The notes beneath the pieces are model-generated. The model did no database searches. It was not told where the DNA came from and was given only the letters and a program-made list of their open reading frames with translations. The translations under genes were made by a program, and so were the position numbers. From contig NZ_WXUB01000001.1 in assembly GCF_011799805.1 (NCBI RefSeq), forward strand, positions 682,001 through 746,000: a stretch of 64,000 nt of DNA. Reading direction: 5' to 3'. Origin of the DNA: Maribellus sediminis (lineage in GTDB: Bacteria > Bacteroidota > Bacteroidia > Bacteroidales > Prolixibacteraceae). Positions 1-64,000 of the stretch are shown here, piece after piece. Every line of letters begins with the position of its first letter. Position 1 is the stretch's first letter.

Positions 1-83
1 GATTTATTCTAAATAAGAATTATTTTCAGCCTCATTATCATTTATCCGATGTCTGAAGAGATTTCGAACCAATTTCAAAAACT

Positions 84-3000
84 ATGAAGAAGCTGTATGC
101 CTTTTTAACATCGCTGCCCTTTATGTCTTTTATTTTTCTGGCCCTCGCGTTTTCTATGGCGATCGCTACTTTTGTTGAAAGCAGCTATGGCACTCCAACG
201 GCTCGCGCCCTGGTTTACAACACGCATTGGTTCGAAGCTTTATGGGGATTATTTGCATTTAACTTGCTGAATAATATCTTTCGCTACCGGTTTTTTACAT
301 CCCGACGATTCACTCTGGGCTTGTTTCATGTTTCATTTCTGGTAATGATTCTGGGGGGCGGCATTACACGCTACTTCAGTTTCGAAGGAATGATGCACAT
401 TCGCGAGAATGAGAGTGCCAATTATATCCTTTCGTCGGAAGATTATTTTTATGCCGGATTCGGGGATCAGGAGAAAGATAAAGTAGTTCGTTTCTCCGAG
501 ATCACACCCAAACAATATAAAGCGAAGTTCGATGTAAACGGACTTAAAGTAAAGGTAAAGTCGACCGGATTTATCGAGAATGCGGAGCGGAAAGCTATTC
601 CGGCAGAAAAAGGCGATCCGGTTATCGATTTTGTATTTGCTACACCCGGTGGTCAGGGCATGCAGTCGTACATGTTCCGAATGGGTGATGTGCTCAATCA
701 TCCTGGATTTACTGCTGGTTTTAATGTCCCGGAAGAAAAGCTTATTAATTTCTTTCTTCGCGACGGTCAACTGTATCTAACTTCTTTTGCAAGCTTGGAA
801 GAAACTACCATGGCGAGTCAGGAAACAGTGGCTTTTAATCCCGGCGATACGATTCCGGTGAAACCAATGTTCTTGTATGGATTTGGGGATTACCGGTTTT
901 TGGTGCGGAATTATTACCCGAGTGCCACTTTTACTGCAGTTAAAAGTCAGGGCGAAACCAATGAAGATGCGGTATTTATCGAAATTTCGGATGGCATAAA
1001 AAAACAAACAGTTCCGGTTTTCGGTCATTCAGGAATGGCACCCGACACGGTTCGTGTTCCTTTGGGCGACGGAACCTTAAAACTGGCTTATGGCGCTATG
1101 CCTCGCATCGTACCCTTTAGTATTTACCTGAAGGATTTTCAAATGGAGCGCTACCCCGGATCGGAGTCGCCTTCGTCTTACGCTTCCGAAGTCGTGTTGC
1201 AGGATCAGGCGAAAGGTATAACGGAGAATATTCGAATTTTCATGAATAATACACTAACACACCGGGGATATAAGTTTTTCCAGTCGTCGTATGATATGGA
1301 TGAAAAGGGAACGATTCTGTCGGTGAACTATGATTTCCTGGGAACATGGGTTTCCTACCTTGGATATTTCCTGTTGTTTATCGGTATCGTTACATCGCTC
1401 ATCAATAAGAATTCATATTTCCAGTTCCTGGCTCAAAAGCTTAAAAACAGTACAGTAAAATCTTTGCTGCTGCTCGCCACGCTCGGAAGTCTTGCTTTTG
1501 GTGCTTCGGCACAAAGCGGAGTGGGGGCAGGCATTCCTGATATCGATGATGAAGTAGTACAGGAATTCAGCGAATTGTGGGTGCAGGGAGTTGACGGGAG
1601 AATAGAACCAATCTCGACTTTAACCAGTGAAATTGTTCGAAAAGTTAGCCGGAAATCGTCGTTGTACGGATTATCGCCCGATGAGGTGGTATTGAGCATG
1701 ATGACGCATCCCGAGATTTGGCGTTCGATGCCTTTTGTTCGGGTGTCGGATAAGGTTCTGGCTGCTCAGCTTGGAGCTGTCGATAATAAATATGTAAGCA
1801 TTGAATCGTTGTTTGACGAACAAGGCAATTACCGAATTTTGGAACCGGTACGCGCAGCTTATGCAAAAGCTCCGGCTTTCCGGAACCGAATCGAAAAGGA
1901 ATACCTGTACCTCGATGAACGCGTGAATATTGCTTTCATGGTTTTCCAGGGATCGATGTTCAACCTGTTTCCGCGTGAACATACCGAAGATCCATGGTAT
2001 GCCCCGGGAGCGGTAGCCGCAGAATATACCGATGGTGATTCGATCTTTATTAAAAGTGGATTTCAGTTGTTCCTCCAATCTATTGTGGATAATAATTCTG
2101 CTGATGCCGTTCAGATATTACAGGCACTGGAAAACTTTCAGACGAAGTATGGCGGTGATTTAATTCCAGGAGAAACAAAACGGAATATAGAGATTTTATA
2201 CAACGATGTAAATCCGTTCAAACGTATTTTCCCTTATTACCTGATGTTCGGATTCCTGTTGTTGTTTGTATTGCTGGTAAATATATTCCGACAAAAACCA
2301 TTACCACGTGTAATCAAATACAGCTTTGCTTCGGTAATTGTGCTGCTGTTTCTTGTACATACGGCCGGACTGGTGCTGCGCTGGTACATTTCCGGGCACG
2401 CTCCCTGGAGTAACGGTTTCGAATCGGTGGTTTATGTGGCCTGGGCCGCAATGCTGGCAGGAATCATTTTTGGTCGAAAATACCCGCTGGTAATCGGTAC
2501 AGCTGCTTTTCTTTCCGGAATTGCATTGTTTGTAGCTCACCTGAGTTGGATGAATCCTGAAGTCACACCTTTGGTTCCGGTGCTCAAATCATACTGGTTA
2601 ACCATTCACGTGGCCATTATCACAGCAAGTTATGGTTTCCTGGGGCTGAGTACTTTCCTTGGCGTTTTAACGATGATTTTGTTTGTGATGCGTAACAACA
2701 GAAACGCTGAACGTGTGAGTGGTTTTATCGAACAACTGACAACCATTAACGAAATGTCGGCAACCGTAGGTTTGTACGCGCTTACTTTTGGTACCTTCCT
2801 TGGCGGTGTTTGGGCCAACGAAAGCTGGGGGCGTTACTGGGGCTGGGATCCCAAAGAAACCTGGGCACTGATAACAGTAGTTGTTTATTCATTTATTGTG
2901 CACATGCGTTTGATCCCCCCATTAAAAGGTGTATTCAATTACAATTTCGCGTCAATTCTGGGATTTGCTTCAGTATTGATGACGTATTTCGGGGTGAACT

Positions 3001-3152
3001 ACTACCTTTCTGGATTGCATTCTTACGGAAAAGGAGTGGCCGACGGAGTGAACCCGGCAGTGCCAATCAGTTTTGCTGTTTTGGCCGGATTAATTATTTG
3101 GGCTTATATAAAGGATTCGAATTTCGAAAAGGCAAAATCGCAAAAAGAATAG
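84..3152 (+). CDS. ccsBA: Fused cytochrome c biogenesis protein (ResB/CcsB + CcsA)
   Basis: System II cytochrome c maturation protein that exports haem across the inner membrane and presents it for ligation to apocytochromes. The 1022-residue chain is a natural fusion. The N-terminal half has ResB-type membrane segments and the ResB motif around FFQSSYDMDEKG (about residues 400-412). A periplasmic stretch follows. The C-terminal third is the multi-spanning CcsA domain, with the tryptophan-rich haem-binding WWD motif (ESWGRYWGWDPKETW, about residues 910-927) and flanking histidines in LTIHV and FIVHMR. Fused forms of about this length are common in Bacteroidota and Epsilonproteobacteria. The ATG at 84 follows an A-rich leader and no partner gene is visible to the left. 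The family call is firm; the substrate cytochromes are unknown. Confidence 0.95.
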   Translation: MKKLYAFLTSLPFMSFIFLALAFSMAIATFVESSYGTPTARALVYNTHWFEALWGLFAFNLLNNIFRYRFFTSRRFTLGLFHVSFLVMILGGGITRYFSFEGMMHIRENESANYILSSEDYFYAGFGDQEKDKVVRFSEITPKQYKAKFDVNGLKVKVKSTGFIENAERKAIPAEKGDPVIDFVFATPGGQGMQSYMFRMGDVLNHPGFTAGFNVPEEKLINFFLRDGQLYLTSFASLEETTMASQETVAFNPGDTIPVKPMFLYGFGDYRFLVRNYYPSATFTAVKSQGETNEDAVFIEISDGIKKQTVPVFGHSGMAPDTVRVPLGDGTLKLAYGAMPRIVPFSIYLKDFQMERYPGSESPSSYASEVVLQDQAKGITENIRIFMNNTLTHRGYKFFQSSYDMDEKGTILSVNYDFLGTWVSYLGYFLLFIGIVTSLINKNSYFQFLAQKLKNSTVKSLLLLATLGSLAFGASAQSGVGAGIPDIDDEVVQEFSELWVQGVDGRIEPISTLTSEIVRKVSRKSSLYGLSPDEVVLSMMTHPEIWRSMPFVRVSDKVLAAQLGAVDNKYVSIESLFDEQGNYRILEPVRAAYAKAPAFRNRIEKEYLYLDERVNIAFMVFQGSMFNLFPREHTEDPWYAPGAVAAEYTDGDSIFIKSGFQLFLQSIVDNNSADAVQILQALENFQTKYGGDLIPGETKRNIEILYNDVNPFKRIFPYYLMFGFLLLFVLLVNIFRQKPLPRVIKYSFASVIVLLFLVHTAGLVLRWYISGHAPWSNGFESVVYVAWAAMLAGIIFGRKYPLVIGTAAFLSGIALFVAHLSWMNPEVTPLVPVLKSYWLTIHVAIITASYGFLGLSTFLGVLTMILFVMRNNRNAERVSGFIEQLTTINEMSATVGLYALTFGTFLGGVWANESWGRYWGWDPKETWALITVVVYSFIVHMRLIPPLKGVFNYNFASILGFASVLMTYFGVNYYLSGLHSYGKGVADGVNPAVPISFAVLAGLIIWAYIKDSNFEKAKSQKE

Positions 3153-3370
3153 GCTGAATAATTCTAATTTTTCGTTGAAAATTTGAAGTAAAATATCAGC
3201 GATAAGCATTAACATAATTATTTATTTTTGGAACATTTTGCTCGGATAGTCGATCGTTGTCCTTTTAATGTTCTGTAATACAGGCATATGTAATTATTTA
3301 GAATATTTAAAAATAGCGACGTTCTTCATATCCCAATTCAAATTTTTAAAATGTGGAAAAACAAAACTAT

Positions 3371-3378
3371 TATCTTTC
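3371..3378 (+). promoter_or_regulatory. Weak -7-like promoter element before the acyl-CoA synthetase
   Basis: TATCTTTC matches the Bacteroidota -7 consensus TAnnTTTG at all but the last base. It sits 21 bp before the start codon. No convincing TTTG/TTG element is seen at the usual -33 distance, so this is tentative. Confidence 0.35.
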
Positions 3379-3398
3379 GCCGTTTTTAAAATTTATTT

Positions 3399-5198
3399 AT
3401 GGCACAGACAGTTACCCGTACTTTTGACATTCTCGAACGCACATTAAATGAATTTCCAAGAGAAGATGCTTTAGGAGGTAAAAAGGGGAGTGAGTGGTAC
3501 ACTTATTCCACGGCCGAATACCACCGGAAATCGCACCAGTTCGCCATGGGTTTAATGGCGCTTGGTTTAAAGAAAGGCGATAAGGTGGCAACCGTAACCA
3601 ACAATCGTCCGGAATGGAATTTTGCTGATATGGGAATGGCAATGACCGGTGTGGTTCATGTGCCCATTTATCCAACTTTGGGAGAAGAAGAATACCGTTA
3701 CATTCTGAAGCACGCCGAAGTAAAAATGATTCTGGTTGGCGATGCCAAGCTGCATGAGAAAATTCTTCCGTTGGCGAATTTACTCGAGTTGCCTTTTGTC
3801 TATTCTTTTGATGAGGTTGAAGGCGTAAAGAATTACCAGGAAGTTCTTGAGCTTGGTGAATCAAAAAGTGGAGAGCTAGCGGATAAATTAGAGGAAATAA
3901 AAGCTTCGATTACGCCTGACGATCTGGCTACATTAATATATACCTCAGGAACAACTGGTGTTCCTAAAGGTGTGATGTTGACACAGGAAAACCTGGTTTC
4001 AAACTTTGTGTCACACGCAGCCATGCACCACCTTGGAAAAGACCATCGTGTAATCAGTTTTCTCCCGTTGTGTCATGTTTACGAACGAAGCGTAAATTAC
4101 CATTTTCAATACAAGGGAATGGGAGTTTATTATGTCGGTAACCTGTCGCAGATTGTTGGTGCGATTAGGGAGATAAAACCGCACATGTTTAATTCGGTTC
4201 CGCGTTTACTCGAAAAAGTATACGATGGTTTTGTTGCTAAAGGGAAGGAACTCAGCGGAATTAAAAAGGCTCTGTATTTCTGGGCTCTCGACCTTACACA
4301 GCATTTTGAATACAACAAAAAATATGGCCCGATCCTAAGCCTCAAAATAAAAATTGCCGATAAACTGATCTACTCGAAATGGCGCGAAGCGCTTGGCGGT
4401 AACATTGTTTATGTGGTTTCTGGCGGTGCCGCACTGCAACCCCGAATTGCCCGTGTTTTAGGAATGGCCGGAATGTATAACCTCGAGGGTTACGGACTTA
4501 CTGAAACCTCACCTGTGATTGCGGTAAATAATCCGGCTAAAAATGAGATGAAAATTGGAACAGTAGGACCAATTCTCGATGGAGTGGAAGTAAAAATAGC
4601 CAACGACGGTGAAATCCTTTGTAAGGGTCCGGGTGTTATGAAAGGCTATTACAAAGCACCTGAACTGACCGACGAAGTGATTGATGAGAATGGCTGGTTC
4701 CATACCGGCGATATCGGAATTATGGAGGAAGGCAAATACCTGAAGATCACTGATCGTAAAAAAGAGATTTTCAAGTTGTCGGGTGGTAAATACATTGCAC
4801 CGCAAATGATCGAGAACAAGCTGAAAGCTTCGAACCTGATTGAACAGGTAATGGTTATTGGTGCCAACGAAAAATTTGCAAGTGCGCTTATTTCACCAAA
4901 CTTCCCCTTGCTTCATGATTGGGCAGCGCAGCATAAACTGCATTACGAAGACAACAAAGCATTGATACAGCTTCCGGAAGTGGTTTCACTTATTCAGAAG
5001 GAAGTTTCAAAAATAAACAAAACACTGGGAAGCCACGAACAGATCAACCGCATCCGGCTGGTTTGTGAAGAGTGGTCGCCGGCATCGGGCGAATTGTCTC
5101 CAACATTAAAACTACGCAGAAATATGGTGGCTGTGAAATACCAGCACCTGATCGACGATATTTATTCTGTAAGAAAACAAAGCGAAGTGGCGTACTAA
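3399..5198 (+). CDS. Long-chain acyl-CoA synthetase (AMP-binding)
   Basis: Activates fatty acids to acyl-CoA through an acyl-adenylate intermediate. The 599-residue length fits the FadD15/long-chain synthetase branch of the ANL superfamily. Core motifs are visible: the phosphate-binding loop YTSGTTGVPKGVMLT near residue 180, the YGLTETSP motif near 365, GWFHTGDIG near 430, and the hinge region DRKKEIFKLSGGKYIAP near 450. The C-terminal PTLKLRRN stretch probably supplies the adenylation lysine. The gene stands alone. A weak -7-like octamer (TATCTTTC, 3371-3378) lies 21 bp before the ATG, and a terminator-like hairpin follows at 5225-5257. Chain-length preference cannot be read from the sequence. 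Confidence 0.93.
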   Translation: MAQTVTRTFDILERTLNEFPREDALGGKKGSEWYTYSTAEYHRKSHQFAMGLMALGLKKGDKVATVTNNRPEWNFADMGMAMTGVVHVPIYPTLGEEEYRYILKHAEVKMILVGDAKLHEKILPLANLLELPFVYSFDEVEGVKNYQEVLELGESKSGELADKLEEIKASITPDDLATLIYTSGTTGVPKGVMLTQENLVSNFVSHAAMHHLGKDHRVISFLPLCHVYERSVNYHFQYKGMGVYYVGNLSQIVGAIREIKPHMFNSVPRLLEKVYDGFVAKGKELSGIKKALYFWALDLTQHFEYNKKYGPILSLKIKIADKLIYSKWREALGGNIVYVVSGGAALQPRIARVLGMAGMYNLEGYGLTETSPVIAVNNPAKNEMKIGTVGPILDGVEVKIANDGEILCKGPGVMKGYYKAPELTDEVIDENGWFHTGDIGIMEEGKYLKITDRKKEIFKLSGGKYIAPQMIENKLKASNLIEQVMVIGANEKFASALISPNFPLLHDWAAQHKLHYEDNKALIQLPEVVSLIQKEVSKINKTLGSHEQINRIRLVCEEWSPASGELSPTLKLRRNMVAVKYQHLIDDIYSVRKQSEVAY

Positions 5199-5224
5199 GA
5201 AACGCTGTCTAAACCAAACTTAGA

Positions 5225-5257
5225 AAAGGTTGTGGAATTTTTCTGCAGCCTTTTTTT
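5225..5257. terminator. Hairpin terminator between convergent genes
   Basis: Arms AAAGGTTGTGG (5225-5235) and CTGCAGCCTTT (5243-5253) pair over 11 positions with three G-T wobbles, around a 7-base loop, and a T-run follows. It lies between the acyl-CoA synthetase (+) and the small membrane protein (-), so it may serve both. Confidence 0.65.
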
Positions 5258-5698
5258 CTAAAACATTGCCCGGTCCCATGGAATGGCCATCAGGATAACC
5301 AACAACGAAATACCATAAAAAATAAAGGAACTCCGGTGTTTCTTCCAGCCCGGCAGATCTTTCTTCGTTCGCGATTTACCAATGTGAACCAGGGCCAGCG
5401 CAATCACCATTATCAGTATGTGTTCCACTGCATAAAAACGCAGCGTCTCGTTTTTCATGGCAGCACCAAAATCGTTAAACGCGGCTTTGGTCATCGGGCT
5501 AAGGAATACATAAAGCACCAGGCCGATCAAAAACTGAATATCCATTAATATCGTAAGAACAAGACCTGATATTTTTCCCGACTTAGTCCATTCGCTTCTT
5601 TTTATCCATCCTGCGAGGGAGATAACAATAGCAACTACCAGTGCAATTAAAACTAACCAGCGGAAACCACTGTGTGCGTGTAATAATCCGTTATACAT
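5258..5698 (-). CDS. Conserved four-helix membrane protein, possible b-type cytochrome fold
   Basis: A 146-residue protein of unknown function with about four hydrophobic helices (near residues 13-31, 45-66, 85-103 and 124-142). Histidines sit where haem ligands could lie: H7 and H9 in the N-terminal HAHSGFRW motif, one in VEHILIM and one in LVHIGKS. This resembles a small conserved Bacteroidota family that I recall as unnamed or called cytochrome-b-like. A haem role is inference only. It is monocistronic and converges on the acyl-CoA synthetase. Confidence 0.7.
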   Translation of the reverse strand: MYNGLLHAHSGFRWLVLIALVVAIVISLAGWIKRSEWTKSGKISGLVLTILMDIQFLIGLVLYVFLSPMTKAAFNDFGAAMKNETLRFYAVEHILIMVIALALVHIGKSRTKKDLPGWKKHRSSFIFYGISLLVILMAIPWDRAMF

Positions 5699-5866
5699 AA
5701 TTTCTAATTTTTATCAATCTAACAGTTGTTACGGGTTTTGGTTGAAAATAATTTTAAAAAGATACTGAAAAAATGGACCGTTCCAGCTTATACGGTTTTA
5801 TTCTCAGGGCTGAACGGAATATTATTATCTTTAATCGACAAATTGTACCAACTTATCTGAACCAAC

Positions 5867-7273
5867 ATGCGAAGATTATTTTTAACGTTAATATTGTTGA
5901 TGCTGCTTTTACCGAATTCTTTGGTATTTGGGCAGGAAACCGTCTGGAAGGGAAAATCAGTAGATTTTTCTCACGGGAAATTGCAGGTATCCGAGAATCG
6001 CCGCTTCCTGGTATTCGACGACGGATCACCGTTCTTTTACTTGGGTGATACTGCCTGGGAGCTATTTCATCGCTTATCGAAGGAAGATGCTGAAAAATAC
6101 CTCGAAAACAGAAGAGCAAAGGGATTTACTGTTATCCAGGCCGTTATTCTGGCCGAACTCGACGGCTTGAACACTCCGAATATGGAAGGCGAAAAGCCAC
6201 TTGTCGATAATGATCCAACCAAAATCAATGAAGCTTATTTTAAGCATGTTGATTGGGTGATCCGTAAGGCGGAAGAAAAGGGATTGTTTGTTGGATTATT
6301 GCCAACATGGGGCGATAAAGTGGATAAAAAGTGGGGTGTAGGCCCTGTTATTTTTAATGCTGAAAATGCCAGAAAGTATGGAGAGATTGTAGGTAACAGG
6401 TACAAAAATTTCAGGAATATTATCTGGATAAATGGTGGCGACAGAAGTGGCGGCGGAGATAACTTTCCCATTTGGAATGCGCTGGCAGAGGGCATAAAGT
6501 CTGTCGATAAAAATCATCTGATGACCTTTCATCCGATGGGTGAGAACAGTTCATCAATGTGGTTTCACAATTCAGACTGGCTCGATTTTAATATGATGCA
6601 AACCGGACACGGCCAGCGATCGTATGCTATTTACCAACGAATGATGGTTCCCGATTATCAAAAAACACCCGTAAAACCTGTATTCGATGGCGAACCACGC
6701 TACGAAGATCATCCACATGGCTGGAAGCCGGAAGAACTGGGATGGTTCGATGATGCCGATGTAAGGCAAGCCTGTTACTGGGATTTATTTTCAGGAGGTT
6801 TTGGCCATACGTATGGCTGTCACGCCATTTGGCAAATGCTTACACCCGATCGCGATCCGGTTGGTTTTGCACGAAACAACTGGTATGACGATATAGATCT
6901 GCCCGGCGCCTGGGACATGATTCATGCTCGAAAACTGATGGAATCCAGACCTTTTACTGATAGGATGCCTTTTCCTCAAATTGTTAAAAATGAATCGGTT
7001 CCGGAAACTGATTACATTGTGGCCACCCGTGGCGAAGATTATGTAATGGTTTATATCCCGACCGGTCTGGCGGCTTCGCTCGACCTTCAGCAGTGCGAGT
7101 GGCCAAAAGCCAAAGCATGGTGGTATAATTGCCGGACTGGAGATGTCAGCAAAATAGGCAAGATCAATACAAATCAGATAAAATCATTTAAACCGGAAAC
7201 ATCCGGACGAGGTGAGGATTATGTGCTAATTTTAGATAATGCCTCGAAAAATTTTGGAGCGCCCGGAAAATAA
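5867..7273 (+). CDS. Secreted DUF4038 glycoside hydrolase (apiosidase-like, GH140 type)
   Basis: Predicted periplasmic or outer-membrane (beta/alpha)8-barrel glycosidase. After a signal peptide (MRRLFLTLILLMLLLPNSLVFG, cleavage near residue 23) comes the DUF4038 signature: DDGSPFFYLGDTAWELFHRL (residues 45-65), the GFTVIQAVILAELDG strand, and a FDGEPRYED segment near 275 that supplies a likely catalytic carboxylate. A small C-terminal beta domain ends the 468-residue chain. The characterised relative class (GH140) cleaves apiose from rhamnogalacturonan II, but many DUF4038 proteins are uncharacterised, so the substrate is open. It overlaps the next gene's longest reading frame and sits about 10 bp before its better start, so the two are probably co-transcribed. 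Confidence 0.85.
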   Translation: MRRLFLTLILLMLLLPNSLVFGQETVWKGKSVDFSHGKLQVSENRRFLVFDDGSPFFYLGDTAWELFHRLSKEDAEKYLENRRAKGFTVIQAVILAELDGLNTPNMEGEKPLVDNDPTKINEAYFKHVDWVIRKAEEKGLFVGLLPTWGDKVDKKWGVGPVIFNAENARKYGEIVGNRYKNFRNIIWINGGDRSGGGDNFPIWNALAEGIKSVDKNHLMTFHPMGENSSSMWFHNSDWLDFNMMQTGHGQRSYAIYQRMMVPDYQKTPVKPVFDGEPRYEDHPHGWKPEELGWFDDADVRQACYWDLFSGGFGHTYGCHAIWQMLTPDRDPVGFARNNWYDDIDLPGAWDMIHARKLMESRPFTDRMPFPQIVKNESVPETDYIVATRGEDYVMVYIPTGLAASLDLQQCEWPKAKAWWYNCRTGDVSKIGKINTNQIKSFKPETSGRGEDYVLILDNASKNFGAPGK

Positions 7274-7283
7274 AAATCAAAAT

Positions 7284-8273
7284 ATGAAGAAGACATACTT
7301 TTTGCTCGTATTGCTTGTAATCTTTTTGGGAGCCTGTAACCAGCACAAAAGCCAAAAGATCAGGATAATCATCGATACCGACGCAAATAATGAGTTGGAT
7401 GATCAGCATGCGCTGGCATATGCTTTTTTAAATCCCGAAGTTTTTGATGTCAGAGGAGTGACGGTAAACAATACCGATAATGGTTTCGGAATCCAGGGGC
7501 AATACGACGAAGCACTACGAATTATTCAGTTGTTCGATCTTCAGGATCAGGTCCCACTGTTTCTTGGTGCCGATGAAGATTACGAACAAATTGCCTCACA
7601 TATACAGGAAGAAGGTTTCGATGGACAAGCGGCTGTGGATTTTATTATTTCCGAAGCCATGAAAACCGAGAAAGGGAAACTTGTGCTGGCACCAATCGGT
7701 AAACTAACCAACATTGCTTTGGCTATCCTGAAGGAGCCTAAAATTGTTGATAAAATCAAGGTTGTTTGGCTGGGAGGCAACTATCCGTCGCCGGGCGAAT
7801 ACAACCTGGTAAACGATAATTCGGCGGTTAATCCGGTGATTGAATCGGGTGTTGAGTTCGAAATGGTAACAGTGCGTTACGGGCAGCCAACTGCCACCGA
7901 TGCCGTTCGGGTAACTCCGGATGAGGTGGCTGAACATCTGGCCGGTAAAGGACCGGTTTCGAAAAATACGATCACAGGCAGGCACGGCGGTACTTTTAAC
8001 CGCTTTGGCGATTATTCAAAAGATCTGTTCGATCATACCAGCATGCACGGCTATCCGCCATCAAGGGCCTTGTTCGACATGGTAGTGCTGGCCGTTCTGA
8101 AAAATCCGGAATGGGGAACAAAACATGAAATTCCGGCCCCGAAACTGGTTGGCCATGCCTGGGAAGATCAGCCCGAAAATCCGCACACAATCATTTATTG
8201 GGATGATTTCGACCGTGACGGGATTGTAAATGATCTGTTCGAAAAAATGGAATCAACAACACCCGCTAACTGA
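7284..8273 (+). CDS. Nucleoside hydrolase-like lipoprotein
   Basis: Member of the inosine/uridine-preferring nucleoside N-ribohydrolase fold, exported as a lipoprotein. The start at 7284 is chosen because it places a proper lipobox (LVIFLGAC, Cys about residue 17) after MKKTYFLLVLLV; an upstream in-frame ATG at 7239 would bury the signal. The metal-binding N-terminal motif is DTDANNELDDQHAL rather than the classical DTDPGxDD, a variant seen in a subgroup of bacterial homologues. A late NDLFEKM helix ends the 329-residue protein. Placement after an apiosidase-like hydrolase suggests a glycan or glycoside substrate rather than nucleoside salvage, but that is inference. Confidence 0.85.
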   Translation: MKKTYFLLVLLVIFLGACNQHKSQKIRIIIDTDANNELDDQHALAYAFLNPEVFDVRGVTVNNTDNGFGIQGQYDEALRIIQLFDLQDQVPLFLGADEDYEQIASHIQEEGFDGQAAVDFIISEAMKTEKGKLVLAPIGKLTNIALAILKEPKIVDKIKVVWLGGNYPSPGEYNLVNDNSAVNPVIESGVEFEMVTVRYGQPTATDAVRVTPDEVAEHLAGKGPVSKNTITGRHGGTFNRFGDYSKDLFDHTSMHGYPPSRALFDMVVLAVLKNPEWGTKHEIPAPKLVGHAWEDQPENPHTIIYWDDFDRDGIVNDLFEKMESTTPAN

Positions 8274-8293
8274 TGCTGCGTTTAAAATGCAGG

Positions 8294-8369
8294 ATGAAAA
8301 AAACAACTGGAGGTTTTACTGATCAACTATTTCAGGGAGTGTTATGACGCTTTCCCGAAAGGTAGGATC
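8294..8369 (+). other. Out-of-frame N-terminus of the following gene at an A7 tract
   Basis: An ATG at 8294 is followed by seven A residues. In the genomic frame it stops after 17 codons (tga at 8345). Removing one A joins it to the downstream frame and gives a natural-looking N-terminus (MKKQLEVLLINYFRECY...) continuing into the 8370 gene. This is either a one-base sequencing or assembly error, a real frameshift, or slippage control. Confidence 0.55.
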
Positions 8370-9002
8370 GTGCCGGCGGAATCTCCCGATTTCATGGTTA
8401 AGGCTCCATCGAAAAGGCGCCTGGGAATAGAACTGACCAAGCTTCATTCTCCAGTTTCTCCTGATGAAACCCAAAATAGGATTCTGCAACTGTCGCAGGA
8501 ACTTTACGAACGCAGTGACCATCACAAATTACTGGTGAAAGTTCTGTTTTCGGATGAACACCCGATTAGTGCCGAAAGTGAACTGGCGGTTTCCGCGCGA
8601 TTGGCAAACGTTGTTCGCAATGCCGTAAAGTCAAGAAAAGAACGGAGCTTTTTCAGTGTAAATTTGGAAAGAACGCAGCTGCCGACCGGTATAGAAAAGC
8701 TCGCGCTTATTCATCATCCACAGTTTGTAGTATCGGTCTGGGAATCGGTGAATTCCGCATATCCTCCGCCGGATATTATTAAGGATATCAAAGTGGCAAT
8801 CGATAAAAAAGAACAAAAACTTCCGCTTTACCGCCGTCATCAATTTGATGAATACTGGTTGGTGATAAACTGTGATCATATTCAAAATACAAGAAACTTC
8901 AGGAAGCAAAATCCGATTCTGAATGAACTTATTCAAAGCAGTTTTCGTCGGATATTTTTGTTCGAAATTCTTAGCGGACGTGTATTCGAATTAAGTGAAT
9001 GA
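8370..9002 (+). CDS. Hypothetical protein, PD-(D/E)XK nuclease-like motif; N-terminus shifted
   Basis: Function not established. The only in-frame start is a GTG at 8370, which begins just before AESPDF. The order SPDF followed about 12 residues later by LGIELTKLH recalls the D and E/K strands of a PD-(D/E)XK nuclease-like family of small bacterial proteins; this is recollection, not a search. The frame stays open 24 codons upstream with coding-like sequence (an LINYFRECYDAFPKGRI stretch) and then meets a stop at 8295, exactly at an A7 tract behind an ATG (see 8294-8369). The true protein is therefore likely about 235 residues. The C-terminus has a DEYWLVINCD segment. It lies between a nucleoside hydrolase and a mannonate oxidoreductase without an obvious link to either. 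Confidence 0.6.
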   Translation: MPAESPDFMVKAPSKRRLGIELTKLHSPVSPDETQNRILQLSQELYERSDHHKLLVKVLFSDEHPISAESELAVSARLANVVRNAVKSRKERSFFSVNLERTQLPTGIEKLALIHHPQFVVSVWESVNSAYPPPDIIKDIKVAIDKKEQKLPLYRRHQFDEYWLVINCDHIQNTRNFRKQNPILNELIQSSFRRIFLFEILSGRVFELSE

Positions 9003-9081
9003 GAAATTTTTCCGATATGAGTTGATCCTAGAACAAAGAGGGCAGTAAAAACGTCATATTTGTAATCTTAAAAAAATAATC

Positions 9082-9894
9082 ATGTCATTATTCGATATTC
9101 GAGGAAAAGTGGCCGTTGTAACAGGTGGCTCGGGAACACTGGGTGGCAGCATTTCGAAATACCTTGCCAACGAGGGAGTAAAAGTTGCCGTAGTTGGACG
9201 TACCCAGGAAAATGTGGATCTCCGACTCGGGAAGATTGAAAAAGCCGGTGGAATTGGAATGGGACTCGTTGTTGATGTTTTAAATGTTGAAGAGCTGAAA
9301 CAAGCCCGTGAAACTATTCTGAAGGAATGGGGCCGGATTGATATATTGGTGAATACAGCTGGAGGAAACCTTCCGGGTGCCACGCTTACGGAGGATCAAA
9401 CGGTATTCGACATGAAAATCAAGGATTTCAATAAAGTTACTGATCTCAACCTGAACGGTACGGTTTATCCTTCGCTGGTATTTGGCGAGGTGATGGGCGA
9501 ACAAAAAAGCGGCTCCATTATAAATATCTCGAGTATGGCTACCATGTCATCGATCACAAGGGTTCCCGGCTATTCTGTAGCTAAATCGGGTGTCGAGATA
9601 TTCACCAAATGGCTGGCTATGGAAATGGCTACAAAATTCAGTGAAAAGGTTCGGGTAAACGCCATTGCTCCAGGTTTTTTCATCAGCACTCAAAATCAAA
9701 AAGTATTGCTGAATGAAGACGGGTCTTTGACCGAACGCAGTAAAAAGGTAATTGCCAAAACCCCAATGGGCCGTTTCGGAAGTATTGATGAACTGAACGG
9801 GGCGGTGCACTACCTGTCGTCGGATGCGGCCAGTTTTGTTACCGGCACCATTATTCCTGTTGATGGTGGCTTTAGTTCGTTCTCAGGCATATAA
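9082..9894 (+). CDS. SDR oxidoreductase, probable D-mannonate oxidoreductase
   Basis: Short-chain dehydrogenase of 270 residues. It shows the NAD(P)-binding TGGSGTLGG motif at residues 14-22, an NTAGG motif near residue 92, the catalytic Ser in INISSMATM, and YSVAKSG with the Tyr/Lys pair near 165-169. The SDR fold itself does not fix the substrate. The next gene is mannonate dehydratase, and in many Bacteroidota an SDR enzyme next to uxuA interconverts D-fructuronate and D-mannonate, so that role is inferred from context. The two genes are 31 bp apart and likely form one operon. Gluconate or other sugar-acid reductase activity remains possible. Confidence 0.85.
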   Translation: MSLFDIRGKVAVVTGGSGTLGGSISKYLANEGVKVAVVGRTQENVDLRLGKIEKAGGIGMGLVVDVLNVEELKQARETILKEWGRIDILVNTAGGNLPGATLTEDQTVFDMKIKDFNKVTDLNLNGTVYPSLVFGEVMGEQKSGSIINISSMATMSSITRVPGYSVAKSGVEIFTKWLAMEMATKFSEKVRVNAIAPGFFISTQNQKVLLNEDGSLTERSKKVIAKTPMGRFGSIDELNGAVHYLSSDAASFVTGTIIPVDGGFSSFSGI

Positions 9895-9925
9895 AGCGGC
9901 AATTTTCAACTTGAAATTTTAATCG

Positions 9926-11116
9926 ATGAAACTGATAAAATCGTGGCGGTGGTTTGGTGAAAAGGACTCGGTGTCGCTGGAGTGGTTAAAGCAGAACGGC
10001 ATTGAAGAAGTAGTAACAGCTTTACACCATATTCCAAATGGTGAAGTTTGGCCCGAAGAAGAAATTCTTAAAGTAAAATCAAAGCTTGAAGCCGCCGGTT
10101 TAGGCTGGTCGGTTGTGGAAAGTCTGCCGGTTACCGAAGCCATCAAAACAGCGTCCGGTTTGCGCGATCAGCACATTCACAACTACAAAATATCGTTACG
10201 CAATTTAGCGGCTTGTGGCATAAAAACGGTTGTTTATAATTTTATGCCGGTGCTCGATTGGGCACGTACCGATTTGCATTACCAGATTCCCGGACTCGGT
10301 GAATCGATGCTGTTCGATTACCCCACTTTTGCTGCGTTTGACGTTTTCATTTTGAAGCGTCCCGGAGCCAAAAAAGATTACTCGCCAGAATTGTTAGAGG
10401 CTGCAAAAGCTGTTTTCGAGAAAATGACACCTGAAGAGGATGAAAAACTGGCGCACAACATCATTGTTGTCACTCAGGGTTTTATCGATGGTGTGATCGA
10501 TCCAGGTATTGAAGATTACAAAAAGGAGTTTCTGAATCACTTGCAGCGCTATCAAAATATCGATGATCAAAAACTTCGTGAACATCTCGCTTATTTTTTA
10601 AATGAGGTGATTCCTGCTGCTGAGGAGGTTGGCATCAATCTGGCCATTCACCCCGACGATCCGCCATTTTCTGTTTTAGGGTTACCACGCATCTTCGGAA
10701 CTGAATCAGATATGAAATGGTTGGCCAATACCAATCCATCGCTTAACAACGGTATTGCATTTTGCGCCGGTTCCTTTTCTGCCCGAGCGGATAACAACCT
10801 GGTTGAAATGGCAAAAAAATATGCTGATCGGATTCATTTTGCCCACTTGCGAAACACCCGCTTACTGCCCGACGGAAGCTTTTACGAATCGGGACACATC
10901 AACGGATCGGTTGATATGAAAGCACTGGTGAATGTATTTCTGCAGGAGATGAAGCTGCGTTCAGCCCGAATTCCAATGCGCCCCGATCACGGAATTAAAG
11001 GTCCCGATGATGAAGGATTGAACGCAAATCCAGGTTATCCTAAATTTGGCCGTTTAAAGGGATTGAAAGAAATCGAGAGCCTTGAAAATGAGCTTTTAAA
11101 TGAAAATGCCCGGTAA
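9926..11116 (+). CDS. uxuA: Mannonate dehydratase
   Basis: Dehydrates D-mannonate to 2-keto-3-deoxy-D-gluconate in hexuronate catabolism. The 396-residue length and N-terminal MKLIKSWRWFGEKDSVSL with HHIPNGEVWPEEEI are typical of UxuA. Metal-binding histidines and acids are suggested by NLAIHPDDPP, FCAGSFSAR, HFAHLRNT and MRPDHG towards the C-terminus. Together with the upstream SDR enzyme it would convert fructuronate into KDG; kdgK, kdgA and uxaC are not in the window. The last codons form the left arm of a terminator hairpin (11104-11136). Confidence 0.96.
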   Translation: MKLIKSWRWFGEKDSVSLEWLKQNGIEEVVTALHHIPNGEVWPEEEILKVKSKLEAAGLGWSVVESLPVTEAIKTASGLRDQHIHNYKISLRNLAACGIKTVVYNFMPVLDWARTDLHYQIPGLGESMLFDYPTFAAFDVFILKRPGAKKDYSPELLEAAKAVFEKMTPEEDEKLAHNIIVVTQGFIDGVIDPGIEDYKKEFLNHLQRYQNIDDQKLREHLAYFLNEVIPAAEEVGINLAIHPDDPPFSVLGLPRIFGTESDMKWLANTNPSLNNGIAFCAGSFSARADNNLVEMAKKYADRIHFAHLRNTRLLPDGSFYESGHINGSVDMKALVNVFLQEMKLRSARIPMRPDHGIKGPDDEGLNANPGYPKFGRLKGLKEIESLENELLNENAR

Positions 11117-11136
11117 TATCGTTTTCCCGGGCATTT
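11104..11136. terminator. Terminator overlapping the end of uxuA
   Basis: A perfect 10-bp stem, AAATGCCCGG (11104-11113) and CCGGGCATTT (11127-11136), closes a 13-base loop that contains the uxuA stop codon. A T-rich tail follows. It lies between convergent uxuA and hexokinase and could act on both strands. Confidence 0.75.
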
Positions 11137-11158
11137 CTATTTTATCTTAGGTTTTTCT

Positions 11159-12436
11159 TTAATTCACAATCGCAGCAATAGCTGCACCCAGCAGACTTGA
11201 ATTTTCCACTTCCACTATTTCGTAATAGCGTTTGTTTTCTCCCGAAAGAAAGTCGTTCAGGTAGTTCTCAAATAGTGTTCTGAAATTGTGAAGCTTATAA
11301 AAGGTTGTTCCTTCAATGGTCATCAACACCGGCTTTTCATGCAATTTCGCTTTTCCGGTTTGTAAAATTACGGCGGCAAGGTTAGCAGCTACCAGTTTGG
11401 CGGCGCGTTCAATCAATCCGTCGATAATTTCTGCCGCAATCAGCTTGTCCGACTCATGAGTAAATACTCCGGGAAGTACGCTTTTGGCAGCCTCAATTCC
11501 ATGTACGTAATTATTCACCTGTTCGGTGCTAAGTTCTTCCATGTTTTCAAATGCAGACGGTTCGGCAAAAACGCCAGCTTTTGCTGCTGTTTTCAAAGCT
11601 TCAGTGCACAATCCTCCAAAATAACCACCCGAAAACATTTTTTCAAAAGCATAACGTCCGGGATTCTTGGTGGTATTGTCGAATGCCAGATCGATATCGG
11701 TGCGTGGTGCCAGTGTAAATGCTCCCGATTCTATGTTGATGATCTGACTACCCTCCATATTTAGACCGTCGGTTTTTGTAATGTTACAATTGGCTTCAAT
11801 GTAACTGGTGTTGGTGCCTGTTCCAAGTATAAATCCGATGTAAGTATCATAGGTTTTTATAGCGCGTGCAGCTTTCCCGGCCAGCAAAGTAGATACGGTG
11901 TCGTTCATCAAAACCAGTTGCTTCTCCGGCGTTCCCATAGCTGCAAGCAATTCTTTACCGATCATCCGTCCGATCACTTCAGGAGCTTTGATTTCCTTGC
12001 TCCACTCCAGCAGTTTTCCATCTTTATTTGGAAAAATCTCGGCGGCATACGAGAAGCAGAAGCCGAGTTTATCCGACACTTTTTTATAGTCGCTCATGTA
12101 GCCGGCGAGGGTATCAAAAAAATCTGCTTTCGAAAGTTCTTCATCAACACCGGGCATTTTACCTTTTTGGATGTTTTCGGTAACCAGTTTCAGGTTATCG
12201 TCGAAATAAACTTTGGCAGCCCTGAAATTGGTTCCCCCGGCATCAATCGCTACCACCGGGTCGTTCGCTTTTACTTCTCCGTCAGCCTCAATATAGGTTG
12301 GTAGCATCAGCAGTGAGCTTTCCTGTCCGGCCAATCCTTTTGCCATTTCTGATAAAAAGGCATTCACCACTTCTTTCATATTTACGTCTTCTGCTGTCAT
12401 TTTATGCGACTTCAGAAATTCATATGCTTTGGTCAT
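11159..12436 (-). CDS. Hexokinase family sugar kinase
   Basis: ATP-dependent hexose kinase of the eukaryote-like hexokinase fold known in Bacteroides. The phosphate-binding motif VAIDAGGTNFRAAKVYF lies near residues 62-78, the catalytic-domain motif VLMNDTVSTLLAGKA near 185, and a GFILGTGTNTSY motif (adenosine/phosphate loop) near 210. Length (425) fits the bacterial hexokinase class. It is transcribed 47 bp after the alpha-L-fucosidase gene and probably shares its mRNA. Fucose is not a hexokinase substrate, so the enzyme more likely handles glucose or mannose released from the same glycans (inference). Confidence 0.9.
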   Translation of the reverse strand: MTKAYEFLKSHKMTAEDVNMKEVVNAFLSEMAKGLAGQESSLLMLPTYIEADGEVKANDPVVAIDAGGTNFRAAKVYFDDNLKLVTENIQKGKMPGVDEELSKADFFDTLAGYMSDYKKVSDKLGFCFSYAAEIFPNKDGKLLEWSKEIKAPEVIGRMIGKELLAAMGTPEKQLVLMNDTVSTLLAGKAARAIKTYDTYIGFILGTGTNTSYIEANCNITKTDGLNMEGSQIINIESGAFTLAPRTDIDLAFDNTTKNPGRYAFEKMFSGGYFGGLCTEALKTAAKAGVFAEPSAFENMEELSTEQVNNYVHGIEAAKSVLPGVFTHESDKLIAAEIIDGLIERAAKLVAANLAAVILQTGKAKLHEKPVLMTIEGTTFYKLHNFRTLFENYLNDFLSGENKRYYEIVEVENSSLLGAAIAAIVN

Positions 12437-12483
12437 GATCTTAGTTTTAAGTATGTTTTCGTTCTTAATTTAATATTCTTAAT

Positions 12484-13848
12484 TCACAATTTAACTTTGA
12501 ATACCCAGGCAAATTCACCCGGATTGTCGGCTGGAGAGATTTGTGGCACCACTATTTTTGTGGAGTTCCCCGATGTTTTAAAGGAAATTTTGCCACTATA
12601 TCCCAACATGCTGACTGCTGTTGCTTTCACGCCTTTCAAATTAATGGGCTCAGTTGGAAATTTGGTACAGTGGACATACAAATAATCGTCGTTCCGGGTG
12701 AAAAAGATATTTTCAGTTTGATTGTTTTTGGCGCCGTCCCATTTCCTGGTTTCGTAAATAGCTTCGCCATTAACAGCCAGCCAAGACCCGATATCTGCCA
12801 GTCGCTGTTGCTGAATTACCGGGATTCTACCGTCGGAAGTTGGCCCGACATCAAGCAGCAGGTTACCGCCTCCGGCTACTTTTTCGATAAGCATATCAAT
12901 CAGCGCATCCGAGCTTTGGTAATTATCGAGGTCTTCAATTTGATTATAACCGAACGAAGTTCCAATTCCGCGACATTCTTCCCATGCTTTTTCCATTTCT
13001 CCACCGGCTCCATCGTGCACCAGATCATATTCGGTAGTGAAAAATCCTCCGTGTTTTCCACGTGTCTTGGAGCCCCAGCGATCGTTAACACAAACGCGTT
13101 CTTTCACCGGAGATTCGTTATACAACCAGGCCAGGAACTCGGTACTTTTCCATTTTTCACTTGGATGATCCCATTCTCCATCGGTCCACAAAATATCGGG
13201 TTCGTAGCGCGTTACCAGGTCCTTCATTTGCGGGATCATGTGATCGTCAACATATTTTTCGAGGTTATTTTTATACAGAGGGTTGTACCATTCGTACAAA
13301 GAATAGTAGAATCCCATGTGCAGACCGGCATCTTTTACGGCAGTGCTGAGGTCGCCGCAAAGGTCGCGGTGTGGTCCAATGTCAACACTGTTCCAGTTCC
13401 AGCTTTGTTCGCTGGGCCACAAGGTAAATCCTTCGTGATGTTTCGAAGTAAGCACCACGTATTTGGCACCGGCATCTTTAAAAATGCTGGCCCATTGTGC
13501 CGGATCCCAATGTTGCGCCTTAAACATGGGCGCAAAATCCTGGTATTTAAAATCAGCTCCGTACATTTTATCATGGTAGTCGCGGAACAAACGGCCGGCT
13601 TTACTTTCTTCGTTGATCCGCCACCAGTACCATTCAGCATATTTTGCATAAATTCCAATGTCGGCATCGGCAGGTGCCCAGGCCGGAACCGAGTATAGTC
13701 CCCAATGTATAAAAATTCCAAACTTGGCATCTTCGAACCACTGTGGGATAGGCCTGCTATCGATGGATTCCCAATCGCTTTTGTATTGTTGTGCCTGTAC
13801 GAATGGAGCACTGATAAATAAAAGGAGTAATAAAATTAGACTTTTCAT
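12484..13848 (-). CDS. Secreted alpha-L-fucosidase (GH29)
   Basis: Exo-acting retaining fucosidase. A signal peptide (MKSLILLLLLFISAPFVQA) precedes the GH29 barrel. Family hallmarks are PQWFEDAKFGIFIHWGLYSVPAW near residues 34-56, YVVLTSKHHEGFTLW near 130, and ILWTDGEW with the nucleophile Asp223. The C-terminal domain ends at residue 454. It begins 224 bp from the divergent hybrid system A gene; the tandem GGGA element at 13952-13993 lies in that shared spacer, so the fucosidase-hexokinase pair may be a target of that regulator. Specificity (alpha-1,2/3/4/6 linkages, GH29-A or GH29-B) cannot be decided by eye. Confidence 0.95.
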   Translation of the reverse strand: MKSLILLLLLFISAPFVQAQQYKSDWESIDSRPIPQWFEDAKFGIFIHWGLYSVPAWAPADADIGIYAKYAEWYWWRINEESKAGRLFRDYHDKMYGADFKYQDFAPMFKAQHWDPAQWASIFKDAGAKYVVLTSKHHEGFTLWPSEQSWNWNSVDIGPHRDLCGDLSTAVKDAGLHMGFYYSLYEWYNPLYKNNLEKYVDDHMIPQMKDLVTRYEPDILWTDGEWDHPSEKWKSTEFLAWLYNESPVKERVCVNDRWGSKTRGKHGGFFTTEYDLVHDGAGGEMEKAWEECRGIGTSFGYNQIEDLDNYQSSDALIDMLIEKVAGGGNLLLDVGPTSDGRIPVIQQQRLADIGSWLAVNGEAIYETRKWDGAKNNQTENIFFTRNDDYLYVHCTKFPTEPINLKGVKATAVSMLGYSGKISFKTSGNSTKIVVPQISPADNPGEFAWVFKVKL

Positions 13849-13951
13849 TTTAGTTGGTTTAGGTGCTCAAGATAGCTACATCTGCTGTTTTGAAAAAGTA
13901 CAATTTTATATTCTTCAGCTACTTTGTCAACTTTTTTGGTATACAGGTTGC

Positions 13952-14016
13952 GGGAAAAAGCGGCAACTATTTGGGAAGATCGGGAAAGTCGGTGTTCGCA
14001 AAACTTCAAACTTTTG
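13952..14016 (+). promoter_or_regulatory. Tandem GGGA operator and -7-like element before hybrid system A
   Basis: Half-sites begin with GGGA at 13952 and 13973, 21 bp apart, each with an AA-containing block at offset 12 (CAACT, AAAGT). A third GGGA starts at 13982. Exactly 36 bp after the second half-site start lies AACTTTTG (14009-14016), one base from TAnnTTTG. The same geometry recurs at 19275, 21814 and 22523. It lies in the spacer shared with the divergent fucosidase. Confidence 0.65.
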
Positions 14017-14071
14017 CAGTAAAATAACGTATTCCGCAGTATGCGGAATCATCCAATAAAAACCAAAAGTC

Positions 14072-16249
14072 ATGGAATCTGTTCCCCTTTTTTTCGATCG
14101 CCTGGACAAGAGGCTAGAACGTAAAATCGATACAAAAAATCTGACACCCAGAGAAGAACTGGTCCAAAAGTACATGAGGATGCAGGGCATTTTTGCGCTA
14201 AGCGGATTATCGCTGATGTTGATGGTTGCCTGGATTCTGGGAGCCAAAATGATGGCCGAATTCAGTTTGGTTTATATTCCTTTTATGATGGTTGCGGGTA
14301 ACATCATGAAGCGCTCAAAACAGATGCTTAAAATCATCTTCCTTTTCAAAATTTCGATGATCATCATTTCGTCAGTTTATATCGTTCGCATGGGAGGGAT
14401 ATTGACCAGTGGAGGTCTTTTTTTACTTACAATTCAGGCAGTAACCAGTTCGGTAATCATGCGTGATTTTCGTAGGATTTTTGCGGTAGCATTTTCCTTT
14501 GTTATTGCCGTAACGCTTTTGGTGGTGTTAGAGCCTTACTTCCCCACGCGTTATGCGCTCAATCAACACCAAAATACCATTTTCCTTGGATTCAATCTGG
14601 TCTTGATCACTGGCTATATTTTCTTTTTTAGCTTGTATGCCGTCAATTTATATTCGAAAATGGAGCAGCGTGAAACACAACGGCAAAAAGAATTAAATGA
14701 CGCCAAAACCAGGTTATACACCAACATTACACACGAATTTCGCACACCGCTCACCGTTATCCTGGGGTTGGCTGATGCTGTGAAATACGGACAGCAGAAC
14801 CACATTGAAGCGAAAATGGATACGATTATCCGAAACGGTAAAAACCTGTTGCAATTGGTCGATCAGATGCTTGATTTAAGCAAGTTGGAGTCGGGCAAAA
14901 TTTCGATAAACAGGATTCACGCCAATATTATCCCATTTCTGAAATACATTTTTCAATTGCAGGAATTTTATGCCGAGGGTAAGCGCATCAATATGTCATT
15001 TTTCTCCGAGAGCCAGTCATATGAGCTTGATTTCGATCCTGAAAAAACGGCGGCGGTTGTAAGTAACCTGTTGAATAATGCGATCAAATTCACAAACGAG
15101 GGAGGGAATGTTCAACTGAAGGTCTTCAGGAAGTCAGATTCACTTTATATTGAAGTGCGCGATACCGGAATTGGTATCCCCGGCGAAAAAATGGAACAGA
15201 TATTTGATCGCTTTTACCAGGTAGATGGAAAGAACACCCGTAAAGAAGGAGGCGCCGGAATTGGTCTTTCATTAACGCGCGAACTGGTGAACCTGATGGA
15301 CGGAACCATTAATGTGAAAAGTGTGCCTGAGGAGGAAACTGTTTTTACCGTACAACTTCCGATAAGGCATGAACACGAAAAGGCGGAAATTGAAAAAAAT
15401 CCTGCATTTGAAGCCGAATTGGAAGCAAAGCAGCTTACCAATAGTGTTTCAGAAACTCAAAACGGCTCGCCAAAACATTTGCTGATTGTTGAGGACAACG
15501 CTGATGTTATTGCCTATATGAAAGCGTGTTACGAGACGCATTTTAAAATTACGGTGGCTCAGGATGGATTGGAGGGACATAAACGTGCCCTGGAAGATGT
15601 TCCTGATATCATTATCAGTGATGTAATGATGCCGGGCATGGATGGTTTCGAACTCTGCAAAAAACTGAAAGACGACTACCGCACCAGCCATATACCGATT
15701 ATTCTACTTACCGCAAAAGCTGATATTCCTTCGCGAATTGAAGGCCTGGAACAAGGTGCCGATGCGTTTGTGGTAAAACCCTTTAACCAGCAAGAGTTAA
15801 TGGTTCGTATGCAGAATTTGCTGGATTTGCGAAAACGGCTGTTTGAATGCTACAAAAATGGTAATGGATCCGAATGCTCGTCCGACCCGGTCATTCAAAA
15901 AGAAGATGTTTTTTTTAAGCGGCTGAACGAATCCATTAACAACAACCTTTGCGATGAGCATTACGATATTCATAAACTGTGCGAAGACATGGCCATGAGC
16001 AAGTCGCAATTGTACCGAAAGTTCCGAGCTCTGACCAACGATTCCGCAGCCCGCTACATTCGCCGCCAACGTATGAAACGCGCCAAAGAACTCCTGCAAA
16101 CCACCGACATGAACATCACCGAAGTAGGTTACGAGGTGGGGATGAAAAGCCTTTCCACTTTCAGTCAGCTGTTCAAGGATGAATTTGGCGAAAGTCCGAG
16201 GGAGTTTCAAAATCACCTGCAGGTTAATGGGAACGGGAAGGCACATTGA
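14072..16249 (+). CDS. Hybrid two-component system A (HK-receiver-AraC HTH)
   Basis: Single-chain sensor and transcription factor of 725 residues. Several hydrophobic helices (about residues 40-195) form an integral membrane sensor; there is no large periplasmic two-component Y_Y_Y propeller as in classical carbohydrate HTCS. A dimerisation/phosphoacceptor domain follows with His221 (ITHEFRTPL), then an HATPase domain (NNAIKF, DTGIGIP, GAGIGLS), a receiver with Asp517 (SDVMMPGMDGF), and an AraC-type HTH (MAMSKSQLYRKF, EVGYEVGMKSLSTFS). The membrane part holds a GGILTSGG loop shared in form with the other three systems. Its HTH is almost identical to that of system C, which implies a common operator. 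It is the first of three tandem hybrid systems and has no lipoprotein gene of its own next to it. Confidence 0.93.
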   Translation: MESVPLFFDRLDKRLERKIDTKNLTPREELVQKYMRMQGIFALSGLSLMLMVAWILGAKMMAEFSLVYIPFMMVAGNIMKRSKQMLKIIFLFKISMIIISSVYIVRMGGILTSGGLFLLTIQAVTSSVIMRDFRRIFAVAFSFVIAVTLLVVLEPYFPTRYALNQHQNTIFLGFNLVLITGYIFFFSLYAVNLYSKMEQRETQRQKELNDAKTRLYTNITHEFRTPLTVILGLADAVKYGQQNHIEAKMDTIIRNGKNLLQLVDQMLDLSKLESGKISINRIHANIIPFLKYIFQLQEFYAEGKRINMSFFSESQSYELDFDPEKTAAVVSNLLNNAIKFTNEGGNVQLKVFRKSDSLYIEVRDTGIGIPGEKMEQIFDRFYQVDGKNTRKEGGAGIGLSLTRELVNLMDGTINVKSVPEEETVFTVQLPIRHEHEKAEIEKNPAFEAELEAKQLTNSVSETQNGSPKHLLIVEDNADVIAYMKACYETHFKITVAQDGLEGHKRALEDVPDIIISDVMMPGMDGFELCKKLKDDYRTSHIPIILLTAKADIPSRIEGLEQGADAFVVKPFNQQELMVRMQNLLDLRKRLFECYKNGNGSECSSDPVIQKEDVFFKRLNESINNNLCDEHYDIHKLCEDMAMSKSQLYRKFRALTNDSAARYIRRQRMKRAKELLQTTDMNITEVGYEVGMKSLSTFSQLFKDEFGESPREFQNHLQVNGNGKAH

Positions 16250-16406
16250 ACCGACCCAAAGTCAAAAATGGTATAGAAATTTAGGTGACAATTATACCGT
16301 CCGAATAAGAAAACAGAGGAATATTGGTTATTAATCTGGCTCGTATTTCGTAACTTAGATAGAATAAAAGCTTTGTAAACGAATGAGTTAACTAATCGTA
16401 TTCCAA

Positions 16407-18560
16407 ATGTCATTCCGGTTTAATGATTATATTACCTGGCTTGAGATTTTTTTTCTGGGAACGTATGAAGATGACAAACACAGAAAAAGAAAATCAGTTC
16501 TGTTATTTGCTTCTTTCGTGTTTATGATCTACACCCTCATTGTAGCCATTTCAGTTTTGATATTAGGTCAGCTTCTATTTTTTTATTACGGGATGTCGAT
16601 GCTAATGACCTATTTCCTGTTTTTCAGTTTTGTCAAAATAACAAAAAATATCGACGTCGTTTTTTTTATAGAACTGATAGTAATTATTCTTCATACTGCT
16701 GTATTTATAGTGCTTCTGGGCGGCATTCCTTATTCCGGCGGGATAGTACTTAGCGGATTGGCTGCTACAATTTTTTCTATTCATTTCGAACGCATAAAAT
16801 GGTCAATAATCCTTTTTCTCCTTTATTCCTTATCCGTAATCGTTGCCGGTATTTTGCAGCCCTTTTTAAAAATTGAACCGCAAATGCCATCCAATATAAA
16901 CCTTTTATTGTTTATCGTATTTTCAGTTTTTCTTTGTGGTTTAACGACCCTGTTTGTTGCCGACGTTGTAAAAGAAAGAATTAGGATACAGGAGTATATG
17001 GTAAAAAAACTACAGGAACTCGATAGGGCAAAAACAAACCTGTATACCAATATTACCCATGAATTTCGCACTCCAATTACCGTTATATTGGGAATAACAG
17101 AAATTTTAAACGATCACTTAAATAGCAAACAAAAAGAAGATCTTTCCTTAATTTCAAGAAATGGTGAGAAACTACTGAATCTGGTCAATCAATTGCTTGA
17201 CCTGGCAAAACTGGACTCCGGAACAATTGAACTCAATAAAATCAACGGAAACATAATCGAATCGGTTAATTATGTGATCGCTTCATTTGAAAGTATCTCA
17301 CAACAAAAAAATACACGTATTCATAAGTTGTTCGATGTTTCTGAGATAGTCATGGATTTCGATCCTGAAAAGGTGGAATCAATTCTAACAAACCTGCTTG
17401 ACAATGCATTAAAAAACACCGAAAACGGAGATGTTTATATTCTTATTTCGCAGGAAAAGGAAAGCAATGTTCTAATTATTAAGATAAAAGATACAGGTTC
17501 CGGTATTCCTTCTGAACTTGCAAACAGAATATTTGATCGTTTCTTTCAGGTTGAAAAATCCGTATCGGGATTAACAGGAGGAACAGGAATTGGGCTGGCC
17601 ATTGTAAAAGAATATATACATTTAATGGGGGGCGATATTTTTGTAAAAAGCGAAATAAACAAGGGTACGGAATTTACAATTCAAATCCCGATAACTAATG
17701 AAGCATCCCCGCTTAAGGTTCCCCTCAAAAAAGCAGTTACCAGTTATCGGAACATCGATGAAAATTCAACTGAATCGAAAAGCAAAAAAGAACTGCCGGT
17801 TTTGCTGATTATTGAAGACAACCTGGATTTAGTACAATTCCTGTTAAAATTGCTAAGCGATGAATTTGAAATATTAGTCGCAGGTAACGGAAAAGAAGGC
17901 ATCGACAAAGCGATCGAACACATTCCTGATATTATTATTTCCGATGTGATGATGCCTGAAATGAATGGCTTTGAAGTCACCGATCGGTTAAAAAATGATT
18001 TGAGAACAAGCCATATTCCGGTGCTTCTTTTAACCGCAAAAGCCGACGAGCAATCTAAACTGTCGGGATTGTCAAAAGGTGCCGATGCTTATATGGTGAA
18101 ACCGTTTAATAAAAAGGAATTACGAGTAAGACTTGAAAACCTGGTTGATGTCCGGCGGAAACTAAAGACGAGGTATGAATATTATATTCCCGAATTAATT
18201 GAAAGCGGAAAGGGAACTTCGCTTGACGAGATTTTTTTGAAGAAGATAAAAGATGATTTGGAAAAGAATTATTCGGATGAAAACTACAACACAAAACAAC
18301 TCTGCGAGAATATTGGCGTCAGCCGCGTGCAACTCTTCAGGAAGTTAAAAGCGCTAACCGGAATAGTACCTTCGTTGATGATACGAGCCTACCGACTTGA
18401 AAAATCACGGAACTTAATCGTCTCTACCGATCTTCAAATAGCAGAAATAGCATACAGTTGCGGCTTTGGCAATGCTGCTTACTTCACCCAGATCTTTAGT
18501 GAAGTTTATGGAATTTTGCCTACTCAGATGCGCAATTCAAAACAGGATTCGGTAACCTAA
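16407..18560 (+). CDS. Hybrid two-component system B (HK-receiver-AraC HTH)
   Basis: Second membrane-embedded hybrid regulator, 717 residues. Hydrophobic helices span about residues 28-195 with a GGIPYSGG loop. The kinase core carries His218 (ITHEFRTPITVILG), then DNALKN, DTGSGIP and GTGIGLA ATP-lid motifs. The receiver has Asp513 (ISDVMMPEMNGF). The C-terminal AraC HTH reads IGVSRVQLFRKL and IAYSCGFGNAAYFTQIF, clearly different from systems A and C. Base composition looks more AT-rich and codon choice plainer than in neighbours, by eye only. The last codons overlap the first of two tandem 14-bp repeats (18553-18586) that precede the lipoprotein A gene, its probable target. Confidence 0.93.
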   Translation: MSFRFNDYITWLEIFFLGTYEDDKHRKRKSVLLFASFVFMIYTLIVAISVLILGQLLFFYYGMSMLMTYFLFFSFVKITKNIDVVFFIELIVIILHTAVFIVLLGGIPYSGGIVLSGLAATIFSIHFERIKWSIILFLLYSLSVIVAGILQPFLKIEPQMPSNINLLLFIVFSVFLCGLTTLFVADVVKERIRIQEYMVKKLQELDRAKTNLYTNITHEFRTPITVILGITEILNDHLNSKQKEDLSLISRNGEKLLNLVNQLLDLAKLDSGTIELNKINGNIIESVNYVIASFESISQQKNTRIHKLFDVSEIVMDFDPEKVESILTNLLDNALKNTENGDVYILISQEKESNVLIIKIKDTGSGIPSELANRIFDRFFQVEKSVSGLTGGTGIGLAIVKEYIHLMGGDIFVKSEINKGTEFTIQIPITNEASPLKVPLKKAVTSYRNIDENSTESKSKKELPVLLIIEDNLDLVQFLLKLLSDEFEILVAGNGKEGIDKAIEHIPDIIISDVMMPEMNGFEVTDRLKNDLRTSHIPVLLLTAKADEQSKLSGLSKGADAYMVKPFNKKELRVRLENLVDVRRKLKTRYEYYIPELIESGKGTSLDEIFLKKIKDDLEKNYSDENYNTKQLCENIGVSRVQLFRKLKALTGIVPSLMIRAYRLEKSRNLIVSTDLQIAEIAYSCGFGNAAYFTQIFSEVYGILPTQMRNSKQDSVT

Positions 18561-18586
18561 ACAACAAAAATGTAACCCAGACAACA
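18553..18586 (+). promoter_or_regulatory. Tandem TAACC-type direct repeat before lipoprotein A
   Basis: TAACCTAAACAACA (18553-18566) and TAACCCAGACAACA (18573-18586) are direct repeats 20 bp apart, matching at 12 of 14 positions. The first overlaps the stop codon of hybrid system B. The form resembles tandem AraC-type half-sites. No clear -7 element is found at a matching distance. Confidence 0.5.
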
Positions 18587-18678
18587 TTCAATTCAACACC
18601 ATTTGAAACCTTACATAAACTAAGCATGGTAATAAAAAGCTAATTTGATTATCACAATTAACCTTAAAAATGATAATC

Positions 18679-19245
18679 ATGAAACGAGTATTTTTTTTAC
18701 TGATCGGAATCCTGATTCTTTGCGTAGCATGTCAGGATGATTTTGTTGAACCTGAAAACGCACCCGTGACCAAGAGTGCGAAGTACGAAAGAACTAAAAC
18801 TTTTGAACTTCGGGGGCATGTCAGTTCCATTCCAGATTTCAACGGTCCTTTTGTTTCCTGCTTGCCCGAAGGAAGCGGTTTGGTACTGGCCGAAACCGGG
18901 TGGGTTAGTGGCCAGGTAAATATCCTGGGACAATTAATGCCTGAAAAATGCACCTATGAAGGGGTAAGCTGTGAAATGGATTTGACCGACGGAGTACCAA
19001 CGGTGTTTATAACGGCCAATGTTGAACTTGTACGAAACAACGGAGACAAAATTATTCTTGTGAGCCACATGGTACTGGATCCCCTGATCAACGAAATCAG
19101 CGGATACAATGAATATATCGGTGGCACCGGAAGATTTGAAGGAGTTACTGGCGAATGCAACATCATTAACGGTGTTCTTGATCCTGATACCGGAATCGCC
19201 AGCTGGGAAGAAGTGGGAGAAATAACCCTGATTCTTAAAGATTGA
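18679..19245 (+). CDS. Small lipoprotein A with GTGRF motif, HTCS-associated
   Basis: Exported lipoprotein of 188 residues with no assigned function. The start at 18679 (MKRVFFLLIGILILCVAC) is preferred over an ATG three codons upstream because paralogue B begins identically. The lipobox is LCVAC and QDDF follows. The mature part is predicted beta-rich, has several extra cysteines, and ends with YIGGTGRFEGVTGE and a final EITLILKD strand. The GTGRFxGxxG motif resembles the closing strands of allene-oxide-cyclase/dirigent-like beta barrels, a fold guess only. Paralogues are at 21917 and 41938. Each lies beside a hybrid two-component gene, suggesting a ligand-binding or signal-relay partner, or a regulated output. 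Confidence 0.85.
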   Translation: MKRVFFLLIGILILCVACQDDFVEPENAPVTKSAKYERTKTFELRGHVSSIPDFNGPFVSCLPEGSGLVLAETGWVSGQVNILGQLMPEKCTYEGVSCEMDLTDGVPTVFITANVELVRNNGDKIILVSHMVLDPLINEISGYNEYIGGTGRFEGVTGECNIINGVLDPDTGIASWEEVGEITLILKD

Positions 19246-19274
19246 AAGCTCTTGAGTTGATGGATTTTTCTGCT

Positions 19275-19339
19275 GGGACATATCATCAAAACTTCGGGAA
19301 AATCCATCAACTCGGTTCGCAGTTCTAAAGCTAACTTGG
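19275..19339 (+). promoter_or_regulatory. Tandem GGGA operator and -7-like element before hybrid system C
   Basis: Half-sites start at 19275 (GGGACATATCATCAA) and 19296 (GGGAAAATCCATCAACT), 21 bp apart, both with CAA at offset 12. TAACTTGG at 19332-19339 begins 36 bp after the second half-site start and differs from TAnnTTTG at one base. Confidence 0.68.
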
Positions 19340-19452
19340 GTTCACCAAGAGTTTAAGAGATTTGTTTGCATCCAAAACTTGAAAAAATTCGTAAATCAGA
19401 AAGTTATCTTATTAAACTATGCAGTTTTTCAACTAATCTTAAAACAAACAGA

Positions 19453-21627
19453 ATGACTTCTGTCCCAAAACATCAGAATTTATGGGCTCGATTGAACTAC
19501 CTTCTTTTCGATAGATTTGATGTGTCGGAGCGTGAAATGCGGAAATTTCATCTTGCAATGCAACTGGGATTTATTGGAGGAATGCTGATTTGCATTGCCG
19601 AGTCGCTTGTCGGTAATATTCCTGTTCTGGGATATCTCGGATTAACCGGAATTGCTTTTGCTTTGGTGCTGCTGATAGTTTTCTTTTTTGCGAAAAAAGT
19701 GAAGTATCTGATACTCACTAAAGAGCTCGGATTACTGCTTATCGTTTTCTATTTCACTTATCACACAGGAGGCCTTTTAACTTGTGGGGGAATTGTTCTG
19801 ATCGGGATTGTACCTGTGCTTGTTTCTCTAAGTTTCAAAAGCTCCCGACAGATCATACTGGTTTTTTCGCTTTATTTTATTTCGGTGGTTTATCTGGCTA
19901 TTGCCGATAAGAATCTACCGGGAAAGGATTTGATTCCACCGGAATGGAACCTGATCGTTTTTGCAACAACTTTATTGGCATGTACTCTGGTTTTCTTTAT
20001 TTCGGCACTGTTGGCACAGCGAATTTTCACCAACCTGGAACGCCGGGAAACCGAACATCAGAAAGAGATCAACGATGCAAAAACCAGGTTGTATACCAAC
20101 ATTACACATGAATTCCGCACTCCGCTAACGGTTATTTTGGGGCTGGCCGATTCGGCTAAAAACAATGGTCATTCAAATGTTTCCTGTAAAATGGATACCA
20201 TCATAAAAAACGGGAAAAGCCTCCTTCAGCTGGTCGATCAGATGCTGGATTTAAGTAAACTTGAATCGGGTCGGATGACGGTGAATAAAATAGGCGCAAA
20301 CATTATTCCATTTCTGAAATATGTTTTTCAGTTGCAGGAATTTTATGCAGAGGAGAAAAATATCTCCATGCGTTTTTCTTCCGAAAGCCAGTCGTATGAA
20401 ATTGAATTTGATCCTGAAAAACTGGCATCAATTGTTTCCAACTTGCTAAGCAATGCCATAAAATTTACGCCCGAGGGTGGGCAGATTATTATGACGGTAT
20501 ATCGACGTAATGAAAATATCTGTTTTGAAGTTAAAGATAACGGTGTTGGAATTCCACCGGAAAAGCAGAATACCATTTTCGACCGCTTTTACCAGGTAGA
20601 AAGCAAGAGCACCCGCAAAGAAGGTGGGGCAGGAATTGGCCTGGCAATAACGCGCGAACTCGTGCACCTATTGGAGGGTACAGTTCGAGTTAGAAGCAAT
20701 TCCGGAGTAGGCACGGTTTTTACGGTGTGTTTGCCTTATGTACCTGCAAGCGAAAATTCAGTGGTAATGACTGATGCTGATGAAGAGACCGAGTCGTGGG
20801 AAGAAAGCGCTAATGGAGACAAATTGTTGCAAGCTGGTTTCAATGGCCATTATCGACTGTTGATTATCGAAGACAATCCGGATGTGGTCGGTTACCTTAA
20901 AGCCTGTTATCAAAATCATTTCTCTATTCATGCCGCAAAAGATGGAATAGATGGATTTGAGCTGGCTGTGGAAGAGATTCCCGACATCATAATCAGCGAT
21001 GTGATGATGCCCGGAATGGATGGTTTTGAACTGTGCAAGAAGTTGAAAGACGATTACCGCACCAGCCACATTCCGATAATACTACTGACTGCCAAAGCCG
21101 ATATCCCATCCCGAATTGAAGGACTGGAAACCGGTGCCGATGCATACATTGTAAAACCATTTAACCAACGCGAATTACTGGTGCGTATGCAAAAATTGCT
21201 CGAATTGCGCCGAAAACTTTTTCAAAGGTACAACAACGGAAACAGCCTTGAATTTTCCGACAATCCGGTGGTGCGGAAAGAAGATCAATTCTTTCAAAAG
21301 CTTAATGAGGTTATCCTTAAAAATCTGGGAGATGAGTTCTTTACGATCCAGGTGCTTTGCAATGAAATGGCCATGAGCAAATCGCAGCTGTACCGTAAAT
21401 TCAGTGCGCTTACCAATATTTCAGCGGCAAAATACATTCGAACACTGCGCATGAAAAGAGCAAAAGAACTGCTCCAGACCACTTCGATGAATATCACTGA
21501 AGTGGGCTACGAAGTGGGTATGAAAAGTGTATCGGTTTTTAGTAAAATATTTAAAGAAGAGTTTGGCTACAGTCCTACCGATTTTGTGCATCAGAGTTTG
21601 AAAACCAATGAGGTAATTTCGAACTGA
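19453..21627 (+). CDS. Hybrid two-component system C (HK-receiver-AraC HTH), paralogue of A
   Basis: Third hybrid regulator. The ATG at 19453 (MTSVPKHQNLW) is preferred over a TTG at 19366 because the extra segment has no family resemblance and would cover the promoter-like element at 19332. The resulting chain is 724 residues. Membrane helices with a GGLLTCGG loop precede the kinase core with His219 (ITHEFRTPLTVILGLAD), a receiver with Asp516, and an AraC HTH (MAMSKSQLYRKF, EVGYEVGMKSVSVFS). From about residue 195 to the end it is very similar to system A, including FLKYVFQLQEFYAE and RTSHIPIILLTAKADIPSR, so A and C arose by duplication. The membrane sensor parts differ much more than the output parts, consistent with different inputs and shared targets. 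Confidence 0.93.
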   Translation: MTSVPKHQNLWARLNYLLFDRFDVSEREMRKFHLAMQLGFIGGMLICIAESLVGNIPVLGYLGLTGIAFALVLLIVFFFAKKVKYLILTKELGLLLIVFYFTYHTGGLLTCGGIVLIGIVPVLVSLSFKSSRQIILVFSLYFISVVYLAIADKNLPGKDLIPPEWNLIVFATTLLACTLVFFISALLAQRIFTNLERRETEHQKEINDAKTRLYTNITHEFRTPLTVILGLADSAKNNGHSNVSCKMDTIIKNGKSLLQLVDQMLDLSKLESGRMTVNKIGANIIPFLKYVFQLQEFYAEEKNISMRFSSESQSYEIEFDPEKLASIVSNLLSNAIKFTPEGGQIIMTVYRRNENICFEVKDNGVGIPPEKQNTIFDRFYQVESKSTRKEGGAGIGLAITRELVHLLEGTVRVRSNSGVGTVFTVCLPYVPASENSVVMTDADEETESWEESANGDKLLQAGFNGHYRLLIIEDNPDVVGYLKACYQNHFSIHAAKDGIDGFELAVEEIPDIIISDVMMPGMDGFELCKKLKDDYRTSHIPIILLTAKADIPSRIEGLETGADAYIVKPFNQRELLVRMQKLLELRRKLFQRYNNGNSLEFSDNPVVRKEDQFFQKLNEVILKNLGDEFFTIQVLCNEMAMSKSQLYRKFSALTNISAAKYIRTLRMKRAKELLQTTSMNITEVGYEVGMKSVSVFSKIFKEEFGYSPTDFVHQSLKTNEVISN

Positions 21628-21690
21628 ATAGCATTCATTTCTCCCAAAACATTTATTCTCCTGGTCTCGTGTCCATTCACTTTTAATTAT

Positions 21691-21774
21691 TCGTCATGCT
21701 GAATTCATTTCAGCATCTCTGCATTAAAACAACAGGTTCTGAAATATCCCGATAGTAGTCGGGACGGAATGACA
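21691..21774. repeat. REP-like intergenic palindromic element
   Basis: Two hairpins lie in tandem: ATGCTGAA/TTCAGCAT (21696-21716) and TCCCGA/TCGGGA (21747-21764). They are bracketed by CGTCAT at the left and GAATGACA at the right. The GAATGACAG end is shared with the larger element at 24935-25117. Such elements are recurrent intergenic repeats in Bacteroidota; copy number cannot be judged from this window. Confidence 0.6.
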
Positions 21775-21813
21775 GTGCTCTATTATAGGTCCGAAGTACT
21801 GCTCTTTCAGTTT

Positions 21814-21878
21814 GGGATGAATAGACAAAACTCAGGGAAAATCCGACAATCCCAAATCGTGTGTTCATCCTAATTTTG
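21814..21878 (+). promoter_or_regulatory. Tandem GGGA operator and promoter before lipoprotein B
   Basis: Half-sites start at 21814 (GGGATGAATAGACAA) and 21835 (GGGAAAATCCGACAA), 21 bp apart. TAATTTTG at 21871-21878, a perfect TAnnTTTG, begins 36 bp after the second half-site start. The second half-site would cover the -33 region, as expected for an activator that contacts polymerase. Confidence 0.72.
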
Positions 21879-21916
21879 AGGATAATAATCAATGTTTAAC
21901 CTTAAATCGAGAAATT

Positions 21917-22480
21917 ATGAAACGAGTATTTTTTTTATTGATTGGAATCCTGATCGTCGCAGTTGCCTGTCAGGATGATTTTGATGAACCTGAACATTCC
22001 CTGACAACAAAAAGTGCGAAGTATGAGAAAATTAAGACTTTTCAGGTAAAAGGCTGGACCCAAATTATTCCTGATGAAACAGCTCCCAGGTTTCAATGCA
22101 TGCCTGTGGAAGCCGGGGTGGATATGTGTTCTTATGGTTGGTTAGACGGACATATGAACATTTCTGGCAAGATCATTCAGGAAGAAAGTACCTACACAAA
22201 ACTGTATTGCGAGTTGATGCTTACTCCTGCAGGACCGGTTATCTATAATGAAGTAAGTGCTGATGTCAAATTCGCCTGCGGCGAGAGCGTTTCTGCATTG
22301 GGATTCGTGTCGATCAATACGGTAACAGGAGAGGTAACAGGGCATACTGATTATGTTGCGGGAACAGGTCGATTTGAAGGAATTACCGGATCAACAAAAG
22401 TTGTGAATGGCAAAGTACTGCCCGACGGAGGATTGTTCTGGGATACAGAAGGTGCGATAACACTCGTCCTAAAAGATTGA
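21917..22480 (+). CDS. Small lipoprotein B with GTGRF motif, HTCS-associated
   Basis: Paralogue of lipoprotein A, 187 residues. The signal and first mature residues are almost the same (MKRVFFLLIGILI, lipobox AVAC, QDDF, then TTKSAKYEKIKTF). The central part has diverged, but G-x-M-N-I-S-G, several cysteines and the end YVAGTGRFEGITGSTKVVNG with a final AITLVLKD strand are kept. It is expected to face the periplasm or outer surface; function is unknown. It follows hybrid system C by 289 bp, a gap holding a REP-like element and the best-formed tandem GGGA promoter. Strong N-terminal conservation with a divergent middle suggests changed ligand or partner specificity after duplication. Confidence 0.87.
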   Translation: MKRVFFLLIGILIVAVACQDDFDEPEHSLTTKSAKYEKIKTFQVKGWTQIIPDETAPRFQCMPVEAGVDMCSYGWLDGHMNISGKIIQEESTYTKLYCELMLTPAGPVIYNEVSADVKFACGESVSALGFVSINTVTGEVTGHTDYVAGTGRFEGITGSTKVVNGKVLPDGGLFWDTEGAITLVLKD

Positions 22481-22502
22481 CTTCGTATTTAATGAGCGTT
22501 CC

Positions 22503-22587
22503 GGGAAATCTTTGCAAGTATTGGGAAGAGTCCGTAACTCCCTGGGAAAAGCGAAAAAACCGAACAGCCGGCATTGGTATAACTTCG
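22503..22587 (+). promoter_or_regulatory. Triple GGGA operator and -7-like element before the esterase
   Basis: Three half-sites start with GGGA at 22503, 22523 and 22544 (spacing 20 and 21 bp), with CAAGT, TAACT and AAAAC at offset 12. TAACTTCG at 22580-22587 begins 36 bp after the third and differs from TAnnTTTG at one base. The start codon is 37 bp beyond the octamer start. Confidence 0.68.
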
Positions 22588-22616
22588 TAAGTAGTTAACC
22601 AATAAAATCAGTAATA

Positions 22617-23792
22617 ATGAAAACCAAAATTTTACTGGCAGTGCTGGCTTCGGTATTTTTCATGGCCGCCTGCGAAAAAGAGTATTTAACAGATGAAAAT
22701 GATCCGACTCCCACCCCGAAAGCTGCGGAGATCGGTGAAGGAACAATTGTTTCAAACATCGTGCATTTCTCGTCACTCGAGGGAAATATTCTGGATGATC
22801 CTGCCACCCGGAAAGTCAATGTTTATTTGCCCAAAAGTTATTTTACCTGCCCCGAAAAACATTTTCCGGTGATTTATTTTCTTCACGGTACACCCGCCTG
22901 GGGCGATATGTTGCTGGACCCGCTTCCGTTTGAATATTTTTTCCAGGCTGCAGGTTTGCAAGCACCTGTCGATTTCCCCGAAGAAGGGTTTTTGGCCTGG
23001 CTTAACAATCTGATTGATAACGAAGGCATGAAGGAGGTGATCATCGTAATGCCCGATGCGAGGGCAAAGTACGGACCGAGCATGTATGTGAATTCTTCCA
23101 CCCAGGGAAATTATGAGGATTATATTGTGGATGAACTGGTTTCATACATCGATCAAAATTACCGGACCATCGCACATTTTAACTGGCGGGCCATCAGCGG
23201 ACACTGTGCAGGTGCTTATGGAGCGTTGAACGCTGCAATGAAACACCCAAAGGTTTTTCGTTATGTAGGTGCCTTGTCACCACCACATTTTCCTGCTCCG
23301 TTATTGCAGTACCTCACCGGTTTTATTGCGCTCGAAGATCAGATGTGGGGGGTGGAAGGACCGCTTCCATACGATCCGCAGGCTCCTTTTAAATTTGCCA
23401 ACAATGGCGCTTATAATTTGTCGCAGGCCTGGCTGCCCAATCCCGAAAATCCACCCTATTACTGCGATCTTCCTCTTGATTACGTTGATGGCAACTGGGT
23501 GGACAATCCTGAAAATCTGGCGAAATGGGATTCCCAAAGTCTGATGGTTCTGGCAGAACAATATCGAACCGAATTAAAGCAGTTGAAAACCGTTTATTTC
23601 GATTGCGGGACGAATGACGATCTTGGGATGTATCAATCGAATGTAATGTTTCACGAGCAACTGGAAGCGATGCATATTAAACATCAATTCGAGACATACT
23701 CCAATCCCGGAACACACATTAGTAACCTCTACGAAAGACTTGGAATGGTTTGGACAATGTTATCGAATGATTTTCCCGAATACGAAGATTAG
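22617..23792 (+). CDS. Lipoprotein esterase-fold protein with Cys in the nucleophile position
   Basis: Alpha/beta hydrolase of the esterase D/feruloyl-esterase-like family, 391 residues. The N-terminal signal MKTKILLAVLASVFFMAAC carries a lipobox. The oxyanion-loop motif YFLHGTPAWGD lies near residues 85-96. The nucleophile elbow reads GHCAG with Cys197 where GxSxG would place Ser. The probable acid is in DCGTNDDL (near 328) and the His in NPGTHISN (near 366), so a Cys-Asp-His triad is possible. Known alpha/beta hydrolases with Cys exist (dienelactone hydrolase), but that is a different subfamily. It is preceded by a triple GGGA operator and is the likely enzymatic output of hybrid systems A/C. 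Substrate unknown. Confidence 0.85.
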   Translation: MKTKILLAVLASVFFMAACEKEYLTDENDPTPTPKAAEIGEGTIVSNIVHFSSLEGNILDDPATRKVNVYLPKSYFTCPEKHFPVIYFLHGTPAWGDMLLDPLPFEYFFQAAGLQAPVDFPEEGFLAWLNNLIDNEGMKEVIIVMPDARAKYGPSMYVNSSTQGNYEDYIVDELVSYIDQNYRTIAHFNWRAISGHCAGAYGALNAAMKHPKVFRYVGALSPPHFPAPLLQYLTGFIALEDQMWGVEGPLPYDPQAPFKFANNGAYNLSQAWLPNPENPPYYCDLPLDYVDGNWVDNPENLAKWDSQSLMVLAEQYRTELKQLKTVYFDCGTNDDLGMYQSNVMFHEQLEAMHIKHQFETYSNPGTHISNLYERLGMVWTMLSNDFPEYED

Positions 23793-23832
23793 CTCCCGGA
23801 ATTGTTGATCGTAAAAACACGCATCAATTTCA

Positions 23833-23866
23833 AAAACAGGAAGGCTGACGGCTTTCCTGTTTTTTT
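23833..23866. terminator. Strong bidirectional terminator
   Basis: A 13-bp stem (23833-23845 with 23851-23863, one G-T pair) and a 5-base loop are followed by a T-run; on the other strand the same hairpin also ends in T residues. It separates the esterase (+) from the AraC regulator (-), whose stop codon starts inside the T-run. Confidence 0.85.
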
Positions 23867-24746
23867 AGGCTACCACATTCTGAAGTTCCTGTTTTCTGCG
23901 AAACTCATTCGGCGTACAACCGTTCATCTCTTTAAATTTCCGGTTAAAATTCGAAAGGTTGCCAAAACCCACCCGGTAACAAATTTCCGAAATACTAACT
24001 TCCTCCTGTTGCAGCAATTTGCAAGCCTGTCCAATGCGGTATTCGGTAAGGAAATTCACATAGGTTTTTCGTGTGCGTGTTTTAAAGTAGCGGCAAAACG
24101 AGTTCACTGTCATATTCGAAACACCGGCAACTTCCTCCAGGCTTATCGGCCGGTGAAATTCATTCAGCGTAAACCGAAATACAGCGTCCAGTCGTTTTTC
24201 ATCGGTTTCATTCAACTTGTTGTAAGTGCCTTCAGTAGTTAACACTTTATCGTTTCCCGATTCCGAAAGCCGGGTAAGCAGATCGAGTAGTAAAGTTAAG
24301 CGCCTGATCTCTTTTTCTTCGGAAATGGCCTCGATAATGCCGGCTTCTTCTCCATGAAGAACAGCAGGGTAGTGGATACCGCGATCAGCTTTTCGAATGT
24401 ATTCTTTGAGCGACTGTGTTTCAGGCAGGTTCCAGAAGGATGCACCAAAAACTTCGGTTTCAAAATAAATAGAAATAGCATGTGCAAATAAATCAGGATC
24501 GTTGTGATAGTATTCCGGATCGTTTCGTAAAGCATGCGGCAGACCAGATCCCAGTACAAAAATATCACCGGGCTGAAAAGCTATAATCTGATTGCCAACA
24601 ATGATATTACCTGTACTTTTCTTGATCAGGGTGATTTGAAACTCAACATGCTGGTGCAATATATCGTAAAGATGGGGGAGCTTTTCGTTCTGCACCCAAA
24701 CCGACTGGTCAACAGGTTTTGCGATTTTAAATGGAAGAATTTTCAT
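23865..24746 (-). CDS. AraC family transcriptional regulator, likely hydroxyproline operon control
   Basis: A 293-residue regulator with an N-terminal cupin-like sensor (PGDIFVLGSGLPHAL near residues 60-75) and a C-terminal double HTH. The HTH has ISLEEVAGVSNMTVNSFCRYFK and VSISEICYRVGFGNLSNFNRKFK followed by GCTPNEFRR. Such cupin-AraC proteins usually respond to a small metabolite. It is divergent from the hydroxyproline operon at 25185 with a 438-bp spacer between them, so regulating that operon is the natural guess. The ligand could be hydroxyproline or a pathway intermediate. Confidence 0.9.
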   Translation of the reverse strand: MKILPFKIAKPVDQSVWVQNEKLPHLYDILHQHVEFQITLIKKSTGNIIVGNQIIAFQPGDIFVLGSGLPHALRNDPEYYHNDPDLFAHAISIYFETEVFGASFWNLPETQSLKEYIRKADRGIHYPAVLHGEEAGIIEAISEEKEIRRLTLLLDLLTRLSESGNDKVLTTEGTYNKLNETDEKRLDAVFRFTLNEFHRPISLEEVAGVSNMTVNSFCRYFKTRTRKTYVNFLTEYRIGQACKLLQQEEVSISEICYRVGFGNLSNFNRKFKEMNGCTPNEFRRKQELQNVVA

Positions 24747-24865
24747 GTCGATAATTCCTTTATCTAATATTTAATATTCGATCCAGGTGCTTGATTCTAT
24801 TAAACATGGATAAGATAGTATTAGTTCATGATAATATTAAGACAGTATAGTCTTTTTCTATGTTC

Positions 24866-24873
24866 TAATTTTG
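24866..24873 (+). promoter_or_regulatory. Possible -7 promoter element towards the hydroxyproline operon
   Basis: TAATTTTG is a perfect TAnnTTTG match on the + strand. It lies 312 bp before the operon start, so a transcript from here would carry the 24935-25117 palindromic element in its leader. No good -33 TTG is seen, which limits confidence. Confidence 0.4.
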
Positions 24874-24934
24874 TAGTAAAGGATTTGAATATCATTTTTA
24901 TGAATGAAAATTACTTCTGTTTACTAAAAATATT

Positions 24935-25117
24935 AAGATTCTTTCGCTTCTCCGTCGACTGACGGATGCGCTCAGAATGACAGGTCGTTACGTTATGGCG
25001 GGCTGTTGGGAGGAGTGGTTTGGCCACGAATGTTCGTGGCCAAACCACTCCTCCCAACAGCACAAATCTTCAATAAGCCTGTCATTCCGAATCCGCCAAA
25101 TGGCGGTGAGGAATCTT
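24935..25117. repeat. Nested palindromic intergenic element (MITE/REP-like)
   Basis: The element fills most of the 438-bp gap between the AraC gene and the hydroxyproline operon. From outside in it has AAGATTC (24935-24941) against GAATCTT (25111-25117), small hairpins CCGTC/GACGG (24952-24965) and CCGCC/GGCGG (25093-25106), GAATGACAGG (24975-24984) against CCTGTCATTC (25078-25087), and a central 28-bp perfect palindrome. No coding sequence is present. The rest of the gap shows only the -7-like octamer at 24866. Confidence 0.75.
25003..25060. repeat. Perfect 28-bp inverted repeat with 2-bp loop
   Basis: The arm at 25003-25030 (begins CTGTTGGGAGG, ends GCCACGAA) is an exact reverse complement of 25033-25060; only TG separates them. 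It forms the core of the larger nested element. There is no T-run, so it is not a standard terminator. It could fold as a very stable RNA hairpin or cruciform. Confidence 0.92.
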
Positions 25118-25184
25118 TTCAATATTTAAGGACAGTCGTGTTAGTACACCGAAATTGAATTTAATAACTGAAAAAATATAGATC

Positions 25185-26114
25185 ATGAATTTTGAATGGA
25201 AAGGAATTTTCCCAGCAGTAACAACCAAGTTTACTGCAAACGACGAGTTGGATTTTGAAGCTTTTGATGTCAATCTTGAGGCACAAATTGAAGCCGGTGT
25301 TGACGGTATTATACTAGGTGGCTCGCTTGGAGAAGCCAGTACACTGCTCCAGGATGAAAAGGATGCTTTGCTGAAGCACGTAAAAGAAGCTTCAAACGGG
25401 CGTGTTCCGGTGTTGATGAACGTTGCCGAGGCATCGACAAAATTGGCTGTTGAAGCTGCTTTACGTGCCCGCGACAATGGCGCTGATGGCCTGATGTTGC
25501 TGCCACCGATGCGTTATACTTCTGACGATCGTGAAACGGTAACTTTCCTGCGTGAAGTCGCATCGGCCACTGAATTGCCAATCATTTTATACAACAACCC
25601 GGCTGATTACAAAATCTGGATTTCTCCTGATATGTTCCATCAACTGGAAGACCTGCCAACCATTCAGGCGGTTAAAGAATCAACCCGCGACATCTCGAAT
25701 GTTACCTGCATGAAAAATGCTTTTGGCGATCGTTTTGCTGTGCTTATCGGAGTGGATACGCTAGGAATGGAAAGTTTGCTGATGGGCGCCGATGGTTGGG
25801 TTGCCGGACTGGTTTGTGCGTTCCCAAAAGAAACCGTGGCCATTTACCGACTGATCAAAGCCGGGAAAATTGCTGAGGCGCTCGAAATTTACCGTTGGTT
25901 CCTGCCCGTACTCGAACTCGATGTTTCAACAAAACTGGTTCAAAACATTAAACTGGCAGAGAGTTTAACGGGAATTGGAAATGAAATTGTACGCGCACCC
26001 CGCTTGCCATTAATTGGAGAAGAACGCGAGCGTGTGTTGTCAATTCTAAATAAAGCCCTTGAAACGCGTCCTGAATTGCCTGAGTATTTGAACCTGGAAA
26101 AAGAGTTGGTATGA
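25185..26114 (+). CDS. DHDPS-family lyase, likely 1-pyrroline-4-hydroxy-2-carboxylate deaminase
   Basis: Class I aldolase-like TIM barrel (309 residues) of the DapA/NanA family. The Schiff-base lysine is Lys164 (IQAVKESTRD) and the partner tyrosine is Tyr136 (IILYNNPADY). GGSLGEASTLL near residues 45-55 corresponds to the GTTGE loop of DapA, with Ser and Leu where DapA has Thr-Thr, so true dihydrodipicolinate synthase is unlikely. Operon context (4-hydroxyproline epimerase, D-amino acid oxidase, alpha-ketoglutarate semialdehyde dehydrogenase) points to deamination of pyrroline-4-hydroxy-2-carboxylate to alpha-ketoglutaric semialdehyde. The stop overlaps the next start by 4 bp (ATGA), showing translational coupling. 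Confidence 0.88.
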   Translation: MNFEWKGIFPAVTTKFTANDELDFEAFDVNLEAQIEAGVDGIILGGSLGEASTLLQDEKDALLKHVKEASNGRVPVLMNVAEASTKLAVEAALRARDNGADGLMLLPPMRYTSDDRETVTFLREVASATELPIILYNNPADYKIWISPDMFHQLEDLPTIQAVKESTRDISNVTCMKNAFGDRFAVLIGVDTLGMESLLMGADGWVAGLVCAFPKETVAIYRLIKAGKIAEALEIYRWFLPVLELDVSTKLVQNIKLAESLTGIGNEIVRAPRLPLIGEERERVLSILNKALETRPELPEYLNLEKELV

Positions 26115-27700
26115 TCCACGGAAAAAATAATATAGGGTTTAGTTTATCTGCAAAAGGTGACGTGAGTTTCCAGACTTTTAGTCCGATTAAATTGGAGCAA
26201 TTGCCGGAGAAATTTGTGCAGGCTACTACTGATGAGTTGCAAGAAGCCGTGCAAAAAGCTGTAAGCGCTTATTCGGTTTACAAAAAGAAATTGGGGAAAG
26301 AACGTGCTGCTTTTTTGCGTTCCATTGCTGATGAAATTGAAGCAATCGGTTCGGATTTAATTGAACGTGCCTGTGCCGAAAGTGGATTGCCCGAAGGTAG
26401 AATTACCGGAGAACGCGGTCGAACGACAAATCAGTTGCGCATGTTTGCCAAAGTTTTGGAGGACGGCGATTGGGTGGAAGCTTCCATCGATCCGGCTATG
26501 CCCGAAAGAAAACCGTTGCCACGTACCGATATTCGCAAAATGTTGCAGCCGGTTGGGCCGGTTGTGGTTTTTACAGCCAGCAACTTTCCGCTGGCATTTT
26601 CAACAGCAGGAGGTGATACTGCCTCGGCTTTGGCTGCCGGTAATCCGGTAATTGTAAAATCGCACCCTTACCACGCAGGAACCAACGAACTGGTTTCGGG
26701 CGCTATCGTTAAAGCAGCGCAGAAAACAGGAATGCCCGACGGTGTATTTTCATCGCTCAATGCCACCGATTTTACAATTGGTCAGGCATTGGTATTGCAT
26801 CCGAAAGTAAAATCAGTTGCTTTTACCGGTTCATTCAATGGCGGCAAAAGTTTGTACGATCTGGCTCAAACGCGAAAGGAACCGATTCCGGTTTTTGCCG
26901 AAATGGGAAGTGTAAATCCGGTACTGCTTTTGCCCGGGAAAATTAAGGAAAATACGGCAGGTCTTGCAGCGACTATTGCTTCTTCCATCAACCTGGGAGC
27001 CGGACAGTTTTGTACCAATCCGGGTGTGTTGGTAGCATTGAAAGGAGAAGAAACCGAAGCTTTTAAAAGCGAATTGGCAGCAAACGTTTCGAAACTGATG
27101 CCCGAAAAAATGCTGCATAAAAACATCATCAGCAACTACGAGCAGAAAACAAAAAGTTTTTTCGAAAACGGCGTGGTTTCCAAGTTGGCCGAATCGGAAA
27201 ATGAACCTGTACAATTAACAGGAAAACCTGTTGTGGCCATTGTAAAAGGAAGCGATTTTGTTCAGCATCCTGATCTGGCTGAAGAAATATTCGGGCCATT
27301 TTCATTGCTTATCGAATGTGATGGTAAAGCAGAACTGGAAGCAGTTATGGCGGCTTTTGATGGTCAGCTGACTGCTTCAGTTTATTGTACTGCTGCAGAT
27401 GTTGAAGCGTATTCTTCGGCTATCGAAATCGTTCAGGAAGTAGTTGGCCGATTGATCTTTAACGGTGTACCAACCGGTGTTGAAGTGGGCTACTCTATGC
27501 AACACGGTGGGCCGTTCCCGGCTTCAACCGACGGACGTTTTACTTCGGTAGGAGTTGATGCAATTAAGCGTTTTGTGCGACCTGTAGCTTTTCAGGATGC
27601 TCCGGATGCTTACCTGCCCGATGAACTGAAGGACGCCAATCCGCTTGGAATCTGGCGGCGTGTGGATGGAAAATTAACAAAAAATGTGATTAACAGATAA
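26111..27700 (+). CDS. Alpha-ketoglutaric semialdehyde (2,5-dioxovalerate) dehydrogenase
   Basis: NAD(P)-dependent aldehyde dehydrogenase, 529 residues, of the KGSADH type linked to hydroxyproline breakdown. Motifs seen are FTASNFPLAFS (near 155), VKSHPYHAGTNE for cofactor binding, FTGSFNGGKSL, the general-base Glu in FAEMGSVNPV (near 263) and the catalytic Cys301 in GQFCTNPG. It oxidises the semialdehyde from the preceding enzyme to alpha-ketoglutarate. The gene overlaps the upstream deaminase by 4 bp and is 4 bp from the epimerase gene. The N-terminal 30 residues are more variable than the core. Confidence 0.92.
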   Translation: MIHGKNNIGFSLSAKGDVSFQTFSPIKLEQLPEKFVQATTDELQEAVQKAVSAYSVYKKKLGKERAAFLRSIADEIEAIGSDLIERACAESGLPEGRITGERGRTTNQLRMFAKVLEDGDWVEASIDPAMPERKPLPRTDIRKMLQPVGPVVVFTASNFPLAFSTAGGDTASALAAGNPVIVKSHPYHAGTNELVSGAIVKAAQKTGMPDGVFSSLNATDFTIGQALVLHPKVKSVAFTGSFNGGKSLYDLAQTRKEPIPVFAEMGSVNPVLLLPGKIKENTAGLAATIASSINLGAGQFCTNPGVLVALKGEETEAFKSELAANVSKLMPEKMLHKNIISNYEQKTKSFFENGVVSKLAESENEPVQLTGKPVVAIVKGSDFVQHPDLAEEIFGPFSLLIECDGKAELEAVMAAFDGQLTASVYCTAADVEAYSSAIEIVQEVVGRLIFNGVPTGVEVGYSMQHGGPFPASTDGRFTSVGVDAIKRFVRPVAFQDAPDAYLPDELKDANPLGIWRRVDGKLTKNVINR

Positions 27701-27704
27701 GAAA

Positions 27705-28709
27705 ATGGCTGCCAAAACCTTTTTTTGTGTTGACGCGCACACTTGCGGAAATCCCGTGAGAGTGGTGGCCGGCGGTGGTCCTGTTTTAAAAGGAAAAGAC
27801 ATGTTCGAACGCCGCCTGCATTTTATGAAAGAGTTCGACTGGATCCGTCAGGGATTAATGTTTGAACCGCGCGGGCACGATATGATGTCGGGAAGTATTA
27901 TTTTTCCTCCGGTCGATCCTGCCAACGATTTTGGAATATTGTTCATCGAAACCAGTGGTTGCCTGCCCATGTGCGGTCACGGAACAATTGGAACCGTAAC
28001 TGTCGCCATTGAACAGGGACTGGTAACTCCCAAAACACCGGGTCAGTTGATGGTGGAAGTTCCGGCGGGCCTGATTAAAGTGGAATACCAAATGAACGGC
28101 AAGAAAGTGAGTTCGGTGAAATTAACGAATGTGGCGTCGTACCTGGCGGGTGAAAACCTCGAAATTGAATCTCCGCATCTTGGTAAACTTACTTTCGATG
28201 TGGCTTATGGCGGAAATTTTTATGCCATCGTCGATCCACAGGAGAACTTTAAAGGCATGGAACATTATTCAGCCGATGAACTGATTGCGATCAGTCGCCC
28301 GCTTAGGAAACTGATTAATGAAAAATACACTTTTCATCATCCTGAAAATAACGAGATACAAGGCGTTTCTCATATCGAATGGACCGGAGCAACTATTTCT
28401 CCTGAAGCTGATGGACGGAATGCGGTTTTCTATGGCGATAAAGCCATAGACCGTTCGCCCTGCGGAACCGGAACTTCGGCGCGAATGGCACAACTTGCTG
28501 CGCAAGGAAAGTTAAACGAAGGCGATAAATTCCTGCACGAAAGCATTATTGGCAGCCAGTTTCTTGGGCGAGTTGAAGGTAAAACCAAAGTAGGTGAATA
28601 CGACGCCATCATTCCCAGCATCGAAGGCTGGGCGAAGATCACATCGTTCAACAATATATTTATCGACGATGAGGATGATCCTTATGCACACGGTTTCCAG
28701 GTGCTTTAA
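27705..28709 (+). CDS. 4-hydroxyproline 2-epimerase (proline racemase family)
   Basis: Converts trans-4-hydroxy-L-proline into cis-4-hydroxy-D-proline. The protein has 334 residues and both catalytic cysteines of the two-base mechanism: Cys90 (LPMCGHGTIG) and Cys253 (RSPCGTGTSARMA). Presence of both marks a racemase/epimerase and not the trans-3-hydroxyproline dehydratase branch, which has Thr at the second position. HTCGNPVRVVAGG near residues 11-24 is the usual N-terminal family motif. It is the third gene of the operon and commits hydroxyproline to the D-isomer route. Confidence 0.95.
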   Translation: MAAKTFFCVDAHTCGNPVRVVAGGGPVLKGKDMFERRLHFMKEFDWIRQGLMFEPRGHDMMSGSIIFPPVDPANDFGILFIETSGCLPMCGHGTIGTVTVAIEQGLVTPKTPGQLMVEVPAGLIKVEYQMNGKKVSSVKLTNVASYLAGENLEIESPHLGKLTFDVAYGGNFYAIVDPQENFKGMEHYSADELIAISRPLRKLINEKYTFHHPENNEIQGVSHIEWTGATISPEADGRNAVFYGDKAIDRSPCGTGTSARMAQLAAQGKLNEGDKFLHESIIGSQFLGRVEGKTKVGEYDAIIPSIEGWAKITSFNNIFIDDEDDPYAHGFQVL

Positions 28710-28718
28710 TCTTTATTG

Positions 28719-29969
28719 ATGCCAAAAAATATGAGTAAGGTAGTTGTTGTTGGAGGGGGAGTGGTAGGTCTGTTTTCTGCCTGGTTTTTACAGAAAAAAG
28801 GATTTCAGGTAACCGTCATCGACCGTGGTGATTTTACCAATGGATGCTCTCATTTCAACGCCGGATTAATTGTTCCAAGTCACGTTATTCCGTTGGCTTC
28901 GCCGGGCATGCTGCGAAAAGGCATTAAAAACCTGTTAAATTCAAAATCGCCGGTTGGCTTTCGCATTGCCCCCGAAAAAGATCTGCTGCGATGGTACCTG
29001 AAATTTACTGCTGTGGCAAACGAGCGTCATGTGCATCGCTCAATTAATGTACTACGCGATTTAAGTTTGCTGAGTAAGGATCTTTTCACTGATTTGAAGG
29101 AAAGTGGTGAACTTGATTTTCCGCTTTGGCAAAACGGTTTGCTGATGTTGTATCAGGCCGAAAAAGCAGGCGAAGATTTGCGTGAAGAAGCCGAAATTGC
29201 CAAGGAGGCAGGATTGGACGTAGAGGAGTTATCGCAGGCAGATATTCGGAAGCTGGAACCCGGAATTCAGGCTGAAGTTTCGGGTGGATTTCACTACCAT
29301 TCCGATGATCATTTGAATCCTTCGGTTCTGATGCAGGCGCTGTATGTTTCGCTCGAAAGTAAAGATGTTCAGTTTGTGAAAGATTGTACTGTAACAACGA
29401 TTCAAACTTCTGCGCAAAAAGCAACAGCTCTGGAAACCGACAAAGGAATCTTCGAATTTGAGGAGTTGGTGATCGCTGCCGGAATGTGGAGTTCGCAGTT
29501 GCTGAAAAAGCTGAAAGTGAACATCGATGTTCAGCCCGGCAAAGGTTACAGCTTTATGACGAAGCAAACGCCAGTCAATTATCCGGCGCTTTTGGCCGAT
29601 GCAAATGTGGCAGCTACGCCACTCGGAAATGGTCTGACTCAATTTGCAGGCGGTATGGAAATTGGTTATACGGGTTATACTATCACCGCTGCGCGAGTTC
29701 AGAATATAATTAAGGGCGCCAATTCTTTTTACCGGCTCGACCAAAATATTGAGCCAAAAGAAACTGAAATTTGGCAGGGGCATCGCCCGTGTTCTTTTGA
29801 TGGTTTGCCTTACATCGGGAGAGTTCCTGAATTTCAAAACATTCATGTTGGAACCGGACATTCGATGATGGGATTGACCCTGGGGCCGGTAACCGGTTTG
29901 CTGCTAAGTGAATCCATTGCCGGGGAAAAAACCAGCCTTGATCTAAATCCATTCCGGATAGGCCGATAA
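28719..29969 (+). CDS. FAD-dependent D-amino acid (D-hydroxyproline) dehydrogenase
   Basis: DadA-like flavoprotein of about 416 residues that would oxidise cis-4-hydroxy-D-proline to pyrroline-4-hydroxy-2-carboxylate. The Rossmann FAD motif VVVGGGVVGLFSAWFL starts near residue 8, and the C-terminal FAD contact GTGHSMMGLTLGPVTG is near 380. The longest frame begins with TTG at 28716; ATG at 28719 or 28731 (MSKVVVVGG) is more likely. It is the last gene of a four-gene set and supplies the only redox step between epimerase and deaminase. The physiological electron acceptor is not evident. Confidence 0.9.
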   Translation: MPKNMSKVVVVGGGVVGLFSAWFLQKKGFQVTVIDRGDFTNGCSHFNAGLIVPSHVIPLASPGMLRKGIKNLLNSKSPVGFRIAPEKDLLRWYLKFTAVANERHVHRSINVLRDLSLLSKDLFTDLKESGELDFPLWQNGLLMLYQAEKAGEDLREEAEIAKEAGLDVEELSQADIRKLEPGIQAEVSGGFHYHSDDHLNPSVLMQALYVSLESKDVQFVKDCTVTTIQTSAQKATALETDKGIFEFEELVIAAGMWSSQLLKKLKVNIDVQPGKGYSFMTKQTPVNYPALLADANVAATPLGNGLTQFAGGMEIGYTGYTITAARVQNIIKGANSFYRLDQNIEPKETEIWQGHRPCSFDGLPYIGRVPEFQNIHVGTGHSMMGLTLGPVTGLLLSESIAGEKTSLDLNPFRIGR

Positions 29970-30050
29970 TAGAAATTTCTTCATGATTTTTTGACGGTTT
30001 TCGTGATTCTCGGTTTTGCTTTCTATTTTTGAGGATCAACAACAATCATC

Positions 30051-31094
30051 ATGAAGAAATTTTCCTTTTTACTGCTCATTACATTGCTACTGCTCGGATG
30101 TCAAAACAATTCAATTTCTGTAAAAGCCGAATTCGCCAAGCTGGAAGCCAACTCGGAAGCCAGCTTGCGTGGTTTGTTTGTAGTTGATGAAAATGTCATC
30201 TGGGCAAGCGGATCGGGAGGTACAATTTTGCTTTCTACTGATTCAGGCGAGAGTTGGAAGGAAATGAAAGTTCAGGGCGCTGAAGAAAATGACTTCAGAA
30301 GTATTTATGCACGGGATAAGAATCATGCCATTGTTTTTGGAATTGCCGGCCCTGATTTTGGCTATTCTACCACTAACGGAGGCGAAAGCTGGGAAGTGGT
30401 TTATCGCGATACAACCGCCGGACTGTTTTTCAATTCATTAAAATTCGCAGATGATAGGCACGGGCTTGCAGTAAGTGATCCGATCGAGGGGAAGTTTTTT
30501 GTGATCAGAACCGAAGATGGTGGCGCCACCTGGCAAAGAGTTGAGTCACTTCCTCCGGTGGAAGAAGGTGAGGCGAATTTTGCTGCTTCGAATACCTGCA
30601 TCGAGTTTTTACCTTCGGGGAAAGCGTGGATCGCCAGTGGCGGGAAAGCTGCCCGGGTATTTTATTCCGAAGATTTTGGCTTAACCTGGGACGTAGCCAA
30701 AACACCCATGATTCGTGGAACAGCTTCTTCAGGAATATTTTCGGTTGCCTTTCAAAACGATAAAGCCGGAGCCGTGGTTGGAGGCATCTACGACCAACCC
30801 GAAATAAATACAAACATTGCAGCTTATACTGTTGACGGCGGTAAGAACTGGTTGTCGTCTGAAACCATGCCGGCAGAATACCGCTCGTGTGTTCAATCCG
30901 TAAAATCGGGTACGCATTCGTTTCTGTTTGCCATTGGTAAAACCGGTTGCGATGTTTCAACGGATGGCGGCCAAAACTGGAACTTTGTTTCCGAAGACGG
31001 TTATTACACTTTCAGGGCAGTACCGGGGGAGTTATCGGGTTTTGCTGCCGGCAGCGAAGGAAGGATTGCAAAAATAAGCTTTGGGCATCAGTAA
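30051..31094 (+). CDS. Asp-box/Ycf48-like beta-propeller lipoprotein
   Basis: Lipoprotein of 347 residues (signal MKKFSFLLLITLLLLGC) made of repeated blades. Six Asp-box or Asp-box-like turns can be read: STDSGESW, TTNGGESW, TEDGGATW, SEDFGLTW, TVDGGKNW and STDGGQNW. This resembles the WD40/YVTN/BNR and Ycf48 (photosystem II assembly factor) families, often called oxidoreductase in Bacteroidota by error. No catalytic residues can be assigned. It follows the hydroxyproline operon by about 80 bp; functional linkage is not shown. Confidence 0.85.
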   Translation: MKKFSFLLLITLLLLGCQNNSISVKAEFAKLEANSEASLRGLFVVDENVIWASGSGGTILLSTDSGESWKEMKVQGAEENDFRSIYARDKNHAIVFGIAGPDFGYSTTNGGESWEVVYRDTTAGLFFNSLKFADDRHGLAVSDPIEGKFFVIRTEDGGATWQRVESLPPVEEGEANFAASNTCIEFLPSGKAWIASGGKAARVFYSEDFGLTWDVAKTPMIRGTASSGIFSVAFQNDKAGAVVGGIYDQPEINTNIAAYTVDGGKNWLSSETMPAEYRSCVQSVKSGTHSFLFAIGKTGCDVSTDGGQNWNFVSEDGYYTFRAVPGELSGFAAGSEGRIAKISFGHQ

Positions 31095-31133
31095 TATATT
31101 TACCTTTGGTTTATAATTATCTGATTACAATTC

Positions 31134-32060
31134 ATGCAAAAGAAATCCGGCGGCAGATCGTCTCAAACACCCGCACAAAAGAAGGACATGCTCTTAGTAG
31201 TTAAAGAAAACACCGTTTTAATGGAGTTTCTGATTGCACAACTACCAACTAAAAGCCGGAACAATATAAAATCCTTACTCAAAAACAAACAGGTTTGGGT
31301 CGATGACAAGGTGGTGTCGCAATTCGATCATCCACTTCTTTCGGGCCAGAAAATAACAATTTCGGCGAGTAGGAGCCGGGTAGAAAAGAAATTCACCGAA
31401 TTCACTATCCTCTATGAAGATGAGGCGATTATTGTAATAGATAAGTCAGCAGGATTACTGTCGGTAGCCACAAAAAATGAAAAGCGCAGAACCGCTTATA
31501 GTATGTTGAGCGACTACGTTAAAAGGAGCGACTCAAACAATAAAATTTTCATAGTACATCGGCTGGATCGTGAAACTTCGGGATTAATGGTTTTTGCCAA
31601 AAATGAAGAGGCGAAAAAGTTGCTTCAGGAAAATTGGAATGGGGCGGGAACGCAAAAAAGCTATGTTGCCTTGGTGGAAGGTAAGATGGAGAAACCTGAA
31701 GGAACAATTGTTTCGTATTTAACCGAAGACAAGGTTTTTAAGGTGCATGCTTCTCAAAATCCTAAAAAAGGATTAAAAGCCGTGACTCATTATTCAGTGA
31801 TCGAAGCGAGTTCTGCATTTTCGCTTTTAGAAGTTAAAATTGAAACAGGCCGTAAAAATCAAATTCGGGTACACATGGAAGAATTAGGCCACAGCATTGT
31901 TGGCGACAAAAAATATGGAGCCACTTCGAGTCCGATTCGACGCCTGGGACTTCATGCACAAAAACTGGAATTTTTGCATCCTTTGAGTGGTGAGAAACTC
32001 CGTTTTGAAACAAAAATCCCACCTGCGTTCTATTCGGTTTTGAAAAGAAAACACAGGTAG
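31134..32060 (+). CDS. RluA-family 23S rRNA/tRNA pseudouridine synthase
   Basis: Isomerises uridine to pseudouridine in RNA. The 308-residue protein has an N-terminal S4-like RNA-binding segment (about residues 30-80, SLLKNKQVWVDDKVV) and the catalytic motif VHRLDRETSGLMVFAK with the conserved Asp near residue 146. A KIETGRKNQIRVHMEELGH stretch with VGDKKYG completes the family signature. The start is uncertain: the ATG at 31134 gives a basic 18-residue leader, and another at 31188 begins MLLVVKENTVL. The target uridine cannot be predicted. Confidence 0.92.
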   Translation: MQKKSGGRSSQTPAQKKDMLLVVKENTVLMEFLIAQLPTKSRNNIKSLLKNKQVWVDDKVVSQFDHPLLSGQKITISASRSRVEKKFTEFTILYEDEAIIVIDKSAGLLSVATKNEKRRTAYSMLSDYVKRSDSNNKIFIVHRLDRETSGLMVFAKNEEAKKLLQENWNGAGTQKSYVALVEGKMEKPEGTIVSYLTEDKVFKVHASQNPKKGLKAVTHYSVIEASSAFSLLEVKIETGRKNQIRVHMEELGHSIVGDKKYGATSSPIRRLGLHAQKLEFLHPLSGEKLRFETKIPPAFYSVLKRKHR

Positions 32061-32095
32061 GATTCTTCTGGTTTTTTTGAAATTCGAATCAGCTT

Positions 32096-33634
32096 TTATT
32101 CCTCCCAGGGAACAAGTTTCGACTTGTAATAGTCGATTCCCAAAGCTTCGAAGCGTTTGCCGTGTTTTGCCAAACGTGTTTTGTATGCCTCCCAGTTTCT
32201 TTCGACAGGTGCCGTCCAGCCAATTTCGGCATAACCGGGCAGGCGCGGAAAAACCAGGTACTCCGCTTCATCGATGTTCGAAACTGTTTCCGACCAAAGC
32301 GGTGCTTCAATTCCAATAATATTTTCTTTGGTAACTCCTTCAACCAAAGTTGCCGGGTCCCAGTTGTAACCGTGATCTACTTCAATATAACCGGCCCAGT
32401 GTAAGCCATACTGCGAAGTTGAATCGTATTGCATATCAAGATAAGCGCGGGCTGCAGGCGACATAAGTACTTTTGCACCTTTTTCAACGCCCATCGTGGT
32501 ATTTTTAACATCGGCCCAAAACTGAACGGTAGCATCGTCAACCAGTTCAGCATTGGCGATCTCGTCCCAGCCAATTACTTTCTTTCCGTATTTCCCAACA
32601 ATTTTTTGAACACGATTTACAAAATATACATAGTCGTCGTGCGCCGTTACATGCGATTCATCGCCACCAATGTGAATGTAGTCACCTGGCGTTAACGCCA
32701 CCAACTCGCGCAGTACGTCATCAATAAATTCGTAAGTAACTTCTTTATCGGTGCAAAGCGTACTGAAACCCACTTCAGTTCCGGTATACAAATCGCGGGC
32801 TTTTCCGTCGCAATTCAGTTCGGCATACGATGCCAGTGCGGCATTGGTGTGGCCCGGCATATCAATTTCAGGAACGATCATGATCTGACGATCGGCAGCA
32901 TACTGAACCAGTTCCTTGTATTCTTCCTGGGTGTAAAAGCCGCCTTCGCCACCGCCAACTTCGGTTTGTGCACCAATCTCAGTAAGTTTTGGCCACGATT
33001 TAATTTCAATCCTCCAGCCCTGGTCATCCGACAAATGCAGGTGTAGCGCATTCATTTTGTACAGCGCCAGAAAATCGATGTATTGTTTTACTTCTTCAAG
33101 CGTGAAAAAATGACGGGCAACATCGAGCATGGCACCTCGATAACCGTATTCAGGATAATCGCGAACGGTACCGGTTGCTAAATAAAGCGGTTCCTCCAGA
33201 GAGGTATTAACCGGGAGCGTTTGCAATAAAGTTTGCACACCGTAAAAACATCCGGCAGCGTTGGTTCCGGTGATGGTAATTAATTTCTTGCCAATGTTAA
33301 GTTCGTATCCTTCTTTACCCAAATCATCATTTTCCTGAATGGCAAGGTAGATACCTTTTGATGGTGCCTCACTTACGGTTTGAACTCTGGTTTGGCCGGT
33401 AACTTTTCCAATTTCTGCTGCCAGGATTCCGGCAGTATGCAGCAGCTGTTCCGAACCTTCCTGAACATAGATAACGGTTGATTTTTTGATTTCAAATGCA
33501 GTCCCGGTAGCTGCAATGCTCACAGGTTTAGGAATGAAAGCCGTTTTTGTAAGGTCGGTTTCAATTTTTTCGGAGCATGCCTGAAACAGCACGAACAAAG
33601 CAGCAACAAGAGCTGAAACGGTTATTTTTTTCAT
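32096..33634 (-). CDS. Beta-N-acetylhexosaminidase lipoprotein (GH20)
   Basis: Releases terminal GlcNAc or GalNAc by substrate-assisted catalysis. The signal MKKITVSALVAALFVLFQAC has a lipobox-like end. A GH20b-type domain covers about residues 30-150, then the barrel begins with YRGAMLDVARHFF near 170. The catalytic pair is Asp325-Glu326 in HIGGDESH. WAGYIEVDHGYNWDP and the Trp-rich EAPLWSETV complete the active site. The length (512) is slightly short for Bacteroidota GH20 enzymes, which often carry extra C-terminal domains. Fits breakdown of host or chitin-type glycans together with GH29. Confidence 0.95.
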   Translation of the reverse strand: MKKITVSALVAALFVLFQACSEKIETDLTKTAFIPKPVSIAATGTAFEIKKSTVIYVQEGSEQLLHTAGILAAEIGKVTGQTRVQTVSEAPSKGIYLAIQENDDLGKEGYELNIGKKLITITGTNAAGCFYGVQTLLQTLPVNTSLEEPLYLATGTVRDYPEYGYRGAMLDVARHFFTLEEVKQYIDFLALYKMNALHLHLSDDQGWRIEIKSWPKLTEIGAQTEVGGGEGGFYTQEEYKELVQYAADRQIMIVPEIDMPGHTNAALASYAELNCDGKARDLYTGTEVGFSTLCTDKEVTYEFIDDVLRELVALTPGDYIHIGGDESHVTAHDDYVYFVNRVQKIVGKYGKKVIGWDEIANAELVDDATVQFWADVKNTTMGVEKGAKVLMSPAARAYLDMQYDSTSQYGLHWAGYIEVDHGYNWDPATLVEGVTKENIIGIEAPLWSETVSNIDEAEYLVFPRLPGYAEIGWTAPVERNWEAYKTRLAKHGKRFEALGIDYYKSKLVPWEE

Positions 33635-33727
33635 TAATTAGTTTTTAAAATATTTAAATAGATAGTGTAAATATAGAAAATAAATTCACTGTTAAACGGA
33701 TGCTTTATTCAGAAGCGGTCGTATATT

Positions 33728-34774
33728 CTATTGAACCGGAATAAAAACAATGTAAGCGTCATCTCCCTTTTTTACTGCAAGCGAAAGCACCTGTGGTTCG
33801 TCATTTTCAACATAAACGAAGGGACGTTCCAGACGGTCGGGTTTCATAAGCCCATCGCTTGTTTGCAGGATTTTGTCCATGAGTACATATTCCGTTGCCT
33901 TTTTCCAGTTAAATCCATCGGCTGAACTTACCATTCCGATAAAAGAATTGGCATGAAAAACACCATAATAATAGTCGCGTTTGCCGTCGTACCAAAGCGA
34001 CATATCTTCGGTGTCGAGGTAATCGATTACCGGTTTGTCCATCATTTTAAAAGGTCCGGTGGGTGAATCAGAAATGGCAATCGCCTGGTTTCTGATAAAG
34101 CGTGTTTCGTTGGGTTTGTCTCCTTTTACAATCAGGTAATACTTTCCGTCTTTTCCCTGTGTAATGGCCGGATTCACAGTTATGGTAGCAATTGGTCCTG
34201 ATGGCTCGATAAGTGGTTGATCCATCCTTTCCCACGGCCCGTTTAACGAAGAAGCAACTGCAACACCGGTTCGCTGGTTGGGGCGCAGGTATTTCTTCCA
34301 GTTCGGATGACTGTAACCAACCTTTGCTGTTTCAACTAATTCTTCCTCGGTGTAGTCCTGGTCGCCCATGTTGGTGGAAACATAATAGAGGTAATATTTG
34401 TCTCCAAACTTTTTGATTTTTGGGTTGTGCACGGTTATCGCATCCCAGTGTCCCTTGCCGTGGCTTTGCATGACTGTTTCCTTGTATTCCCATGGACCGG
34501 CGGGTGAATCGGAAACAGCGTGCGCTACTTCGGAATGCGTCAGCCAACTCAGAAATCCATATTTTTTGGGCCAGCGCGAATAAAACAGGTGGTATTTACC
34601 ATCATCGCTTTTAATGATCGATGAGCACCAGTTGTAGTATTCATCCGATCTGAAAATATTGTCTTCAGTAAGCGTTTTTTTTAGACGATCCTCAAAAAAA
34701 AGCTCGTCTGTTTTTGGCTGCGCTATAACGATTCCGGCACAAAGCATAAGAAATAGAAAAAGAAATTTTTTCAT
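33728..34774 (-). CDS. Secreted five-bladed propeller glycoside hydrolase-like protein
   Basis: A 348-residue secreted protein (signal MKKFLFLFLMLCAGIVIA). Repeating blade phrases such as DDGKYHLFYSRW, FGDKYYLYYVST, KDGKYYLIVKGD and YDGKRDYYYGVF indicate a five-bladed beta-propeller like GH43, GH117 and GH130 enzymes. Acidic residues suitable for catalysis occur in FRSDEYYNW and in YLDTEDMSLW, but I cannot assign a family. It shares direction with GH20 (94 bp upstream of it), so joint expression is possible. Confidence 0.8.
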   Translation of the reverse strand: MKKFLFLFLMLCAGIVIAQPKTDELFFEDRLKKTLTEDNIFRSDEYYNWCSSIIKSDDGKYHLFYSRWPKKYGFLSWLTHSEVAHAVSDSPAGPWEYKETVMQSHGKGHWDAITVHNPKIKKFGDKYYLYYVSTNMGDQDYTEEELVETAKVGYSHPNWKKYLRPNQRTGVAVASSLNGPWERMDQPLIEPSGPIATITVNPAITQGKDGKYYLIVKGDKPNETRFIRNQAIAISDSPTGPFKMMDKPVIDYLDTEDMSLWYDGKRDYYYGVFHANSFIGMVSSADGFNWKKATEYVLMDKILQTSDGLMKPDRLERPFVYVENDEPQVLSLAVKKGDDAYIVFIPVQ

Positions 34775-34864
34775 TTTGAGTGAAAATTATTAAGTGCCAA
34801 TGATAATGAATACTGCCTTAGCAGAGCATGAAAACAATCATAGCCGCCATTATTTTTGTCAAAA

Positions 34865-35743
34865 CTACCTGATCAGTTTATAGGCTTTAATCTGGTTTTT
34901 AAAGAAAGTAGGCACATACAGAACCTGGTCTTTAACGCTGTAGGCCGCATCAGCTGTATTTTCTTCCTGTTCCTGGGTGTCGAGCAAGGTGGTAACTTTG
35001 CCTTCCGAATCAACATAAAAAATAGTTCCCGACCAACTGGTGGTGATATAATTTCCATCGCCAACTCCGCAAACCGCATCACCGGCTCCCATATTCTCCG
35101 AAATTACCTTTGCTTCCATGGTAAGCCACGGAATCGCCAAAAACTGACTGCTACCACTGGTAACCAGCATCATTCGGTCTTTTTCCCAATAGAGCCCATT
35201 GAAGCGTTCGTCGCCTTTGCCTTCAAAAACGGGGGCTAAAATTCCTTTTTCGAGTTTATAGATCTTGCTGGTTCCCGATGCCGAAACATACACATTTCCA
35301 TCGTCGCCAACCGTAACATCGTTTAACTGCGCATCGGCAGTGGCCGGGTAACGTGCAGCAATACTGGCTGATTCAACATCGATTTGTTCCAACTCATCAA
35401 TATCGGCAACAAAAAGTTGGTTTCCCTGCAGTCCCATTCCTTTTGGTGCACTCAATCCTTCCACCCATTTCAGCTCTGTAATGTTTCCCTCCTTGTCCAT
35501 TTTCGAAATAAAACCATTACCGTCCTTTTCCCATGGATTGGAGTTGATGTTTGATACATATAATATATTGTTTATTGTATCAAGAAGTACCGATTCCGGT
35601 GTACGCAGCAATGTATCTGATTCCCAGATTAACTCCAGTTTTGGTGTGCTTTTTTCAGTGTTTTCCGTTTTTGAGTTGTCTTTGGGTTTAGTATTGCACG
35701 ATAATAAAATTACTGCAACAAGGAAGAAAAACGCATTTTTCAT
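34865..35743 (-). CDS. SMP-30/gluconolactonase-like propeller lipoprotein
   Basis: Lipoprotein of 292 residues (MKNAFFFLVAVILLSC lipobox). Repeats like NNILYVSNINS, GNQLFVADIDEL, DGNVYVSASGT and DGNYITTSWSG match an SMP-30/NHL six-bladed propeller. Members include lactonases but also many non-enzymatic binding proteins. No metal-site residues can be confirmed without alignment. It stands alone, divergent from the Gfo/Idh/MocA gene. Confidence 0.78.
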   Translation of the reverse strand: MKNAFFFLVAVILLSCNTKPKDNSKTENTEKSTPKLELIWESDTLLRTPESVLLDTINNILYVSNINSNPWEKDGNGFISKMDKEGNITELKWVEGLSAPKGMGLQGNQLFVADIDELEQIDVESASIAARYPATADAQLNDVTVGDDGNVYVSASGTSKIYKLEKGILAPVFEGKGDERFNGLYWEKDRMMLVTSGSSQFLAIPWLTMEAKVISENMGAGDAVCGVGDGNYITTSWSGTIFYVDSEGKVTTLLDTQEQEENTADAAYSVKDQVLYVPTFFKNQIKAYKLIR

Positions 35744-35895
35744 GGTTGTATAATTTAAAGATTGAATGTGAATTAAATATACTCTACCTTGCTGAGAATA
35801 TCAAATCCGAAGGCTGTGAAACAACATCTGTAAAGATGGCAAAAGCCAAATAATTCTTATATTTTACACTCCTTTTAACAAAAACTTTGTGAATC

Positions 35896-37236
35896 ATGGC
35901 CGAAAAAGACCTTAACAGAAGAAGTTTTATTACCAAAAGTACAGTGGGTGCTTTGGGTGCCGCCACCTTACTGGCTGCCTGTTCCAATGAAAAGACACCG
36001 GTAGCCGAGACACCGGTCCCCGATTTATTGGATCGAGCTCCGGATGGAAAGGTCATAAAGGCAGGATTGGTTGGTTGCGGAGGCCGCGGTACCGGAGCAG
36101 CGATCAATTTTCTGGATGCCGGGCCAAACCTGGAGATCGTTGCGTTGGGCGATGTTTTTCAGGATAAAATTGATAATTGCCGTGAGCAGCTTAAAACAGA
36201 ACGGGGAGTGGAAATAGCGGATGAGAAATGTTTCCTGGGTTTTGATGCCTATCAGAAAGTAATTGATTCGGGAGTAGATCTGGTGTTGTTGTGTACTCCG
36301 CCACATTTTCGTCCGGTGCATGTTGAAGCAGCAGTCAATGCGCGCAAAAATGTGTTTATGGAAAAACCATGCGCTGTTGATCCGGTTGGAGCCCGTTCGG
36401 TTCTCGCCTCATCTAAGAAAGCTGAAGCACTTGGTTTATCGATGGTAAGTGGCACAATTCGGCGTGTTCAGAAGGACTACATGATCACACAGCAAAAAGT
36501 GAAAAACGGTGAAATCGGAGAAATCGTAGGTGCAAATATTCTTCGAAACGGTGGTGCATTGTGGTTCAGAAAACGCCAGCCACAATGGACAGATATGGAA
36601 TATATGCTGCGAAACTGGGTGAATTTTTGCTGGCTTTCGGGCGACCATATTACCGAGCAGTTTATTCACGAAGTTGATGTGATGAGCTGGTTTGTAGGCA
36701 AGAATCCGTTAAAGGCTGTCGGCTACGGCGGACGTCAGCGGCGGATTACAGGCGATCAATATGATTTTTTCAGTGTTGAATACGTGTATGAAAATGGCAT
36801 GCGGACACATGCAGCATCACGGCAAATTAATGGTTGCACCAACAGCAAAGTAGAACGCATTATTGGAACTAATGGTGTTGCAAACGCTTCGGGCGAAATT
36901 CTGGATGCTGAGGGGAATCGGGTTTGGACTTATCCGAAGTGGGAAGAAGGCGTTACAGATCCGAAATGGAGAGTTACTAATCCTTTTGTGCAGGAACACA
37001 TTAACCTGGTTACCGCCATCAGAACCGGCAAACCTGTTAACGATGCCGAGGCACAGGTGAATTCCACCATTACTACTATAATGGGAAGAATTGCAGCCTA
37101 TACAGGTAAAGATGTTTCGTGGGAAGAGGTGATGAATTCTGATTTGTACCTCGGTCCTAAAACTTATTCATTTGGCCCGGTAGAAGGTATTAAAAGTGGG
37201 ATACCGCTGGCAGGCGTTGAGAATAAACTGAGTTAG
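35896..37236 (+). CDS. Exported Gfo/Idh/MocA-family oxidoreductase
   Basis: NAD(P)-dependent sugar oxidoreductase of 446 residues with a Tat-like leader: [23 protein letters not shown], which also ends in a lipobox-like Cys. The Rossmann motif [13 protein letters not shown] lies near residues 57-69 and the family EKP motif ([11 protein letters not shown]) near 157. [19 protein letters not shown] segment supplies the conserved His/Asp. Exported members of this clade carry their own tightly bound cofactor and act on glycosides. It is followed 23 bp later by a DUF1080 gene; the pair fits 3-keto-glycoside chemistry. Confidence 0.9.
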
Positions 37237-37259
37237 TTCGGAGTTTATATAATAGAAGT

Positions 37260-37958
37260 ATGAAGGTTCAGGTAGTTTTAGTGTTGATTTTTCTGTCGTT
37301 AGCCGTAGCAAACGCACAAGAAAATTTATTCAGTTTCGGAGAAGTTGTCTCCTGGCAGCATGTGGTGGATGGCGAAAACACCAGAACCGATTCAATTGAA
37401 TGGATACAGGTAAACACGCTTTCTGATACCTGGAAGAAAAACGGTACGGAACTGATCTGTTTCGGCCAGCCGATAGGAGTGATCCGTTCAGCGAAAAAGT
37501 ACCGGAATTTTATGATGCATATTGAATGGAAACACATGGAGGCGGGGGGAAACTCGGGTACTTTTGTGTGGAGCGATGCTGAACCCGGATCGAATCGTTT
37601 GCCCAATGGTGTTGAAGTGCAGATGCTTGAACTTGATTGGGTTAAGCTTAACAAACGCGATGGTAAAGAACCGCCGATTGCCTATGTTCACGGCGAATTA
37701 TTTGGAGTAGGCGGAGTTACTGTTATACCGGATAATCCGCGTGGCGAACGCAGCAAATCGTTGGAAAACCGGTGTAAAGGTAAGGGCGAATGGAATGTGT
37801 ACGACGTAGTTTGCATTGACGGTACAATTAAACTTTCGGTAAACGGTAAATTTGTAAACGGTATTAGCAAAGCCTCAAAAACAGAAGGCTACATTTGTCT
37901 GGAATCGGAAGGAGCAGAAATTCATTTCAGAAACCTGAAGATTATTGAGTTGCCTTAG
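37260..37958 (+). CDS. Secreted DUF1080 (3-keto-disaccharide hydrolase-like) protein
   Basis: A 232-residue exported protein with a cleavable signal ([19 protein letters not shown]). The DUF1080 concanavalin-like sandwich is shown by [21 protein letters not shown] (residues about 82-102), [13 protein letters not shown] and the final [20 protein letters not shown]. Members of this family hydrolyse or lyse 3-ketoglycosides generated by Gfo/Idh/MocA-type oxidases, matching the preceding gene. Which glycoside is processed is unknown. The gene ends one base from the convergent cation transporter. Confidence 0.88.
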
Positions 37959-37959
37959 T

Positions 37960-38832
37960 TTATAGATTTTCCAATTTTACCGGTTCGGGATGAATAGTTG
38001 TGAAATAACCGAACTCTGCTTTGATTTCCTTTTCAATTTTGGTGCATATATCGTGAGCTTCATTGAGCGACATTTCGGGCGGAAGCTTGATGTGGCAACT
38101 CATTTCTGTATGGTGTCCGTAATTGTGCAAATGAATATGATGAATGTGTAACGGACGGTCGAAATTTTTTTGTGCTGCTTCACGGATGGAAAGCAATAAT
38201 TCGTCGGAGGGACTTTCTCCGAGGAGTGAATTTATTTCTTTTGACAGAATTTCGTAACTCGCATAAGCGATCATGATGGCAACGATAATACTCAATACAG
38301 CATCGGTCCACCAGAACGATCTTCCTAAAATTATACCTATCAGCACAATTATTGATGAAAGTGCATCAGTCCGGTGATGCCAGCCATCGGCGATAAGCAT
38401 GGTGGAATTTATTTTTTTGCCGGCCCAAAACGAATACTGCGTCATTAATTCATTCATAATAATTGAAATAATGATGGCGATCCATGCGAAAGTACTGTAA
38501 TAGGTATGTTCGCGTTCGCCTAGCTTTTCAATTCCGTTAAGAACAAAATCGAAGGCAACAATTGCTAGCACAACACCAATAATTATTGCGGCTATATGTT
38601 CGGCCCTTCCATGTCCGAAGGGGTGATCATCGTCGGCCGGTTTTCGCGAAATCTTACCTCCGATCAGCACAATGGCAGAGGTAACAACGTCGGAAATAGA
38701 ATGCCAAGCATCGGCAACCAGGGCCAGCGACCCGGTAGAAATTCCCGCCCAGTACTTTAATCCTGAAAGCAGGATATTTCCAAGAATGGAAAACCATCCG
38801 GCACGAATATTATATTTTCTCCTGTCATCCAT
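37960..38832 (-). CDS. Cation diffusion facilitator (divalent metal efflux)
   Basis: Proton-coupled exporter for Zn, Fe, Mn or similar divalent metals. The 290-residue protein shows the two transport-site signatures with H-x3-D (DAWHSISD near residue 45 and DGWHHRTD near 150) across six membrane helices. DDHPFGHGRAEHIA is the CDF loop motif, and a C-terminal cytosolic metal-sensing domain (HIHHIHLHNYGHHTE) is rich in histidines. The His at the first site position favours zinc-type over manganese-type CDFs, by family analogy. It lies 50 bp after the LytTR regulator gene and may be co-transcribed. Confidence 0.93.
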   Translation of the reverse strand: MDDRRKYNIRAGWFSILGNILLSGLKYWAGISTGSLALVADAWHSISDVVTSAIVLIGGKISRKPADDDHPFGHGRAEHIAAIIIGVVLAIVAFDFVLNGIEKLGEREHTYYSTFAWIAIIISIIMNELMTQYSFWAGKKINSTMLIADGWHHRTDALSSIIVLIGIILGRSFWWTDAVLSIIVAIMIAYASYEILSKEINSLLGESPSDELLLSIREAAQKNFDRPLHIHHIHLHNYGHHTEMSCHIKLPPEMSLNEAHDICTKIEKEIKAEFGYFTTIHPEPVKLENL

Positions 38833-38882
38833 ATTTACGAATGTATGGCTAAAAATACCAAAAAAGTTGAGAAGGGAAAAGA

Positions 38883-39590
38883 TTAAAAGTTATCCATAAG
38901 CTTATTGAGTTCAGCCTTGTAATTGCGTCCAACGGGCAACTTCTTTTTGTTGATCTCCACGAAGCCGGGCCCGACTGATCCAATCTTATCGATTGAAACA
39001 ATGTAACTTCGGTGGATTTGTATAAAACGATCGGAAGGTAGCACTTCGGCGAGATGGCTGATTCGTTCTTTTGAAACAATTTTCATATCAGCGGTGTAGG
39101 TAATAACATAATCGCCAAGGCTTTCGATGAATAGGATGTCGGCAAGATTTACTTTGTAGTGTTTTTTATCGGCTTTAAGAAAAATAAAGTCCTTTTCCTG
39201 GTTCGTACTTATACTTTCCCGCAACGGAGGTGTTGGATTTTCCTGGATCAGAAAATGCTGAATGGCTTTTGCAAAGCGTTCGAACGAAATGGGTTTTAAA
39301 AGGTAATCAACCACGTGTAATTCGAAGGCATCAACTGCATAATCGCGGTAAGCCGTGGTAAAAATTACCTGAGGTGGGTGTGATAGCGTTTTCACCAAAT
39401 CAACTCCGGTAAGTTGGGGCATCTGAATATCGCAAAACATCAGGTCGATCTTTTCTTTTGAAAGAACTGAAATCGCCTCGAGTGCATTGTTACATTCTGC
39501 CACCACTTCGAAATCGCTAAAGGAGGCAAGATGATTTCGGATTACGCGAATCGCAATCGGTTCATCGTCGATGATCAGGCAGCGGTACAT
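38883..39590 (-). CDS. LytTR-family response regulator
   Basis: Receiver plus LytTR DNA-binding domain, 235 residues. The receiver has the acidic pair in LIIDDEP and the phosphoacceptor Asp in MFCDIQMPQLTGVDL (near residue 54), with the Lys in DYLLKPISFE. The LytTR part (about 135-235) contains FIQIHRSYIVSID and LPVGRNYKAEL. It pairs with the sensor gene one base upstream. Such Bacteroidota pairs are analogues of LytST/AgrAC; the target genes are not evident, though the cation efflux gene follows. Confidence 0.94.
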   Translation of the reverse strand: MYRCLIIDDEPIAIRVIRNHLASFSDFEVVAECNNALEAISVLSKEKIDLMFCDIQMPQLTGVDLVKTLSHPPQVIFTTAYRDYAVDAFELHVVDYLLKPISFERFAKAIQHFLIQENPTPPLRESISTNQEKDFIFLKADKKHYKVNLADILFIESLGDYVITYTADMKIVSKERISHLAEVLPSDRFIQIHRSYIVSIDKIGSVGPGFVEINKKKLPVGRNYKAELNKLMDNF

Positions 39591-39591
39591 A

Positions 39592-40677
39592 TTATTCCTC
39601 CAGTTTCAGAGTTAAATTTACAGAAAAAGTCTCATCCTTTTTATCAACTTCAAGGATGTAATTGCCGGCATACAACAGGTCGAGCCGGCGCTTGGCATTG
39701 GCCATTCCAATTCCACCTGATGTGTTGTTGCCATTTTTTACCAGTGGATTTCGTGTGTTTTCAATATGAAAGTTCAGGTTCTTTCCCGAAACCGACAGGC
39801 TGATTTTCACAAAAGCGGTTCCCGGGAAATGGCTGACACCGTGCTTAAACGCGTTTTCAACGTAGGGCAACAAAATCAGTGGTGCTATCTGCAATTTACC
39901 GGTATGTTTCGGAAATTCTACCGTCATTTTCAGTTTATGCGAGTAACGTATTTTTTCAATATCAATGTAATTTTTCAGGTTGTTCAAATCTTCTTTCAAA
40001 AGCACTTTTGGGGCATCGCAGCGGTACAGTATGTAATCGAGAATTTCGGAAAGCTGCAAAACGAGTTTTGGTGCTTCATCCGATTTTTCGAGTGTTAGCC
40101 CGTAAAGGTTGTTCAGCGTATTGAATAGAAAGTGTGGATGAACCTGAGCTTTCAACAGTTTCAGTTCGGCTTCTTTTAATTTAAGTTGAGTAGTGAGTTG
40201 CGCCTTTTCGAGTTCATTTTTTTCCTGTTGCATGAAAAAAGCGCGTTTCACCTGTTTTACGGCAATGGCAAAAAACACGATAAAATTCAGCGATATCACC
40301 TGAAGTTCGGGGTGCAAAGTGGCCGGTTCGAGTGAAGCTTCAGTGTTCAGAATATTGATTAAGGCATAAAAAACAATCAGAAACGAAAGCCATGTTGAAA
40401 CCAATACCGTAAACAGGCTGAGGTAAAAGAATTTACCGTATTTCCTGTTGCTTAAGAATTTTGGGATAAGCAGGTAATTGAAAATATAGGTTTCGAGGAT
40501 GGCAACCGGTAAAAGACCAATTGTAAAAATGAGCGAAACTTTCGGAAAGTCACTATTCAATATGAATATGAAATAGTAAAAATACCCAACCGTTAACCAG
40601 AACAGTACATGAAGTGAAATCCTGAGTGATCCTGATGAACTGATTTTTTGGATGATATGTAGCCATTTCTCTTTCAT
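39592..40677 (-). CDS. LytS/YehU-type sensor histidine kinase
   Basis: Membrane kinase of 361 residues with four N-terminal helices (about residues 18-155), a coiled-coil linker rich in Lys/Glu, and the His_kinase domain with phosphoacceptor His in QVHPHFLFNTLNNLYGL (near residue 182). The ATPase part has PYVENAFKHGV and GGIGMANAKRRLDLL. No extracellular domain is visible, so it may sense within the membrane. It is co-directional with the response regulator (1-bp gap). The ExbB-like gene is divergent 218 bp away. Confidence 0.93.
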   Translation of the reverse strand: MKEKWLHIIQKISSSGSLRISLHVLFWLTVGYFYYFIFILNSDFPKVSLIFTIGLLPVAILETYIFNYLLIPKFLSNRKYGKFFYLSLFTVLVSTWLSFLIVFYALINILNTEASLEPATLHPELQVISLNFIVFFAIAVKQVKRAFFMQQEKNELEKAQLTTQLKLKEAELKLLKAQVHPHFLFNTLNNLYGLTLEKSDEAPKLVLQLSEILDYILYRCDAPKVLLKEDLNNLKNYIDIEKIRYSHKLKMTVEFPKHTGKLQIAPLILLPYVENAFKHGVSHFPGTAFVKISLSVSGKNLNFHIENTRNPLVKNGNNTSGGIGMANAKRRLDLLYAGNYILEVDKKDETFSVNLTLKLEE

Positions 40678-40895
40678 AATATTCTAAAATTAGAAAAATA
40701 ATGAGGATTTTTAATCTTCAGAAATTCAATCGATAAAAGGCAACATTTAAAAGTTAAACAACCAAAATCGGCGGCACACGGCAATTAAAGGGGCGCAGGT
40801 AGTTAAACTGTGGTTTGGTGTCGTTCAACGATTAAAGTACCCGCTAATGCAGTTTGTGATTTAGCTTGCAGTCGAAAACCAAAAAAACAAACAAA

Positions 40896-41309
40896 ATGAT
40901 TGATTTAGACAAAGCGGACAGCGGATTTCAATATGTTATGCAAGCCTATAAGATAGGCGGTCCGTATATGAATCTGATAACAATTTTGGGGCTGCTTGCA
41001 TTGGTGATCACCGTATGGAAAGTAGTTCAGATTGTAGGAAAAAGGAACGTAAACACACGCCTGCTTGGCCTGATTAAAATGTCAGGTTCGCTGGCTGTAG
41101 CTCTCGGATTTTTATCACAGGTAATTGGCATTGTGGAGGCGCTCGAAGCGATTAAGGCTGCAGCTGATGTATCGCCGCAAATTGTGATGAACGGTGCAAT
41201 AGTAAGTTTTTATGCCCCCATTTGGGGATTGATCGTATTTGTAATTGCAATGCTGTTTTATTATGTGTTGAAAGCAATTATTAAAGCCAAAATGCCGGAA
41301 AACAATTAA
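40896..41309 (+). CDS. Small MotA/TolQ/ExbB-like membrane protein
   Basis: A 137-residue protein with three membrane helices: MNLITILGLLALVITVWKVV, a central LAVALGFLSQVIGIVEAL and a C-terminal WGLIVFVIAMLFYYVL. The GFLSQVIGIVEALEAIKAA helix with the following ISPQIVMNGAIVSFYAPI-type region resembles the proton-channel core of ExbB/TolQ, but the cytosolic loop is much shorter than in true ExbB (about 230 residues). The ATG at 40896 (MIDLDKADSGF) is favoured over TTG at 40866. No exbD or tonB gene follows; a terminator closes the unit. Its divergence from a LytS/LytTR pair suggests it is that pair's target. Confidence 0.75.
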   Translation: MIDLDKADSGFQYVMQAYKIGGPYMNLITILGLLALVITVWKVVQIVGKRNVNTRLLGLIKMSGSLAVALGFLSQVIGIVEALEAIKAAADVSPQIVMNGAIVSFYAPIWGLIVFVIAMLFYYVLKAIIKAKMPENN

Positions 41310-41334
41310 GCAAGTTCAAAAGAAAGAATGCGAG

Positions 41335-41366
41335 GCCGTCTCCACTGAAAGATAGAGACGGCTTTT
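41335..41366 (+). terminator. Rho-independent terminator after the ExbB-like gene
   Basis: GCCGTCTC (41335-41342) and GAGACGGC (41355-41362) form an 8-bp perfect GC-rich stem followed by TTTT. Confidence 0.85.
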
Positions 41367-41418
41367 ATTTAATGAAAACATTTTTAGAGGACAAGAAGAC
41401 AGTAGGACTATAACAAAA

Positions 41419-41907
41419 CTAAGGTGTGGCTCCAATAAGCTTCATGAAAGTGTTCCAGTCCCAGTAGTCGCTGTTTCGTATTATTTTTTGGTTTTCGATT
41501 TCCATCACAGAAACTCCCGGCAATTCAAAATATTTGCCGGTAGCAGGTATTCCTATAAAATCCCAACCAACCGAGTTTGTTCCTTTCCAAATCCACTCAA
41601 TAGCGGCATATTTTTCATTCCCCATTACCGAAACTATTTTAAACTTTGAATCAGGTATGCCTGCAATTGTCGCAGTAAAATATGTTGTGAGTGCATCTGC
41701 ATTCGCGTAAGTTTGTCCTGATGCTACCTCTGTGTATAAAAAATCTTTGGCAAATAAAGCATTAAGATCTGTGGCTTTATGTGAATCCCAGGCTTTGATA
41801 AACGAAATGGCGATGGACTCATTTTGTTGCGCCACTTTACTTTCATTACAACCCGAAAGAAGAAAACCTGCCAGGCAAACCAGAAAAAGAACGCTGCTAG
41901 ACTTCAT
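41419..41907 (-). CDS. NTF2/SnoaL-like lipoprotein
   Basis: Small exported protein, 162 residues, signal ending in the lipobox LLSGC. The mature part has the cone-like NTF2/SnoaL pattern: SFIKAWDSHKATDLNALFAKDFLY, then ADALTTYFTATIAGIPDSKFKI and IEWIWKGTN, ending in RNSDYWDWNTFMKLIG. Such domains bind small ligands or act as isomerases or dehydratases; nothing here fixes which. It follows lipoprotein D by about 30 bp in the same direction, so it may belong to the same transcript and be controlled with it. Confidence 0.82.
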   Translation of the reverse strand: MKSSSVLFLVCLAGFLLSGCNESKVAQQNESIAISFIKAWDSHKATDLNALFAKDFLYTEVASGQTYANADALTTYFTATIAGIPDSKFKIVSVMGNEKYAAIEWIWKGTNSVGWDFIGIPATGKYFELPGVSVMEIENQKIIRNSDYWDWNTFMKLIGATP

Positions 41908-41937
41908 TATTCGATAGTTTAAAGTGAGGAGAAAGTT

Positions 41938-42477
41938 TTAATATTTACCACTGCCAACATTCGATATCAATCCTTCGCAATGCATATACATTGTTGTTAT
42001 GGCCATCGGATCGTCGGCATAACCGCTGGCTTCTACATAACCTACAGCATTTTTAAATCTGCCGGTTCCGTTTTCAATTTCGATATGTGCAATTAATTCG
42101 TTGGCCGGAATATTAAATGTTCCGGACAGATTGTAGTACATCAAATCGCCGTTTGCAGCACATGTAGCTCCTGACATTTCCCAACTAATGGTCCATGTAG
42201 CTTCATCAAGCGTTAAAGAAGTAGTATTGAAAATACTTTTTTCTGCAATTAACTGCCCCAGGTGCGTCATGTTTCCGGAAAGAATTCCCTGAACAGGCAC
42301 ACCATCCTGATAGGCGGTAACATGTGATTGAATTTCTCCTTTAATTGGGACCATCTTTAGCTCAGCAGATTTCAGATCACTTTCGGATTCCGATTCGGGG
42401 AACAGCGAATCGTTTACGTCGCAGCCAGTAAATACAAGGCTCAGACTTAGCAGTAGAAGGAATAATAGATGTTTCAT
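41938..42477 (-). CDS. Small lipoprotein D with GTGRF motif, HTCS-associated
   Basis: Third member of the lipoprotein family, 179 residues, lipobox LVFTGC. It is more divergent than A and B but keeps the layout: SAELKMVPIKGEI after the linker, then GNMTHLGQLIAEKSIF, a CAANGDLMYY strand and IENGTGRFKNAVGYVEASG near the C-terminus. It lies 117 bp downstream of, and co-directional with, hybrid system D. The gap holds tandem GTTTTGGTA repeats 21 bp apart. The final segment lacks the xxTLxLKD ending of A and B. Confidence 0.83.
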   Translation of the reverse strand: MKHLLFLLLLSLSLVFTGCDVNDSLFPESESESDLKSAELKMVPIKGEIQSHVTAYQDGVPVQGILSGNMTHLGQLIAEKSIFNTTSLTLDEATWTISWEMSGATCAANGDLMYYNLSGTFNIPANELIAHIEIENGTGRFKNAVGYVEASGYADDPMAITTMYMHCEGLISNVGSGKY

Positions 42478-42521
42478 CGCATTGAAATTTAAAAGATTAG
42501 ATGTTGTGATTTAATGTCCGA

Positions 42522-42578
42522 TAAAGGTATGCGAAGAATATGTGCCGAGTTTTGGTACTTATCTCAAATGTTTTGGTA
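42522..42578 (-). promoter_or_regulatory. Tandem TACCAAAAC repeat and -7-like element before lipoprotein D
   Basis: On the minus strand TACCAAAAC occurs twice, 21 bp apart (plus-strand GTTTTGGTA at 42549-42557 and 42570-42578). TACCTTTA (42522-42529), one base from TAnnTTTG, starts 28 bp after the proximal repeat. The arrangement parallels the GGGA operators and suits system D, whose gene lies immediately upstream. Confidence 0.6.
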
Positions 42579-42593
42579 ATTGTTGCAAAGTTC

Positions 42594-44789
42594 CTATTCA
42601 ATATCTTTTGTTACTTCACTTGGAGGAATCCCAAATTCTTCGTGAAAAATGGCACTGAAATGGGAGAGGTTTTTAAAACCCGTAGCAAATGCAGCTTCGG
42701 TAACGTTTAGTTCTTTGCTTTCCAAAAAGTGTTTTGCTTTCTGAAGTCGGTATGAACGAAGGTATTTTCCAATTGATTTATTGGTAAGCGCTTTAAATTT
42801 CCGGTACAATTGAGGTCGGCTCATGTTAAATGCCATGCAAATTTCAGTAACTCCAAAATCTTCAGCATCCAAATTCGTCTCAAGAAGCGTATTCAGTTTT
42901 CCCATAAATTTAATTTCCTGCCGGTATTCCGATTTCCCGCTTGAACCTGGCTGTAGAATTCCGAGTTTTAACTGCATCTTATTACGGGCTTCAAGCAGGT
43001 TCCGCAGTTTCAGTAGCAACTCCTGTTTGTTAAATGGTTTTACCAGGTAATGATCAGCACCAATTTCAAGCCCGGATATTTGTGAGTCGAAATCGCCACG
43101 CGCAGTCAGTACTACCACTGGAATGTGATCCGTTCGCACGTCGTTTCTCAAATTCCCGATCATTTCAAAGCCATCCATTTCAGGCATCATTACATCCGTC
43201 AGAATTACATCAGGTATGTGATTCCGGGCTTTCTCCAATCCTTCCTTCCCGTTTAGTGCGAGATCGAGTTGGTAGTTGTTTTCTAAAACTGAAACCAGAT
43301 ATTCGAGTACATCTTCATTGTCCTCAACAATCAGAAGCAGCGGTTTCTCAGGCTGATAGTTTTGAAATTTTTCTGTAGATGTTCTGTGAGACCTTAAGAT
43401 AGTCGAATTCTCAAGACCTTTTATGCCCGAAATACCATCATCGCTTGCTTCGGGTGCTGAATTTTTAATCGGAAGATTAACCGAGAAAACCGAGCCCTTT
43501 CCGGGAGTACTGTCAACCTTGATTTTTCCATTCATCAATTCCACCAGTTCGTAAGTTAAAGCCAGACCAAGCCCGGTTCCGGATGTTTGAGATTTGTGAT
43601 CTTTAACCTGGTAAAAACGATCAAAAATATGTGGGATTTCTTCAGCAGGTATTCCTTTCCCGGTATCAGAAACACGGATTTGTACCTGCTGATTTTCGTC
43701 GTTTTCAAATAACGAAACGGTAACTAAAATATTCCCACCAGCTTGCGTGAACTTGATGGCATTCGAAAGCAGGTTGGCCAATACTTCCATTAGTTTTTCA
43801 GGATCGTAGTCCGTAAATATCGGATCGTTAGGAAGCTTGATCGATAGGTGAATCTTAAATGTTTGGGCCAGGCTTTCGAACTGGGCAGTAATGTATTGAA
43901 TGTAACGTCCAATATTTCCATGAACTTCATTTAGGCGGATTCCTTCGGCCTCGATTTTCGAGATATCGAGCATTTGTTTTACCAAACGAAGCAAGATTTC
44001 ACTTTGTGTTTTGATTTTTATCGAATCGCTTTTACTTTGGTTTTCCGATCTGTCTTCAATTTGTTCTGCAATTCCCCTGATAATGGTTAGGGGAGTCCTG
44101 AATTCGTGTGATACATTTGTGTAGAGAAGTGTTTTTGCTTCATCGAGTTTTCGGAGTTTTTCAGCTTCTGCTTTTTCGTAACGACTTTTGTCCTTCATAA
44201 AAAGTATAACCAGGAACAGGATACAGGCATTAATCCATACCGCCAAAAAAACAAAAGCTTTGGCGTTGATCTCAGCCGTTATATAATCAGGTGTTTGCAG
44301 GTAAGGCTGTGCTATTCCCAAAGCAACAATTGTAGAACAATACAAGGTGAACATCGCAATGGTCCACCGAAGATTGCCGACAAGCACTGAGCCCATGGCG
44401 GCATTAATTCCAACAAAAACAAAGCCCAGAGAGCTTGATAAACCTCCTGTTTGAAGCATAGCAAAGAATACCATAAGAGTAAAAATGGCAAATATGATAT
44501 TGCATACCAGGTCGAAACGCAAAACACGAGGGTAAAGCAGAAATAGAAAGGTGTAACCCATAATGAACATTACTCCAACCCAGATGAGGGGCCAAAGCTT
44601 CAGAATAAAAAGAAAGTAAATAATGGAAGCGATAACACCCAGTAGGGTTGAGAACATCCAGATCAAGGCCCACCTTTTCCGAAGTTGTTCTTCAGGGCTT
44701 AGCCTTGGATCGGCCACGTAGCTGTCAATCCCCAGGATCAGACGATCTTTAATACGAGTAACTTTCGATATGGATGTGTTGTTATCCAT
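42594..44789 (-). CDS. Hybrid two-component system D (HK-receiver-AraC HTH)
   Basis: Fourth membrane-embedded hybrid regulator, 731 residues. The N-terminal helices (about residues 40-205) include a GGLSSSLGFVFVGI loop like the GGxxxSGG loops of A, B and C. The kinase has His228 (VSHEFRTPLTIIRG), then SNAIKF, DTGKGIP and GTGLGLA. The receiver has Asp532 (LTDVMMPEMDGF). The HTH reads FNMSRPQLYRKF and AAFATGFKNLSHFSAIF. It is about 20-26 kb from the other three but has the same architecture and the same type of lipoprotein neighbour. Probably regulates lipoprotein D and the NTF2-like gene. Confidence 0.93.
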   Translation of the reverse strand: MDNNTSISKVTRIKDRLILGIDSYVADPRLSPEEQLRKRWALIWMFSTLLGVIASIIYFLFILKLWPLIWVGVMFIMGYTFLFLLYPRVLRFDLVCNIIFAIFTLMVFFAMLQTGGLSSSLGFVFVGINAAMGSVLVGNLRWTIAMFTLYCSTIVALGIAQPYLQTPDYITAEINAKAFVFLAVWINACILFLVILFMKDKSRYEKAEAEKLRKLDEAKTLLYTNVSHEFRTPLTIIRGIAEQIEDRSENQSKSDSIKIKTQSEILLRLVKQMLDISKIEAEGIRLNEVHGNIGRYIQYITAQFESLAQTFKIHLSIKLPNDPIFTDYDPEKLMEVLANLLSNAIKFTQAGGNILVTVSLFENDENQQVQIRVSDTGKGIPAEEIPHIFDRFYQVKDHKSQTSGTGLGLALTYELVELMNGKIKVDSTPGKGSVFSVNLPIKNSAPEASDDGISGIKGLENSTILRSHRTSTEKFQNYQPEKPLLLIVEDNEDVLEYLVSVLENNYQLDLALNGKEGLEKARNHIPDVILTDVMMPEMDGFEMIGNLRNDVRTDHIPVVVLTARGDFDSQISGLEIGADHYLVKPFNKQELLLKLRNLLEARNKMQLKLGILQPGSSGKSEYRQEIKFMGKLNTLLETNLDAEDFGVTEICMAFNMSRPQLYRKFKALTNKSIGKYLRSYRLQKAKHFLESKELNVTEAAFATGFKNLSHFSAIFHEEFGIPPSEVTKDIE

Positions 44790-44941
44790 ATTCCACCGTT
44801 CAAAGGTTTTGTTCGTGTTCTTGATTTTAGCGTGTTGCTAAGTAGAGACAAGTTACGGCTTTTTGATTTGCTATCGAAATCAAATACAGCTACTTATTGA
44901 CTAAAAACTAAAGCAGATCAAGGAATTACAATGTGCGGTTT

Positions 44942-45628
44942 CTATTTTATTTTATCCGAAACTTTACCAACAATCTTATTGATAACAGGCATTTGCTCCA
45001 ACCTGGTAAAAAGGCTTTTTCTTCCGTAATGAAGCAGGATATTTCTGGTGTACACAAAAATACCGAATCCATGGGATGCAAATAATACCGGATCGAGTCG
45101 GGGGATAGAATAGGTGAAAATCATGGATGAACCCAGAATGCTGATAACCCAGAAACCCAGAGGGAAAACAGAGTCTTTTTCCTTTTCTGAAAATATCCAT
45201 TGGTAGAAGAAACGCGAAATAAATACGATCTGTGCCAGCGTTCCCCAAACTAACCAGAAGGCACTCACATCTTCATTCTTTAGCATAGAGGAGAAATTTC
45301 CGGAGGAAATGAGCCAGAATACATAGCCCAGCGGAACAGTAATGGCCAGAATCCGGGACAACCAGTGCATACTTTTCCATGCATTTTTTAACTGCAGGTT
45401 CCGAATATAAATCATGTAAACCAACAACTGACCGACAACAATGGCAAAATCGTGACGTAAAATGCCATAAGTCAGCATTAGTATTGAAGCCACTAAACTG
45501 ATTTGCCAGAAGATAACCGGAGAAAGAACTTCGCCTTCTTTTTCCGATTTAAACCACTGCGCAATGATTCTGATGAAAAAAAGAACCTGTGCCAGGAATC
45601 CAATGCCTATGATGAGAATGTGTTCCAT
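44942..45628 (-). CDS. Tandem lipid-A-disaccharide-synthase N-domain (LAB_N) membrane protein
   Basis: A 228-residue membrane protein formed by two copies of a roughly 75-residue unit. The first unit has FLAQVLFFIRIIAQWFKSEKE then SPVIFWQISLVASILMLTYGILRHD. The second has TLAQIVFISRFFYQWIFSEKE then FPLGFWVISILGSSMIFTYSIPRLD. Each ends with a VYMIYIRNLQL or FVYTRNILLHY type phrase. This matches the LAB_N domain, usually a single copy in bacterial proteins of about 90-100 residues or fused to LpxB. No LpxB catalytic part is present. The fold recalls small multi-helix transporters of the PQ-loop type, a guess. It follows rnc by 56 bp, same direction. Confidence 0.82.
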   Translation of the reverse strand: MEHILIIGIGFLAQVLFFIRIIAQWFKSEKEGEVLSPVIFWQISLVASILMLTYGILRHDFAIVVGQLLVYMIYIRNLQLKNAWKSMHWLSRILAITVPLGYVFWLISSGNFSSMLKNEDVSAFWLVWGTLAQIVFISRFFYQWIFSEKEKDSVFPLGFWVISILGSSMIFTYSIPRLDPVLFASHGFGIFVYTRNILLHYGRKSLFTRLEQMPVINKIVGKVSDKIK

Positions 45629-45684
45629 TTAAGCTTTTTTGCGCGGGCAAAATTAAAAAGAATGTGTTAGTTACAACCCGAAGT

Positions 45685-46419
45685 TTACTTTAATTCGTTG
45701 ATCTTTTTGAGCGTGACCCTGGCAGCATTCTGATGTGCCTCTTTTTTTGAACTGCCGCTGCCTGTACCAACTTTTTCGTTATCGATTTTTACAACAGCGA
45801 TAAATTTGGGCTGTTTCAGGTTTTCATCGGTTTCTTCGGTTGTTTCAAACTCAAGTTCGCGCTTGTTTTTTTGGCTCCACTCTATCAACTGGCTTTTAAA
45901 GTTCGAATCTTCCTGTTCGATCTCGTTGAGGTTAACAAATTGTGAAAGTATTTTTTTCGTCACAAAAAATTTAGCTGCCTGGTAGTCGCGGTCGAGGTAA
46001 ATGGCCCCGATCAATGCTTCCAGAGCATCGCCGTAAATGTGGCTTTTATCTATTTTTTTTGTGGTATTCGAATCGATAAATACGTGCAGCCCCATGTCGT
46101 GAGTCAACTGGGTGAGAAAAGCACGGTTGACCAATTTCGAACGGGTTTTGGTCAGAAAGCCTTCGTCTTCCTGCGGAAAACGGTTGTACAAAAAATCGGC
46201 AATAATGGCTCCTAAAATGGCATCGCCAAGGTATTCAAGGCGTTCGTTATTTACCAGGTTACCTTGCGAATCGACAACCGAAGCCGATTTGTGAATAAAA
46301 GCAACGTCGTATAAACGGAGATTTTGGGGATAAAATCCGAGGAGGTCCTTTAAAAATAAATAAAACTCTTTTCGTTCAGACGAAAAGAGTTTTACTCGTT
46401 GTACTATTTTTCTAACCAC
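45685..46419 (-). CDS. rnc: Ribonuclease III
   Basis: Endonuclease processing double-stranded RNA, including rRNA precursors. The 244-residue protein has the signature NERLEYLGDAILG (about residues 57-69) with its metal-binding acidic residues and the second cluster YGDALEALIGAIYLD near 130. The double-stranded RNA-binding domain covers about 170-243 (FKSQLIEWSQKNKRE, ending GSSKKEAHQNAA). It is the last gene of the acpP-fabF-rnc set, 6 bp after fabF, an order commonly conserved in Bacteroidota. Confidence 0.97.
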   Translation of the reverse strand: MVRKIVQRVKLFSSERKEFYLFLKDLLGFYPQNLRLYDVAFIHKSASVVDSQGNLVNNERLEYLGDAILGAIIADFLYNRFPQEDEGFLTKTRSKLVNRAFLTQLTHDMGLHVFIDSNTTKKIDKSHIYGDALEALIGAIYLDRDYQAAKFFVTKKILSQFVNLNEIEQEDSNFKSQLIEWSQKNKRELEFETTEETDENLKQPKFIAVVKIDNEKVGTGSGSSKKEAHQNAARVTLKKINELK

Positions 46420-46425
46420 GGTTTC

Positions 46426-47667
46426 CTAAAGTTTTTTGAAAACCACTGTAGCGTTGTGTCCACCAAATCCGAATGTATTGCTGATAGCAATATTCAGCTC
46501 CCTTTCCTTGGCTTTGTTGAATGTGAAATCCAACCTGCTATCAATTTCAGGATCGTCGGTGAAATGGTTAATAGTCGGCGGAACGATATTGTTTCTCAAT
46601 GCCATAATACTCGCAAGTCCTTCAATAGCTCCGGCGGCACCAAGAAGGTGACCGGTCATTGATTTGGTAGAACTGATGCTAACATTGTAGGCATGTTCGC
46701 CAAATGCTTTGAGAATTGCTTTTGGCTCAGCAATATCGCCAAGAGGTGTCGATGTTCCGTGAACGTTGATGTAATCCACATCTTCAGGTTTGATACCGGC
46801 ATCTTCCAATGCCCATTTCATTACCAGGGTAGCGCCTCGTCCATCAGGATCGGGTGCTGTCATGTGGAACGCATCAGCCGACATACCTCCACCGGCTAAT
46901 TCTGCATAAATGGTGGCTCCTCTATTAACTGCAGATTCGTATTCTTCAAGAACAAATGCTGCTGATCCTTCACCCATAACAAAACCATCACGGTCTTTAT
47001 CAAACGGACGAGATGCCGTTTTCGGATCATCGTTACGGGTTGAAAGTGCTCGCATTGAATTGAATCCTGCCAGACCGGCTTCGTTTACTCCTGCTTCAGA
47101 ACCACCTGTCAGCATAATGTCGGCTTTTCCCATGCGAATCATGTTAAAAGCATCAATCATGGCGTGCGATGCAGAAGCACAGGCACTAACGGTTGTGTAG
47201 TTAGGACCTCTGAATCCGTACTTAATAGAGATTAAACCACCAGCTATGTTGGCGATCATCTTTGGAATAAAAAACGGAGAGAAGCGTGGTCGATCTTCGC
47301 TAAAGGCCCGAACTTCCTCATGGAAAGTTTGTAAGCCACCAATGCCGGCTCCCCAGATAACGCCAACCCTGTCACCATCTACTTTTTCCAGATCGAGTCC
47401 ACTGTCGGCAACTGCCTGGGCCGAACTGGCAAAAGCATATAATGTGTACGGATCGTGTTTACGAACCTCCTTTTTTTCAACGTATTCAAGTGGGTCGAAA
47501 TTTTTTACTTCGCAAGCAAACTGCGTGGTAAACTTGGAAGCATCGAAGTGAGTAATGGGGCCAGCCCCACTCACTCCGTTTTTTAAATTCTCCCAGAATT
47601 CCTGAACGGAGTTTCCTAAAGGATTAACGGTTCCAACACCCGTTATTACTACCCGTTTTAATTCCAT
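46426..47667 (-). CDS. fabF: 3-oxoacyl-ACP synthase II
   Basis: Condensing enzyme of type II fatty acid synthesis, 413 residues. The Cys-His-His triad is visible: Cys in TVSACASASHAM (near 163), His in NVHGTSTPLGD (near 304) and His in MTGHLLGAAGAIE (near 340). RVVITGVGTVNPLG at the N-terminus and NTFGFGGHNA at the C-terminus are further family marks. It is 21 bp downstream of acpP and 6 bp before rnc in one operon. Confidence 0.98.
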   Translation of the reverse strand: MELKRVVITGVGTVNPLGNSVQEFWENLKNGVSGAGPITHFDASKFTTQFACEVKNFDPLEYVEKKEVRKHDPYTLYAFASSAQAVADSGLDLEKVDGDRVGVIWGAGIGGLQTFHEEVRAFSEDRPRFSPFFIPKMIANIAGGLISIKYGFRGPNYTTVSACASASHAMIDAFNMIRMGKADIMLTGGSEAGVNEAGLAGFNSMRALSTRNDDPKTASRPFDKDRDGFVMGEGSAAFVLEEYESAVNRGATIYAELAGGGMSADAFHMTAPDPDGRGATLVMKWALEDAGIKPEDVDYINVHGTSTPLGDIAEPKAILKAFGEHAYNVSISSTKSMTGHLLGAAGAIEGLASIMALRNNIVPPTINHFTDDPEIDSRLDFTFNKAKERELNIAISNTFGFGGHNATVVFKKL

Positions 47668-47688
47668 AAAATGAAAAATATGAGAAGT

Positions 47689-47925
47689 TTACTTAACTGC
47701 TGATTCAATGTGTGCGATTGCTTCGCCTACTGTAGAAATTTTTTCAGCTTCATCATCAGGAATAGCCAAATCGAATTCTTTTTCGAATTCCATGATTAAT
47801 TCTACAGTGTCAAGTGAATCGGCACCTAAATCGTTAGTGAAAGATGCTTCTGGAGTAACTTCACTTTCGTCAACGCCAAGTTTATCAACGATTATCGCTT
47901 TTACTTTTGCTGCAACGTCAGACAT
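47689..47925 (-). CDS. acpP: Acyl carrier protein
   Basis: A 78-residue acidic carrier whose Ser in [13 protein letters not shown] receives the phosphopantetheine arm. It shuttles growing acyl chains to FabF and other enzymes. It is the first gene of the acpP-fabF-rnc operon, with a promoter candidate at 47974-48005. Confidence 0.98.
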
Positions 47926-47973
47926 AATGTTTAATTTTAATTAATACTAAATTTTGTTTTAAATAATTCGCTG

Positions 47974-48005
47974 CAAAGTAATACATTTACGGTTTAAACT
48001 TCCAA
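47974..48005 (-). promoter_or_regulatory. Candidate acpP operon promoter
   Basis: On the minus strand TTACTTTG (47974-47981) is one base from TAnnTTTG, and a TTG lies 21 bp upstream (48003-48005). The -7 is about 50 bp before the acpP start codon. Confidence 0.45.
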
Positions 48006-48097
48006 GAAAATTCTAAAAAAAGATGTAAACGTGTAGACTGGCTAATATTCTAAATAGCGAAATTTGAATTGCCGGTTTAAAAGTTCGAAAAAGAAAA

Positions 48098-48679
48098 ATG
48101 AAGGTTAGGATGGGGATTAAAAGAATAGCAATTTTTGCTTCAGGATCGGGTACAAATGCAGAGAATATATTTACTTATTTTGCGGAGAATGAGCAGGTTG
48201 ATATCGACTCCCTTTGGTCGAATAAAGCCGATGCATTTGCCCTTGAAAGGGCACGTAAATTTGGGGTGGAAACCTTTGTGTTTAATCGCGATAAATTTTA
48301 TGGAACTGACGATATTGTTGATACTTTAAGAAAACGTAAAGTCGACTTAATTGTGCTTGCCGGCTTCCTATGGCTGATCCCTGAAAATCTGGTTCGTAAT
48401 TTTACCATAGTTAATATACATCCTGCCTTGTTGCCCAAATACGGAGGTAAGGGAATGTACGGGATGAATGTTCACAAAGCTGTAGTAGCAAATGGTGAAA
48501 AAGAGTCGGGGATATCAATTCATTATGTTAATGAGAGCTATGATGAAGGCAAAATGATCTTTCAGGCGAGCTGCCCGGTTCTTCCCGATGATACACCTGA
48601 TGAGGTGGCTCAAAAAGTACATCAACTCGAATACGAACACTTCCCAAAAGTCATTGAAAAAGTGCTTTTAGGTCAGTAA
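48098..48679 (+). CDS. purN: Phosphoribosylglycinamide formyltransferase
   Basis: Transfers a formyl group from 10-formyl-THF to GAR in purine synthesis. The 193-residue length is typical. IAIFASGSGTNAENI binds the phosphate; the catalytic Asn-His-Asp set is in IVNIHPALLPKYGG and YDEGKMIFQ. The ATG at 48098 gives MKVRMGIKRI; the in-frame ATG at 48110 is equally plausible. It is divergent from the acpP operon, a frequent arrangement in this phylum. Confidence 0.96.
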   Translation: MKVRMGIKRIAIFASGSGTNAENIFTYFAENEQVDIDSLWSNKADAFALERARKFGVETFVFNRDKFYGTDDIVDTLRKRKVDLIVLAGFLWLIPENLVRNFTIVNIHPALLPKYGGKGMYGMNVHKAVVANGEKESGISIHYVNESYDEGKMIFQASCPVLPDDTPDEVAQKVHQLEYEHFPKVIEKVLLGQ

Positions 48680-48791
48680 TTTTACTTGCAGGTTAGTGGT
48701 GGCTGGTTAATAAGTTTTACAATCACACATATCCTGTTAAATAATGTTAAGCCGATATTCCACCGCATTTCTTTAAAATTATCTTTGAAGC

Positions 48792-50342
48792 ATGAGTCGA
48801 AAGATGTTGATATCGCTGATTGTTTTGATGGCTATTGTGCTTTCGGGCTTAATACTGGTTCAGACATCAATGATCAAATCTGCTTCGGATATTCGCGAAG
48901 AGCAATTTGATCAGTTGGTGCGCAACGTACTTGGCTTTGTCGCCGATCAACTCGAACAGGATGAGGAAAAGCTCGCAAGGATAAGTGCAGAAAGAGGAGA
49001 ATTACCTGGCTTTGAGAATCCGGCAGACGTATTCGGGAATGTTTTCCCTCGAGGTAGCGCTAGCGGAACACCAGGGATGATGAGCTTAAGTTTTAGTTAT
49101 TCGCAGCAAGGACCATCGGGTGTATACACAGAAGAATTACATATTTCGGCTCTGGATTCTACACAAACAAAATCCCTGATAGGCGGATTGAAGGGATTTA
49201 TGGAACAAAGCATGGAGCAACAGCAGCGTAGGAAAAGCTGGTTGCGCAACAGCAACTGGAGAAATTATAAAATACAATTGGAAGACTGGCCGATCGAAAA
49301 AAGAATAGACTCAACTCGTTTGGTTCAGTTCTTAGAAACCGGTTTACAGGCAACGAAAATTGATTTGCCTTATAAATATTCCATTACAAATTCTAATCTG
49401 GGCAGACAATCGGTAATACTGGGCGATAAAGACTTCGATTCCAGGAGTCCCGGTTTGTATTCCCAGCCTTTGTTTCAGAATGACTATGATGGGCCAAAAC
49501 CCAACTATTTAAATATTTATTTTCCGCATCGGAAAAGGTATCTTTTAAAACAAACCGGATTGACCATCATTCCCACAATAATATTAACAGGTTTACTGAT
49601 CGCTATTTTTGTTTATGCCATTATGATCATATTAAGGCAGAAAAAGCTGTCGATGGTAAAAAACGATTTCATTAACAACATGACCCACGAGCTGAAAACG
49701 CCGATTTCGACTATCTCACTTGCCAGTCAGATGTTACAGGATGGAAGCATTTCGAATACACCTGCTACCATTGCACACGTTTCGAAGGTCATAAGCCAGG
49801 AAAGCAAACGATTGAGTTTTCAGGTTGAAAAAGTGTTGCAGATGGCTGTTTTTAATGAGGGCCGGTTAAAGTTGAAATTACGCGAATTCGACGTTAACAA
49901 AATGATTGAAACGGTAGCCTCCAATTTCGAGTTGAGGGTAAAAAACAAAAATGGAACCTTAACAACAGAAATTAAGGCTGATAATGCAATTGTTAAAGGC
50001 GATGAAGTTCATATTACAAATGTTATTTTTAACTTGCTTGATAATGCAATGAAGTACAGCAGGGATGTACCTCATATTAAAGTAAGCACCGAGAACCGGA
50101 AAGACCAGGTGATGATTTCTGTTGAAGATAATGGCATAGGAATTGCGAAAGAACACCATGCTCAAATTTTCGACCGGTTTTACAGGGTACCAACCGGAAA
50201 CGTTCACGATGTGAAAGGATTTGGGTTAGGATTGAGCTATGTAAAGAAAATTGTGGATTTACATAATGGTATCATCAAAGTTGAAAGTGCATTAAACAAA
50301 GGGACCAGGTTCAAAATCTATTTCCCACAAATAAATAATTAA
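48792..50342 (+). CDS. rprX: Sensor histidine kinase, RprX-like
   Basis: Inner-membrane kinase of 516 residues. A TM helix at about residues 5-27, a large periplasmic domain (about 28-255, no named fold recognised), a second TM (about 256-278) and a cytoplasmic kinase. The H-box reads FINNMTHELKTPISTISLA (His near 300), and the ATPase part has LLDNAMKYS, VEDNGIGIA and KGFGLGLSYV. It is followed after 2 bp by a matching OmpR-type regulator. Organisation and sequence resemble RprX/RprY of Bacteroides; the name is by resemblance. Confidence 0.93.
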   Translation: MSRKMLISLIVLMAIVLSGLILVQTSMIKSASDIREEQFDQLVRNVLGFVADQLEQDEEKLARISAERGELPGFENPADVFGNVFPRGSASGTPGMMSLSFSYSQQGPSGVYTEELHISALDSTQTKSLIGGLKGFMEQSMEQQQRRKSWLRNSNWRNYKIQLEDWPIEKRIDSTRLVQFLETGLQATKIDLPYKYSITNSNLGRQSVILGDKDFDSRSPGLYSQPLFQNDYDGPKPNYLNIYFPHRKRYLLKQTGLTIIPTIILTGLLIAIFVYAIMIILRQKKLSMVKNDFINNMTHELKTPISTISLASQMLQDGSISNTPATIAHVSKVISQESKRLSFQVEKVLQMAVFNEGRLKLKLREFDVNKMIETVASNFELRVKNKNGTLTTEIKADNAIVKGDEVHITNVIFNLLDNAMKYSRDVPHIKVSTENRKDQVMISVEDNGIGIAKEHHAQIFDRFYRVPTGNVHDVKGFGLGLSYVKKIVDLHNGIIKVESALNKGTRFKIYFPQINN

Positions 50343-50344
50343 CC

Positions 50345-51034
50345 ATGGAACAAAAAACAAAACTACTACTGGCCGAAGACGATGAAAATTTAGGGCTCTT
50401 GTTAAAAGAATACCTGGTAGCCAAAGGTTTCGATGCCGATCTTTATCCCGATGGGGAAGCCGCATACAAAGGATTTATGAAGGAGCATTACGACATCTGT
50501 ATCCTGGATGTGATGATGCCAAAAAAAGATGGTTTTACACTGGCCAAAGATATTCGTATTGTTAACGCCGAAATTCCGGTAATTTTTCTGACAGCCAAAA
50601 ACATGAAAGATGATGTGCTGGAGGGATTTAAACTGGGAGCCGACGATTACATCACCAAACCTTTTAGCATGGAGGAACTGATCTTGCGGATTGAGGCAAT
50701 TTTACGTCGTACTACGCAGGACGGGCAAGCCAGTTCTCAGCAGGTATTCACTTTGGGTAAATTTACTTTCGACACCCGCAAACAAACACTGTCTGATGGC
50801 GATGAATCGGTGAAACTTACAACCAAAGAATCGGAGCTGCTTAAACTTTTGTGCCAGAACGCCAATAAGGTTTTGGAGCGAAATTATGCGCTGAAATCAA
50901 TCTGGATTGATGATAATTACTTTAATGCGCGAAGCATGGACGTTTACATTACTAAATTGCGTAAGCACCTGAAGGACGAAACTTCGGTTGAAATCATCAA
51001 TGTACACGGAAAAGGTTATAAATTAATTGTGTAA
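50345..51034 (+). CDS. rprY: OmpR-family response regulator, RprY-like
   Basis: Partner of the preceding kinase, 229 residues. The receiver (1-120) has EDDENLG, the phosphoacceptor Asp in CILDVMMPKKDGF (near 54) and the Lys in DYITKPFSMEE. The winged-helix domain (about 130-229) ends with SMDVYITKLRKHLK and VHGKGYKLIV. In Bacteroides the RprXY pair influences stress and antibiotic responses; here the regulon is unknown. A strong terminator follows at 51052-51083. Confidence 0.94.
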   Translation: MEQKTKLLLAEDDENLGLLLKEYLVAKGFDADLYPDGEAAYKGFMKEHYDICILDVMMPKKDGFTLAKDIRIVNAEIPVIFLTAKNMKDDVLEGFKLGADDYITKPFSMEELILRIEAILRRTTQDGQASSQQVFTLGKFTFDTRKQTLSDGDESVKLTTKESELLKLLCQNANKVLERNYALKSIWIDDNYFNARSMDVYITKLRKHLKDETSVEIINVHGKGYKLIV

Positions 51035-51051
51035 GATTTATTCATATAAAT

Positions 51052-51084
51052 AAAAAATGCCCGGCTTTCACCGGGCATTTTTTT
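51052..51084. terminator. Strong terminator between rprY-like gene and lepA
   Basis: A 13-bp perfect stem (51052-51064 with 51071-51083; core ATGCCCGG/CCGGGCAT) with a 6-base loop, A-rich on the left and T-rich on the right. It can act for both convergent genes. Confidence 0.9.
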
Positions 51085-51102
51085 ATTGGTGCTTTTGTTG
51101 TA

Positions 51103-52887
51103 TTAATCGAGTTTAAGAACTGCAAGAAATGCTTTTTGCGGAACTTCAACATTTCCAACCTGTTTCATTCGCTTTTTACCTTTCTTTTGTTTTTCGAGCA
51201 GTTTTCGTTTACGTGTGATATCGCCACCGTAACATTTTGCAGTAACGTCTTTTCGAACAGCTTTTACGGTTTCACGGGCAATAATTTTCGCACCTATCGC
51301 TGCCTGAATAGCAATATCAAATTGTTGTCGCGGGATGAGTTCTTTTAACTTTTCGCACATGCGGCGCCCGAATGGATAGGCATTATCGAAATGAATGAGC
51401 GTTGAAAGTGCATCCACCATTTCACCGTTCAGCAAAATATCGAGCCGAACCAGTTTAGCAGGTCTGTATCCATTCATATGATAGTCGAACGATGCATAAC
51501 CTTTCGAGATACTTTTCAGCTTATCGTAAAAATCGAAAACAATTTCTCCCAGTGGAATATTGAAAACGAGTTCTGCTCTTTCGGCAGTCAGGTAATTCTG
51601 GCTAACCAGTTCGCCGCGTTTGTCGAGGCAAAGGTTCATTACCGCACCGATAAATTCAGAAGCAGTAATGATATTGGCCCGAATATAAGGTTCATCAATC
51701 TCGTCAATGGTAGTTGAGGTAGGCATGCCTGACGGATTATAAACGGTTTGCAAACTGCCGTCGGTCATGTGAACCTGGTAAGAAACGTTGGGAACTGTGG
51801 TAATCACATTCATATCGAATTCCCTTTCCAATCGTTCCTGAATAATTTCCATGTGTAACAAACCGAGGAATCCGCAACGGAATCCAAAGCCAAGTGCTGC
51901 CGACGATTCAGGTTCGAATGTCAACGAAGCATCGTTTAACTGAAGCTTGTCCATTGCTGCCCGAAGATCTTCGTAATCTTCAGCATCAATTGGATAAACA
52001 CCCGCAAAAACCATGGGTTTCACTTCCTCAAAACCTTCGATAGCCACACCCGGGTTTTTAACGTGCGTAATGGTATCTCCAACCTTTACCTCTTTTGCAG
52101 TCTTAATTCCTGAAATAATGTAGCCAACATCGCCGGGACCCAAAAGATCACGAGGGGCCAGTCCAAGTTTTAGCACTCCAATCTCATCGGCATCGTATTC
52201 CTTTTTAGTAGCAATAAATTTTACCATGTCCTTTTTCCTGATCTGACCATTCAAAATCTTGAAATAGGCGATAATACCGCGGAACGAATTGAATACCGAA
52301 TCAAAAATAAGTGCCTGTAAAGGAGCTTCCGGATCGCCTTTTGGTTGAGGAATTTTATGAATGATTGCATCAAGAATCGCTTCAACGCCTTCGCCGGTTT
52401 TTCCACTGGCACGAATAATATCTTCATGGTCGCAGCCGATCAGATCGATAATTTGATCTTCAACAACCTCGGGCATGGCATTGGGCAGGTCCATTTTATT
52501 GAGCACAGGAATAATTTCCAGGTCATGCTCAATAGCCAGGTATAAGTTGGAAATGGTTTGCGCCTGTATTCCCTGGGTGGCATCAATAATTAGTAATGCG
52601 CCCTCGCATGCTGCAATCGAACGTGAAACTTCATAAGAAAAGTCCACGTGTCCGGGAGTATCAATCAGGTTGAGTTTGTACTTTTGATCATTGTGCACAA
52701 AATCCATCTGAATGGCATGACTTTTAATAGTGATGCCACGTTCCTGCTCCAGGTCCATACTGTCGAGTACCTGGTCGTGCATGTCGCGTTCGCCAATTGT
52801 ATTTGTATGTTCCAAAAGGCGATCGGCGAGTGTACTCTTACCGTGATCGATGTGTGCAATTATGCAAAAGTTTCTGATGTTTTCCAT
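51103..52887 (-). CDS. lepA: Elongation factor 4 (LepA) GTPase
   Basis: Ribosome-associated translational GTPase, 594 residues. Nucleotide-binding motifs are AHIDHGKST (P-loop, residues 11-19), the EF-Tu-like ERGITIKSH switch, DTPGHVDF (near 76) and NKMDLPNA (near 130). The LepA-specific C-terminal domain ends in [17 protein letters not shown]. Gene is monocistronic with a TAnnTTTG element 50 bp upstream. Confidence 0.98.
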
Positions 52888-52936
52888 TTACCAACCAATA
52901 ACAACCATTCAACGAAATGGTTCCTTTAATTTTGCG

Positions 52937-52944
52937 CAAAGATA
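52937..52944 (-). promoter_or_regulatory. lepA -7 promoter element
   Basis: On the minus strand the octamer TATCTTTG is a perfect match to TAnnTTTG, 50 bp before the lepA start codon. No clear -33 element was found. Confidence 0.5.
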
Positions 52945-53074
52945 TTTAAATTTTTCATCCTTGATAGCCACAGAAAATAAAGGAATTATGACAACTGTTG
53001 TTTTTGAATTAGAAAGGCTTATTTATTCTGTTTCAGTGTGCTTGTGGTTAGATTGAGAATACAGATTAATTGTC

Positions 53075-53560
53075 TCAATTATTCTTTCTGATTTCATCGA
53101 TAAGAGCGGAAACAAACTGATAAGCCGCTAGTTGACAACCGGGGTGTTCGCTTTCCCGTGGACCGGCAATGTTTAGTGTTTTTATACCATTCAGGTACAA
53201 CCAAATTAAAATATCTTTAATTGGAATTTCCGGATTTATTGTTCGGACAGGTTTATTGAAGTTTTGTGCAAGTTCTGCCGTCAATTTTGTGCCAGGTGAA
53301 TTTTCCGATCCGAAAAGTATAAGTGTTGCATCTGAATCGGAAATGTTCTTCCCGGTTCGTGTTGCATAGTTAGCTTCCTTGGTTTCGTTAAGCGGGTAAA
53401 CAGCTGGAATAATGCCGTCTTCAGCGCGTCTACCCGAAGGACACCACCCTCCGCACGGAAATTTTTTAGCAAGGCAAGCGTCTAAAGTTCCACGATCGAC
53501 ACCAGTTTGTCCTCCGCTGATGAATTTTTGGCACAGTATTTGTAAATTATTTTTTACCAT
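53075..53560 (-). CDS. Putative molybdenum carrier/SLOG-like protein
   Basis: A 161-residue Rossmann-like protein with ISGGQTGVDRGTLDAC (residues 13-28), the glycine-rich signature of the Moco-carrier-like (SLOG/DprA-related) family, followed by CGGWCPSGRRAEDG and a late LNIAGPRESEHPGC motif. These proteins bind molybdenum cofactor or nucleotide-like ligands; a role in cofactor handling is inference. The gene is solitary and no other Moco genes are present. Confidence 0.87.
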   Translation of the reverse strand: MVKNNLQILCQKFISGGQTGVDRGTLDACLAKKFPCGGWCPSGRRAEDGIIPAVYPLNETKEANYATRTGKNISDSDATLILFGSENSPGTKLTAELAQNFNKPVRTINPEIPIKDILIWLYLNGIKTLNIAGPRESEHPGCQLAAYQFVSALIDEIRKNN

Positions 53561-53678
53561 GAAAACAATTAAACGAGGGAAACAGAAAACAGTTTTTCTC
53601 GTTTAACAGATTAGAATAAAATACTTCACAGCAATTTGCTGTTTTTTCATAAGTTTGGTTTAGTTAGGTTTAGTTTTG

Positions 53679-53702
53679 ATCCCGGGGTGTTGACCCCGGG
53701 AT
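53679..53702. terminator. GC-rich hairpin, possible terminator
   Basis: AT-CCCGGGGT (53679-53688) pairs perfectly with ACCCCGGG-AT (53693-53702) around GTTG. Only the + strand has a T-rich tail, although flanking genes are both on the minus strand, so terminator activity for the aldo/keto reductase is uncertain. Confidence 0.45.
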
Positions 53703-53749
53703 TTTCTTTTTAAACCAATTTGTTTTAGAAATAAGCCTTACTATCGGTA

Positions 53750-54754
53750 TTATACCTCTTTATTTTTGAAATATTCTATTTTCCCTGTCAGAGCAATGTC
53801 TTTTACTTTATCCACCAAAGCCTCCCGTTCTGTTTCCGTTAGTTTTGTGAAAGAACGGGCCAACGCAATTTTTTCGCGCATAAAAGTGGCATTCTCATTT
53901 CCAGAAATAAGTACGCTTACCGGCAACGACCATACAAAGTGCATGGCTTCTTTTATGCTAAGGTAGTTCGGAATAATGGGATCGTCCGATTTCCAGTTCG
54001 TTTCTTCTTTCGTGGCAAAAAATCGGCCATCAGCCAGTGATTTGATCGATAAAACGCCCATGTTTCGTTCCAATGCTTTCGGCAACACATTCTTAGTAAA
54101 GCTGAAATATACCTGGTCGAGCACGTTAACCGGCATTAAAACCGTATCAAAAATATCGCTTTCCTCAGTTCTTTCGAGCATGCGAGTGTGTGCAAAAGGA
54201 TTTTGGTGGCCGGTAAAACCGAGGTACTTGATTTTGCCTTCCTGTTTAGCTTTCAGCAATACATCGAGCACGCCATTGGCAATGCGGTCATCCACATCTT
54301 TAGGTGTACGAATAGAGTGAACCTGGTAAAGATCCAGCTGGTCGGTATTTAGCCGGCGCAAGGTTCCTTCCAAATGTTCGCGAACGGTTTTGGCGTCGCG
54401 GCCTGTCGATTTACTCATCAGAAAAACCAGATCGCGGTATTTAGGCGTCAGGTATTTTCCGTAGCGTTCTTCACTTCTGCCGTTCGAATAGCTTTCCGCG
54501 GTATCGAAAAAACGGACTCCTCCTTCCAGTGAGGCTTCTATAACTTCCTGCGCGTCGCGTTCTGTGGTCCATCCAATGTGGTAGCCGCCGGTCCCCAGCA
54601 TAGTTACGTATTCGCCTGTTCGTCCGAGTTTGCGTTTTGGTAATACTTCACCAAGTCGGTCCGAATTTGTGTTCTGTGCAAAACTTGATGAGGCGATGCT
54701 TAAGCCGGCAGTTGCACCGGCAAGCGATTTTAAGAATGTTCGTCTGTTGGTCAT
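53750..54754 (-). CDS. Exported aldo/keto reductase (Tat-type leader)
   Basis: NADPH-type oxidoreductase of 334 residues with an N-terminal Tat signal (NRRTFLKSLAGATAGLSIASSSFA). The AKR tetrad can be placed: Asp and Tyr in FFDTAESYSNGRSEE (near 83-88), Lys in VFLMSKSTG (near 114), His in DLYQVHSIRT (near 146). Most AKRs are cytosolic, so export suggests a periplasmic substrate. No operon partner is visible. Confidence 0.88.
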   Translation of the reverse strand: MTNRRTFLKSLAGATAGLSIASSSFAQNTNSDRLGEVLPKRKLGRTGEYVTMLGTGGYHIGWTTERDAQEVIEASLEGGVRFFDTAESYSNGRSEERYGKYLTPKYRDLVFLMSKSTGRDAKTVREHLEGTLRRLNTDQLDLYQVHSIRTPKDVDDRIANGVLDVLLKAKQEGKIKYLGFTGHQNPFAHTRMLERTEESDIFDTVLMPVNVLDQVYFSFTKNVLPKALERNMGVLSIKSLADGRFFATKEETNWKSDDPIIPNYLSIKEAMHFVWSLPVSVLISGNENATFMREKIALARSFTKLTETEREALVDKVKDIALTGKIEYFKNKEV

Positions 54755-54925
54755 GTGGTTTAAATTTTATTAGCTTCATATAAAGTTACAAAAAGCTTGT
54801 GAGTTTCAATAATCACTAAAATTCAGATCCGACAGTTTTTCAAACCTCTCATTTTGGTTATCTTCGGTTTCTGATTTAAATCAACTTGAAACCTTACTGA
54901 GAACAATATCAATAAAATTCAAACT

Positions 54926-56221
54926 ATGAAAAAACTAGTATTAATGGCTTTGGTGCTGTTTCTGGCACATTCCGAGTTTTATGCACAAACCAAATCAGCA
55001 CAAAAATCTCCGCGGCTGGAAGAAGCTTCCTGCGAAAGTGTGGGATTATCGGCCGAACGTGTAGCACGTATCGATAAAATGTGTACCGAAGAAGTGCAAA
55101 AAGGCAATCTCCCCGGAGTTGTTGCATTGCTGGCACGTAACGGTAAAATTGTGCACTGGAAAGCTTATGGCAATGCCACAGCCGAAGGACGCGAATTAAA
55201 ACGCGACGATATTTTCAGAATCGCTTCGCAATCAAAAGCGATTACGTCAACAGCAGTGATGATGCTTTGGGAAGAAGGAAAGTTCCAACTCGATGATCCG
55301 ATCTCGAAGTATATTCCGGAATTCAAAGGGCAACAGGTTTTGAAGTCATTCAGATACAGCGATACCACCTGGACAGGAGAGCCGGTGAAAAATGAAATTA
55401 CTATTAGGCACTTGCTAACGCATACATCGGGAATTGGTTATGGGGTGATCGATAGCGACGAACGGTTTAAAATGATCTATCAGAAAGCCGGAACTACTGA
55501 TTTGTTTACCACCGAAAATGTTACTATCGGGGAAAGTGTTAAAAAGTTAGCTAAACTGCCTTTGCATCATAATCCCGGAGCGCAGTTTACCTACAGCGAA
55601 GGACTCGATGTACTGGGCTATTTTATTGAAATAGTTTCGGGAATGCCTTTCGATGAATTTTTGAAAACCCACATTTTCGATCCTTTGGAAATGAATGATA
55701 CCCGTTTTTATCAGCCTGATTCAAAAGCTAATCGCCTGGTTGATGTTCAGCACAAAGTGGAAGGTGATTGGGAAAAATATCCTGTTACTTTTTACGATCC
55801 TGATTATCCGGTAAAAGGTGCCAAATCCTTCTTCTCAGGAGGTGCCGGTCTGAGTAGCACGGCAAAAGATTATGCTGTTTTTCTGCAAATGTACCTGAAT
55901 GGCGGAGAATACAACGGAATTCGTTTGCTGAGCCGAAAAACGGTAAATGTTATTCTGAGCAACCAGATAGGCGATATTTGGGGAGCTAATTCGGATAATG
56001 AATTCGGACTGGCTTTTCAACTGGTGACTGAAAAAGGACAGAACAAGGGAGCCAACGGGAGCACGGGAACGTTCAGCTGGGGTGGTTATTTTAATACCCA
56101 GTATTTTGCCGATCCTGAAGAAAATATGATCGGAATAATTATGAAGCAAACCCAGGGGCCGGTTAACGATGTTACCGGATGGAAGTTCAAGCAACTGGTT
56201 TTTCAAACACTTGACGATTAA
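54926..56221 (+). CDS. Secreted serine hydrolase, beta-lactamase class C-like
   Basis: Penicillin-binding-protein-like hydrolase or esterase of 431 residues. The signal MKKLVLMALVLFLAHSEFYA is followed by the SxxK motif in FRIASQSKAITS (near 95-98), the YSEGLDVLGYFIE segment at the second motif, and a GSTGTFSWGGYF segment at the third. The fold is common for D-aminopeptidases, esterases and beta-lactamase-related proteins; antibiotic resistance should not be assumed. It ends 10 bp before the preferred deoC start. Confidence 0.9.
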   Translation: MKKLVLMALVLFLAHSEFYAQTKSAQKSPRLEEASCESVGLSAERVARIDKMCTEEVQKGNLPGVVALLARNGKIVHWKAYGNATAEGRELKRDDIFRIASQSKAITSTAVMMLWEEGKFQLDDPISKYIPEFKGQQVLKSFRYSDTTWTGEPVKNEITIRHLLTHTSGIGYGVIDSDERFKMIYQKAGTTDLFTTENVTIGESVKKLAKLPLHHNPGAQFTYSEGLDVLGYFIEIVSGMPFDEFLKTHIFDPLEMNDTRFYQPDSKANRLVDVQHKVEGDWEKYPVTFYDPDYPVKGAKSFFSGGAGLSSTAKDYAVFLQMYLNGGEYNGIRLLSRKTVNVILSNQIGDIWGANSDNEFGLAFQLVTEKGQNKGANGSTGTFSWGGYFNTQYFADPEENMIGIIMKQTQGPVNDVTGWKFKQLVFQTLDD

Positions 56222-56231
56222 TACGAAAAAG

Positions 56232-56945
56232 TTGATTACAGTAGAACAACTGGCAAAAATGATCGACCACTCCATTCTTCATCCTACATTGACAGATGAG
56301 GATATGAAGCGTGAGTGCGCGATTGCCGCAAAATACAATGTAGCTTCAGTTTGTGTAAAGCCTTACGCCGTTAAACAGGTGGTGCAACTGTTAGAGAACA
56401 GCGAAGTTCTTGTTGGTTGTGTTGTCGGTTTTCCCGCTGGTAATTCGGCTATCGAAGTAAAAGTGTTTGAAACCGAAAAGGCTTGCAGCGAAGGGGCCGC
56501 GGAAATTGATATGGTCATCAACATTGGTAAAGCGTTACAAGGCGACTGGGCCTACATTGAACGGGAAATTGCAGCTGTTACGGAGGCATGTCATAAAAAC
56601 AAGGCCATTGTAAAGGTGATCTTCGAAACCGATTATGTGAGTAGGGAAGAAGACATCATTCAGCTATGCAAAATCTGCACAAAAGTTGGGGCCGATTATG
56701 TAAAGACCTCAACCGGCTTTGGATTTGTGAAAGGAGAAGATGGAAGATATTCCTACCGGGGAGCCACCATCAAAAACCTCGAACTGATGCAAAAAAACAT
56801 AGGCCCAATGGTAAAATTAAAAGCTGCCGGTGGAGTGCGAACACTCGATGGGTTGCTGGCTGTTCGCGAAGCAGGTTGCTCGCGTTGCGGAGCCACAGCT
56901 ACTGTTTCAATTTTAGAGGAAGCAAAGAAACGATATAAAGAATAG
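56232..56945 (+). CDS. deoC: Deoxyribose-phosphate aldolase
   Basis: Class I aldolase cleaving 2-deoxyribose-5-phosphate to glyceraldehyde-3-phosphate and acetaldehyde. MIDHSILHPTLTDEDM, KYNVASVCVKPYAV, EIDMVINIGKAL, VIFETDYV and YVKTSTGFGFVKG (Schiff-base Lys in VKTSTGFG) identify DeoC. An ATG at 56169 would overlap the upstream gene and add residues with no family resemblance; a TTG at 56232 yields the usual ITVEQLAKMIDHS beginning, so it is chosen. ATG at 56259 is another possibility. Length from TTG is 237. Confidence 0.93.
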   Translation: MITVEQLAKMIDHSILHPTLTDEDMKRECAIAAKYNVASVCVKPYAVKQVVQLLENSEVLVGCVVGFPAGNSAIEVKVFETEKACSEGAAEIDMVINIGKALQGDWAYIEREIAAVTEACHKNKAIVKVIFETDYVSREEDIIQLCKICTKVGADYVKTSTGFGFVKGEDGRYSYRGATIKNLELMQKNIGPMVKLKAAGGVRTLDGLLAVREAGCSRCGATATVSILEEAKKRYKE

Positions 56946-56969
56946 TTGATAATTGAGATAGATTAATTT

Positions 56970-57410
56970 ATGGAAATTGTAATTCGAAAAGCGACAGACG
57001 ATGATATTCCGGCCATTTTTGGCCTGATCCAGGAACTGGCTATTTATGAAAACGGCTTGGATAAAGTGAAAAACTCGGTGGACCAAATGTATGCCGAAAA
57101 GGACTTTTTCAATTGTTATGTGGCCGAAGATAATGGTGAAATTATAGGTATGTCGCTCTACTACTTTGTTTATTACACCTGGGTGGGTAAGGCGCTTTAC
57201 CTCGACGATCTTTTTGTGAAGGAAGCCTATCGCGGGAAAAAGATTGGAAGCAAATTGATGCAAAAAATGATGGATGTTGCACGCGAAGAAAAGTGTCACC
57301 GTTTGCGCTTACAGGTATTGAACTGGAATTCACCGGCCATCGAATTTTATAAAAAGAGCGGATTCAATATCGACGAAGACTGGCACAATTGCGATTTTAT
57401 CGATCTGTAA
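56970..57410 (+). CDS. GNAT family N-acetyltransferase
   Basis: Acetyl-CoA-dependent transferase of 146 residues. The fold is seen in MEIVIRKATDDDIPAIFGLIQ, LYLDDLFVKEAYRGKKIGSKLM (acetyl-CoA loop RGKKIG) and LRLQVLNWNSPAIEFYKKSGF. It resembles diamine/thialysine acetyltransferases, with weak support. It follows deoC by 24 bp and converges on the ArsC-like gene with a 2-bp gap. Confidence 0.9.
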   Translation: MEIVIRKATDDDIPAIFGLIQELAIYENGLDKVKNSVDQMYAEKDFFNCYVAEDNGEIIGMSLYYFVYYTWVGKALYLDDLFVKEAYRGKKIGSKLMQKMMDVAREEKCHRLRLQVLNWNSPAIEFYKKSGFNIDEDWHNCDFIDL

Positions 57411-57412
57411 TA

Positions 57413-57766
57413 CTAATGCGCCAAAGCAGCTTTTACGGCGTCAACGGTTTTTGGGGCATTGCCAACAAAAAGCTGCTTATCGATTTCAAATACCGGTCGT
57501 TTCAGAAAAGTGTAGTCGGCTAAAAGCAGTTGTTTGTAATCAGCATCATTGCTTACCGGCTGTTCAGCAAGAACCGCTTTTAATTTGCGGGCGCGTTTGT
57601 TGATCAGGGCTTCATAGCTTCCCGTATACGTATAAAGTTGTTCCACCTGTTCTTCAGTAAGTGGAGTGAATTTGATGTCCTGTTGCTCAAAACTTTCATC
57701 AACACCCACTTCTTTCATAATTCGCCGGCAGGTATCGCAAGTGGATAAAAAATATACTTTTCGCAT
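57413..57766 (-). CDS. ArsC/Spx-family protein
   Basis: Thioredoxin-fold protein of 117 residues. The N-terminal CDTC (residues 10-13, STCDTCRR) is the redox-type motif of the Spx/MgsR/YffB branch and not the CxxS typical of classical ArsC. IKFTPLTEEQVEQLY and the late FLKRPVFEIDKQLFVG supply the usual cis-Pro region (KRPV). A role in arsenate reduction is therefore doubtful. It is transcribed alone. Confidence 0.88.
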   Translation of the reverse strand: MRKVYFLSTCDTCRRIMKEVGVDESFEQQDIKFTPLTEEQVEQLYTYTGSYEALINKRARKLKAVLAEQPVSNDADYKQLLLADYTFLKRPVFEIDKQLFVGNAPKTVDAVKAALAH

Positions 57767-57803
57767 CGCAGATAATGTTTAAAAGGAAGATAAGAAAAGT
57801 CGC

Positions 57804-58469
57804 TTAAAATTCAATATCGTACAAGCCTTCACCATCCTGCTCGAAAGTAGCTACACTGATATCGGTCATTGGGTGTTTAATCAGTTGCATCAACAGTTCA
57901 GGACTGATGGTGGCTGAATGTGCACGTCTCATGCTCACGCGGTAAATCTGGTCGACGGTTTTAAAACTGGCAGCCAGTACCTTGGTATTCAGCTTGTATT
58001 CAATAATGTTTTGTGCAATATCGCCCACCACATCAATTCCGTGCGACGAAATATTATCTAAACGGCTAACATAGGGGGCTACAAAATCGGCGCCGGCTTT
58101 AGCAGCTACCAGTGCCTGCTGTTGTGTAAAAATGGCGGTGGCAGTAACATTTATGCCAGCGTCTTTCAGTATCGCCATGGCTTTGTATCCCTGCGGTGTC
58201 ACCGGAATTTTGGTGTAGTAATTATCACCGAGGTCGAAATAGGTTTTGTACTTTTTTGCTTCTCTGACAATGTCTTCAGCTTGCGAGCTCATTACCTGCA
58301 CGTGAATCATTCCATCGCCAACAATCTTCTTAATCGCATCGATGGATTTCGAAAGCGGAAGTCCCGATTGTTTTAAAATAGTTGGATTTGTAGTGATGCC
58401 TTCAAGCGGAAAGAAATCGTATAATTCTTTTAAGGCTGAAAGATCAGCCGTATCTGCCATGTAAATCAT
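57804..58469 (-). CDS. fsa: Fructose-6-phosphate aldolase/transaldolase-like
   Basis: Small TIM-barrel aldolase, 221 residues. The Schiff-base Lys is in TKIPVTPQGYKAM (near residue 87). A tyrosine in FVAPYVSRLD corresponds to Tyr131 of E. coli FSA, where true transaldolases have Phe, and the arginine that follows matches Arg134. AIFTQQQALVAAKAGA is the usual helix before it. Aldolase activity on fructose-6-phosphate is inferred by this signature; transaldolase is the alternative. A small palindrome (58501-58518) lies 32 bp before the start. Confidence 0.9.
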   Translation of the reverse strand: MIYMADTADLSALKELYDFFPLEGITTNPTILKQSGLPLSKSIDAIKKIVGDGMIHVQVMSSQAEDIVREAKKYKTYFDLGDNYYTKIPVTPQGYKAMAILKDAGINVTATAIFTQQQALVAAKAGADFVAPYVSRLDNISSHGIDVVGDIAQNIIEYKLNTKVLAASFKTVDQIYRVSMRRAHSATISPELLMQLIKHPMTDISVATFEQDGEGLYDIEF

Positions 58470-58500
58470 TGTTTCTGTTTTTGTTTTCGATTGTTTTCTG

Positions 58501-58518
58501 GTTCAGTGAAAACTGAAC
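58501..58518. promoter_or_regulatory. Short palindrome upstream of the aldolase
   Basis: GTTCAGT (58501-58507) and ACTGAAC (58512-58518) are perfectly complementary around GAAA. It could be a regulator site or a leader hairpin; no partner is known. Confidence 0.4.
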
Positions 58519-58647
58519 GGTACAAAGGTCAGCATTCTTTGCTGAACGCGAGATAAAATAAAGCAGTAAATTGAAAAATTTACTTTTTCTTCAGATGCGG
58601 AATTTATTGAGTTTTTCTTTTTTATCGCTTCAAGTGTTTGTAGAATC

Positions 58648-59664
58648 TTATTCTTTCACCACTTCGGTACCATCAGTAAATTGCGCAAAACGGCCTTTGT
58701 TTTTGTTAAAAACCTGGTCGTGTCTCGGCCAGGGCCATCCACCAAATTCAGTATCCCGGTAGTCTTGAAAAGCTGCTTGTATTTCAGCCTCGGAATTCAT
58801 TACGAAAGGTCCGTATTGCACTACACGTTCCTGGATGGGTTTACCTTGAAGTAGTAAACAACGGCATTTTTTTGCTCCGTTTTTAATCTCCACGTTTTCT
58901 GATGCTTCAAGTTCCACGGCACTACCTGGATGAACAGATTCATCTTCTACCTGCAGGATATCGCCTTCAAAAAAATAGAGCATTCGGTTTACTCCTTTAC
59001 CTGCGGCAGGAATTTGCCAGCTTGCAGAAGCATCCATGTGAATTTGCCAGATGGCCACTTCATGATCCGGTTCGGCGGCCCAAGAATCAGGCGTAGGATC
59101 GGGTGCTACGAATTCACCGATCGAACCGGCAACGATATCCACGGAAGTTCTTCTCCCGTTTTCATCCTCAAAAACCGCTTCCGGGATATTCTCGTTCCAA
59201 AGCATTTTATACGAAGGACTGGCCATCTTTTTTGCCTTAGGCAGATTCAGCCAAATCTGAAAAAGTTCGGTGGTGTTTGGGTTTTCATCATCCAGCAACG
59301 GAAACATTTCGGAATGCTGAAGTCCGCTTCCGGCCGTCATCCATTGCACATCGCGGTTGCCGTAACGTCCGTTTCCTCCGGCCGAATCGGCATGGTCAAC
59401 CATTCCCTGTGTTACAAAAGTCACGGTTTCGAATCCACGGTGCGGATGAGCCGGGAACCCCGGTACTTTATCACCATGATACATCCGCCAGCCATCTTTT
59501 ATCACAAAGTCGTTTCCAATATTCCGGCCTTGCAACGACGCATCGGGACCCATTTCCCCATTGCCTTTCGGGTAGAAATCGAGGTGATGCACACAAAACA
59601 AAAACGGATCGAGCGTGATCCAGGGAAAGCCTAACTTGTGTTGTTTGATAATCTTTTTCGACAT
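58648..59664 (-). CDS. Pirin family bicupin protein
   Basis: A 338-residue metal-dependent cupin. The N-terminal cupin contains FPAHPHRGFETVTFV (metal-binding His pair near residues 73-75) and VQWMTAGSGLQHSEMFP (further His and Glu near 118-120), the signature of pirin. The C-terminal cupin has LQVEDESVHPGSAVELE. Some pirins show quercetinase activity, others bind regulators; nothing distinguishes them here. It is divergent from the TonB receptor, with the 26-bp palindrome at 59777 in the shared gap. Confidence 0.92.
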   Translation of the reverse strand: MSKKIIKQHKLGFPWITLDPFLFCVHHLDFYPKGNGEMGPDASLQGRNIGNDFVIKDGWRMYHGDKVPGFPAHPHRGFETVTFVTQGMVDHADSAGGNGRYGNRDVQWMTAGSGLQHSEMFPLLDDENPNTTELFQIWLNLPKAKKMASPSYKMLWNENIPEAVFEDENGRRTSVDIVAGSIGEFVAPDPTPDSWAAEPDHEVAIWQIHMDASASWQIPAAGKGVNRMLYFFEGDILQVEDESVHPGSAVELEASENVEIKNGAKKCRCLLLQGKPIQERVVQYGPFVMNSEAEIQAAFQDYRDTEFGGWPWPRHDQVFNKNKGRFAQFTDGTEVVKE

Positions 59665-59776
59665 GACTTCTTATTTTACGTTTCTCATTCAACCGTGCTA
59701 TCCGGTGTTTTCCAAAACGTTTGATATAAAAGATTGTTCGTACGGTTTTAAAGATTACAATCATTTCCCGCTCCGA

Positions 59777-59827
59777 ATAAATCCCAACATGTTGGGATTT
59801 ATATCCTGATTACGCAACATAATTTTG
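59777..59827. promoter_or_regulatory. Perfect 26-bp palindrome overlapping the TonB receptor promoter
   Basis: A perfect palindrome spans 59777-59802 with core ATCCCAACA-TGTTGGGAT, flanked by ATAA/TTAT. Downstream, TAATTTTG (59820-59827) is a perfect TAnnTTTG. The TTG of the palindrome's right arm (59792-59794) is 25 bp before it, near the -33 position. A dimeric regulator bound here would block or contact polymerase at the receptor promoter and could also affect divergent pirin. Confidence 0.72.
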
Positions 59828-59875
59828 CCCCCATTAAAATCATTCTTAATAATAACCATTAGCGGACGATCAGTT

Positions 59876-62314
59876 GTGAACACCGTTTTGAAAAACAATA
59901 TTTTGAAAAAAACAAAACCAATCCATATTATTCAGGTTTTATTGCTGGTGCTTTGTATGCCTGCAACTGTTTGGGCGCAGCAGGCAACGGCTTCGCTAAA
60001 TGGAGTTGTGATGGCACCGGATGGGGAAACCCTTCCGGGAGTGAACGTGGTGTTGAAAGAACTGAATAAAGGTACCACCACCAATATTGAAGGGGAATTT
60101 GAACTTTCAGCTGTTCCCGAAGGTTTGTATTCGCTGCTGATCAGCTGTATTGGTTTTAAGTCGCACGAACAAGCTGTGCAGCTAAAGGCAGGCCAGACTT
60201 TAAAGCTTTCGCTTTTGCTGAAAGAGGAATCGTACCTGATCAACGATGTGGTGGTAAGCGGTAAATCGGCAACCCGCCGGATTATTGAGCAAGCTTACCA
60301 GGTTGCATCGGTTTCTACCAAAGAACTTTTCAACAGCACTGCCGATGCAAAAGCTGTCATGAACCGGATTCCCGGTGTCCGCATTCAGGAAGAAGGTGGT
60401 CTGGGTTCTGATTTCAGTTTTACGTTGAACGGTTTTTCGGGCGACCAGGTAAAATTCTTTATGGACGGTATTCCGATGGACAATTTTGGGGCGATGAAGC
60501 TGGGAGATATGCCGGTGAACATGATTGAAAGAATCGATGTATACAAGGGAGTTGTTCCGGTGTGGCTGGGAACCGATGCACTTGGTGGCGCAGTAAATAT
60601 TGTTACCAACCGAAAGGAAAAATACCTCGACGCGTCGTATTCCTTTCGCTCGTTTAACACGCACCGCGCATCGGTGAACGGAGCTTACACCAACAACAAA
60701 ACAGGATTTACGGTTCGCGGGAATTTGTTTTACAACTATTCGGATAACAACTACAAAGTGTGGGCGCGTATTGTGGAGAATAATACTGTTGTTGACACCG
60801 CCTGGGTACGTCGCTTTCACGACCGGTACCGTTCTGCTTCTGTGAAACTTGAAAGCGGATACATTAACAAGCCTTTTGCAGATAACCTGCTTGTGGGTGT
60901 TATGCTCAGTACCAACGACAAACAGGTACAACACGGAGCAACCATGAATACGGTGTACGGAGGTATTATGCGTAACAGCAAATCGCTTGTTCCAACAATG
61001 AAATACAATAAAAAGAATTTGCTGACCGACGGATTGGATGTGAGCCTGTTCTCCGCTTTCAACCTGAGTGAATCGCAGGTAATTGATACTTTAAGTGGAG
61101 TTCGGTACAACTGGCTGGGCGAGAAAACGATATTAACAAGCGGTGACGGACAGCCATCGACCGACGGCGAGTTTTACCGTACATTTACAACACTCGACGA
61201 ACAAGAACTGAGCTCACAGCTGAATTTGAGTTATGCCATCAGTACGAAGAGTTCGCTGGCGTTAAATTATGCTTTCAATCATTTCCACAGAAAGGCTTTC
61301 GATACGGAACATCCCGACGATGTAGACAACCGGTTTCCAAAATCGCTGCGAAAACAAGTGCTTGGCCTGGCCCTGAAATTCGATCCCGACAGGCGCTGGA
61401 GTACCACGGTTTTTGGAAAGATGTATCACATCAAGGCAAAAACCTCGAAAGAATTCGATTTTGCCCTGGAAACCCAACGCATTGAAGAGGTACTGAATAC
61501 GCAGCTGAATTTTGGTTATGGCCTGGCTTCCACCTGGTTTGTTGTTCCTGAACTTCAGTTAAAACTTTCGTACGAGCATACTTCGCGCATGCCAACACCC
61601 GAAGAAATTTTTGGCGATGGTTTATTTGTAGGCGCCAATCCTGATCTGGGGCCCGAGCAAAGTCACAATTTCAACCTGGGAGCAGAATATCGTTTTAAAC
61701 TGAACAACACGCATCAGTTTGCTTTGGGCGGCAGTTTTATTTACCGCGATGCAAAAGATTTGATATACACTGTGGTTACCGTTTCGAGCCCAAAAACCTA
61801 TTACGACAACCTGAGCAAAACGCGGGTGATGGGTTTCGAGGGAAACTTCATTTACCGTTGGCACGAAATTGCCCATGTAGGTGCAAATGTTACCTTTCAG
61901 GATATTACCGACCGCGCCAAACTGGTGTATAACGAATCGTACACAGGAACCGGCTGGCAGCAAAACTTTCATTACGGTTTCCGCCTGCCCAACAAACCTT
62001 ACCTTTTTGCCAATTTTAATGCGGGACTGAATTTTGCCGACATCACGTGTCCTGGTTCATCACTCAGCTTTAATTACTACCTGAATTTTGTAGAACAATA
62101 CTTTTTAACCTGGGCCGAACTCGGATCGGGTAACAGCAAATATGTTATTCCACGTCAGGTTTCGCATGATGTTGAGCTCAGCTACAGCTGGAAAAAAGGT
62201 AAGTACAATATTTCCGGGGAGTGCAGTAATCTGTTCGACGCAAAGCTCTACGATAAATATTACCTCCAGAAACCCGGACGTGCATTCAGCATAAAACTTC
62301 GATATACAATTTAA
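59876..62314 (+). CDS. TonB-dependent outer membrane receptor (probable iron/siderophore type)
   Basis: Outer-membrane beta-barrel that imports a ligand using TonB energy. The longest frame opens with TTG at 59825; a GTG at 59876 is the better start. The signal is ILKKTKPIHIIQVLLLVLCM... ending at VWAQQ. A carboxypeptidase-like regulatory domain (NGVVMAPDGETLPGVNVVLK, about 40-125) is followed by a plug (VMNRIPGVRIQEEGG, MIERIDVYKGVVPVWLGTDA, GGAVNIVTN) and the barrel to the C-terminal aromatic KLRYTI. At about 810 residues it is smaller than SusC-type receptors and no SusD follows, so a metal or siderophore ligand is favoured. Operon with DUF4374 and PepSY genes. Confidence 0.93.
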   Translation: MNTVLKNNILKKTKPIHIIQVLLLVLCMPATVWAQQATASLNGVVMAPDGETLPGVNVVLKELNKGTTTNIEGEFELSAVPEGLYSLLISCIGFKSHEQAVQLKAGQTLKLSLLLKEESYLINDVVVSGKSATRRIIEQAYQVASVSTKELFNSTADAKAVMNRIPGVRIQEEGGLGSDFSFTLNGFSGDQVKFFMDGIPMDNFGAMKLGDMPVNMIERIDVYKGVVPVWLGTDALGGAVNIVTNRKEKYLDASYSFRSFNTHRASVNGAYTNNKTGFTVRGNLFYNYSDNNYKVWARIVENNTVVDTAWVRRFHDRYRSASVKLESGYINKPFADNLLVGVMLSTNDKQVQHGATMNTVYGGIMRNSKSLVPTMKYNKKNLLTDGLDVSLFSAFNLSESQVIDTLSGVRYNWLGEKTILTSGDGQPSTDGEFYRTFTTLDEQELSSQLNLSYAISTKSSLALNYAFNHFHRKAFDTEHPDDVDNRFPKSLRKQVLGLALKFDPDRRWSTTVFGKMYHIKAKTSKEFDFALETQRIEEVLNTQLNFGYGLASTWFVVPELQLKLSYEHTSRMPTPEEIFGDGLFVGANPDLGPEQSHNFNLGAEYRFKLNNTHQFALGGSFIYRDAKDLIYTVVTVSSPKTYYDNLSKTRVMGFEGNFIYRWHEIAHVGANVTFQDITDRAKLVYNESYTGTGWQQNFHYGFRLPNKPYLFANFNAGLNFADITCPGSSLSFNYYLNFVEQYFLTWAELGSGNSKYVIPRQVSHDVELSYSWKKGKYNISGECSNLFDAKLYDKYYLQKPGRAFSIKLRYTI

Positions 62315-62343
62315 TATTCATAAAACAAGTAAACTACATTACA

Positions 62344-63573
62344 ATGAAACAGTTATTTAAACTTCGATTTTTAATCCTTATTCTGCTTTTTGCAGGAATG
62401 AGCCAGGTAATTATTTCGTGCAGCGATGAGGAAACCGGCGAGGACGAATATGTTGGTGAAGATGCATTTGTGCTGTCGCTGGCCTACCAGGGAACCGACG
62501 GTAATTTTACGTATTATACGGTTCAGTTCGACGATGTGATGAATGGTAGTCTTTCCGCCATAGGAAAAGGGATCGATCATTTGGGATATTACACTTTTAA
62601 CCAGGTTGACAATAAAATTTACGCTACCGGTGGCTTCGAGTTGACCGATATTATAGCGATGAAAAAGAATACGGCCGGGGAACTGGAAGAATCGGGTGGT
62701 GTTTCATCGTTCAGCAACAGCTTGAATGATGTGATAAAAGGCGAGGATGGAAGCCTTGTTGCAATTGAAATGTCGAATTCATCAGATGTGGTAAGTTTGC
62801 ACCGCATTAATCCCGAAACCGTGAGTGTTCAGGATTCAAAAACCACCGCAGTTTCAAACCTGACTGATTTGACCGGACCTTCTTATTCGGGCATGGTTCA
62901 GGCCGGAAATTACCTTTTTGTTAGTTTTTACATCAGCGATCCAGCCACTTTCGCAACAGGATATACGGATAAGGCGCAGCTTGCAGTGTTTACTTACCCG
63001 GGGCTTGAATTTGTAAAAGTGATTGAAGACGACCGTACAGGGCCAATCGGTGGTTTCGGAACCAGTTCAGGTTTGATCAAAGACAACAGCGGAAACGTTT
63101 ATGCGCTTTCGCATTCCAATCCGGCCAACGGTTACAGCCAGTTTACCAAAGAAGCTGCCATCCTGAAAATTAACAGTGGAGAAACTACATTCGATCAATC
63201 TTATCTTTTCGATTTTAATTCGGTAACCGGCGGAAAAACCACTGCTCACCTGGTTTATCTTGAAGGCAATAAGGTTTTTGCAGAAATAAATATGCAAGAT
63301 CGCTCGGAGCAGGGGGCATGGTCGGATAGCCCGTTGAAACCTGCCATTCTCGATCTGCAGGCACAAACAGTGAAATACATCGATGATGTTCCTGAACACT
63401 CAGGTCTTGGACGTAAACTGGCGGCTACTTCTTTGTACGACAACGGTTATGTATACTTGGTAGTTCCAGAGGATATTAACTCATACGTTTATCGTATCAA
63501 CACAAAAGATTATTCAGCAACAAAAGGAGCTGTGGTGGAAGCCAATTTTACAGCCGGATTCTTTAAACTCTAA
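62344..63573 (+). CDS. DUF4374 lipoprotein (siderophore-uptake associated)
   Basis: A 409-residue surface or periplasmic lipoprotein (signal ending VIISC). The repeats DNKIYATGGFEL, EDGSLVAIEMSN, AGNYLFVSFYIS, NSGNVYALSHSN-like and NKVFAEINMQD imply a beta-propeller. DUF4374 proteins accompany TonB receptors and PepSY proteins in Bacteroides siderophore loci (xusB-like), where they bind siderophore; that function is inferred from context. It lies 29 bp after the receptor. Confidence 0.88.
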   Translation: MKQLFKLRFLILILLFAGMSQVIISCSDEETGEDEYVGEDAFVLSLAYQGTDGNFTYYTVQFDDVMNGSLSAIGKGIDHLGYYTFNQVDNKIYATGGFELTDIIAMKKNTAGELEESGGVSSFSNSLNDVIKGEDGSLVAIEMSNSSDVVSLHRINPETVSVQDSKTTAVSNLTDLTGPSYSGMVQAGNYLFVSFYISDPATFATGYTDKAQLAVFTYPGLEFVKVIEDDRTGPIGGFGTSSGLIKDNSGNVYALSHSNPANGYSQFTKEAAILKINSGETTFDQSYLFDFNSVTGGKTTAHLVYLEGNKVFAEINMQDRSEQGAWSDSPLKPAILDLQAQTVKYIDDVPEHSGLGRKLAATSLYDNGYVYLVVPEDINSYVYRINTKDYSATKGAVVEANFTAGFFKL

Positions 63574-63602
63574 AAAAATAGTTTTCATAACGTAACACAA
63601 AT

Positions 63603-63638
63603 CCGGCTCGATCTGAATGACGAAAGAGTCGGTTTTTT
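63603..63638 (+). terminator. Hairpin with T-run between the DUF4374 and PepSY genes
   Basis: CCGGCTC (63603-63609) pairs with GAGTCGG (63626-63632; one G-T) and is followed by TTTTTT. The next gene starts 16 bp later, so this may attenuate rather than end transcription. Confidence 0.55.
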
Positions 63639-63653
63639 CATCAAGAAAGCAGT

Positions 63654-64000
63654 ATGAAAAAATGGAAAGCATTCAACAGGTGGCTTCATCTTTGGCTGGG
63701 ACTGATTTCGGGGATCGTTGTTTTCATTGTTAGCATTACCGGGGCTATTTTCGTTTTCAATAAAGAAATTAGCGCAGCTCTGGAACCCTGGCGTTTTGTT
63801 GAGGTGCAGGATAATGCAGTTGTGCCTCCCAGTGTTTTACTCGACTCGGCAATGACTTATGTCCCTGGTGTTAAACCAACCGGCTTAACTTACGATGGAA
63901 AGGAAGAAGCTGCCGCGGTTGGTTTTTGGTCGGAAGTGGAGGGAAATCAGGTTTTTACAGCTGTATTCCTTAATCCCTATACCGGCGAGTTTATTCAAAA
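63654..64000 (+). CDS. PepSY-associated membrane protein, 3' truncated by window end
   Basis: Starts at ATG 63654 and runs open to the window edge (115 residues visible). MKKWKAFNRWLHLWLGLISG and the helix GIVVFIVSITGAIFVF followed by a PepSY-like domain (VDSAMTYVPG-type region, FLNPYTGEFI) identify the PepSY-TM family. Members act with TonB receptors in ferric siderophore reduction or release (xusC-like role by analogy). The rest of the gene lies outside the window. Confidence 0.85.
   Translation, partial: MKKWKAFNRWLHLWLGLISGIVVFIVSITGAIFVFNKEISAALEPWRFVEVQDNAVVPPSVLLDSAMTYVPGVKPTGLTYDGKEEAAAVGFWSEVEGNQVFTAVFLNPYTGEFIQ

Follow-up and report, generated by a model that had tools for sequence, protein, structure and literature searches.

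Four tandem elements in a 64,000-nucleotide stretch of the Maribellus sediminis genome (the window) are in all likelihood operators for the AraC-type domains of two sister regulators, HTCS A and HTCS C, placed in a class II-like manner before a Bacteroidota -7 box. The elements recur in related species, keep a fixed geometry and stand beside orthologs of A and C. Among the nutrient sensors of Bacteroidota, HTCSs are a major class, and four promoters of conserved layout in one cluster are likely the control points of two sister membrane sensors.

HisKA, HATPase_c, receiver and AraC-type HTH domains lie within one chain in A, B and C (Table 1), as they do in HTCS4, encoded elsewhere in the window (Pfam). 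Identity is 54% between A and C and 36% between A and B. The first ~200 residues are mostly hydrophobic in all four proteins (hydropathy), and in A and C this stretch matches no Pfam family at E ≤ 0.001 and contains no recognised sensor domain. PUL HTCSs typically, though not necessarily, have a large periplasmic sensor domain; A and C are without one by Pfam and hydropathy, and a membrane-soluble ligand would be a guess at their signal. In a sample of 395 class genomes (E ≤ 1e-135) this short, 6TM-like form did not turn up beyond the genus; the matches there, in three other genomes, were long proteins aligned only over the C-terminal part. The sequence SHIP is found in the translations of A, B and C; the S/CHIP motif is a receiver-domain feature of HTCS regulators according to the available part of PMC11253607. 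Among the nine proteins scanned with Pfam from 11159 to 24746 there is no susC/susD pair.

Lipoproteins A and B are 43% identical, and neither has a Pfam match at E ≤ 1. An alignment of eight HTCS- or regulator-linked lipoproteins has a shared GTG[RK]F signature, and a model of lipoprotein B predicted from these eight sequences (pLDDT 75) superseded a poor one from five (pLDDT 48). The closest structures are dirigent and other allene-oxide-cyclase-like barrels (best 6ooc, E = 4.5e-5, TM = 0.46), and there are weak sequence hints of allene oxide cyclase (E = 0.26, one of eight members) and pyocyanin demethylase (E = 0.37). Lipoprotein B is thus predicted to be a dirigent/allene-oxide-cyclase-like barrel. 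The case suggests that HTCS modules also exist away from polysaccharide loci and have an esterase and dirigent-like barrel lipoproteins as their outputs.

Table 1. Genes, putative operators and -7-like octamers (window positions).
Feature	Position	Strand	Remarks
Putative HTCS A tandem operator	13952..13987	+	Half-sites 13952 and 13973, 21 bp apart; rank 2, relatives-only model
HTCS A octamer, -7-like	14009..14016	+	AACTTTTG; starts 36 bp after last half-site start
HTCS A, 725 aa	14072..16249	+	Hydrophobic N-terminus, HisKA, HATPase, receiver, AraC-type HTH (Pfam; hydropathy)
HTCS B, 717 aa	16407..18560	+	Pfam; no GGGA operator upstream (internal negative control)
Lipoprotein A, 191 aa	18670..19245	+	No GGGA operator upstream
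Putative HTCS C tandem operator	19275..19310	+	Half-sites 19275 and 19296; rank 1, relatives-only model
HTCS C octamer, -7-like	19332..19339	+	TAACTTGG; at +36
HTCS C, 724 aa	19453..21627	+	Pfam
Putative lipoprotein B tandem operator	21814..21849	+	Half-sites 21814 and 21835; rank 4; counterparts in L041, L042
Lipoprotein B octamer, -7	21871..21878	+	TAATTTTG; at +36
Lipoprotein B, 187 aa	21917..22480	+	Barrel by predicted fold
Putative esterase triple operator	22503..22558	+	Half-sites 22503, 22523 and 22544, spacing 20 then 21; rank 3
Esterase octamer, -7-like	22580..22587	+	TAACTTCG; at +36
Putative esterase, 391 aa	22617..23792	+	PF00756 match
Stand-alone AraC protein	23865-24746		Pfam
Lipoprotein, 179 aa	41938..42477	-	GTGRF signature; behind HTCS4-side operator
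HTCS4-side octamer	42522..42529	-	TACCTTTA; at +36
Putative HTCS4-side tandem operator	42551..42586	-	GCAACAATTACCAAA / GAGATAAGTACCAAA, 21 bp
HTCS4, 731 aa	42594..44789	-	Layout as in A and C

The preliminary description of this DNA had named nine GGGA-led half-sites, each with an AA-containing block, and octamers exactly 36 bp past the last of them. Direct extraction confirms every position: all nine half-sites start with GGGA and have AA at offsets 13-14, within a 15-bp form GGGAAaa....CAA or AAA. The spacing is 21 bp throughout, the sole 20-bp spacing being within the esterase triple. At 4/4 promoters the octamer starts 36 bp after the last half-site start; that of lipoprotein B is a perfect TAnnTTTG and the other three have one mismatch each. 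GGGA is absent from both strands of the stretches that precede HTCS B (16250-16406) and lipoprotein A (18561-18669).

The constant distance extends beyond the window. Eighteen sites were reduced to 10 sequence clusters with one representative each, and the +36 frame holds AnnTT in 10/10 and TAnnTT in 8/10, other offsets averaging 0.33 and 0.03, respectively. In 5000 single-base-composition shuffles the highest AnnTT count at any offset was 5. Four of the clusters are the window sites that prompted the rule; the other six have AnnTT in 6/6 and TAnnTT in 5/6. Bacteroides sigma-ABfr promoters have TAnnTTTG at -7 and TTTG near -33, as far as the available part of PMC7366714 describes them. The -7 octamer is alike here. 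In contrast to those promoters, none of the 18 sites has a TTG starting 22-26 bp before the octamer, the expected -33 place (TTG anywhere from +5 to +29 occurs in 5/18), and the operator stands there instead. The proximal half-site would lie in the -35/-33 region, at a fixed distance from the -7/-10 box, which is the class II arrangement at the level of sequence, and the layout suggests an activator-dependent promoter.

The pattern GGGA-N9-AA-N5,6-GGGA-N9-AA has six matches in the 5,595,594 bp genome (six forward, none reverse), five of which are the four window sites (the esterase triple is counted twice), and a backward-pattern control gives one; equal frequency elsewhere, the outcome that the preliminary description had set against its motif, did not occur. 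The lone outside match (C6:386945) was put down to chance, having a 20-bp spacing and lying near a tRNA and outside the listed reading frames; no octamer is present at its +36. A profile built from ten related-species sites, with the window sites left out of training, was also run on the genome, 150 of 7588 first-look candidates being scored. Among the scored candidates the window's four sites take the top four places (E = 2.4e-5, 4.0e-5, 0.0026 and 0.0054), with the fifth at 0.105. This ranking marks a mini-regulon confined to the cluster rather than spread over the genome: it comprises these four promoters, and there is no further site of comparable score among the candidates scored, a selection that weak sites may escape. 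Of eighteen weaker model matches in the genome, the four inspected all lie inside reading frames and were put down to chance. The genome gives no sign of a wide regulon.

Orthologs of A or C (at least 54% identity) occur in 9/37 genus genomes, the window's own included; another genome (G042) holds a shorter, interrupted relative. Ten ortholog loci were taken from eight relatives, and all ten have the strict tandem pattern with repeats of about 21 bp, which upholds in sequence the earlier reading of AraC-type half-sites two helical turns apart; the ten sites are partly near-identical and hence not independent. The gene behind the pattern is the esterase in seven loci, a 411-aa protein in two and HTCS C in one. 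At one locus (L048) the 411-aa protein has propeller repeats and a secretion tail. A weight matrix finds four untrained sites, upstream of lipoprotein B (L041, L042) and of A (L043, L044), at 24.5-31 bits, with AnnTT at +36 in 4/4 and TAnnTT in 2/4; the octamer upstream of A in L043 and L044 is GAACTTTA, with two mismatches. At a threshold of 11.5 bits the same matrix gives strays of 14.4 (L041) and 14.2, 12.7 and 11.5 bits (L043), one overlap with the esterase triple at 12.2 bits and no match in 110 kb of other loci. The L043 esterase site, left out of training, scores 15.3 bits, about the level of the two highest strays. The third esterase half-site, 41 bp upstream, is also present in L043 and L044. 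Across the 37 genus genomes the model matches at E < 1e-5 in 7/9 carriers of A or C (the best E values of carriers G004 and G032 are 0.049 and 0.050) and at E < 1e-3 in 0/28 non-carriers; only the absence in non-carriers is independent, since the model was trained on carriers' sites. The autoregulation suggested earlier is supported by predicted sites before A (window, L043, L044) and before C (window, L042). It is not universal, as in L045-L050 the weight-matrix scan finds nothing directly ahead of the HTCS gene.

The preliminary description treated the sites as one regulon shared by A and C. As a refinement, we lean slightly towards two sister regulons, in which A would read the esterase and A sites and C the lipoprotein B and C sites, with little cross-talk. 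A lies beside the esterase in seven ortholog loci and C beside lipoprotein B in two, the tenth (L048) being mixed. Even in genomes having both (G005, G024) the A and C modules lie in separate places, which makes the window block look like two modules merged into one. In the last half-site, offset 12 is C in 6/6 C-type sites and A in 8/8 esterase sites, and the second recognition helix is unlike between A and C (SLSTFSQLF / SVSVFSKIF). Against a clean separation, A's own promoters carry A, C and C at offset 12, the eight esterase sites amount to just two sequence clusters, and a single base need not insulate; at L048, an HTCS nearest C (53%) lies beside the 411-aa protein and the esterase, with A at offset 12. 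Because of the gene pairing and the offset-12 difference, two sister regulons appear to fit at least as well as a single shared one, and cross-regulation between the modules is possible. Of the shared regulon, A and C as likely binders stand, their HTH domains being 71% identical; its unity is weakened by the 9/10 ortholog loci that split into A/esterase or C/lipoprotein B and by offset 12.

In a genome search the HTH stretch next by score to those of A and C is that of HTCS4 (40%), and besides A and C themselves none of the 16 stretches matching at E ≤ 1e-15 exceeds 44%; A and C accordingly remain the predicted binders, as first suggested. The first recognition helix, SKSQLYRKF, is common to A, C and all ten orthologs and differs in B. 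It is quite unlikely that the sites belong to another AraC-type regulator or to HTCS B, with A and C mere neighbours. The genome does hold these 16 HTH stretches, which include those of A and C, and a stand-alone AraC protein is encoded at 23865-24746, but the operator adjoins A/C orthologs in 10/10 loci, even in genomes in which A and C lie apart (G005, G024), and genomes without A or C give no model match at E < 1e-3. As to B, its recognition helix is different, it has no GGGA operator, its best likeness in the ten ortholog loci is 34% identity, and it adjoins a different tandem repeat with 20-bp spacing.

With A and C as binders, each 15-bp half-site would fit one HTH pair, and a pair of adjacent regulator molecules, spaced by 21 bp, would bind the same face of the DNA. 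Of the two half-sites, the downstream one would occupy the place of the -33 box, with the TAnnTTTG-like -7 box starting 36 bp from its start and presumably setting the transcription start. From this placement we propose that the bound pair acts in the class II manner, recruiting RNA polymerase that carries the main sigma factor. Besides activating their own genes, A and C would have two outputs in the merged cluster: the dirigent-like lipoprotein, through a C-type operator, and the esterase, through an A-type operator of three half-sites. Some AraC proteins act as repressors, and repression would be compatible with the sequence; we consider it improbable here, the operator lying upstream of the -7 box and not over it, no -33 TTG being seen, and HTCS proteins being known activators in Bacteroides. 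That the elements are functionless leftovers of one duplicated upstream region is very improbable: tandem gene duplication is visible (A/C, lipoproteins A/B), but the 21 bases from half-site to octamer are mostly unconserved while half-sites and AnnTT are kept, the sites recur in separate loci and genomes, and B and lipoprotein A in the same block have none.

The geometry first described for the hybrid-system block is real and is not private to it, recurring at HTCS4 loci with another half-site. The HTCS4-type half-site, GAGACAA-N5-AAA, occurs in five relatives' loci in a scan selected for the +36 octamer. Searching 37 genomes for the pair alone (at most one mismatch) gives seven matches in six genomes, none in the control, and TAnnTT is at +36 in 7/7. 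One new match is flanked by a GTGRF lipoprotein and a gene resembling HTCS4 (L138); another, elsewhere in the window's genome, precedes a 276-aa protein (L135).

Wider surveys are suggestive of the same rule. Fifteen perfect octamers from six sources, used as an initial check of generality, were too few to be informative. An open profile of 292 upstream regions at lags 17-25, a set that includes the loci that prompted the rule, peaks at lag 21/offset 36 with 13 regions; other lags reach at most 2 at any offset, and 300 shuffles at most 2 at offset 36 and at most 4 at any offset. The set also has a susC-like promoter (L120) and a locus (L131) that adjoins AraC-type proteins, not HTCSs by the motif tested. 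In 135 upstream regions of 16 newly fetched HTCS loci, a 21-bp repeat is found in 22 (other lags 5 to 14; shuffles mean 6.2, maximum 13). Offset 36 is highest with 5 of these regions, offsets 35, 37 and 38 have 4 each, and 0/500 shuffles reach 5 at any offset. Two of the five (L151, L152) resemble each other and are just as compatible with +35, and two others (L142, L147) are A/T-rich, fit many registers and may be chance; the general 21/+36 rule at further HTCS loci is therefore suggestive, not settled. Neither of two large genes, L122 13558 and L119 13793, has a +36 octamer upstream, and HTCS loci L127 and L130 have no 21-bp repeat of at least 11 matches with an octamer. The 20-bp repeat of HTCS B (GTAACC...ACAACA, 18552-18586, 13/15), beside lipoprotein A, has ACCTTACA at +36 and AACCTT one base earlier; with no clear octamer, a B-side operator is not claimed. 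We tentatively put forward, at slightly less than an even chance, a fixed ruler for HTCS promoters across Bacteroidota, in which two half-sites of any sequence lie 21 bp apart and TAnnTT starts 36 bp after the second, and which includes a PUL-free class with short membrane-embedded sensors and dirigent/allene-oxide-cyclase-like lipoproteins. If true, operators could be found without a prior motif, and for many orphan HTCSs the sequence would reveal both targets and start sites.

In Bacteroides thetaiotaomicron, predicted HTCS direct repeats average 21 bp, with motifs predicted for 16 of 36 HTCSs; the repeats were read as two monomers on one DNA face, and a close pair, BT4111/BT4124, was proposed to share sites (Ravcheev 2013; PMC3878776). 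The operator type is thus already known. The motif search there was confined to HTCSs beside susC/susD; 'transcription start' does not occur in the main text, and its available passages give no -7 box distance. No statement of a fixed +36 distance from operator to -7 box was found in the papers searched, and the available parts of PMC12125979 and PMC11501099 contain nothing bearing on it. The present analysis would add modules without a PUL, the conservation of their sites and the constant spacing to the -7 box, a hint of a spacing rule that could predict the targets of many such sensors. The B. thetaiotaomicron operators are alike in their HK-receiver-AraC fusions, ~21-bp direct repeats and a close HTCS pair, whereas here the sensors are short and without a recognised domain, the targets are not of PUL type and the +36 distance is fixed. 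Escherichia coli AraC, a soluble arabinose regulator, binds araI1-I2, two direct half-sites 21 bp apart of which the downstream one lies at the -35 region (class II). The 21-bp direct half-sites and the downstream one in the -35 region are alike in the two systems; here, in contrast to AraC, the regulator would be a membrane-bound hybrid kinase, acting with a Bacteroidota sigma factor.

In the gap between the hybrid two-component regulator HTCS B and lipoprotein A lies a direct repeat, GTAACCTAAACAACA / GTAACCCAGACAACA, with a spacing of 20 bp and 13/15 positions identical, which is possibly the operator of HTCS B itself. In D. mangrovi (locus L040) the relative of lipoprotein A (70% identical) does not adjoin HTCS B and is flanked by two proteins of 680-682 aa, both with local similarity to the sister regulators HTCS A/C. 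An alpha-L-fucosidase gene is oriented divergently to HTCS A; on its strand the scan with a weight matrix of A/C-type operator sites found no operator. In L050 two separate reading frames, one of 127 aa and one of 572 aa, make up the HTCS A ortholog; downstream of them lie a predicted operator and an esterase frame. Repeat-like stretches, GTCATGCTGAA / CGGAATGACA, are found immediately 5' of the predicted lipoprotein B operator, and GGCCACGAATGTTCGTGGCC, elsewhere in the window, is a perfect palindrome within a longer inverted repeat.

Features and their positions
Feature	Locus	Position
alpha-L-fucosidase gene	window	12484-13848 (-)
HTCS B-lipoprotein A direct repeat	window	18552-18586
repeat-like stretches	window	~21690-21780
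palindrome	window	25022-25041
second HTCS-lipoprotein module	window	41938-44789 (-)
lipoprotein A relative with its two flanking proteins	L040	5853-10813
split HTCS A ortholog	L050	8761-10916
tandem ahead of susC-like gene	L120	upstream of 9794
HTCS4-type site	L135	G000:C5:534002-534037

The second HTCS-lipoprotein module has a predicted tandem operator of its own plus the octamer at +36, and the half-site in related loci is GAGACAA. Far from this module in the same genome, an HTCS4-type site with TAACTTAT at +36 precedes a 276-aa protein and may mark an unlinked target. At a susC-like gene adjoining a PUL-type HTCS, the upstream tandem is TGGGAAAA (lag 21), with TAGGTTTTG placed 33 bp past GGGA.
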